From Bacteroidales bacterium (GTDB taxonomy: Bacteria > Bacteroidota > Bacteroidia > Bacteroidales > Bacteroidaceae): a DNA stretch of 32,133 bases. The notes below the pieces were generated by a model, which saw only the letters and a list, made by a program, of their open reading frames with translations, was not told the DNA's origin and did no database searches. The position numbers and the translations under genes were made by a program. Of this stretch, positions 1 to 32,133 are shown piece by piece (within the stretch, counting starts at the first letter, position 1; the number at the start of each line of letters is the position of its first letter). Where the stretch lies: the NCBI GenBank assembly GCA_015060965.1, contig SUXN01000032.1:1-32133 (forward strand), written 5' to 3'.

Positions 1-104
1 ATGTCGGTGTCCTCACGGAATACCTTTCCGCTATCCACCATAAAGGCTGCACTTGCCTTTGCATTGGGTAACAGCTCTACGCTGTTGAAATTAAGAAACT
101 CCAT
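1..104 (-). CDS. 5' end of an unknown minus-strand gene (partial)
   Basis: An open frame reads leftward from an ATG at 104-102 and runs off the window edge. The visible 34 residues begin MEFLNFNSVELLPNAKASAA, with no signal peptide and no motif I recognise. A TAnnTTTG promoter element on the same strand lies 20 bp upstream, the spacing seen at other genes here, which supports this start. The gap between this gene and enolase (105-396) holds nothing else convincing. The product cannot be named from this fragment. Confidence 0.55.
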   Translation of the reverse strand, partial: MEFLNFNSVELLPNAKASAAFMVDSGKVFREDTD

Positions 105-123
105 AATCTTGCTTGTTTTGCAG

Positions 124-131
124 CAAAATTA
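124..131 (-). promoter_or_regulatory. Bacteroidota -7 promoter element (TAATTTTG)
   Basis: Read on the minus strand, the site is TAATTTTG, matching TAnnTTTG. It lies 20 bp before the ATG at 104. No clear -33 TTG is visible at the usual distance, so it is a moderate call. Confidence 0.4.
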
Positions 132-396
132 TGGAGCGTATAAGGCGCGGTAAAAGACAGAACTACAGGAACACTTCCATACCGTTTATCTTGAATATGC
201 AAACATCTCTAACGGTCGTATTTGACCTCGTCGAAGTTGCTTTTGCTCGTTGTAAAATGCAAAACCAGTTTATGCTTTTACTCACTTGTTCACAACATTC
301 CCGGCTATCGGGCAGCTCAATTCGGCGAGTGCATTCGTAGAAATCGTATCGCAGCGGTACTACATTTTCTACACGCCCGTGAAAAAAATAAAGTAC

Positions 397-1680
<1,284 letters not shown>

Positions 1681-1725
1681 TTAACGTGAGTTTGATATAA
1701 CAATCAGTACTGTAATTTCACGTAC

Positions 1726-1805
1726 TTGTCATTTCGAACGAACCTTAATGAAAAAATCAAAAGAGGTTTTCGATGAGCTCGCTTCACTTCGTTCCAGCAT
1801 GACAG
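1726..1805. repeat. REP-like dispersed element
   Basis: Starts TTGTCAT and ends ATGACA, with degenerate inverted arms of the GTCATTTCGAACGAA type. Related elements in this window lie at 2140-2271, 17891-17940 and 18707-18785. They look like short non-coding mobile or REP-type sequences at gene boundaries. Confidence 0.5.
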
Positions 1806-1840
1806 GTTCTATTGTCTTGTCATTCTATATTTGCTAAGTC

Positions 1841-2130
1841 ATTGGCTCGTTTTGCTTTTAGCCACCCGCGTGGCATAAACTTCGTCTATGCTTCACGCGA
1901 CTAATGGCTGCAAAACTTGCCGATAACAAAAGAAGAGGTCATTGACTCGTTTTGCTTTTCGCAACCAAAACGGCATAACCTGCGGCTATGCTGCGTTTGA
2001 CCTGTTGCTGCAAAACTCGTCGATAACAAAAGAAGAGGTCATTGACTCGTTTTGCTTTTCGCAACCAAAACGGCATAACCTGCGGCTATGCTGCGTTTGA
2101 CCTGTTGCTGCAAAACTCGTCGATAACAAA
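1841..2130. repeat. Three tandem 100-bp hairpin-forming repeats
   Basis: The period is exactly 100 bp: 1841-1940, 1941-2040 and 2041-2130 (the last slightly short). Bases 1921-2030 and 2021-2130 are identical; the first unit is diverged. Each unit folds into one long hairpin. In unit 1, 1849-1855 pairs with 1910-1916, 1860-1864 with 1905-1909, 1867-1872 with 1894-1899, and 1873-1877 with 1887-1891. In unit 2 the same positions plus 100 still pair although several bases differ, so the stem covaries. There are no unique spacers, so it is not a CRISPR array. Confidence 0.85.
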
Positions 2131-2139
2131 ACGTTGTTT

Positions 2140-2271
2140 TGTCATTTTTCGGGCAAAGCCCTCAACAACACGTCTGAGCAAAGCGAAGAATCTCTGTCAT
2201 TCGCTGTTTTTGAAATCTCTTGCCGTTTTCTGGGCGGACACGTCGGTACCGCCCCTACAGCCGGGATGACA
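2140..2271. repeat. Composite REP-like debris
   Basis: Bounded by TGTCAT (2140-2145) and ATGACA (2266-2271), with another TGTCAT at 2195-2200. The 3' part (about 2231-2271) matches 15556-15602 in inverted orientation, sharing a core of GGACAC, TCG and ACCGCCCCTAC. It is therefore a dispersed repeat. Confidence 0.5.
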
Positions 2272-2373
2272 GTTTCGCGGTTTGGTTCAGTTTATATCGA
2301 ACTCAGGTTCTTTTTACTATGCAATACTGAAATACAAACACTTGGAAAGAAAGTTTGTTGTACTGACACAATA

Positions 2374-2390
2374 AGAAGCTGTTTAAATTT
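2374..2390. repeat. Solitary copy of the MITE terminal repeat
   Basis: The 17-mer AGAAGCTGTTTAAATTT is identical to the terminal inverted repeat of the element at 17968-18225. No partner terminus is visible nearby, so this is probably a truncated or decayed copy. Confidence 0.6.
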
Positions 2391-2483
2391 CCAAAAAGAG
2401 TTTTTCTTTTACCGGAAGTTGTCATTTCGTTGTTTTCATGTTCAGAAATGCCTGTTTTCTCCTTTTATTCGTTTACGTAGCCA

Positions 2484-4154
2484 TTATCGAGGCAGATATT
2501 CAATTACCATTGTGTGGTTCATGTCGCGGTGCAACGTGCCATTCATATCTATGATGCAAGAGAATGGAATGCCTATAAAACGAAGTTTTGCCTGAAGGTA
2601 CTCCCAATCTTTGCTACTGATGTATATGTGTTCTCCTTCAATGTATGTTTTGCCAAGCCACTCTTCCGATGATTCGCGATACTTATCCTCGGTGATATAC
2701 AGGAACTTTACGGGCTTCCCTTGCATATCCTTTATGAAATTGCGTTGCTCCATCATAGTTGCACGGCAGGGACCACATCCCATATTCCAGAAATCGAGAA
2801 AAAGCACATTACCTTTGTATGGAGCTATAATGCGTTGTATCACAGGGTCGAAGGCAAGGTTTTCCTCGGGTGTTGTCTTTGTCTCAAACTTTTTCACAAA
2901 CTCGCGATAGGCCCTTATAAAGTGATGGCATATTATGGGGCTTGTGATATACGGCATGGTACCCGCCACATAGGATGCCACATAGTCGGGTGTATTCTCG
3001 TGCTCTTTTATTTTAAAACCGAATATAGCACGCATCATACACCATTGCACCATAAAGCTATTGGGTGTCAGCCCTGTCCCTTTTGAGGAAGACTCCATAG
3101 CCAGCCTCCAATAATCACTCACGGTCAAGAGAGTGTCGTTACGCATCGGGAGCACAGCCTGCAAGAATTGCGTATCGTAGTCGGCGGGCATAACAAAGTC
3201 AAAAGCATAGTCTTCTATTTCTTGAGGGGTGTTGCTTGTAACAGGCAACACTATCTCGTTTGAATAGAATTTGAGCTCTTCATAAATACCGAATTCCGCA
3301 CAATTCACAAGAGGGCCAGCCACTGAACATAACAGCGCCATAGGATTGTCGAGAAGTCTTTTTTCATGTTTTTTAAGGAACTTATGAAACCATTTGTTGT
3401 CAAGAGGTTCAAAAGCCTCGTTCTTCACAGGAACAGTGTGGCCGCTGATTGAATCGAATTCAGGATAAAAGGCCGTATAGTTGTACATACTCCGTAAAGA
3501 CATCATCATATACAGACCTTCGTAAATTGCATCGTTCTTTATTATTTCGGCAGCAATGGGGTTGATATCTGTGGGGAGAACAAAGCACCCTTCGTCAATA
3601 TCCTTCATCACCTTTTCCATAACCTTGCCCGTGTTTCGGCAATAGTCCTCCACAGCCTTGCGTCCTTGCTTGTATATGCGTGAATATTCGCTCAAGTCAC
3701 CATAAGGACTCTTGGCATAAGGTTCCACGATTATGGGACGGCAACGATCTACCCAGTAACAAATGCTGCCGGGTGCTACGGAAGTGCTGCGTGCTGCCAC
3801 ATCTACAGAGAGTGTCACAGTGTCGCCTACAAAGAAATAGAGGTCGTTGGGGAGCTGACCGGTGTAACTATCGGCACGCAGATATACTGTTGTACTGTGT
3901 GGCACATATACATCGCTTGCAAATGTTCCGTCTGCATCTACTTTAACAAGAGAATTTACCTCTGTATTTGTAAATTCATTCTCAAAAATGAGAAGTATCT
4001 GCTTTGGAAAATCCTGCGATGTGCCATTTGTGAATTGCCCGTTGAAATGCACGGTACCACTACGGTAGTGATAGTCAGTTACCACAGAATTCTCCTGCGC
4101 AAAACCACAAACGGTGGCAAGTGCAAATAATAATGTCAGTATTCTCTTTTTCAT
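2484..4154 (-). CDS. Secreted thioredoxin-fold (TlpA-like) protein, 556 aa
   Basis: Predicted periplasmic thiol-disulfide protein. A signal peptide covers about residues 1-19 (MKKRILTLLFALATVCGFAQ). A long domain I cannot name fills residues 20-440. A TlpA/AhpC-type thioredoxin domain follows from about 445, with the active site Cys460-Gly-Pro-Cys463 in a FWNMGCGPC context and the expected cis-proline at about 530 (GIPFSC). Bacteroidota carry many such large thioredoxin-like proteins; substrates are mostly unknown. The leader and signal peptide are nearly identical to those of the next gene (start 6913), while the rest of the protein is different. An operator-like array lies at 4279-4320. The ATG chosen starts the signal peptide. 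The fold is clear; the role is inferred. Confidence 0.88.
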   Translation of the reverse strand: MKKRILTLLFALATVCGFAQENSVVTDYHYRSGTVHFNGQFTNGTSQDFPKQILLIFENEFTNTEVNSLVKVDADGTFASDVYVPHSTTVYLRADSYTGQLPNDLYFFVGDTVTLSVDVAARSTSVAPGSICYWVDRCRPIIVEPYAKSPYGDLSEYSRIYKQGRKAVEDYCRNTGKVMEKVMKDIDEGCFVLPTDINPIAAEIIKNDAIYEGLYMMMSLRSMYNYTAFYPEFDSISGHTVPVKNEAFEPLDNKWFHKFLKKHEKRLLDNPMALLCSVAGPLVNCAEFGIYEELKFYSNEIVLPVTSNTPQEIEDYAFDFVMPADYDTQFLQAVLPMRNDTLLTVSDYWRLAMESSSKGTGLTPNSFMVQWCMMRAIFGFKIKEHENTPDYVASYVAGTMPYITSPIICHHFIRAYREFVKKFETKTTPEENLAFDPVIQRIIAPYKGNVLFLDFWNMGCGPCRATMMEQRNFIKDMQGKPVKFLYITEDKYRESSEEWLGKTYIEGEHIYISSKDWEYLQAKLRFIGIPFSCIIDMNGTLHRDMNHTMVIEYLPR

Positions 4155-4320
4155 ATTGTGTTTTGTTTTTCAGTTTAAATTTCAAATGCAATTATGTCAT
4201 TCCAATTATAAGACGGACAAGGGCCCCAATTGTTACAGGCGAAATAAGGGAAAATTTCACCCCTCGCGAAAAAATAAATCTAAAAACAGCTCTTTAGACG
4301 TCTAAAAATGATGTTTTAGA
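4155..4320 (-). repeat. Duplicated leader region, copy A
   Basis: About 155 bp directly upstream of the 556-aa thioredoxin gene matches 6914-7070 with only a few substitutions, and the identity continues into both signal peptide sequences. Beyond about 4307 the copies diverge, except for the TTTAGA half-site. It carries the motif TATAAGACGGAYAAG, which recurs in weaker form at 11187-11215 before the thioredoxin pseudogene. Confidence 0.8.
4279..4320. promoter_or_regulatory. Operator-like array: two TCTAAA-N8-TTTAGA sites
   Basis: Half-sites are TCTAAA 4279-4284, TTTAGA 4293-4298, TCTAAA 4301-4306 and TTTAGA 4315-4320. This makes two N8-spaced inverted pairs 22 bp apart, with a perfect 14-bp palindrome (4293-4306) in the centre. 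The same geometry is at 7038-7079. I infer control by the winged-helix regulator encoded at 7153. Confidence 0.6.
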
Positions 4321-4429
4321 TTTTTAAAGACCAGAAAGTTCTTGATAATGGAATTTGTCTCATATTGGTAAATTTGTTAGTTATTATTTGTTGTTCTACC
4401 GCAAATTTATCTCGAGAAAAGTTTTCCAC

Positions 4430-4467
4430 GAAAAAAGCGAGCTACAAACTTCAATCTGTAACTCGCT
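4430..4467 (-). terminator. Intrinsic terminator of the 782-aa thioredoxin gene
   Basis: On the minus strand an 11-bp stem (4467-4457 with 4446-4436, one G-U pair) is followed directly by a run of six T. It lies about 100 bp beyond the stop codon of the gene ending at 4565 and before the next gene in the same direction. Confidence 0.75.
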
Positions 4468-4564
4468 GATTATGTGGGTAATAAATAAAAATCAGTTTTC
4501 CTTTGCAAAGAGGAGTATTCAAAAAGTTTACCCGTGCTCATTTTTGAGCAGCCTTTTCATGTCA

Positions 4565-6913
4565 TTACAACGCTTTTATAAGGTTTTCAAACGCATCAAG
4601 GTCTCTTGGGTCGGAATTGACATCGAGCAGGTTGCCGTTGCTGTCGATTAGCCTGTAGGTCGGGTACTGGTTTACTTTAAGGAAACTCTCGACTGCACTC
4701 TGCTGTTCTTCGGGTAGGTTATAATGCACTACATTCTCGCCTGTGACATTGTACTCCTTGATGACATTCTTCCAACTCTCGTCGTCACTGCGGTTGGCAA
4801 GATAAAGGAATACTATATCATACTGTGCCATTCTATTGTAAAGCTCTTTGCTGTGTGAAAGAGCCTGACGGCAAGGGCTGCACCAAGTACCCCAAACATC
4901 AATGAGTACCATCTTGCCTTTGTATGGCTCAACGAGCTTGCGAAGGATTTTCTCACCGTCACTCATATCGGCAACATCTTTCGATGACATAAGGTTGGCA
5001 TCCGATGACATCTCCCTGTTCATTATTGCAAGGTACTTTTCTTGTAGTTCGAGAACAAATGCCTTTGCTGCGTGCATTTTTACATTTTCCTCCATCCACT
5101 CTACTGCGGCAACAGTAAGAGGCTTACGTCTATTGTCCATATATTCGTACAAACGCTTTGCCTTGTAAATATCACAAACAGCAGAATCGAGGGTTGTTTC
5201 ATTTAACATCTGCTGTGTCTCATTACAAATCTTTTCAAGCATCAATTCATCGTTTACACGGGCAAGGAGTCCGTTCATAACAGTCATAAACTCTCCGCTA
5301 TTGAATTCGGCTGCTAATCTTTGCCTTTCTCCATCAGACGTTGCAGATTCAATTTCAGTGCGCATCCTTTCGGTCTCCCTATCATATACTTCCATGACTG
5401 ATTTCTCTTTTTCCGAAAGGGTTATCGAACCTGTGGCAACCAACTTTTGCAGTATAGTAGCAAAGCTGCGTTTGTCGTCGAATTCATCGGCACAAACATC
5501 AAGATAATCAGTCATCAATCCTGGAAAATCCCTGTAAATTGTATAGCTATGCAAATTACTATGATTCCAAAAACTCTCGACATAATCCATAAACTCCCTT
5601 GGTGGTATAAAAGATTTGAAGGCAAACCTCGCCTGCATAAGTTCACGACCCGCACCTGTCTGGTAGTAACCATTGACAAAATCCACACAACGCCTTGATA
5701 GGTTCGGGTGCTCCTTTGTGTACTCAACCAGCCCGTTGCAAAAACTTTCAAGTTCCGATTTTATTCCCTCGAGATACACAATTGTCTCTACGTGGCTTGC
5801 CTCTTTCTTGAATTTCGGTGTCGAGAACCACTCGAAAGGATAGCCAAGGATTTCGTTCTGCAAGCGGACATCCTTACCCATAAAAAGTTGCTGGCCTGTA
5901 GTGAAATCATTTACAAACATATATGTCTCACCCGGTTCAAGGAGGACATTGGCTTGGCTTCTTCTCCAATCAAGATATGCCTCGGTGGAGTTCATTACCG
6001 GTACTTTTATTACAAAACGGCCTATTGAATCCAGTTGGGCATAGTAATTTTCTTCATCGCAGGAAATAATATTCTCAATGGAAACCTCAAATTCCTTGCC
6101 GCCTCTTTGCAAGGCCTCGGCAGGCATATCCTTAAGCCAGCCGATTATTGTAACGCTGTCGCCCATTCTGTAGTCGTTGTCCTTGAAGCCTACGCGATTG
6201 TCCTTAATAGGATAATCGGGCAATGTGGCAGTAGTTATGGGGCTGCACTTAACAGCCTTTGAATTGCCTACGGTGATTGTGCGTGTGCCTTTCTTCATCT
6301 GGCCCACCTTGATGTCGAGCACCTCATTGCCGTTCCCAACGGTGAGTATATAACCGCTACGCTTTTCTGTCATTGACCTTATGTCCCAAAAGCGTGAATC
6401 GTAGATAACCTGTTTTTCGGCAAAGCCTATCAGCCAATCGCCTGTGGCATTGTTACGCCAATAGGTGTCGGTTATTCCACTCGGCAAGGTAGCAGCACTG
6501 CGTATATTCTGCACAACCCAACCATCGTAACCGTTGAGTGTAAAGAGTTCAGTGCCTGTAGGCAATGGCTCAAACGAGAGCAAGACATCAAACTCTCCAC
6601 TTTCAGGAACCACAAAAGGAACATCATACTCCACACACATCGCGCCGTTGTAATCCCCCGAACTCTTGCCCTTCAAGGCATAACTGTTTACACCGTCGTC
6701 GAGCGTAGTTCCCAGTGCTATACCCGCCTGACGACCTGCGGGAAATTCAACGTGCAAGAGTACATCTGTCCTGTCGGGATAAAACCACACTTTGTTTACA
6801 TCAAAGACTGTGCTTGTTCTGTAACCCACAACAACATTGTCCCAAATTTTCTCCTGTGCAAAGCCACATACGGTGGCAAGTGCAAATAATAATGTCAGTA
6901 ATCTCTTTTTCAT
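4565..6913 (-). CDS. Secreted thioredoxin-fold (TlpA-like) protein, 782 aa
   Basis: Predicted periplasmic oxidoreductase-like protein. The signal peptide MKKRLLTLLFALATVCGFAQ differs from that of the 556-aa protein at one residue. Residues 21-640 form large regions I cannot assign to a named domain, with helical, charged stretches around 480-620. The C-terminal thioredoxin domain begins at about 650, with Cys678-Ser-Pro-Cys681 in a DVWGTWCSPC context and cis-Pro at about 751 (QYPTYRLID). The gene is divergent from the membrane-anchored winged-helix regulator at 7153, with an operator-like array between them. A decayed relative of this gene lies at 10793-11067. I could not pick a confident TAnnTTTG promoter in its leader. 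Confidence 0.88.
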   Translation of the reverse strand: MKKRLLTLLFALATVCGFAQEKIWDNVVVGYRTSTVFDVNKVWFYPDRTDVLLHVEFPAGRQAGIALGTTLDDGVNSYALKGKSSGDYNGAMCVEYDVPFVVPESGEFDVLLSFEPLPTGTELFTLNGYDGWVVQNIRSAATLPSGITDTYWRNNATGDWLIGFAEKQVIYDSRFWDIRSMTEKRSGYILTVGNGNEVLDIKVGQMKKGTRTITVGNSKAVKCSPITTATLPDYPIKDNRVGFKDNDYRMGDSVTIIGWLKDMPAEALQRGGKEFEVSIENIISCDEENYYAQLDSIGRFVIKVPVMNSTEAYLDWRRSQANVLLEPGETYMFVNDFTTGQQLFMGKDVRLQNEILGYPFEWFSTPKFKKEASHVETIVYLEGIKSELESFCNGLVEYTKEHPNLSRRCVDFVNGYYQTGAGRELMQARFAFKSFIPPREFMDYVESFWNHSNLHSYTIYRDFPGLMTDYLDVCADEFDDKRSFATILQKLVATGSITLSEKEKSVMEVYDRETERMRTEIESATSDGERQRLAAEFNSGEFMTVMNGLLARVNDELMLEKICNETQQMLNETTLDSAVCDIYKAKRLYEYMDNRRKPLTVAAVEWMEENVKMHAAKAFVLELQEKYLAIMNREMSSDANLMSSKDVADMSDGEKILRKLVEPYKGKMVLIDVWGTWCSPCRQALSHSKELYNRMAQYDIVFLYLANRSDDESWKNVIKEYNVTGENVVHYNLPEEQQSAVESFLKVNQYPTYRLIDSNGNLLDVNSDPRDLDAFENLIKAL

Positions 6914-7080
6914 ATTGTGTTTTGTTTTTCAGTTTAAATTTCAAATGCAATTATGTCATTTCAATTATAAGACGGACAAGTGCCCCAATTGTTACAGGCG
7001 AAATAAGGGAAAATTTCACCCCTCGCGAAAAAATAAATCTAAAAACAGTTCTTTAGACGTCTAAAAATCAGATTTTAGAC
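6914..7080 (-). repeat. Duplicated leader region, copy B
   Basis: Near-identical partner of 4155-4320. It forms most of the intergenic region between the 782-aa thioredoxin gene and the divergent regulator. Because the regulator adjoins this copy, it is probably the ancestral one (inference). Confidence 0.8.
7038..7079. promoter_or_regulatory. Operator-like array: two TCTAAA-N8-TTTAGA sites
   Basis: Half-sites are TCTAAA 7038-7043, TTTAGA 7052-7057, TCTAAA 7060-7065 and TTTAGA 7074-7079. The pairs are 22 bp apart, two helical turns. The array lies upstream of the regulator promoter (7109-7140) and of the divergent thioredoxin gene, so a bound protein could act on both. Confidence 0.65.
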
Positions 7081-7108
7081 GGTTCTCAATGCGATTTTAC
7101 TCTGTTTC

Positions 7109-7140
7109 TTGCCCGATAGTGCCCAAAAAGAATACTTTTG
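7109..7140 (+). promoter_or_regulatory. Promoter of the winged-helix regulator
   Basis: A -33 TTG (7109-7111), a 21-bp spacer and the -7 TACTTTTG (7133-7140). The eight bases ending in the -33 TTG (GTTTCTTG), the spacer length and the -7 octamer are identical to those at 22981-23012. The promoter overlaps a possible TTG start at 7138, which argues against that start. Confidence 0.75.
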
Positions 7141-7152
7141 CAAATACAAAAC

Positions 7153-8250
7153 ATGACAGATATGAACAGAAACATCTACATCATTATCTCCATTGCGTTG
7201 TTTGCGCTATCTTATATTTTCAACTATAACGACCGTCGCGACGAACTGCACGACAGGATAAACAGCGAGTTCAAAAGAGAGGCACCGACCTGGGGAGACA
7301 GCATAATGATTATACATGACATCTATTACTATTCCAGCGAAACAGAGTCTTCGGGATTTCCTAAAAACAAGAACTTGTACATTGAGTTTGAGCAAGGGAA
7401 AATTGTAATATCCCCTAAATTCTATAACCCGGACAATTATGCAACATACCAAAAAGACCATATACATATTTCACTTTTGGAAGATGACGAATACCACATC
7501 TCAACAACCGACTCGCTGTTCAAAAATATGCTAATGAGGTTAGGCATAAAGGCTGATGTTGCAACCACCGTATATGCCAAAAGCCTCTTCGATATGTTCA
7601 TCTCCGAGGACAGTATGAATGTGAATGCCCCATACGTCCGCATATTCCAGGCAAGAGAGGTTGAAGGCTTTGCCACGGACAGCGTATCATTAGGTATCTG
7701 CGGACAGGGCAAGATGGTAGGCACTGTGAATATCCCTGCAATTGAGATTGTAAAAGGAATGGAGCTGTTGGCAAAATGGCAATTTGCAGCGTTGGCACTT
7801 ATCGCATTGCTCTATCTGCCTGCAATATATGTACCCGAGAAACTGCGTTACATGCATAACGTGAAGTTCATCGGCAACAGTTGCATAGACTTCAATACCA
7901 ACACTGTTTATTACTGGAACGGCGGCAAGCTCTCGCTTACCGATAAAAGAGCCGAGGTACTGAAGGTGTTTGTGGACTCTGCACCCGAATACAGACTGCT
8001 CAAGGAGGACATCTGCCGCAGGATATGGAACCGCGACGGCAAGGACGGCCAGGCATTGTATAATGTGGCGATGAGCGAACTGCGAAGCTATCTCATTGCC
8101 GAGGATGATTCCCTTGAACTGAAAACGCAGCCCAATGAAGGCGTGGTGCTGGTTGTCGACAAGAAACGCATACGCAAATTCCCGTTGCTGCATTTCATAG
8201 GCAGGATAAGGTTGTTGAGCTTGAATGACAGAGAATTGAAGAAAGAATAG
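7153..8250 (+). CDS. Membrane-anchored winged-helix transcription regulator (ToxR/CadC-like layout)
   Basis: Predicted one-component sensor in the inner membrane. Counting from the chosen ATG, a first membrane segment covers about 8-24 (YIIISIALFALSYIFNY), a periplasmic domain about 30-207, and a second membrane segment about 209-230 (FAALALIALLYLPAIYV). The cytoplasmic end (about 240-345) resembles an OmpR/PhoB-type winged helix (LSLTDKRAEVLKVF, then LLKEDICRRIW and an NVAMSELRSYL helix). The periplasmic domain matches nothing I know. Its promoter ends at 7140, so an upstream TTG at 7138 is excluded; ATG 7162 is an alternative start. Divergent from the 782-aa thioredoxin gene, it is a likely regulator of both thioredoxin genes. 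A second copy of its 3' end lies at 15403-15513. Confidence 0.8.
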   Translation: MTDMNRNIYIIISIALFALSYIFNYNDRRDELHDRINSEFKREAPTWGDSIMIIHDIYYYSSETESSGFPKNKNLYIEFEQGKIVISPKFYNPDNYATYQKDHIHISLLEDDEYHISTTDSLFKNMLMRLGIKADVATTVYAKSLFDMFISEDSMNVNAPYVRIFQAREVEGFATDSVSLGICGQGKMVGTVNIPAIEIVKGMELLAKWQFAALALIALLYLPAIYVPEKLRYMHNVKFIGNSCIDFNTNTVYYWNGGKLSLTDKRAEVLKVFVDSAPEYRLLKEDICRRIWNRDGKDGQALYNVAMSELRSYLIAEDDSLELKTQPNEGVVLVVDKKRIRKFPLLHFIGRIRLLSLNDRELKKE

Positions 8251-8261
8251 AAATGAGACAT

Positions 8262-8645
8262 TAGTGTCCCATAAAAATGGGGGACTAGTTGAACATTAAA
8301 TAAATTTGGCCCATTTGGTCCGAAATGGTCTTTGTCATATTGAAATTTAGTTTTGTCGAAGAGGTCTTTCAAGTGCGTTTTGTCAGTCAGCGAAATGCTT
8401 AAAATCTGCAAGACTTCGTATGTGCTTCTTTCCAACTTCATATCGTTCTTGACGATAGTAACAAGTAGGTAAGTACAAATGGCAACATAGATTTGTATTC
8501 TAACGGCATTCTCGGTAGTCCCCCAAAACTTCTTAATCTTGAGGTGCTGCTTGAGCCATTTGAAGAACAGCTCTATCTGCTAACGGTTCTTGTAGAGTTC
8601 TGCAACCAAAAGCGAAGAGTTGCATTTTAGATAATTACAGAAATC
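8262..8645 (-). pseudogene. IS4-family transposase, C-terminal remnant with nonsense mutation
   Basis: Read on the minus strand in one frame, the sequence gives LVAELYKNR, a TAG stop (8582-8580), then QIELFFKWLKQHLKIKKFWG and TENAVRIQIYVAICTYLLV. This is the conserved C-terminal block of IS4-type transposases, including the Y-x2-R-x3-E-x6-K signature. The stop replaces the Trp expected in KNRWQIELF (TGG to TAG). The N-terminal two-thirds is absent. A small hairpin, GTCCC/GGGAC, at 8265-8285 may be an element-end trace. The remnant is dead and fills the gap between the winged-helix regulator and the barrel gene. Confidence 0.85.
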
Positions 8646-8660
8646 ATCCCAACTTCACAA

Positions 8661-10721
8661 CTAATATCGACCTTCTATGATAGTGCTTTCACCTCGTCCT
8701 GTCTGGTATTTCGGTGAACGGCCAACCTTTTTACCATATTCAAATGTATATGACAATTTGAGTGTAGCGTATGCATTGTAGTTCGCATCTGAGGAATTTG
8801 TAATCAAACGATATACATCCGCATCAAGTACCCCTTTTGTCTCTTGTCCGGACAGAAACAGATTATTGACCTGAAGTTCTGCAGAAAAAGCGCTACGGCT
8901 CCACTTGCCGGAAATTCCATACATCCAAGGTGTTTCCCAGAGCACCTGGTTGCTGACGATATCTTTTTGAGGTGTTGCTACAAATGGTTGAATGAGAAAA
9001 TCGCCTAAATAAATTTCCGAATAGAGGTTACCCCAACAAGTGTTCTGACTCTCTGAAACAAGACCACATAGCCTTGTATGTTTGTAACCTCCATCAAATT
9101 TCAAATTGAACTGTTCGCATGGCTTGAATACCAAAGAGAAATCAAGCGAAGGACGATGGTATCTTGTAGCATCTGCATACGAATTTATTATTTTCTCGTT
9201 CTCAATGGAATAGCTGTTTGTAATCAAATGATTGATATACAAATATTGAAGTGTTGCGGACAAAGACCACTTCGGTTTGGAAACGGTATAGGTAACTCTC
9301 GGCTGAAGAAGTGTTGCGTTTCCAAGTTTGGGATTACCACGTCTTATCATAAGACGATCCAGTTGCAAAGTGGCATTATTCACAGTGTTGAGTATCGGGT
9401 ATGTATTGCCCAATGCAAAAAGGAACTGGAGACGATGACCGTCATTTCGCATATATGAAGCCATAGCATTCAGACGAGGGCTCAGATGGCCTACTGCCTC
9501 TTCTCCTTTTAGCTGATATATCTGATAAGATATTCCCGGGGTAATACTGAACATCCATCCATTTTTCCATCTTTTGGAATAGTTGGCAAACAAAACGGTT
9601 TCTGAAGAATAGAGTTTCTGTACAAGATAGGATGGAAGGGTGTATTCAGACCGGCTATTACGGTAAAATTCATTAAGGGTGATTGTCAGATTATGGTTGT
9701 TTTTAAAAGCATGACCGTACAAGACCTTTACATTAGTATAGTAATAATCATCGTCGGCACTGGAGCTAATGGCCTCGTCCGATTCTGAGTAATTCTGATC
9801 GAAGTTTGTGTTGGCATAGTAGGCATTTGCCTCAACCTCGACATACTGACTGGCCGAAAGTCTGTTGAGAAAGTAAAAATACAGTGAGGTCTTGAGATTG
9901 TCGTTTGTAACTTTATCAGTTAGGGTCGCATTAGGAAATAGTGAACTGTAAGTTACCGTGCCATCCTCGACAACTTTCTTGTTCCAGTCTTTATCAATGC
10001 CGGCACGTAACATCCAAGTTGTCTTATTGTCGCTATGACTAACGCTGGCTGCTCCGTATGCGTGGTCATTCCTATGTGAAATGTCATCACAAGCAACATC
10101 TTTTATCAACTGTTCAGTAGGGAAATTATAATACTCACTTTCAGTCAGTTTTTCTTTTGTATCCTCTAACCTGTATCCTCCCCATACATTAAAATTATAT
10201 TTTGGGGTTACATATTTGGTGATGAAATTATAATCCCCTTGCAAGTAGCCGACACCCTGCATCGCGTCAAGTTGTGTGTAGCCCCCTTCGGTGGGATTTT
10301 TCATAACGAAATTTATGCTCGCATTATCGTTTGCAAACTTGCCTGTAGGCAGGTCGTAGTATTCAACTTTCTGTATGTCTTTAGCTCGCAATGTCTGTAC
10401 TTCCTGTGCATCTGCAGGCCTTCCATCTATATATAATCTGACCGCACCAAAGGGTGATGTTACTTCGCGTTTTTGACAATCGACCATCAAGCCGGGAATC
10501 ATCATGCTATTGAGAACGTCGTAACCACTCCGGGCATGTTTCCTTTGTTGTGCTGATGGGTACGCACATATATGGTCATCCTCTATCGCAAGATGAGGAG
10601 CCTTCACTACAATTTCCTGCAGATGTTGCACCCGGTAAGCTATCGAGTCTTGAGAGTCTTGACAAAAAACAGACAAGGAAGTACTGATGAGTATATATGT
10701 AAATATTATAGACCTTTTCAT
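8661..10721 (-). CDS. Outer-membrane beta-barrel protein, TonB-receptor-like, 686 aa
   Basis: Predicted outer-membrane barrel of the Bacteroidota OMP_b-brl_3/TonB-receptor-like class. A signal peptide covers about residues 1-20. A short plug-like domain (about 33-142) contains LQEIVVKAP, VRLYIDGRPADAQEVQTL and IQKVEYYDLPTGKFA. About 540 residues of alternating aromatic beta strands follow. It lacks the N-terminal carboxypeptidase-regulatory-like domain of the larger receptors here and is the most diverged of the three barrels. It has its own promoter (10780-10810) and stands alone between two pseudogenes. Ligand unknown. Confidence 0.85.
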   Translation of the reverse strand: MKRSIIFTYILISTSLSVFCQDSQDSIAYRVQHLQEIVVKAPHLAIEDDHICAYPSAQQRKHARSGYDVLNSMMIPGLMVDCQKREVTSPFGAVRLYIDGRPADAQEVQTLRAKDIQKVEYYDLPTGKFANDNASINFVMKNPTEGGYTQLDAMQGVGYLQGDYNFITKYVTPKYNFNVWGGYRLEDTKEKLTESEYYNFPTEQLIKDVACDDISHRNDHAYGAASVSHSDNKTTWMLRAGIDKDWNKKVVEDGTVTYSSLFPNATLTDKVTNDNLKTSLYFYFLNRLSASQYVEVEANAYYANTNFDQNYSESDEAISSSADDDYYYTNVKVLYGHAFKNNHNLTITLNEFYRNSRSEYTLPSYLVQKLYSSETVLFANYSKRWKNGWMFSITPGISYQIYQLKGEEAVGHLSPRLNAMASYMRNDGHRLQFLFALGNTYPILNTVNNATLQLDRLMIRRGNPKLGNATLLQPRVTYTVSKPKWSLSATLQYLYINHLITNSYSIENEKIINSYADATRYHRPSLDFSLVFKPCEQFNLKFDGGYKHTRLCGLVSESQNTCWGNLYSEIYLGDFLIQPFVATPQKDIVSNQVLWETPWMYGISGKWSRSAFSAELQVNNLFLSGQETKGVLDADVYRLITNSSDANYNAYATLKLSYTFEYGKKVGRSPKYQTGRGESTIIEGRY

Positions 10722-10779
10722 TCTCGGGTTTTGTTATGACAAGAACAAGGAATCACTTCACGGAATGTTTTAATATCAG

Positions 10780-10810
10780 CAAAGTTAAACTTTTTTTCTT
10801 GTAACTACAA
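10780..10810 (-). promoter_or_regulatory. Promoter of the 686-aa barrel gene
   Basis: On the minus strand: -33 TTG (10810-10808), a 20-bp spacer and -7 TAACTTTG (10787-10780). It overlaps the 3' end of the neighbouring thioredoxin pseudogene, and the ATG lies about 59 bp downstream. Confidence 0.7.
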
Positions 10811-11067
10811 CGCTTTCAAGACTTTCTAAAGCATCGAGGTTACGAGGGTCGGCATTGACATTGAGCAGGTTGCCGTTGCGGTCGATGAGCCTGTAGATAA
10901 ATCCAAGTGCAGGAGCACATCCGTCCGTCGGGATAGAACCACACCGTGTTTACAACAAAGACAGTGCTCGTTCTGTATCCTGTCACAACATCTTCCTATA
11001 CTTTCTCCTGTGCAAAGCCACATACGGTGGCAAATGCAACGATGAGGGTTAAAAATAGTTTTTTCAT
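10793..11067 (-). pseudogene. Decayed paralogue of the 782-aa thioredoxin protein
   Basis: From ATG 11067 the sequence reads MKKLFLTLIVAFATVCGFAQ-EKV, then TAG in place of the Trp codon at position 24 of the intact paralogue, then EDVVTGYRTSTVF and VVNTVWFYPD, as in the paralogue's first 50 residues. A frameshift into RTDVLLHLDL follows. The sequence then jumps to the paralogue's last 30 residues (YRLIDRNGNLLNVNADPRNLDALESL). About 690 codons, including the thioredoxin active site, are deleted. The three lesions (nonsense, frameshift, internal deletion) make it clearly non-functional. Its tail overlaps the promoter of the 686-aa barrel gene. Confidence 0.92.
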
Positions 11068-11228
11068 ATTATTCGGTTTATTTTGAATCTGTTTAAAATT
11101 TTGCAATTATAATAATATCGGCTAACAGTTTTACCCCCCTCTGTTAATAAATGTTAATATAGTATATAAAGCGAATGTTTATACCTATAAGACGGATAGG
11201 ATGCCTATTTGTTACAATGAGCACTGAC

Positions 11229-14129
11229 TTATTTTCTCTTCTTCGGTTCTATATTCAACTTATATACAATGTGAAGCATTCCGTATGCAGGAACAACATT
11301 GTAATATGTTTCGGTTATACCCTGTGCATTTATACTGTGGCGGACATTGGATAGGTTGCCAAGTATGTCAAAGCCGTCAAGAATAAAGGTAAGGTTGCCG
11401 TTCAGGATACTGCGTTCAAGGCGTGCGTTCCACACAAGTTCATTAGTATTCAGCTGTTCATCGTTATAACCGTCACGGCAGTATAAAGTAAGGTCGGTTG
11501 CAAAATGAAACTCCCAGGGAAGAGGTATCCTTGCCGATGCGCTGTATGAATGGTTTACTGCATTTATGACATTGAAATTCTCTCTGCTACTTGTTGCACG
11601 AGTGTAGTTGCCTTGCAGCTTTGCACCAAGATGACAACCGTTACGCGACCAGTTCAATCGCAATGTCTCCCCTACATTAAAGTTATAGACCGTGCTTTCT
11701 ACCACATTTTGCCACGCATCGTCATTTGCAGTCGTGACCTCGGCTGCATCCACGCTGTTATGATAATTGAGTGAGCTGTTTGAGTCGAATGTAAAATTCT
11801 GATTCTTGCCGAAAATGCGATTGATGTTGAATGTACCGCCTGCAAGCCAATTACCGCTAATATTAACAGGACGCGTGGTGTAAACACCTGTCGTGGGGTT
11901 ATAACTACGCTGTATGCCGACATCGTTGTTCGAGGCGGTATAATTAAGCTCAAGGTTATAAAGTTGTCGCCTTGTCTTTCCGCTTCGGGAACTCATTGAG
12001 AGGCGTACATTATGGCGGTTGCTATTCTCAAGTGTCTTATTACCCATCTGTACATTCAACGGATTGGCATCACTGACAACCTCTACAAGATGTCGCATCG
12101 AGGGCTGTATTATTGAAAAGTCATAGTTCAACTTTATGTTTGTAAAAGCACCGTTCTTGTGGTATATCACAGGTTGCAATAACAAGCGTGGTGAAACGAG
12201 CACTGCGCTACGGCGTTCATCGGAGAGTATATCTTGGCGTTCAAAACGCAACCTCTCCTCAACAAGATTCACTGGCACATTCAAGTCAAATTCAAAGACA
12301 TTCTTGCCCTCGGCATTTCGTATGCGATAGAAGAAACGGGGTGCGATAGTATGCATCTTGTTCCAGGAATCCATATTTCCACTGTTGATGTCGGGCACAG
12401 GCAGAGCCGATGGCAATTCACCCAATGCATACTCGCAGTCTGCTCCCCATCCTTCAAGTTCATCTAGGCGATAAAGAGCCATACTCTGTGAACGATATTT
12501 TTGATTGTAGGAATATTCAAGGGAGATATTCATATCCTTTATGATTGGATATAAATATCGGGTAGCAAATTTATAGTCATATCCTTTGTTTGGACTATTG
12601 GTATATCTGTTGCGATAATCCTTGCTACCCTCTGCAAGATATTCAAGCGAATATATGTCAAAGGTTCTGTTTATCGTTTCATCAATATTGAACGAAGCAT
12701 TCAGTGTAAGGAAGTCGGATATGCCACGGTTGCGTGATGGAGACATCATGAGACTATAAGGAACTGAGATATTCCAATGGTCGCTCTCACTCATCATTGT
12801 CTGCTTCCAACGGTTGATGACAATGCGACGCAATGTATTATCTGTTGCAGAGAATGCACTGTCAAGCAAAGCTGCCCCAGTAACTACATCAAAAGGATTG
12901 TTAAAACATGAAGCCTCACGCAAGGAGGTTTTATTGTCACTATTCCGCAAATTGAATGTGATGTTTCCATTCTGCAATATATTGTTTGTATTGCTCTTGA
13001 AAGAGTGCTTCGTGTTTATTTGCATATTCTTACCAGTGCTGATATTTTCATTCCTTGCATAGGTATTACCGGTGGAGAGGAAGCTTGTCCTGTTGGTTCT
13101 TATATCCACATCATTGGAGGTATGTGTGAAATCGGCATTGCTTACCCACTCGAATGTCTTGCGACGGTTCTCATAGAGATACTCAATTCCTGCTGTTTGG
13201 CTTGTCTGTATACCTGTAGGTTGGCTCGACGGTGTCCAATCGCCTTGTCGTCCCGGGCGGCGGGTATCGTTGTTATTGTTAATGTTCCCAAAGAGTGCAA
13301 GGCGCGAACAGTCGGTAAAACGCAACGCAAACACCCTGCCAATATACTTGTTGTCTGTACCGTATGCAGCCTCTGCATTGGCTATCCAACCTATGGAATA
13401 CTCTTTTTTGAGCCTCACATCCATATCCAATGGACGTTCATCAAGTTGTTGCCCGGTCAGTTTCTCAAAATCAGTCTCACGTTCATATACCTTTACCTCG
13501 TTTACCATATATGCCGGCAGGTTGTCAAGTGCTACACGAGGGTCGCCCTTGAAGAAGTCCTTTCCGTTGACAAGCAACGAGGCTATCTGCTTGCCATTAT
13601 ACATTATAACACCATTATCCTTGAGTTCAACTCCCGGCAGCTGCTCTATGAGTGCATCGAGCATAGAGCCGTTAGACATCTGAAAAGCATCGGCATTGTA
13701 GACAACTGTATCACCACGCACAACCATCTTTATTTTCGTTGCCCTGACAGTAAATTCATCAAGATTGACGGTGCTTATCTTACGCATATATGCAGTTTCA
13801 CCCAAACGGAGATACTTGGCCTGTTTGGCAACCTTTACTTCAACAGGGAAATATAAGGTGTCGTAATCCTCGTGACTCAAACGGAATATGTAATTGCCGT
13901 TGCACGGAACAACAGCGCTTACACTTGATGCAGTACGCACACCATTGTTTGTGCTGTATTGCCATTTTCCATTGGCAAGGAATGTACTGTCGGAAGAGAG
14001 CAGTTCACACTTGCCATTCTCTACAAGTTCACCTGTAAAGGAGTTGGCAACTTGAAATGAAACTTTGATGGCTGTCTGCGAATAAAGATTTGCAGACACG
14101 AATAACATTGCAAATAACAGTTTCTTCAT
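11229..14129 (-). CDS. TonB-receptor-like outer-membrane protein, 966 aa
   Basis: Predicted outer-membrane receptor or transporter. The signal peptide is about 1-18 (MKKLLFAMLFVSANLYSQ). A beta-rich N-terminal domain (20-120) resembles the carboxypeptidase-regulatory-like module. A plug (121-230) contains VNLDEFTVRATKIKM, GDTVVYNADAF, LIEQLPGVELK and LLVNGKDFF. The rest is a long barrel ending in VYKLNIEPKKRK. It is paralogous to the 982-aa protein at 23030: DTVVYNADAF, IEQLPG and ALDNLPAY are shared. Upstream on the same strand lies a membrane-anchored HTH regulator, with TGTCAC repeats between them. No TonB box is certain. Ligand unknown. Confidence 0.88.
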   Translation of the reverse strand: MKKLLFAMLFVSANLYSQTAIKVSFQVANSFTGELVENGKCELLSSDSTFLANGKWQYSTNNGVRTASSVSAVVPCNGNYIFRLSHEDYDTLYFPVEVKVAKQAKYLRLGETAYMRKISTVNLDEFTVRATKIKMVVRGDTVVYNADAFQMSNGSMLDALIEQLPGVELKDNGVIMYNGKQIASLLVNGKDFFKGDPRVALDNLPAYMVNEVKVYERETDFEKLTGQQLDERPLDMDVRLKKEYSIGWIANAEAAYGTDNKYIGRVFALRFTDCSRLALFGNINNNNDTRRPGRQGDWTPSSQPTGIQTSQTAGIEYLYENRRKTFEWVSNADFTHTSNDVDIRTNRTSFLSTGNTYARNENISTGKNMQINTKHSFKSNTNNILQNGNITFNLRNSDNKTSLREASCFNNPFDVVTGAALLDSAFSATDNTLRRIVINRWKQTMMSESDHWNISVPYSLMMSPSRNRGISDFLTLNASFNIDETINRTFDIYSLEYLAEGSKDYRNRYTNSPNKGYDYKFATRYLYPIIKDMNISLEYSYNQKYRSQSMALYRLDELEGWGADCEYALGELPSALPVPDINSGNMDSWNKMHTIAPRFFYRIRNAEGKNVFEFDLNVPVNLVEERLRFERQDILSDERRSAVLVSPRLLLQPVIYHKNGAFTNIKLNYDFSIIQPSMRHLVEVVSDANPLNVQMGNKTLENSNRHNVRLSMSSRSGKTRRQLYNLELNYTASNNDVGIQRSYNPTTGVYTTRPVNISGNWLAGGTFNINRIFGKNQNFTFDSNSSLNYHNSVDAAEVTTANDDAWQNVVESTVYNFNVGETLRLNWSRNGCHLGAKLQGNYTRATSSRENFNVINAVNHSYSASARIPLPWEFHFATDLTLYCRDGYNDEQLNTNELVWNARLERSILNGNLTFILDGFDILGNLSNVRHSINAQGITETYYNVVPAYGMLHIVYKLNIEPKKRK

Positions 14130-14181
14130 AGTTCATCGTCTTTAAAGCATAAATTTGTATGCAAAAGAACCTTGAAAAAAT

Positions 14182-14218
14182 GTGACGAACAATGTTGTTT
14201 AGTGACAATAGGGTGACA
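14182..14218. promoter_or_regulatory. Direct-repeat operator candidate upstream of the 966-aa receptor
   Basis: Read in the direction of the gene, TGTCAC occurs at 14218-14213 and 14207-14202 (11-bp period), and CGTCAC at 14187-14182. The same 11-bp repeat lies before the regulator gene at 15304. It sits about 55-90 bp before the receptor ATG. Confidence 0.55.
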
Positions 14219-14227
14219 GGAGTGTTA

Positions 14228-15304
14228 TTAATTTTTGAAAAAGACAGAATAGTGTAAAGGGGAGAGTTTGTGTCTCAACCGTTCCTTGCGTTTACGAATT
14301 GCAGCTGGCGAAGAATAACTTATATATGCTATGACATTATTGCTTATTCCTATATATGAGCAGTCGCAGCACATTAGCTCATCGGCACTTAATTTATATT
14401 TGTCAATGAGAACAGCATTGACCTTATTAAAACTTTGGAAAACTTCTTTCTCAAGCAAATCCCTTTTGTCAAACGATGTCTTATAAAGTTCTTTTTCCTT
14501 TATTCTCAATTCATTCAACAACCGGAATGTTTCAGTCTGTTCAAAACACTGTTTGCAGGATTCAACACTATTGACAATATCATCGTTGGGTTCAATGATT
14601 GCAGGGTGTGTCTTATGCCACTTTTTCACCACTATATATATTATAATAATCAAAGCGACAGCAACTGTTACTATTAGATATAATATATTGTTGTTGTCAT
14701 CATCTTTATGCTGAATCTCAAGTTTGCTTTGCAGTTCCATGTTGAATGCATCATCCGTTAAAGTTGAGTATGCATCCAGTTTGCCTGATTCACAAACTTT
14801 ATCAAAGAGCTGTTTATGATAAAAGGCTGAATCCATCAATCCTTTTTGCTGGTAACTGTTGTATAGTGCATAATGTGCAACGTATTCTGTCCTGTTATCA
14901 TGCGGCATCGACAACGCCTTTTTGCAATAGTATATTGCTGAATCTGGAACACCATAATGCATCGAATAGTCACCTTTATAAGCATACAAGAAAGAGAATT
15001 CATTGGGAGTGGCAAGTTCAATACACCTGTTTATATATTCAATACATTTGTTTATATACCTGATTGCTGCCGCCCTATCTTTATTGACAGCATCCTCTAT
15101 CAGAGACATCGCAAAAAGAGCATTACAACGTACTCTCCAAGTTGCGCCGGTATCAACACTTATTTGTGCATATATCTTGAATGCGTCCTCATATTCTCCA
15201 CTCATGTGTAATGAAATTGCTTCTGCGTATTTTTCGTCAACAGTATGATTGCAGCAAGATATAATCGTCACAAGAACTAATAATAAAGACAGAAGTTTCT
15301 TCAT
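14228..15304 (-). CDS. Membrane-anchored TPR-HTH transcription regulator, 358 aa
   Basis: Predicted trans-envelope one-component regulator. The N-terminus has a lipobox-like IISC (Cys17), so it may be lipidated. TPR-like helices fill about 22-190 on the periplasmic side. One membrane segment covers about 207-226 (ILYLIVTVAVALIIIIYIVV). A charged linker and a C-terminal HTH follow at about 304-347 (LSADELMCCDCSYIGISNNV, then AAIRKRKERLRHKL). This layout is common in Bacteroidota regulators beside outer-membrane genes. Unusual: CxxC at 250-253 and CCxC at 312-315 on the cytoplasmic side. It lies directly upstream of the 966-aa receptor and has TGTCAC repeats in front of its own promoter. Homologous in layout and HTH to the protein at 22843. 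Confidence 0.82.
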   Translation of the reverse strand: MKKLLSLLLVLVTIISCCNHTVDEKYAEAISLHMSGEYEDAFKIYAQISVDTGATWRVRCNALFAMSLIEDAVNKDRAAAIRYINKCIEYINRCIELATPNEFSFLYAYKGDYSMHYGVPDSAIYYCKKALSMPHDNRTEYVAHYALYNSYQQKGLMDSAFYHKQLFDKVCESGKLDAYSTLTDDAFNMELQSKLEIQHKDDDNNNILYLIVTVAVALIIIIYIVVKKWHKTHPAIIEPNDDIVNSVESCKQCFEQTETFRLLNELRIKEKELYKTSFDKRDLLEKEVFQSFNKVNAVLIDKYKLSADELMCCDCSYIGISNNVIAYISYSSPAAIRKRKERLRHKLSPLHYSVFFKN

Positions 15305-15320
15305 AAATATGTTTTGGGGA

Positions 15321-15350
15321 CAAATATAGAAAAAAGAAACATTACTGCAA
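15321..15350 (-). promoter_or_regulatory. Promoter of the TPR-HTH regulator gene
   Basis: On the minus strand: -33 TTG (15350-15348), a 19-bp spacer and -7 TATATTTG (15328-15321). The ATG at 15304 is 17 bp beyond the -7 element, implying a very short leader. Confidence 0.7.
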
Positions 15351-15361
15351 GGTTAAAAACA

Positions 15362-15388
15362 GGACAAAATCGTGACAGATGTGTGACA
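15362..15388. promoter_or_regulatory. Direct-repeat operator candidate upstream of the TPR-HTH gene
   Basis: Read on the minus strand: TGTCAC (15388-15383), N5, TGTCAC (15377-15372), N5, TGTCCT (15366-15361). This is three copies at an 11-bp period ending 10 bp upstream of the -33 element, a position suited to an activator or autoregulation. Confidence 0.6.
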
Positions 15389-15402
15389 TCAAATACCTGA
15401 TT

Positions 15403-15513
15403 ATCGACAGTAAATGAAAACGCAAATTCCCGTTGCTGCATTTCATAGGCAGGATAAGGTTGTTGAGCTTATAATGACAGAGAATTGAAGAAAGAACAGA
15501 AATGGGAGGCAAT
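15403..15513 (+). pseudogene. Scar of a second copy of the winged-helix regulator's 3' end
   Basis: Bases 15420-15513 match 8173-8265, the last codons and stop region of the winged-helix regulator gene, with a few substitutions and a one-base insertion. 15403-15419 is weaker homology. There is no start or upstream body. It records a past duplication or recombination. Confidence 0.8.
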
Positions 15514-15555
15514 ATTGACGCGGACTCGACATAAGTTAACCGAATCGCGAATATC

Positions 15556-15602
15556 GTCATCCCCACACCGACAGTAGGGGCGGTATCGATGTGTCCGTAC
15601 AA
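15556..15602 (-). repeat. Dispersed repeat shared with 2231-2271
   Basis: The reverse complement contains GGACACATCGATACCGCCCC and then GGGGATGACG, matching the segment at 2231-2271 apart from a short length difference. Non-coding. Confidence 0.6.
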
Positions 15603-15761
15603 AAAAACGTTGAGGAACCTCAACAACCTGAAACGGAGAACCTTCGTTTCATTTAGGATGAACAAAATTTCTGGAATGTCATTGCTCTTGCTCTTTACAG
15701 ACGGTAAACTCCGTTTGGAGATGAACCGACATTCCTTTTATAAAAAATAACATTATATTTA

Positions 15762-15791
15762 TTGTATATAAAATATCTTTTAATAAATTTG
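15762..15791 (+). promoter_or_regulatory. Promoter of the lplA-gcvT unit
   Basis: -33 TTG (15762-15764), a 19-bp spacer and -7 TAAATTTG (15784-15791), 27 bp before the lplA ATG. Confidence 0.7.
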
Positions 15792-15817
15792 TGAGGTACA
15801 GCTGTAAATGTTGATAG

Positions 15818-16792
15818 ATGACATACGTTGCACTCCCAAATGATAAAGATTATCGCCTGCCGTTCTATCTTGCAATGGAGGAGTACGTTGCACGGGAATT
15901 TCCCGCGCAAGACTACTTTTTTATGTGGCAGGTGGAACCGACCGTCATATTTGGACGTAATCAACTTGTCGATAGTGAAGTTGACAGGGGCTACTGCAAC
16001 GATAACGGCATACAGGTATACCGCCGCAAGAGCGGTGGAGGCTGTGTCTATGCCGACAAGAGCAACATTATGCTCTCTTATATCACCCCCTCATCAAATG
16101 TGAACTTCACTTTTAACCGCTATATGCTTATGGTGGAGCATGCCCTACAGAAGTTAGGCGTGGATGCACGCACCACTGGGCGCAACGACATCCTTGTCGA
16201 CGGCAAGAAGGTCTCGGGCAATGCCTTCTATCATCTGCCCGGACGCAGCATAGTCCACGGCACAATGCTCTATGATACCAATCTTGAGCACATGGCACGT
16301 GCCACAACTCCGTCCGACTGCAAACTAAAGAGCAAAGGGGTGGAATCTGTGCGCCAGCACGTCACAACACTCAACCGTTATATATCATTGTCGATAGAGG
16401 AACTGAAGCAGTTCTTCCGCACTGAACTGTGTGATGACGAGAGAGTGCTTTCGGCTGCTGATATTGCTGCGATTGAGGAGATTGAGCGCGAATATTATAC
16501 CCCTGAATTCATATACGGCAACAACCCGGCCTATTCGGTTGTAAAGAGCAAGCGCATCGAGGGCGTTGGTGAGTTCCGTGTGAGCATTGATGCCAAGGGC
16601 GGAGTGGTGCGCAAGGTGAACCTCACGGGTGACTTTTTTGTGATAGGAGACATTGACACCATGCTTCTTGCAAAGTTCAATGGTGTGAGGCTTGAACGTG
16701 AGGCGTTGGAAAAGGCTCTTTGCGGTGTCGACTGCGGCGCGGTAATAATGAATCTGACTGAAGAACAACTTATAAACTTATTAATTGACTGA
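15818..16792 (+). CDS. lplA: Lipoate-protein ligase A
   Basis: Activates lipoate with ATP and transfers it to a lysine of lipoyl domains such as GcvH, in the cytoplasm. The 324-residue length fits a full LplA with its C-terminal accessory domain. Seen: RRKSGGGCVYAD (69-80), the lipoate and ATP-binding loop, and GRNDILVDGKKVSGNAF (121-137), in which Lys131 aligns with the conserved ligase lysine. Residues about 200-324 form the small accessory domain (EREYYTPEFIYGNNPAYSVV). It begins the glycine-cleavage cluster and ends 2 bp before gcvT, so the two are co-transcribed. Its likely client is the GcvH encoded 1.4 kb downstream. ATG 15818 fits the promoter spacing. Confidence 0.95.
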   Translation: MTYVALPNDKDYRLPFYLAMEEYVAREFPAQDYFFMWQVEPTVIFGRNQLVDSEVDRGYCNDNGIQVYRRKSGGGCVYADKSNIMLSYITPSSNVNFTFNRYMLMVEHALQKLGVDARTTGRNDILVDGKKVSGNAFYHLPGRSIVHGTMLYDTNLEHMARATTPSDCKLKSKGVESVRQHVTTLNRYISLSIEELKQFFRTELCDDERVLSAADIAAIEEIEREYYTPEFIYGNNPAYSVVKSKRIEGVGEFRVSIDAKGGVVRKVNLTGDFFVIGDIDTMLLAKFNGVRLEREALEKALCGVDCGAVIMNLTEEQLINLLID

Positions 16793-16794
16793 TT

Positions 16795-17883
16795 ATGGAA
16801 AACAAAAGAACCTGTCTTTACGACAAACACGTGGCGTTGGGTGCGCTGATAAGCCCTTTCGGTGGCTTTGACATGCCAATCCAGTATACCAACATTGTTG
16901 ACGAGCACAACGCAGTGCGTCAGGCGTGTGGTATCTTTGATGTCTCTCACATGGGCGAGGTGCTTATCACCGGTGCCGAGAGCGAGAAATTCGTGAACTA
17001 CATTTTCACTAACGATATTGCCGGTGCTCCCGACGGCAAGATTTTCTACGGAATGATGTGTCACCCCACCGGCGGTGTCGTTGATGACCTGCTTGTATAC
17101 AAGATGGGTGCTGAACGCTTCTTCCTTGTAATCAACGCATCGAACATCGACAAGGATGTTGCATGGATTATGGAGCATGCCAAAGAGTTCGACGTTGTGG
17201 TTGAGCACCAGAGCGAGAAGTACGGCGAGGTAGCAGTCCAGGGCCCGAAGACCGAGGAGATTGTCGAGCGCATCCTTGGCCTGCAGTGCAGCGACCTCAC
17301 ATTCTACACCTGCAAGGAGGTTGAGGCGAACGGTGAGACAATCATCATCAGCCGCACTGGTTACACCGGTGAGGACGGCTTTGAGATTTATGCTTCACAT
17401 GCATTCACAAACGAGGTGTGGGACAAGCTCGTGGGCAGCGGTGAGGTAAAGCCTTGCGGTCTCGGTTGCCGCGATACTCTCCGTTTTGAGGTTGGTCTTC
17501 CACTTTATGGCGATGAGCTTACCGACGAGATTACCCCTCTTGAGGCAGGCTTGGGCATGTTCGCAAAGCTCGACAAGGATTTCATTGGCCGCGATGCTCT
17601 TGTAGCACAGAAGGCCGATGGCCTCAAGCGCAAGATTGTAGGCATCGAGCTCAAGGACAAGGCTATTCCACGTCACGGCTACCCCGTTGAGGTTGACGGC
17701 AAGGTGATAGGCGAGGTTACTACAGGTTACAACTCAATCTCTACAGGCAAGAGCGTCTGTATGGCTATGGTGGACATTGAATATGCAAAGCTCGATACTG
17801 AGGTTGAGGTACGCATCCGCAAGAAGGTGTTCCCCGGTGTAGTCACCAAAAAACGTTTCTACGACAAAAACTATAAGAAATAA
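16795..17883 (+). CDS. gcvT: Glycine cleavage system T protein (aminomethyltransferase)
   Basis: Transfers the aminomethyl carbon from lipoyl-GcvH to tetrahydrofolate, giving 5,10-methylene-THF and ammonia. The 362-residue length is typical. Seen: the N-terminal LYDKHVALGALISPFGGFDM, GIFDVSHMGEV (46-56) and PTGGVVDDLLVYK, with the conserved acidic pair Asp97-Asp98 in the folate pocket. SRTGYTGEDGFEIY and the C-terminal barrel (KRKIVGIELKDKAIPRHGYP) complete the family pattern. It is translated 2 bp after lplA. The 374 bp that follow, before gcvH, contain a REP-like element and a MITE. Confidence 0.97.
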   Translation: MENKRTCLYDKHVALGALISPFGGFDMPIQYTNIVDEHNAVRQACGIFDVSHMGEVLITGAESEKFVNYIFTNDIAGAPDGKIFYGMMCHPTGGVVDDLLVYKMGAERFFLVINASNIDKDVAWIMEHAKEFDVVVEHQSEKYGEVAVQGPKTEEIVERILGLQCSDLTFYTCKEVEANGETIIISRTGYTGEDGFEIYASHAFTNEVWDKLVGSGEVKPCGLGCRDTLRFEVGLPLYGDELTDEITPLEAGLGMFAKLDKDFIGRDALVAQKADGLKRKIVGIELKDKAIPRHGYPVEVDGKVIGEVTTGYNSISTGKSVCMAMVDIEYAKLDTEVEVRIRKKVFPGVVTKKRFYDKNYKK

Positions 17884-17890
17884 ATGCAGA

Positions 17891-17940
17891 TTGTTATCCT
17901 GAGCATTTTTTGAGATACTTCGTTTCACTCAGTATGACAA
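17891..17940. repeat. Short REP-like element after gcvT
   Basis: Begins TTGTTATCCTGAG and ends CTCAGTATGACAA, giving imperfect inverted ends of the TGTCAT/ATGACA class. It lies 8 bp beyond the gcvT stop codon and could fold in the mRNA. Confidence 0.5.
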
Positions 17941-17967
17941 ATACTTGATTGCAATAGCTAAAAACTT

Positions 17968-18225
17968 AGAAGCTGTTTAAATTTATGTCCTTGAAATTTT
18001 TATAGGTCTTTTTTAGAATGTTTTTTCATTTTTCAAAGCCACGAATAAGCGAGCGCAAAGAAAGTTTACTTGCTTTGCCGAGCGAGAGTGGTTTCGTACA
18101 ACAAAGGCGCATAGCGGGCTATGTAACTGCGAAAAAGGGGAAAACAGACAAAAAAGAACATAAAAAGACAAGTACAACTCGCGAGCAATGTAATATTTTT
18201 TTCGAAAGAAATTTAAACAGCTTCT
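17968..18225. mobile_element. 258-bp MITE between gcvT and gcvH
   Basis: Perfect 17-bp terminal inverted repeats: AGAAGCTGTTTAAATTT at 17968-17984 and its complement at 18209-18225. The interior encodes no transposase and contains a palindrome, CATAGC-GG-GCTATG (about 18110-18123). Another copy of the terminus is at 2374-2390. I see no clear target duplication. The open frame at 18018-18236 lies within the element and is not counted as a gene. Confidence 0.75.
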
Positions 18226-18257
18226 TAAATAACTAACTAACCATTAAATTTTTAATT

Positions 18258-18638
18258 ATGAGCACAATTTTGGAAGGACTTTATTACGCAGAGTCACACG
18301 AGTATGTAAAGGTAGAGGGTGAATTCGGTTATGTAGGTATCACCGACTATGCACAGCACGAGCTTGGCAACGTGGTATACGTTGATATGCCAGATGTTGA
18401 CGATGAGGTAACAGCAGGTGAGGACTTCGGTGCCGTTGAGAGCGTAAAGGCAGCCAGCGACCTTATCTCTCCTGTAAGCGGTACTGTTGTCGAGGTCAAC
18501 GAGGCTCTCAACGACAATCCTGAGCTTGTGAACAGCGACCCATATGCAAACTGGATTATCAAGGTTCAGCTTTCCGATCCTTCAGAGGTTGAGAATCTGA
18601 TGGATGCTGAGGCGTATAAGACTGCTATCGGCGAATAA
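18258..18638 (+). CDS. gcvH: Glycine cleavage system H protein
   Basis: Small lipoyl carrier that shuttles the aminomethyl group between P, T and L proteins in the cytoplasm. It has 126 residues, normal length. The lipoylation site is Lys64 in ESVKAASD, flanked by the expected hairpin. HEYVKVEGEFGYVGITDYAQ and LGNVVYVDMPDVDDEV are the conserved N-terminal strands. The leader is A/T-rich without a Shine-Dalgarno site. A MITE separates it from gcvT, so it may rely on read-through or on a promoter I could not identify. LplA upstream is the probable modifying enzyme. Confidence 0.98.
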   Translation: MSTILEGLYYAESHEYVKVEGEFGYVGITDYAQHELGNVVYVDMPDVDDEVTAGEDFGAVESVKAASDLISPVSGTVVEVNEALNDNPELVNSDPYANWIIKVQLSDPSEVENLMDAEAYKTAIGE

Positions 18639-18706
18639 CATTGGAAATGGCTAAAAAGCGAATTGCCTTCTCCGACTGTTTCAGTATTGTTTGAAACGCA
18701 TTATTT

Positions 18707-18785
18707 TGTCATCCCGACTGAGCGGAGCGACGAGGGATCTCATAATCGCGTATAATGAGATATCTCACATGCGTTCGATATGACA
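18707..18785. repeat. REP-like element between gcvH and gcvPA
   Basis: Begins TGTCATCCCGACTGAGCGGA and ends with ATGACA, with an internal ATGAGAT/ATCTCAT-type pairing. This GTCATCCCGA...GAGGGATCTC form is a familiar intergenic repeat in Bacteroidota. It lies 35 bp before gcvPA. Confidence 0.65.
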
Positions 18786-18819
18786 ATATAGGACGGAGGG
18801 CAACCTAAATGGAATCAGT

Positions 18820-20136
18820 ATGAAATACTTCCCTCATACCCAACAGGATATTCAGCAGATGCTTGCCGTTGCGGGACTCAAGTCCATGGATGAACTCTTT
18901 GGCGAGATTCCGCAGCAGCTGCTGTTCAATCGCGAATTCAACCTCCCCGAGGCTATGTCCGAGGTTGAGATACGCAACTATTTTGAGGCATTAGGTAAAC
19001 GCAACAGCAACCTTGTCTGCTTTGCGGGTGCCGGTGTCGAAGACCACTATTCACCGTCGGTGATAGCACCTATCATCTCACGCGGTGAGTTCCTTACAGC
19101 ATACACTCCTTACCAGCCCGAGATTTCACAGGGTACATTGCAGTATATCTTCGAGTACCAGTCGATGATTTGCGAGCTGACAGGAATGGATGTCACCAAC
19201 GCTTCGATGTATGACGGCACCACCGCCACAGCCGAGGCTATGATGATGTGTGTTGCCATTGCCAAGAAACGTAACAAAGTGCTTGTATCGGCAACTGTCG
19301 ACCCAAAGGTGAAACGCGTTGTCGAGACATACGCAAAGTATCAGGGTGTAGTCATTGAGACTATTGCCGAGAAGGATGGCGTTACCGACCTTGCCGACCT
19401 TGAGGCAAAGCTTGCTGCCGACGATGTGGCAGGTGTTATCCTTGCACAGCCTAATTTCTACGGTATTGTAGAGGATTATGCCGGTGTTGCCGATATGTGC
19501 CATGCAAAGAAGGCGCAGCTTGTTATTAATGCCAAACTCTCGGCTCTTGCAGTGCTCAAGACTCCGGCAGAGTGGGGTGCAGACATCGCCTGCGGCGATG
19601 CGCAGTCACTCGGTATTCCAATGACATACGGTGGTCCTTACGTCGGTTATCTTGCTTGCACAAACGCACATGTGCGCAAGCTGCCCGGACGTATCGTCGG
19701 TGCAACAACCGATGTTGACGGCAAGCGTGCATTCGTGCTTACATTGCAGGCACGCGAGCAGCATATCCGTCGCGAGAAGGCGAACAGCAACATCTGTTCC
19801 AACCAGTCTCTCATGGCATTGTGGGTGACAATCTACATGTCGGTGATGGGTAACAAGGGCCTCAATGAGGCTTGCTCACTCTCGTACAGCGGTGCGCACT
19901 ACCTTGCCCAGCAACTTGTTGCTACAGGCAAGTGCACAATGGCATATGACAAACCGTTCTTCAACGAGTTTGCAGTGAAGACAACTGTTCCTGCACAGCA
20001 GGTGCTTGAGGCTCTCCTTGCAAACGGCATCCTCGGTGGTGTACGCATTGCCGATGATACTCTGCTTGTATGCGTTACAGAGCAGCGCTCAAAGGCCGAG
20101 ATGGACAAGTTTGTCGAAATAGTAAGTAACATTTAA
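18820..20136 (+). CDS. gcvPA: Glycine dehydrogenase (decarboxylating) subunit 1
   Basis: N-terminal half of the P protein, which with GcvPB decarboxylates glycine and loads the aminomethyl group on GcvH. It has 438 residues, within the range of separate subunit-1 proteins. Seen: KYFPHTQQDIQQMLAVAGLK, ELFGEIPQQLLF, FAGAGVEDHYSPSVIAPIIS, TAYTPYQPEISQGTLQYIFE and MTYGGPYVGYLAC. It has the PLP type-I fold but not the PLP lysine, which is on GcvPB. Followed after 17 bp by gcvPB. The gap to gcvH contains a REP-like element, so transcription may not be continuous. Confidence 0.97.
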   Translation: MKYFPHTQQDIQQMLAVAGLKSMDELFGEIPQQLLFNREFNLPEAMSEVEIRNYFEALGKRNSNLVCFAGAGVEDHYSPSVIAPIISRGEFLTAYTPYQPEISQGTLQYIFEYQSMICELTGMDVTNASMYDGTTATAEAMMMCVAIAKKRNKVLVSATVDPKVKRVVETYAKYQGVVIETIAEKDGVTDLADLEAKLAADDVAGVILAQPNFYGIVEDYAGVADMCHAKKAQLVINAKLSALAVLKTPAEWGADIACGDAQSLGIPMTYGGPYVGYLACTNAHVRKLPGRIVGATTDVDGKRAFVLTLQAREQHIRREKANSNICSNQSLMALWVTIYMSVMGNKGLNEACSLSYSGAHYLAQQLVATGKCTMAYDKPFFNEFAVKTTVPAQQVLEALLANGILGGVRIADDTLLVCVTEQRSKAEMDKFVEIVSNI

Positions 20137-20141
20137 TATAA

Positions 20142-20150
20142 GGAGGAGAT
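20142..20150 (+). promoter_or_regulatory. Strong Shine-Dalgarno site for gcvPB
   Basis: The purine run AAGGAGGAG lies just before ATG 20154. Most genes in this window have A/T-rich leaders without such a site, so this one is notable. It fixes the gcvPB start. Confidence 0.75.
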
Positions 20151-20153
20151 ACT

Positions 20154-21620
20154 ATGATACGCAATTATGACAAATTGATATTCGAGCTCTCAAAAGAGGG
20201 CCGCACAGGATATTCTCTTCCAAAGAATGAACTGAAAGAGCAGCACTGCATCTGCCAGCTGCCGGCGAACCTCAAACGCGGGTCGGCACCAGAGCTCCCC
20301 GAGGTTACGGAGTTCGACGTGGTACGTCACTACACCAACCTCTCTAACAAGAACTTCGGCGTAGATACAGGCTTCTATCCATTGGGCAGCTGTACCATGA
20401 AGTACAACCCTCGCATCAACGAGGAGATAAGCGCCTTGCCGTCGTTCGCACGTCTGCATCCGGCTTCTCCTGTCGAGGCTGCCCAGGGCGCTCTCGAGGT
20501 ATACTACAACCTCGCAGCATCCCTTGCCGAGATAAGTGGCCTTGGAGCATTCACGCTCAACCCCTATGCCGGTGCACACGGTGAACTTACAGGTCTTATG
20601 ATTATGCGCTCATACCACATGCAGCGTGGCGACCTCAAGCGTACAAAGGTTATCGTTCCCGACAGTGCCCATGGTACCAACCCCGCGAGTGCGGCAGTCT
20701 GCGGCCTGCAGATTGTAGAGGTCAAGTCCACAGCCAACGGCACCGTTGACGTTGAGGACCTCAAGCCGTTGCTCGATGACACTGTTGCCGGTATCATGAT
20801 GACAAACCCCAACACCCTCGGTATCTTCGAGACAGAAATCCCCGAGATTGCACGTCTTGTACACGAGTGCGGCGGCTTGCTCTACTACGACGGAGCCAAC
20901 CTCAACGCAGTGCTCGGCAAGTGCCGTCCAGGCGATATGGGCTTCGACATCATGCACATCAACCTTCACAAGACCTTCTCTACACCTCACGGTGGCGGTG
21001 GTCCCGGCGACGGCCCTGTAGGCGTACGCGCAGGCCTTGAGGCATTGTTGCCAAACCCACAGGTGAAGAAGGATGCCGATGGCAAGTATTACATCGACAC
21101 CGATGACAAGTCGGCAGGCTATGTATCGAATTTCCTCGGCAACTTCGCTGTGCTGTTGCGTGCATATACCTATATCCTCACCCTCGGTCGCGAGAATGTG
21201 AAGATGGTAGGTCCGCTCGCAGTGCTCAATGCCAACTATGTGAAGGAGTCCTTGAAGAACGAGTACTATCTGCCTATCGAGGGCGTTTGCAAGCACGAGT
21301 TCGTGTTCGACGGCCTTGCCGACAAGTCGACAGGTGTCACAACCCTCGACATTGCCAAGCGTCTGCTCGACTACGGCTACCATGCACCTACAATCTACTT
21401 CCCGCTGCTGTTCCACCAGAGCATCATGATTGAGCCTACCGAGACAGAGAGCAAGGAGACACTTGATGAGTTCATTGCAGTGATGAAGAAGGTTGCAGCC
21501 GAGGCAATAGAGAACCCCGACATAGTCAAGAGCGCTCCGCACAGTACCCCTGTGCGCCGTTTGGACGAGACAACCGCCGCACGTTTCCCCAAAACCACCT
21601 ATAAGCAGTTAAAAGGATAA
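20154..21620 (+). CDS. gcvPB: Glycine dehydrogenase (decarboxylating) subunit 2
   Basis: C-terminal, PLP-carrying half of the P protein. It has 488 residues, the usual length for subunit 2. The PLP Schiff-base lysine is Lys273 in INLHKTFSTPHGGGGPG. Also seen: FYPLGSCTMKYNPRINE (74-90), NPYAGAHGELTGLMIMRSYH, PDSAHGTNPASA and TNPNTLGIFE. The last gene of the cluster, it is followed by a perfect hairpin terminator at 21760-21802. Only 17 bp after gcvPA and with a strong ribosome site, it is surely co-translated with it. The L protein gene (lpd) is not in the window. Confidence 0.98.
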   Translation: MIRNYDKLIFELSKEGRTGYSLPKNELKEQHCICQLPANLKRGSAPELPEVTEFDVVRHYTNLSNKNFGVDTGFYPLGSCTMKYNPRINEEISALPSFARLHPASPVEAAQGALEVYYNLAASLAEISGLGAFTLNPYAGAHGELTGLMIMRSYHMQRGDLKRTKVIVPDSAHGTNPASAAVCGLQIVEVKSTANGTVDVEDLKPLLDDTVAGIMMTNPNTLGIFETEIPEIARLVHECGGLLYYDGANLNAVLGKCRPGDMGFDIMHINLHKTFSTPHGGGGPGDGPVGVRAGLEALLPNPQVKKDADGKYYIDTDDKSAGYVSNFLGNFAVLLRAYTYILTLGRENVKMVGPLAVLNANYVKESLKNEYYLPIEGVCKHEFVFDGLADKSTGVTTLDIAKRLLDYGYHAPTIYFPLLFHQSIMIEPTETESKETLDEFIAVMKKVAAEAIENPDIVKSAPHSTPVRRLDETTAARFPKTTYKQLKG

Positions 21621-21759
21621 CGTGTAATGTTTCATGTTTAATGTTGCTTGCAGCATTGATAGCATGAGCAGCAATAGTCGCGGCTGCATGGATGCAATTC
21701 ATGCCCCGCGGTGTGCGATTAGCGAGTGTTGTCAAAGGGTAACGGACAACGTTTGTATT

Positions 21760-21802
21760 ATATGATTAATGGGCTTGCTTACGGCAAGCCCATTAATCAT
21801 AT
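21760..21802. terminator. Bidirectional hairpin terminator between gcvPB and the HTH regulator
   Basis: Perfect 19-bp stem (21760-21778 with 21784-21802) and 5-nt loop. The right arm contains the TGA stop codon (21799-21797) of the minus-strand regulator gene. It can stop transcription from both converging units. Confidence 0.8.
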
Positions 21803-22843
21803 TCTTATTTCATCGCCCATAATTTCTTTTATGCGTTTTACTCTGTTCCAGACGGTCTGTCTGGGAGCATTTGTTATTCTTTCAATCTCGGGATTACTCA
21901 TTCCTGCTTTCAGAAGATAACAAACCCTAAGGGTCGTTTCATTAATTTGGGGCAGTTTTTTATGTATCGCGTCTTTGAATGTAGGATATTTCTCTTCAAT
22001 AGTTTGATATAGTTCTAACCAGTCTTCTTCAGTCGGTTCTTCTTGCCCTATCGCTGCCTGTTTGAATTTAGTGACAATACCGCTGTTGGCACATTTCATA
22101 TTATCTTTCAGTACCATTTTCATCAAGTCGCAGTTCTGCTGTTCGCGTGTCTTAAGTAGATTCTCGACTTTTTGAATCTCCTCATTCTTATGCTTCAGCC
22201 TGTTTCTGTATCTAAGCAAGATAAGTAATAGTATAGCTATGACAGAAACGATGATTGACAAAAGAATACTTCTTCTTAATGCTGTCATTATCCCGGTTGG
22301 GCTAGTTGCCTTGTCCGAACCTGTATGGGCGCTGCTTTTGCCGAAAGTCAATATTTCAATTGCATTGTAATCCCATGCTTTTTCAACATACAAATCCGAT
22401 CTTTTTCTGTCCCCTCTGACTCCTGTTGTGTCTTCGTAACCCAATAAAGGATTAAGCTTAATGCTAAGATGCTTATATGCATTCCCTTTTAATTTGTTGC
22501 CGGACACAATGACTTTGAACACCTCTTCGATTAAAGCGGAATCCACTTCGGTATATTTGATGTCTGTTTTATACATTATTGTTCGCCCTTTTCCAAAGGA
22601 TTGGACATCAGTCAATGAGTCAAGCAACTCTATGTATAGATATGAATACTCTTTACGGAAATCTGCACTGCCTTCTCTGAAATATTCTGCATTGCGCTGT
22701 AGCTCAAGAAATGCCTCTTTGTGTGAAGTGTCGCTTATTTCATGAATTCTATCCAATAGTACTTTCCCTTTATCTTCGTTATCCGTAACAAATGTCATTG
22801 GTGTTACAGATAATAGTACAAAATACAGAATCAAAAATTTCAT
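21797..22843 (-). CDS. Membrane-anchored HTH transcription regulator, 348 aa
   Basis: Predicted trans-envelope regulator. The N-terminal hydrophobic stretch (1-18) is a signal or anchor. A helical periplasmic domain covers about 20-185, shorter and less TPR-like than in the protein at 15304. The membrane segment is about 191-211 (SILLSIIVSVIAILLLILLR), followed by a coiled coil (212-235, KNEEIQKVENLLKTREQQN). The C-terminal HTH is at about 301-342 (NETTLRVCYLLKAGMSNPEI, then RQTVWNRVKRIKEIM). Divergent from the 982-aa receptor gene, with 186 bp between them containing four TGTCCC repeats. Same architecture and aligned HTH as the regulator at 15304. Sensed signal unknown. Confidence 0.82.
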   Translation of the reverse strand: MKFLILYFVLLSVTPMTFVTDNEDKGKVLLDRIHEISDTSHKEAFLELQRNAEYFREGSADFRKEYSYLYIELLDSLTDVQSFGKGRTIMYKTDIKYTEVDSALIEEVFKVIVSGNKLKGNAYKHLSIKLNPLLGYEDTTGVRGDRKRSDLYVEKAWDYNAIEILTFGKSSAHTGSDKATSPTGIMTALRRSILLSIIVSVIAILLLILLRYRNRLKHKNEEIQKVENLLKTREQQNCDLMKMVLKDNMKCANSGIVTKFKQAAIGQEEPTEEDWLELYQTIEEKYPTFKDAIHKKLPQINETTLRVCYLLKAGMSNPEIERITNAPRQTVWNRVKRIKEIMGDEIRI

Positions 22844-22867
22844 AATATATTATCCTAATTATATATG

Positions 22868-22875
22868 CAAAATTA
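22868..22875 (-). promoter_or_regulatory. -7 element of the HTH regulator gene
   Basis: Minus-strand TAATTTTG, 25 bp before the ATG at 22843. The -33 region is poor (TTC where TTG is expected), consistent with a weak or activator-dependent promoter. Confidence 0.5.
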
Positions 22876-22906
22876 GCATATTTATGTTTATTGCTGAACC
22901 TGTTCT

Positions 22907-22972
22907 TGTCCCAAGTTGTCCCAAAGTGGGTGTATGGTGTCCCGAAATGTCCCAAATAGGGCATGGTGGGAC
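22907..22972. promoter_or_regulatory. TGTCCC direct-repeat operator candidate
   Basis: TGTCCC occurs at 22907-22912, 22917-22922, 22938-22943 and 22948-22953, with start spacings of 10, 21 and 10 bp, so all four are on the same helical face. An inverted GGGAC lies at 22968-22972. The array is between the regulator's -7 element and the receptor's -33 element, ending 27 bp upstream of the latter. Confidence 0.7.
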
Positions 22973-22980
22973 GATGTTTC

Positions 22981-23012
22981 TTGTATCTTATTTCTGCTAT
23001 GGGGTACTTTTG
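22981..23012 (+). promoter_or_regulatory. Promoter of the 982-aa receptor gene
   Basis: -33 TTG (22981-22983), a 21-bp spacer and -7 TACTTTTG (23005-23012), 18 bp before ATG 23030. Same core elements and spacing as the winged-helix regulator promoter at 7109. Confidence 0.75.
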
Positions 23013-23029
23013 TCAGCAAAAAAGTGATT

Positions 23030-25978
23030 ATGAAAAAGATTCTTTTTATTCTGTTGCTGTTGCAGGTGACAGTAGTACAGGCACAAAAGGAAATTCTCGT
23101 AAGTGGTGATGTGAGCAATCTCTTTACAAATGAGGGGATACCTAATGCAAAAGCACAGATTATACTCAAAGACTCACTTGTGGTTTTGGATTCATGCAGG
23201 ACAAAGCTTGACCTTGTAACAGAAGTGACAGGAAACGTGACGTCAACTCATTTTGACAAGAATAGCGGTGCCGGTTTCAAGCTATACCTTCACAATGCTG
23301 TTGATTGTCGCGTTGTTATTGAAGCCGATGGATATATGCCTTATGCGTATGATATTCCAGCAGATGAACTTCAAGGTAAGAAAATTTATGAACTCGGTAG
23401 CTTGCTGCTTCACCCTGAACCAAAGGAGCAGACTCTGAATGAGGTAGTAGTGTCTGCAACGAAAATAAAAATGTTTTATAAAGGCGATACCGTTGTGTAT
23501 AATGCCGATGCTTTCGATGTGGCACAGAGCGAGACATTACGTGAGCTTATTGAACAATTGCCAGGCACGGAGTTCCGCGACGGTCGTGTGTATGTCAACG
23601 GTCGTTATGTGGAAAATCTGCTACTCAATGGCAAGAATTTCTTCAACGGCAACATTGTGGCAGCGCTTGACAACTTACCGGCATATGTTATTGACAAGGT
23701 TAAGGTGTATGACCGCAGTGGTGAACTGACCGAAATGACAGGCAAGGATATGCATGACAGTAAGTACGTTATGGACCTCTCTCTTAAACGTGAGTATATA
23801 GGTACTTGGCTTCTTCAGGCAAGTGGCGGAGCCGGAACTGCAGAAAGATACCAAGGGCTCGGGTATCTTATGCGTATGGATGACAGGCAGATGTTTTCTC
23901 TGAATCTTGATGCAAACAATATCAATACAAAACGTGAGGTAACCTCAAGAGGGGCGCGGATGTCAATAGGTATGTCTGGTAAGGACTATTCTGTCAAAAG
24001 TGCAACTTTAAACTACTATATGGAACCGGACAGAAAATTCCGATTCAGCATTAACGGAAATGTTGATAGAGTAGAGCAATTGGACAAGATTTTCAGAAGC
24101 CATGAAACATTTCTTCCAACTGTCAATATGATGAGCCGGAGCGAAACTTTGAATTCGACAGAAAATACAGCAATCAAAGCCGGTTCATCTTTGACTTTCC
24201 GCCCTCTGAAAAACCAGAGTTACAATCTGCAATATAGTTTCAATTTCACCGACAACAACACCTTGCTTGACAACAAAAGCCTCTCCTTTTATCAACCGGG
24301 GAAAAGCGAGTGGGAAAACTTGAGTATAGACAGTATAATAAGGAGTGAAGAATTGACAGAAAAGAAAGAACTTCTATACAGCTTATTCTCACCGTCGTTG
24401 AATGAACGTGTAGGGATAGACCATAAAGTGCTGGGTTCTGCTAATTTCTCACTCGGTGGCAATATCCTTTCTTTAAAAAGCGATTTTATACACAATACAG
24501 ACCGTGTTAAAGAGTATGATAATTATAATCTGACATACTTCTCCGGAGCAGACAATGATAGACAAAGACGATATGGTAATTCACGTGATTACGCGATGAA
24601 TGCCGGAGTCGCTTTGGATTTTATATATAAGTTCCTCGATTCAAAGAATAATAATGCACAAGTGATTCCATATATAAGTTATCGTTATAATTCCGGTACA
24701 ATGTCACACCCTCTTTACCGCATGGAGCGCATTGACGGATGGTTGGAAGACACTCCGTGGGATGCTACTTCATTGGGAACCATTCCGCCTACGGAACTTC
24801 TTGAGCAGTGTATTGATGAAGAAAACAGCTATTACAGTCGCACGATAGGCAATACCGTTTCAGCCGGAGTGAGGTTTATGCACAAGAGCCGATACCAGGA
24901 CAAATCAAACATACGCATAAATGCTTCGGTTGAGCTGTCCTACAATGAAAAAAGTCTGGATTATGACCGTAATGGTGACACAAGAAGAGTCCAGCGCAAT
25001 GAACTTCTGCTCAAACCGAGTGTAAGCATTGACTGGTATCCTTGCAAAGGAGATTTAAGAGGCATCGTAAGCCGTTGGAATTTCTCCTATAGCTGTACTC
25101 CGGAAATGCCACAACTGATGCAGTTGCTTACAATAAGAAATACCACTGACCCACTCAACAAACACTATGGAAACAGCAGGCTGAAGAACGAGTACCGGCA
25201 TAAAGCCGGGTTTGTATACAACTATAACCATAAGGAGAAAAAGATTGCATTCAACTGTTCTACAGATTATACTTATACCGCAAATGATATAACCACAATG
25301 TCGGCATATGACACTGCAACAGGTGCGCGTACATATACCCCTGTAAACACTTCTAAAACAAATGTCGTAAACAGTAATATAGGCTTTTCAATGCCACTTG
25401 ATAAAAATGAACGGTTCTATCTTAGATTGGGAACCGGTGGCTACTATTCACAGTATATAAATTTGGCATCATTCAGTAGCGAACCTACAGAAGGTTGTCT
25501 GACAAGAAATTACCAAGTAGCTCCTACGTTGCAGGTAGACTGTAATGTCAATAAGTTCAATGCCTGTATAGCAGCGACACCTAAATTCAATTATATAAAG
25601 CAGAAAAACTATAGTGACCGTTATAACGACATAATACTTACCGGAGAAACTTCATATACATTCCCGTTTGATATAAGGTTCTCGACACGATTTAATGCAT
25701 ATATAACAACCGGATACAGCAATGAGACAATGAACGGTTTCAAGCCGATATGGAATATCAATATTTCGCATGCATTCTTCAAAAATAAATTGAACGTGGA
25801 GCTTGTTGCCAATGATATTCTGGCACGCCAAAACTCGATATCAGCAACGGTAGATGCCAATGGACGCACCGAAATATTCAGAGAACATTTGTCGAGATAT
25901 TTTATGCTTAATATAAGCTACAAATTCAATTGGAGCGAGAAGACCAAAGTATGTTGCCGGGATTACGTAAGATATTGA
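23030..25978 (+). CDS. TonB-receptor-like outer-membrane protein, 982 aa
   Basis: Predicted outer-membrane receptor, paralogue of the 966-aa protein. The start chosen (ATG 23030) begins a clean signal peptide (MKKILFILLLLQVTVVQAQ) and follows the promoter; an in-frame upstream ATG at 22916 lies inside the operator array and is rejected. A beta-rich N-terminal domain covers about 20-130. The plug (136-245) contains LNEVVVSATKIKM, GDTVVYNADAF, LIEQLPGTEF, LLLNGKNFF and ALDNLPAY. A long barrel follows. The last residues (KTKVCCRDYVRY) look unlike a barrel end and overlap an antitoxin-like ORF in another frame, so the original C-terminus may have been altered. Divergent from an HTH regulator. Confidence 0.87.
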   Translation: MKKILFILLLLQVTVVQAQKEILVSGDVSNLFTNEGIPNAKAQIILKDSLVVLDSCRTKLDLVTEVTGNVTSTHFDKNSGAGFKLYLHNAVDCRVVIEADGYMPYAYDIPADELQGKKIYELGSLLLHPEPKEQTLNEVVVSATKIKMFYKGDTVVYNADAFDVAQSETLRELIEQLPGTEFRDGRVYVNGRYVENLLLNGKNFFNGNIVAALDNLPAYVIDKVKVYDRSGELTEMTGKDMHDSKYVMDLSLKREYIGTWLLQASGGAGTAERYQGLGYLMRMDDRQMFSLNLDANNINTKREVTSRGARMSIGMSGKDYSVKSATLNYYMEPDRKFRFSINGNVDRVEQLDKIFRSHETFLPTVNMMSRSETLNSTENTAIKAGSSLTFRPLKNQSYNLQYSFNFTDNNTLLDNKSLSFYQPGKSEWENLSIDSIIRSEELTEKKELLYSLFSPSLNERVGIDHKVLGSANFSLGGNILSLKSDFIHNTDRVKEYDNYNLTYFSGADNDRQRRYGNSRDYAMNAGVALDFIYKFLDSKNNNAQVIPYISYRYNSGTMSHPLYRMERIDGWLEDTPWDATSLGTIPPTELLEQCIDEENSYYSRTIGNTVSAGVRFMHKSRYQDKSNIRINASVELSYNEKSLDYDRNGDTRRVQRNELLLKPSVSIDWYPCKGDLRGIVSRWNFSYSCTPEMPQLMQLLTIRNTTDPLNKHYGNSRLKNEYRHKAGFVYNYNHKEKKIAFNCSTDYTYTANDITTMSAYDTATGARTYTPVNTSKTNVVNSNIGFSMPLDKNERFYLRLGTGGYYSQYINLASFSSEPTEGCLTRNYQVAPTLQVDCNVNKFNACIAATPKFNYIKQKNYSDRYNDIILTGETSYTFPFDIRFSTRFNAYITTGYSNETMNGFKPIWNINISHAFFKNKLNVELVANDILARQNSISATVDANGRTEIFREHLSRYFMLNISYKFNWSEKTKVCCRDYVRY

Positions 25979-26118
25979 GCAATCTTAACGGCGTAACAAT
26001 TGCCACTATGCCTAAAAAGCGTAAGGGTACATTGTCTCGTGCTGTAAAAGAGGTTCGTGACGGCAAGGTTACCAAGGCAAATAGTGTTGCTGATTTGATG
26101 TCGAATTTGGATGAATAA
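25951..26118 (+). CDS. Antitoxin-like small ORF, 55 aa, possibly 5'-truncated
   Basis: Reads MLPGLRKILSNLNGVTIATM, then PKKRKGTLSRAVKEVRDGKV and a tail TKANSVADLMSNLDE. The pattern of a basic stretch, an AVKEVRDGKV helix and a short acidic VADLMSNL end recalls Bacteroidota type II antitoxins; this is recognition by style, not a firm assignment. It overlaps the last 28 bp of the receptor gene in another frame. No toxin gene follows. An alternative start is ATG 26008. It may be a remnant fused by recombination to the end of the receptor gene. Confidence 0.45.
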   Translation: MLPGLRKILSNLNGVTIATMPKKRKGTLSRAVKEVRDGKVTKANSVADLMSNLDE

Positions 26119-26165
26119 ATGTACAGCATTGTCTTTTACGATTCGTCGTATTTGGCAAACTATTT

Positions 26166-26203
26166 ATAAAGAGGTAAAGGATTCCGGTTCTTTACCTCTT
26201 TAT
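26166..26203 (+). terminator. Hairpin terminator after the receptor/antitoxin-like unit
   Basis: Perfect 14-bp stem (26166-26179 with 26190-26203), 10-nt loop, A-rich on the left arm and T-rich on the right, so it can work in both directions. It lies 47 bp beyond the small ORF. Confidence 0.75.
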
Positions 26204-26322
26204 TTTGTGCTATTTTATTCAATAAATACTCTGTATTGCATAAAAAAGTATGTTTTTTGTGCAATACGATTTGTAAAATGAAGAAAAACTATTAATATTG
26301 CACATGAATAACAAGATATAAG

Positions 26323-27567
26323 ATGAAAACAATCATTCTGAATCAACGTAAAGAACGCGATGAACTGATGTCGCGTCCTTATTTGATACGTAGAAGCAAT
26401 CAAGATACAGATTTGTTGCTGAGCAGTGGCCTGATAAAGTTGATAACAGGTCCCCGACGGGTCGGTAAATCTACTCAGGCATTATTGATGCTAAGAGATA
26501 AGAATTTTGCCTACTTGAACTTCGATAATTACTCGTTGTTGGAATCGTGGGATGCAAACCTTGTAATGCGAATGTTGGATGATGTCTATCCCGGCTATGA
26601 ATATATATTATTAGATGAGGTGCAGAACCTGGATGGATGGGATTTGTGGGTAAGTGAACTTTATAGATTGGGAAAGAATCTTGTAATAACAGGTAGTAAT
26701 GCCAGAATGCTAAGCAGTGAGATGGCTACAGTGCTGACAGGAAAGTATCTTCAAGTAGAAATGCTCCCATTCAGTCTTGAGGAGTTTTTTGACTGGAATA
26801 AACTGGACCTACATATGCTAAAGGCTGAAGAAAAAACGGATTCATTAGTATTGACAGATGACTATCTTAGGAATGGTGGTTACCCTGAAGTGGTGGCTTC
26901 ACGTCAATTGACCAGGAGTTATCTTGACACTTTGTTTGATTCCATTATATGGAAAGATGTGGCTAAACGTCACAATGTCCGTAATGTGACAGATTTGAAT
27001 AATTTGGCCATCTATCTTGTATCTAACTTTTGCAATCCCGTCAGTGCCAGTGATTTGACAACGGAACTTGGTTTCTCCAGTGTCAATACAACCAAGAAGT
27101 ATATGGATTACTTGCATGAGCCATACCTTTTCTATTATCTGTCACGCTACAACAATAAGCTCAAATTGATGAAGAAGGCGCCTAGAAAAGTGTATGTGGT
27201 TGACAATGGATTTGTTGCATCCAAAGCTTTTTCTTTGAGCGACAATTTAGGAAGGTTACTTGAGAATCAAGTATTCATTGAATTGGTACGCCGAGGATAT
27301 GATGTTGAAAAGACCATGTTCTATTATCGTTCACGAAACGATAAGGAAGTTGATTTCGTTCTTCGCAAAGGAACGCAAATAGAACGCTTGGTACAAGTTT
27401 GCTATGATATGAGCAATCCTAAAACAGAAAAGCGTGAGGTGGATAGCATAGTTGAATGTGCAGGTGAATTAAAATGCAGCAACCTTGTAATCGTCACTAA
27501 TAATGATAAACGTACTATTGAAAAAGATGGTTGTAAGATAGATGTAGTACCTATCTCTGAATTTTAG
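26323..27567 (+). CDS. AAA-family ATPase with DUF4143 C-terminal domain
   Basis: Cytoplasmic ATPase of the AAA_14/DUF4143 type, common in Bacteroidota and of unknown role. Walker A is GPRRVGKST (43-51), Walker B YILLDEVQ (94-101), and a sensor-like ITGSNARML follows. The C-terminal part (about 310-410) has a PD-(D/E)XK-like arrangement: a Glu in LENQVFIELV, Asp in NDKEVDFVLRKG and Gln in RLVQVCYD. A full-length 414-residue protein with no lesions. It stands alone; the short ORF after it (27573) looks truncated. No clear promoter. Such ATPases are often proposed to be mobile or defence-linked, which is not shown here. Confidence 0.9.
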   Translation: MKTIILNQRKERDELMSRPYLIRRSNQDTDLLLSSGLIKLITGPRRVGKSTQALLMLRDKNFAYLNFDNYSLLESWDANLVMRMLDDVYPGYEYILLDEVQNLDGWDLWVSELYRLGKNLVITGSNARMLSSEMATVLTGKYLQVEMLPFSLEEFFDWNKLDLHMLKAEEKTDSLVLTDDYLRNGGYPEVVASRQLTRSYLDTLFDSIIWKDVAKRHNVRNVTDLNNLAIYLVSNFCNPVSASDLTTELGFSSVNTTKKYMDYLHEPYLFYYLSRYNNKLKLMKKAPRKVYVVDNGFVASKAFSLSDNLGRLLENQVFIELVRRGYDVEKTMFYYRSRNDKEVDFVLRKGTQIERLVQVCYDMSNPKTEKREVDSIVECAGELKCSNLVIVTNNDKRTIEKDGCKIDVVPISEF

Positions 27568-27572
27568 AGTGT

Positions 27573-27719
27573 ATGGATGTCCTGACTCATTTTAGAAGTA
27601 TAGAAGAACTTACAAAAACTCTCTCACGGGAACAAAGTTTGCTAGGTGAGATGTTTGAGAAACGAAAACTTATGAAGTTTCCGTTAGGAGTTGCTATAGA
27701 TCTAGATGGAATAATATAA
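27573..27719 (+). pseudogene. 48-codon ORF, probable N-terminal stub of a lost gene
   Basis: Begins MDVLTHFRSIEELTKTLSRE and continues GEMFEKRKLMKFPLGVAIDL before TAA. It starts 5 bp after the ATPase stop. The helical, charged start resembles the beginning of a larger protein rather than a complete one, so I treat it as a stub. I cannot name the family. Confidence 0.35.
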
Positions 27720-27757
27720 AATTAACAATATATCCTTTTTCTTCACTTAGCTTTCAT

Positions 27758-27826
27758 TATTTTTGCAAAATATCATTAAATGGTAAAACAAACTGTATAT
27801 AAAATGAAACAGGAAAATGAAAAAAC
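27758..27826 (+). repeat. Duplicate of the OPT promoter and start region
   Basis: The -7 TATTTTTG (27758-27765) is followed after 38 bp by ATGAAACAGGAAAATGAAAA (27804-27823). The same arrangement occurs at 29404-29470, with a 39-bp distance and a nearly identical stretch around TATATAAAATG. The two copies flank the BspA-like gene and the 60-aa gene as direct repeats. Confidence 0.8.
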
Positions 27827-27860
27827 TTACAGACTTTTGCATGACACAAACTGTCTATAG
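27804..27860 (+). CDS. 18-codon leader ORF before the BspA-like gene
   Basis: MKQENEKTYRLLHDTNCL followed by TAG. The first seven residues equal the start of the OPT transporter, so it is the truncated 5' end of that gene, now serving at most as a leader peptide. It ends inside a hairpin. Whether it is translated for a purpose is unknown. Confidence 0.4.
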   Translation: MKQENEKTYRLLHDTNCL

Positions 27861-27873
27861 CCTTCAAAAGTCT
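27831..27873 (+). terminator. Hairpin in the BspA-like leader (terminator or attenuator candidate)
   Basis: Perfect 9-bp stem AGACTTTTG (27831-27839) with CAAAAGTCT (27865-27873) and an inner GACA/TGTC pair, followed by TTTTGTGTTT. It overlaps the end of the 18-codon ORF, so translation could affect its folding. Confidence 0.5.
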
Positions 27874-27938
27874 TTTGTGTTTCAATATCATTATTCGCTA
27901 TAACCTAATCTCCAACTATAACATTTATATTTTTTATA

Positions 27939-29165
27939 ATGAAAAGTCAAAGATACATTTTTACAATCCTGTTGCTTTTATATGCTTGCATTGCAACTGC
28001 CTATGATTTTGAAAAGGATGGAATTTATTACAAGATTACATCTGATGTGGATAAAACGGTATCTGTAGTCAGCAATCCTGATGATATGTCAGCATATTCA
28101 GGAGTAATTACAATTCCGGAAACAGTCAGTTATACATATGGCACTTTTAGTGTGACATCAATCGCGAGTTCTGCTTTTTCTTATTGTAGCGGCCTTGTGG
28201 GTATAACAATTCCAAACAGTGTGACTGTGATTGAACAGGAAGCGTTCTATTATTGTGGTGGTCTTGAAAGCATTACTGTTCCCGGCAGTGTTACAAAAAT
28301 TGCAGATAGGGCATTTGCATATTGCAGTAGCCTTAAAAGTCTCCTTATCCGTGATGGGGATATAACAATCGGGTTTGCTGCTTTTGCCGCTTGCAAGAGT
28401 CTTGAAAACGTTGTTGTTGAATGTAAAACAGTTCCAACAATTGATGCCGATGCCTTCTTGAATGTTAAAGCGACTCTTTATGTCCCTTATGGAACCAAAA
28501 CTCAATACGAAACAGCTGACGGTTGGAAGACTTTCCCTGAAATTGTTGAGATGGATCCGGAAGTAGCTGTGACTGAAGTTGAAATATCTGTCAACGAATA
28601 TGGTTGCGGGACATTCTGTTCAGAATATGCTCTTGATTTCAGTGAGGTTGCTAGTTTGAAGGCTTATAGTGCCATTGGTTTTAACTCAAGTACACAAGTG
28701 GTAACTCTTGCAAGGGTAAGTGCGACATTGGGTGGAACCGGTATATTTATAAAAGGTGCCCCCGGAAAGTACACCATACCCGTCATTGAGGAGTGCTGTG
28801 ACCATACTTTGAACCTGCTGGTTGGTACACTTGAAAATACTACGGTAAACAGCACGGCCGGTGACTGTTCAAACTTCAAGTTTACAATAGCAGAGGATAA
28901 TGACGCTCCAATGTTTTACCCATTTGAGGATGGTACGGAATTCAGCGCAGGAAAAGCTTACTTGCAGATTCCGACAGCTTGGGTTATCAGTAAGGAACAG
29001 AAGTCTGTAAACATACGCTTTGACGAGGGCGAAACAACCGGAATCGTGAATGCAAGAGGTGAGGGTGAAGATATTAGTACATCCTTCGACCTTCAGGGCC
29101 GTAAAGTCGATAACCCGACGAATGGTCTCTACATAGTGAATGGTAAAAAGTTCTTAGTCAAATAA
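27939..29165 (+). CDS. BspA-like leucine-rich repeat surface protein with type IX-like C-terminal tail
   Basis: Predicted secreted or surface protein, 408 residues. The signal peptide is about 1-21 (MKSQRYIFTILLLLYACIAT). About four BspA-type repeats of 23 residues lie at 75-175 (SAFSYCSGLVGITIPNSVTV, EAFYYCGGLESITVPGSVTK, RAFAYCSSLKSL, AAFAACKSLENVVV), then a VPYGTKTQYETADGW segment. Residues about 210-375 are beta-rich and unassigned. The end, FDLQGRKVDNPTNGLYIVNG then KKFLVK, is the familiar C-terminal sorting-like module. Expression is probably from the duplicated OPT promoter at 27758, with a 170-nt leader. The 60-aa gene follows after 10 bp. Confidence 0.9.
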   Translation: MKSQRYIFTILLLLYACIATAYDFEKDGIYYKITSDVDKTVSVVSNPDDMSAYSGVITIPETVSYTYGTFSVTSIASSAFSYCSGLVGITIPNSVTVIEQEAFYYCGGLESITVPGSVTKIADRAFAYCSSLKSLLIRDGDITIGFAAFAACKSLENVVVECKTVPTIDADAFLNVKATLYVPYGTKTQYETADGWKTFPEIVEMDPEVAVTEVEISVNEYGCGTFCSEYALDFSEVASLKAYSAIGFNSSTQVVTLARVSATLGGTGIFIKGAPGKYTIPVIEECCDHTLNLLVGTLENTTVNSTAGDCSNFKFTIAEDNDAPMFYPFEDGTEFSAGKAYLQIPTAWVISKEQKSVNIRFDEGETTGIVNARGEGEDISTSFDLQGRKVDNPTNGLYIVNGKKFLVK

Positions 29166-29175
29166 TAATAAAATT

Positions 29176-29358
29176 ATGAGAAAAGAGTATATAACCCCGT
29201 CAATTTCTGTCATACTTATTGAGGTTGAACCGATGATGAATACAACTTCTGTTGAAACTGATGGTGCAAATGTCGGCAATAAACCCGTAGGTGGCAATAC
29301 TCCTGATTTGTCGGGTGACCGTCGTGGCGGGTGGGGAAACTTATGGAACCAGGAATGA
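29176..29358 (+). CDS. Small glycine-rich peptide gene, 60 aa
   Basis: Reads MRKEYITPSISVILIEVEPM, then a Thr/Asn/Gly-rich middle and a tail SGDRRGGWGNLWNQE. The N-terminal YITPSISVILIEVE block followed by a variable region ending RRGG-x-W is a recurrent layout of short Bacteroidales proteins encoded near surface-protein genes. Their function is not known to me. It starts 10 bp after the BspA-like stop, so the two are co-transcribed. There is no signal peptide and no membrane segment. It ends just upstream of the OPT promoter. Confidence 0.7.
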   Translation: MRKEYITPSISVILIEVEPMMNTTSVETDGANVGNKPVGGNTPDLSGDRRGGWGNLWNQE

Positions 29359-29382
29359 CTCTTTTGCAAAGGTGAATCAGTG

Positions 29383-29411
29383 TTTGGCAATGTGTCATTT
29401 CACTATTTTTG
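29383..29411 (+). promoter_or_regulatory. Promoter of the OPT transporter gene
   Basis: TTTG (29383-29386), a 17-bp spacer and -7 TATTTTTG (29404-29411), 40 bp before ATG 29451. A near copy of the -7-to-start region is at 27758-27826. Confidence 0.7.
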
Positions 29412-29450
29412 CAAATACAAAAAGAAATACATAAACAAACAGTATATAAA

Positions 29451-31439
29451 ATGAAACAGGAAAATGAAAAACAGACGGGATTGCCGGAAAATGCGTTCCG
29501 TCCTTTGAACGAGGGCGAGGAGTACAAGCCCTTGATGTCGCCCGACCAGAAGTACCCCGAGGTTAACTTCTGGTCAGTGTCGTGGGGTATTCTTATGGCC
29601 GTGCTCTTCTCGGCTGCGTCGGCTTATCTGGGTCTGAAGGTGGGCCAGGTGTTCGAGGCTGCAATCCCCATTGCAATCATCGCAGTAGGTATGTCTACTC
29701 TCGCAAAGCGCAAGGGCGCTCTCGGTGAGAATGTGATTATCCAGTCTATCGGTGCATGCTCGGGCGTGATTGTCGCAGGTGCTATCTTTACGTTGCCGGC
29801 GCTCTACATCCTGCAGGCGAAGTACCCCGAGATGACTGTGAACTTCATGCAGATGTTCATCAGCTCGCTGCTTGGCGGTATCTTGGGTATTCTGTTCCTC
29901 ATTCCTTTCCGCAAGTACTTCGTTAAAGAGAAGCATGGCGAGTATCCTTTCCCTGAGGCTACTGCGAGTACACAGGTGCTTATCTCGGGTGAGAAGGGCG
30001 GTAGCCAGGCGAAGCCTCTGCTCATCGCAGGTCTCATCGGTGGTCTGTACGACTTCATTGTGGCTACTTTCGGCTGGTGGAACGAGAATGTGACAACACG
30101 TATAGTAGGCTGGGGCGAGCTCCTTGCCGACAAGGCAAAGATTGTCCTCAAGATAAATGTAGGTGCAGCTGTGCTTGGTCTCGGCTGTATCATCGGTCTC
30201 AAGTATGCAGTCATCATCTGCGTGGGCTCTTTGGCTGTGTGGCTGGTAATTATCCCGGGTATGTCGTTGCTCTTCGGTGACCAGGTGCTCAATGCATGGA
30301 ATCCAGCCATAGTGCAGACCGTCAGCGAGATGTCTCCCGAGGTTATCTTCAAGGAGTATGCAAAGAGCATAGGTATCGGCGGTATCGCAATGGCGGGTGT
30401 CATAGGTATCTTCAGGTCTTGGGGTATAATAAAGAGCGCTGTTGGTCTTGCTTCACGTGAGATCGGTGGCAAGAAGGGTGGTGAGAATGTGGAGCGTACA
30501 CAGAAGGACCTCTCTATGAAAGTGGTGCTCTTCGGCTCAATCTTCACTCTGTTGCTGGTGTTCGCATTCTTTGTGTTTGATGTCATGAGCGGCAACATCC
30601 TGCACAGTGTGGTTGCAGTGTTGCTTGTGGCTGTCATATCTTTCCTTTTCACTACAGTGGCTGCAAATGCAATCGCAATCGTGGGCTCGAACCCTGTATC
30701 GGGTATGACTCTCATGACTCTTATCCTTGCATCGGTTATCATGGTTGCAGTGGGTCTGAAGGGTTCATCGGGTATGGTTGCTGCGCTCATCATGGGTGGT
30801 GTGGTATGTACGGCACTCTCAATGGCGGGCGGTTTTATCACTGACCTCAAGATTGGTTACTGGCTCGGTAGCACTCCTGCAAAACAGCAGACATGGAAGT
30901 TCCTGGGTACATTGGTTTCTGCTGCTACCGTTGCAGGTGTAATCATGATTCTCAACAAGACATATGGCTTCACAAGCGGTGAGCTCGCTGCTCCCCAGGC
31001 AAATGCCATGGCGGCTGTTATCGACCCGTTGATGAACGGCGTGGGTGCTCCGTGGTTGCTCTATGGTATCGGTGCCGCTCTTGCTCTTGTACTCACATAC
31101 TTCGGTGTTCCGGCCCTTCCTTTTGCTCTCGGTATGTTCATTCCGCTTGAGCTGAACCTTCCTCTTCTTGTGGGTGGTCTCATCAACTGGTATGTGACGA
31201 CACGCAGCAAGGATGCTGCCATCAATGCAGAGCGTGGCGAGAAGTGTACACTGCTTGCATCGGGCTTCATCGCCGGTGGTGCGCTGATGGGTGTGCTCAG
31301 TGCCGGCCTCCGTTTCGGCGGCATCAACATGGTGAACGAGGAGTGGCTTGCCAACCCGATGAGCGAGGCTGTGGCTATCGTGGCTTATCTGTTGCTCATT
31401 GTATATCTTATCAAGGCAAGTATGAAGGTGAAAGCCTGA
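29451..31439 (+). CDS. OPT-family oligopeptide transporter
   Basis: Predicted inner-membrane carrier of the OPT superfamily (oligopeptides or metal chelates, by family). It has 662 residues from ATG 29451, chosen because upstream codons overlap the promoter. A hydrophilic N-terminus (FRPLNEGEEYKPLMSPDQ) precedes many membrane segments: FWSVSWGILMAVLFSAASAY, IPIAIIAVGMST, ASVIMVAVGLKGSSGMVAAL and others. Conserved features are AYLGLKVGQVFEA, KHGEYPFPEATASTQVLISG, IVGSNPVSGMTLM and VPALPFALGMFIPLELNLPL. Followed after 20 bp by the ygbA-like gene. Its substrate cannot be read from sequence. Codon use looks G+C-richer than the neighbouring BspA-like gene. Confidence 0.95.
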   Translation: MKQENEKQTGLPENAFRPLNEGEEYKPLMSPDQKYPEVNFWSVSWGILMAVLFSAASAYLGLKVGQVFEAAIPIAIIAVGMSTLAKRKGALGENVIIQSIGACSGVIVAGAIFTLPALYILQAKYPEMTVNFMQMFISSLLGGILGILFLIPFRKYFVKEKHGEYPFPEATASTQVLISGEKGGSQAKPLLIAGLIGGLYDFIVATFGWWNENVTTRIVGWGELLADKAKIVLKINVGAAVLGLGCIIGLKYAVIICVGSLAVWLVIIPGMSLLFGDQVLNAWNPAIVQTVSEMSPEVIFKEYAKSIGIGGIAMAGVIGIFRSWGIIKSAVGLASREIGGKKGGENVERTQKDLSMKVVLFGSIFTLLLVFAFFVFDVMSGNILHSVVAVLLVAVISFLFTTVAANAIAIVGSNPVSGMTLMTLILASVIMVAVGLKGSSGMVAALIMGGVVCTALSMAGGFITDLKIGYWLGSTPAKQQTWKFLGTLVSAATVAGVIMILNKTYGFTSGELAAPQANAMAAVIDPLMNGVGAPWLLYGIGAALALVLTYFGVPALPFALGMFIPLELNLPLLVGGLINWYVTTRSKDAAINAERGEKCTLLASGFIAGGALMGVLSAGLRFGGINMVNEEWLANPMSEAVAIVAYLLLIVYLIKASMKVKA

Positions 31440-31459
31440 TACAAAACAGTTCTGTAGCG

Positions 31460-31786
31460 ATGACGAGGATTGAGGAGGAGAAAAGGACGGTTGAGAAGAT
31501 GATACGTCTCTACTGTCGCAAGAGAGAGGGGAACAAGGAATTGTGTACCTCTTGCATGCAGTTGTTTGAGTATGCCCATATGAGGCTCTCGCGGTGCAAG
31601 TTCGGCAACGCCAAGAGTACCTGCCAGAAGTGTCCCGTCCATTGCTACAAACCGCAGATGCGCGAGAAGATGAGAGAGGTCATGCGTTGGGCAGGACCGC
31701 GTATGATTATCTATCATCCTGTCGATGCGGTAAAGCATATAATAAGGAATATATTGGTGTCCGATAAAACTTTTTTTAGAGAATAA
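31460..31786 (+). CDS. ygbA: YgbA-family (nitrous-oxide-stimulated promoter) protein
   Basis: Small cysteine-rich cytoplasmic protein, 108 residues, matching the YgbA/PF11756 pattern: RIEEEKRTVEKMIRLYCRK, LCTSC, then RLSRCKFGNAKSTCQKCPVH followed by CYKP, then REVMRWAGPRMIIYHP. Cysteines are at 19, 29, 32, 46, 55, 58 and 62, which suggests metal binding. In enterobacteria ygbA belongs to the NsrR nitrosative-stress regulon; the biochemical role is not settled. ATG 31460 was chosen because it gives the normal family N-terminus; the longer frame upstream runs inside the OPT gene. Co-transcribed with the OPT gene (20-bp gap) and ended by a terminator at 31793. Confidence 0.9.
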   Translation: MTRIEEEKRTVEKMIRLYCRKREGNKELCTSCMQLFEYAHMRLSRCKFGNAKSTCQKCPVHCYKPQMREKMREVMRWAGPRMIIYHPVDAVKHIIRNILVSDKTFFRE

Positions 31787-31792
31787 AAAATA

Positions 31793-31826
31793 GGACTGGT
31801 TCCATTTGGAGGAATCAGTCCTTTTT
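31793..31826 (+). terminator. Intrinsic terminator after the OPT-ygbA unit
   Basis: 11-bp stem (31793-31803 with 31811-31821, one G-T pair) followed by five T, 6 bp after the ygbA stop codon. Confidence 0.85.
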
Positions 31827-31917
31827 GGTTATTTGGGTTTTACCACAAACTCTTATGATCATGGGCAAAAGTAGTCATTTCATCGGACAGCAATAAAAGT
31901 TTTTCAGTCAATGGAGG

Positions 31918-31947
31918 TTGATTATTAGTCGTTTATTCGTACTTTTG
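31918..31947 (+). promoter_or_regulatory. Promoter of the partial gene at the right edge
   Basis: -33 TTG (31918-31920), a 19-bp spacer and -7 TACTTTTG (31940-31947), 29 bp before ATG 31976. Confidence 0.7.
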
Positions 31948-31975
31948 TACCACAAACCAAGACAACAGCACCGAT

Positions 31976-32133
31976 ATGGGTTACGAAAGCTTCATACTTA
32001 CCGTCAACTCCTCGAGCATCATCATCTTGTTGGTGATGGCGATTGTCTTGCTCATTGCCACCCGTTTCCGTGGCGAGAACGCCTATGCGGCCACCATCAT
32101 CGTGGTGCCTAACGTGCCGGTGTATCTTTACAA
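31976..32133 (+). CDS. N-terminus of an unknown membrane protein (partial)
   Basis: The open frame starts MGYESFILTVNSSSIIILLV and continues MAIVLLIATRFRGENAYAAT to the window edge. One membrane segment covers about residues 13-29. The promoter and spacing support the start. Identity and function cannot be determined from 52 residues. Confidence 0.65.
   Translation, partial: MGYESFILTVNSSSIIILLVMAIVLLIATRFRGENAYAATIIVVPNVPVYLY

Follow-up and report, generated by a model that had tools for sequence, protein, structure and literature searches.

Two membrane-spanning regulators, R1 and R2, each lie next to an outer-membrane receptor gene in a 32,133-nucleotide contig of a Bacteroidales bacterium (hereafter the window, meaning this whole stretch of DNA), and they are probably one-component inner-membrane activators of a branch with a distant relation to SusR, working through tandem half-sites at their own promoters and at those of their receptors. 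The regulators have the same architecture and homologous helix-turn-helix (HTH) domains, each is paired with a receptor (R1 with RA, R2 with RB), and short repeats are found at both promoters of a pair with a preferred spacing. Together these features suggest activation of each receptor by its own regulator, with no sigma factor or kinase involved. The four genes are:

RA, 11229..14129, minus strand: outer-membrane receptor (OMP_b-brl_3), partner of R1 and directly downstream of it
R1, 14228..15304, minus strand: regulator of 358 aa; lipobox signal, weakly TPR-like helical periplasmic domain, membrane helix 207-225, C-terminal HTH
R2, 21797..22843, minus strand: regulator of 348 aa; plain signal, short periplasmic domain, membrane helix 192-210, C-terminal HTH
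RB, 23030..25978, plus strand: outer-membrane receptor (OMP_b-brl_3), divergent partner of R2; likely start 23030

The initial annotation had given both regulators a common layout of export signal, periplasmic domain, one membrane segment and C-terminal HTH, and this layout and the gene coordinates held up, each protein having an N-terminal signal and a single strong internal membrane helix. Neither R1 nor R2 had a match above cut-off in Pfam or NCBIfam. Residues Ser16-Cys17 of R1 are invariant across the five sequences of an alignment of R1 with four orthologues and make up a lipobox, and the signal of R2 has no lipobox cysteine. Read at the first Met by a simple rule applied alike to both sets, a lipobox occurred in 30 of 45 branch members and in 38 of 228 other signal-bearing proteins, which makes the predicted lipobox a property of the regulator branch beyond R1 alone, lipid attachment itself being a prediction. 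The predicted structure of R1 was all helical (mean pLDDT 69.9, pTM 0.44), and its best Foldseek matches were largely TPR proteins, none at E <= 0.001; we regard the likeness of its periplasmic domain to TPR domains as weak. Against PDB sequences, R1 also drew four designed pentatricopeptide-repeat proteins (E 1e-11 to 2e-10 over the whole sequence), with no single stretch passing, and these hits were set aside as a matter of repeat composition; R2 had no match there.

Direct BLASTP of R1 against R2 gave nothing meaningful (best E 1.7, in the wrong region). HMMs iterated from the cytoplasmic tail of either regulator each recovered the other tail and 27 more proteins from a set fetched partly for matching R1 or R2. 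The HTH stretches that had been proposed to align do fall in the same register of an 18-row alignment, with a tail identity of 12% between R1 and R2, and no relation was detectable between their periplasmic domains. The closest relatives of R2 are mostly proteins of about 570 aa that combine a membrane helix with an HTH, 34-44% identical over the tail, among which Pfam confirms TPR repeats in L061 and L081 and places L054 just below cut-off. Because the periplasmic domains appear unrelated and the R2 tail is much closer to those of other regulators than to that of R1, R1-RA and R2-RB do not appear to descend from a single duplicated pair. An R1 profile searched against 295 genomes of the order gave, outside the genus, no more than partial matches, the best being to the tail alone (G275, 93.8 bits).

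The proposed paralogy of the receptors was confirmed: both match PF14905 (OMP_b-brl_3) above its cut-off of 27 (RA 46.8 bits, RB 64.8 bits), and the plug motifs DTVVYNADAF, IEQLPG and ALDNLPAY are common to both, with a full-length likeness between the RA type and RB of about 25-26% (RB against two RA orthologues). Pfam showed no signalling domain in either receptor, the matches consisting of PF14905 and a sub-threshold one to ThiS. Among the 12 window proteins scanned there was also no sigma/anti-sigma pair and no histidine kinase, which agrees with the initial annotation. The window further contains what we take, judging by eye, to be gcv and lipoate-ligase genes. The start of RB is most likely the ATG at 23030 rather than 22916, because the signal peptide and the position of the -7 box fit; candidate operator 1 (below) overlaps the over-long ORF call that starts at 22916, and operator 2 lies inside it. 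In G000, G020 and G032, RA is a mosaic whose DNA is for the most part 98-100% identical beyond about residue 160, R1 being at 54-72% protein identity, and in G000 a divergent stretch interrupts the otherwise near-identical region past about residue 160. This mosaicism suggests recombination and forms no part of the argument on mechanism.

The -7 box consensus is TAnnTTTG, and upstream of such boxes in the window lie repeats that are candidate operators:

R1 operator (candidate), 15361..15388, minus strand: TGTCAC, TGTCAC, TGTCCT in 11-bp steps; nearest half-site begins 38 bp upstream of the -7 box
-7 box of R1, 15321..15328, minus strand: TATATTTG
RA operator (candidate), 14202..14218, minus strand: TGTCACCCTATTGTCAC; nearest half-site begins 38 bp upstream of the -7 box
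Putative -7 box of RA, 14162..14169, minus strand: TTCTTTTG, one mismatch
R2/RB operator 1 (candidate), 22907..22922, no strand assigned: TGTCCCAAGTTGTCCC; canonical distance to the R2 -7 box
R2/RB operator 2 (candidate), 22938..22953, no strand assigned: TGTCCCGAAATGTCCC
-7 box of R2, 22868..22875, minus strand: TAATTTTG
Putative -7 box of RB, 23005..23012, plus strand: TACTTTTG; the repeat near the canonical position is degenerate, 4 of 7

The pattern TGTCAC-N5-TGTCAC occurs exactly twice in the window, at 15372-15388 before R1 and at 14202-14218 before RA, against a mean of 0.02 in shuffles. Similarly, TGTCCC-N4-TGTCCC has two sites in the 2.6-Mb genome to which the window belongs, both between R2 and RB. 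The RA promoter has a further TCAC half-site, found by hand, no more than about 18 bp ahead of the -7 box. A TGTC core common to R1 and R2 was considered and judged weak, the half-sites in promoter direction being TTGTCACA for R1 and TTGGGACA for R2. Tandem candidate operators at both promoters make it very probable that the HTH works on the receptor promoter as well as on the regulator's own. The initial annotation had inferred a one-component circuit in which the HTH controls the receptor gene; its one-component character is supported, the tandem candidate operators favour control of the receptor gene, and its restriction to receptors proved too narrow.

Across the genus, alignment of five R1 loci revealed TGTCAC-like repeats upstream of the regulator and less perfect ones upstream of the receptor, and these repeats are kept while the regulators are only 44-72% identical. 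The exact R1 tandem has 19 sites in the 44 genus genomes, eight of them at R1 loci (seven before R1 and one before RA); ten of the remaining 11 are inside called ORFs, and the reversed-pattern control gave 7. Two R1 loci (G032:C45 and G027:C14) have no exact R1 tandem, and the L175 pair shows no convincing repeat. Besides its own two sites, the exact R2 tandem occurs twice in G020, in the same place between R2 and RB, and seven times elsewhere, compared with six for the reversed control. An exact TGTC[CA] tandem was found upstream of 13 of 39 family genes and 3 of 224 controls, the three being RA itself, a contig-cut R1 orthologue (L067) and the apparent front half of a split regulator gene (L070). 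With up to one mismatch the counts were 19 of 39 family genes, 22 of 224 controls and 10 of 16 divergent partners.

We also scanned without any motif: every 7-base word was compared with its counterpart 10 or 11 bp earlier, and the similarity was followed against the distance to the TAnnTTTG box. Similarity peaked at 38-39 bp, in 21-24% of candidate promoters of regulators, 17-23% of those of partners and 1-2% of those of controls. Counted per gene, a repeat 37-40 bp upstream of the -7 box was present for 18 of 35 regulators, 12 of 38 partners and 24 of 510 controls (the last set including the contig-cut orthologue L067), with Fisher values of 3.5e-13 for regulators and 8e-7 for partners that are too small, as orthologues were left unthinned. 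At four other distances the corresponding counts were 4 to 7 of 35, 1 to 4 of 38 and 14 to 17 of 510. RA and R2 are matches in this per-gene test, and R1 (5 of 7, below threshold) and RB are misses. Members beside glycoside hydrolases have a different half-site, TGCAAAC, at an unchanged distance to the -7 box.

The pairing of regulator and receptor is likewise found in other genomes of the genus. The R1 search recovered four full orthologues besides that of the window (G032, G011, G020, G027:C14), all four with a receptor directly downstream, as well as two contig-end fragments (G005, G027:C182) and two weak distant matches (G027:C23, G054) with no receptor directly downstream. The R2 orthologue in G020 is 96% identical and has the same arrangement and neighbourhood, so it is not independent. 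With 44 HTH matches and 76 plug matches in the 44 genomes (its own included), eight HTH/plug pairs were adjacent against 0.17 expected, the pairs being counted by hand from the two tables and several of them orthologous; the adjacency beyond chance that the annotation had anticipated is thus found within the genus, and collapsed to three lineages it gave P = 7e-4. As had been noted, the pairing holds despite differing gene order, R1-RA being co-directional and R2-RB divergent, and in L355 the receptor gene precedes the regulator. A high-scoring plug subfamily, into which G027 was put by hand (match cut), is paired with a regulator in 8 of 15 cases versus 0 of 61 for other plugs (P 3e-7). Without the seven profile rows the comparison becomes 2 of 8 versus 0 of 61 (P 0.012), and without G027 as well 1 of 7 (P 0.10).

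What did not survive of the matched regulator-receptor pairs is any specificity of the branch for receptors, as 8 of the 44 genus HTH matches adjoin a plug match. A ninth receptor (L054) is in an operon divergent from a family regulator, together with a C39-peptidase exporter. Other genus regulators have as neighbours small proteins that, by eye, carry export signals, and a GH95 or GH2 enzyme adjoins those at L082 and L083. Elsewhere, the same receptor subfamily is accompanied by an ECF sigma/FecR-like pair (L179) or by BlaI/BlaR1-like genes (L176), and in L277, L281 and L282 genes were taken as sigma-like from their size, membrane helix and sequence start. Genes were called with a simple longest-ORF script, which placed some starts too far upstream (e.g. 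L350, L354, L357).

Outside the genus, R1-like pairs were sought first from the receptor side and later from the regulator side. Among 20 places from the top of the receptor list, with some tandem or contig-end ones left out and two (L278, L288) having almost no upstream DNA, a family regulator lies directly upstream of the receptor in two: L283, where the regulator is R1-like and TGTCAC repeats are present at both the regulator and the receptor promoter, and L269, which has a TGTATACC repeat before the receptor. Used as a query, the L283 regulator found matches in 61 of 399 genomes of the same family (Bacteroidaceae). The regulator-side sample, made up of 20 places in two other genera plus L283, with the weak L369 (50.8 bits) dropped, came to 21 R1-like genes, some truncated or over-long. 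Eleven of these have the exact tandem and 14 have it with up to one mismatch, compared with one exact case in 45 controls; a receptor adjoins six of the 21, with the tandem at all six receptors. Without the query locus L283, the exact tandem is present in 10 of 20, and five of 20 adjoin a receptor, with the tandem at all five. The six receptor-adjacent cases come from one genus, and four of them (L283, L350, L351, L352) are 79-95% alike, leaving about three lineages. The regulator-operator unit seems to be more constant than its target class, because the other 15 of the 21 have different neighbours or a contig end.

In the mechanism that we favour, a periplasmic event, most likely the arrival of a substrate imported by the receptor, would change the periplasmic domain, and the signal would be relayed to the cytoplasmic HTH along the single membrane helix and a linker. 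A row of HTHs arranged head-to-tail would then occupy half-sites spaced by one turn of the DNA helix, roughly 38 bp ahead of the -7 box, and bring RNA polymerase to two promoters, that of the regulator itself and that of the receptor. The periplasmic N-terminus would bear the predicted lipid anchor in R1 and most of its relatives. Binding, activation rather than repression, the periplasmic ligand and oligomerisation are the parts of this scheme that we infer, and a repeat upstream of the promoter core would suit an activator. The same regulators might instead be repressors, bound to the tandem sites in the resting state and released by the periplasmic signal: autoregulated repressors are common beside their targets, sites occur at both the regulator and the receptor promoters, and the additional RA half-site lies close to its -7 box. 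However, the repeats peak off the promoter core and SusR, the characterised relative, is an activator in the excerpted account (PMC3878776), and repression is in our view unlikely. Several observations nevertheless run counter to the activator model, namely that R1 and 16 others of the 35 regulator genes, with RB among the partners, miss the repeat at threshold, that SusR-type loci are without the 10/11-bp repeat, and that the seven extra R2-tandem sites in the genus compare with six reversed ones.

The nature of the input could also differ, with the regulator reading the receptor itself through docking of the plug or N-terminal periplasmic domain, in the fashion of FecA and FecR and free of sigma factors. 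The recurrence of the pairing outside the genus favours this, a lipid anchor together with a membrane helix could keep the sensor near the envelope, and among five R1-RA alleles regulator identity rises with identity of receptor residues 1-120 (Spearman 0.80 over 10 non-independent pairs) while the plug is 96-100% identical. Yet the signal peptide, which diverges most, falls within residues 1-120, and G011 is off the trend, its receptor part being 94% and its regulator 63% alike to those of the window; with Pfam giving no signalling domain in the receptors and relatives paired with non-receptor targets, we find receptor sensing doubtful. A rather improbable extension is that R1-type proteins are lipidated transcription factors, with a lipid anchor in the periplasm (possibly in the outer membrane), the other end on DNA and the receptor or its N-terminal domain as direct input. 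If true, this would be a sigma-free, kinase-free receptor-to-DNA relay spanning the whole envelope, and a swappable module of a receptor subfamily that otherwise has sigma/anti-sigma or BlaI/BlaR1-like partners. That adjacency is incidental, with a regulator family by chance near receptors and repeats that are general promoter features, would agree with the 36 of 44 family matches in the genus that lie away from this receptor, but it is very improbable in view of the excess of adjacent pairs over expectation, the rarity of the repeat position in controls, the near uniqueness of the R1 and R2 sites per genome and the recurrence outside the genus.

As SusR-type control is described mainly for glycan loci in the excerpted literature, one-component activation by R1 and R2 would mean that a divergent SusR-like branch probably governs a different receptor class, with DNA sites and promoter geometry readable from sequence. 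A working code of half-site, 10/11-bp step and about 38 bp to the -7 box would allow target prediction for many uncharacterised regulators in the same bacterial family, and would make the ligand question testable by reporter. A search of open-licence literature brought up nothing on this regulator branch or its operators, and no paper on DUF6377, which does not in itself prove absence.

Among known systems, FecA acts on FecR, and FecA-FecR-FecI signalling uses ECF sigma factors. As here, its regulatory genes lie beside an outer-membrane receptor, and L179, of the same receptor subfamily, has such a pair. R1-RA and R2-RB differ in that no sigma/anti-sigma genes were seen and no receptor signalling domain (N-terminal in the FecA type) was found among the window proteins scanned, and in that the DNA-binding domain is within the membrane protein. 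CadC and ToxR similarly join a periplasmic sensor through one helix to a DNA-binding domain, but the HTH of ToxR, in the excerpted account, is N-terminal, whereas that of R1 and R2 is C-terminal, follows an export signal and is of another type (PMC9214523). The Dma proteins are, like R1 and R2, Bacteroidota regulators that reach across the envelope; as described in excerpt their targets are ECF21 sigma factors and they terminate in a beta-barrel, and R1 has neither feature (PMC13088901).

The closest parallel is with the SusR-like regulators of Bacteroides (SusR BT3705; Pfam DUF6377). SusR binds maltose in the periplasm and activates the sus operons and, in the excerpted description, shares the topology of R1 and R2 and has direct repeats spaced by 67 or 77 bp (PMC3878776). 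In both groups an export signal, a helical periplasmic sensor, a single membrane helix and a C-terminal HTH follow one another, and the gene adjoins an outer-membrane importer, which SusR controls. SusR-type proteins, recognised by gene order next to GH97 and SusC- and SusD-sized genes (e.g. L209), match the branch HTH weakly but consistently in six cases (E values from 2.8e-5 to 0.017 among 174 proteins searched), and along their length hhalign gave a probability of 97.7, possibly helped by TPR and the membrane helix. In contrast, against the DUF6377 (PF19904) cut-off of 36.7, R2 scored 14.8 bits and R1 had no match, compared with 299.8 bits for L209. The half-sites recognised in the branch are 10-11 bp apart, unlike the 67 or 77 bp given for SusR (PMC3878776), and the 10/11-bp repeat was absent at the four SusR-type loci checked. 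The partners also differ, being OMP_b-brl_3 receptors for R1 and R2 and SusC/SusD for SusR, and most branch members, unlike SusR-like regulators, read as lipoproteins. Architecture and profiles thus suggest a distant tie of the branch to SusR, and because R1 and R2 appear to work in SusR-like manner and yet fall outside DUF6377 and have candidate operators spaced otherwise than the 67/77 bp of SusR, we place them in a divergent sister branch with a new variety of SusR-like one-component control, probably by activation.

Over long stretches, the DNA for the body of RA, the outer-membrane receptor partnered with regulator R1 (11229-14129), matches that of the receptors of three compared genomes (G000, G020, and G032) at 98-100% identity; in these genomes, the regulator adjoining the near-identical receptor is 54-72% identical in protein. 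Judging from these sequences, the receptor at the R1 locus appears to have been homogenised by recombination in these genomes. Immediately upstream of the R1 operator, the tandem half-sites preceding R1, sits a gene relic, and in G011, too, R1 has a similar winged-helix-gene relic upstream of it. The relic and the genes of its type in the window are:

15394-15486, forward strand: relic of the 3' end of a winged-helix gene (7153-8250 type), with stops
7153-8250, forward strand: membrane regulator of winged-helix type, with helices around residues 7 and 209
8661-10721, reverse strand: its neighbour, receptor-like by eye

The winged-helix regulator is the third membrane regulator of the window, and its C-terminal winged helix bears a weak, sub-cut-off likeness to the Pfam family Trans_reg_C (E 0.0016). 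The same genome holds two more copies of its family, and G065 carries tandem copies. The product of 8661-10721 had no Pfam match; by eye, it resembles a receptor.

Two secreted proteins, which share near-identical upstream DNA and signal peptides (ATVCGFAQE), are also encoded in the window; the same signal was seen adjoining a receptor at L177 and L178.

2484-4154, reverse strand: secreted protein, thioredoxin-like end (weak)
4565-6913, reverse strand: secreted protein, thioredoxin-like end

Elsewhere in the window's own genome, a further cluster (L054) includes a divergently oriented TPR-like regulator that has tandem sites.

2272-15499 of L054: cluster with a C39-peptidase exporter and a receptor

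A glycosyltransferase-like gene and, upstream of the receptor, a small ORF encoding a GG-like leader were recognised there by eye.

At nine loci (L082-L086 and L186-L189), related regulators, approximately 342 residues long, adjoin large secreted enzymes, which at the two loci scanned with Pfam were GH95 (L082) and GH2 (L083). All but L187, which fell below the repeat threshold, carry TGCAAAC-type half-sites (8/9) at the same 38-bp distance from the -7 box.
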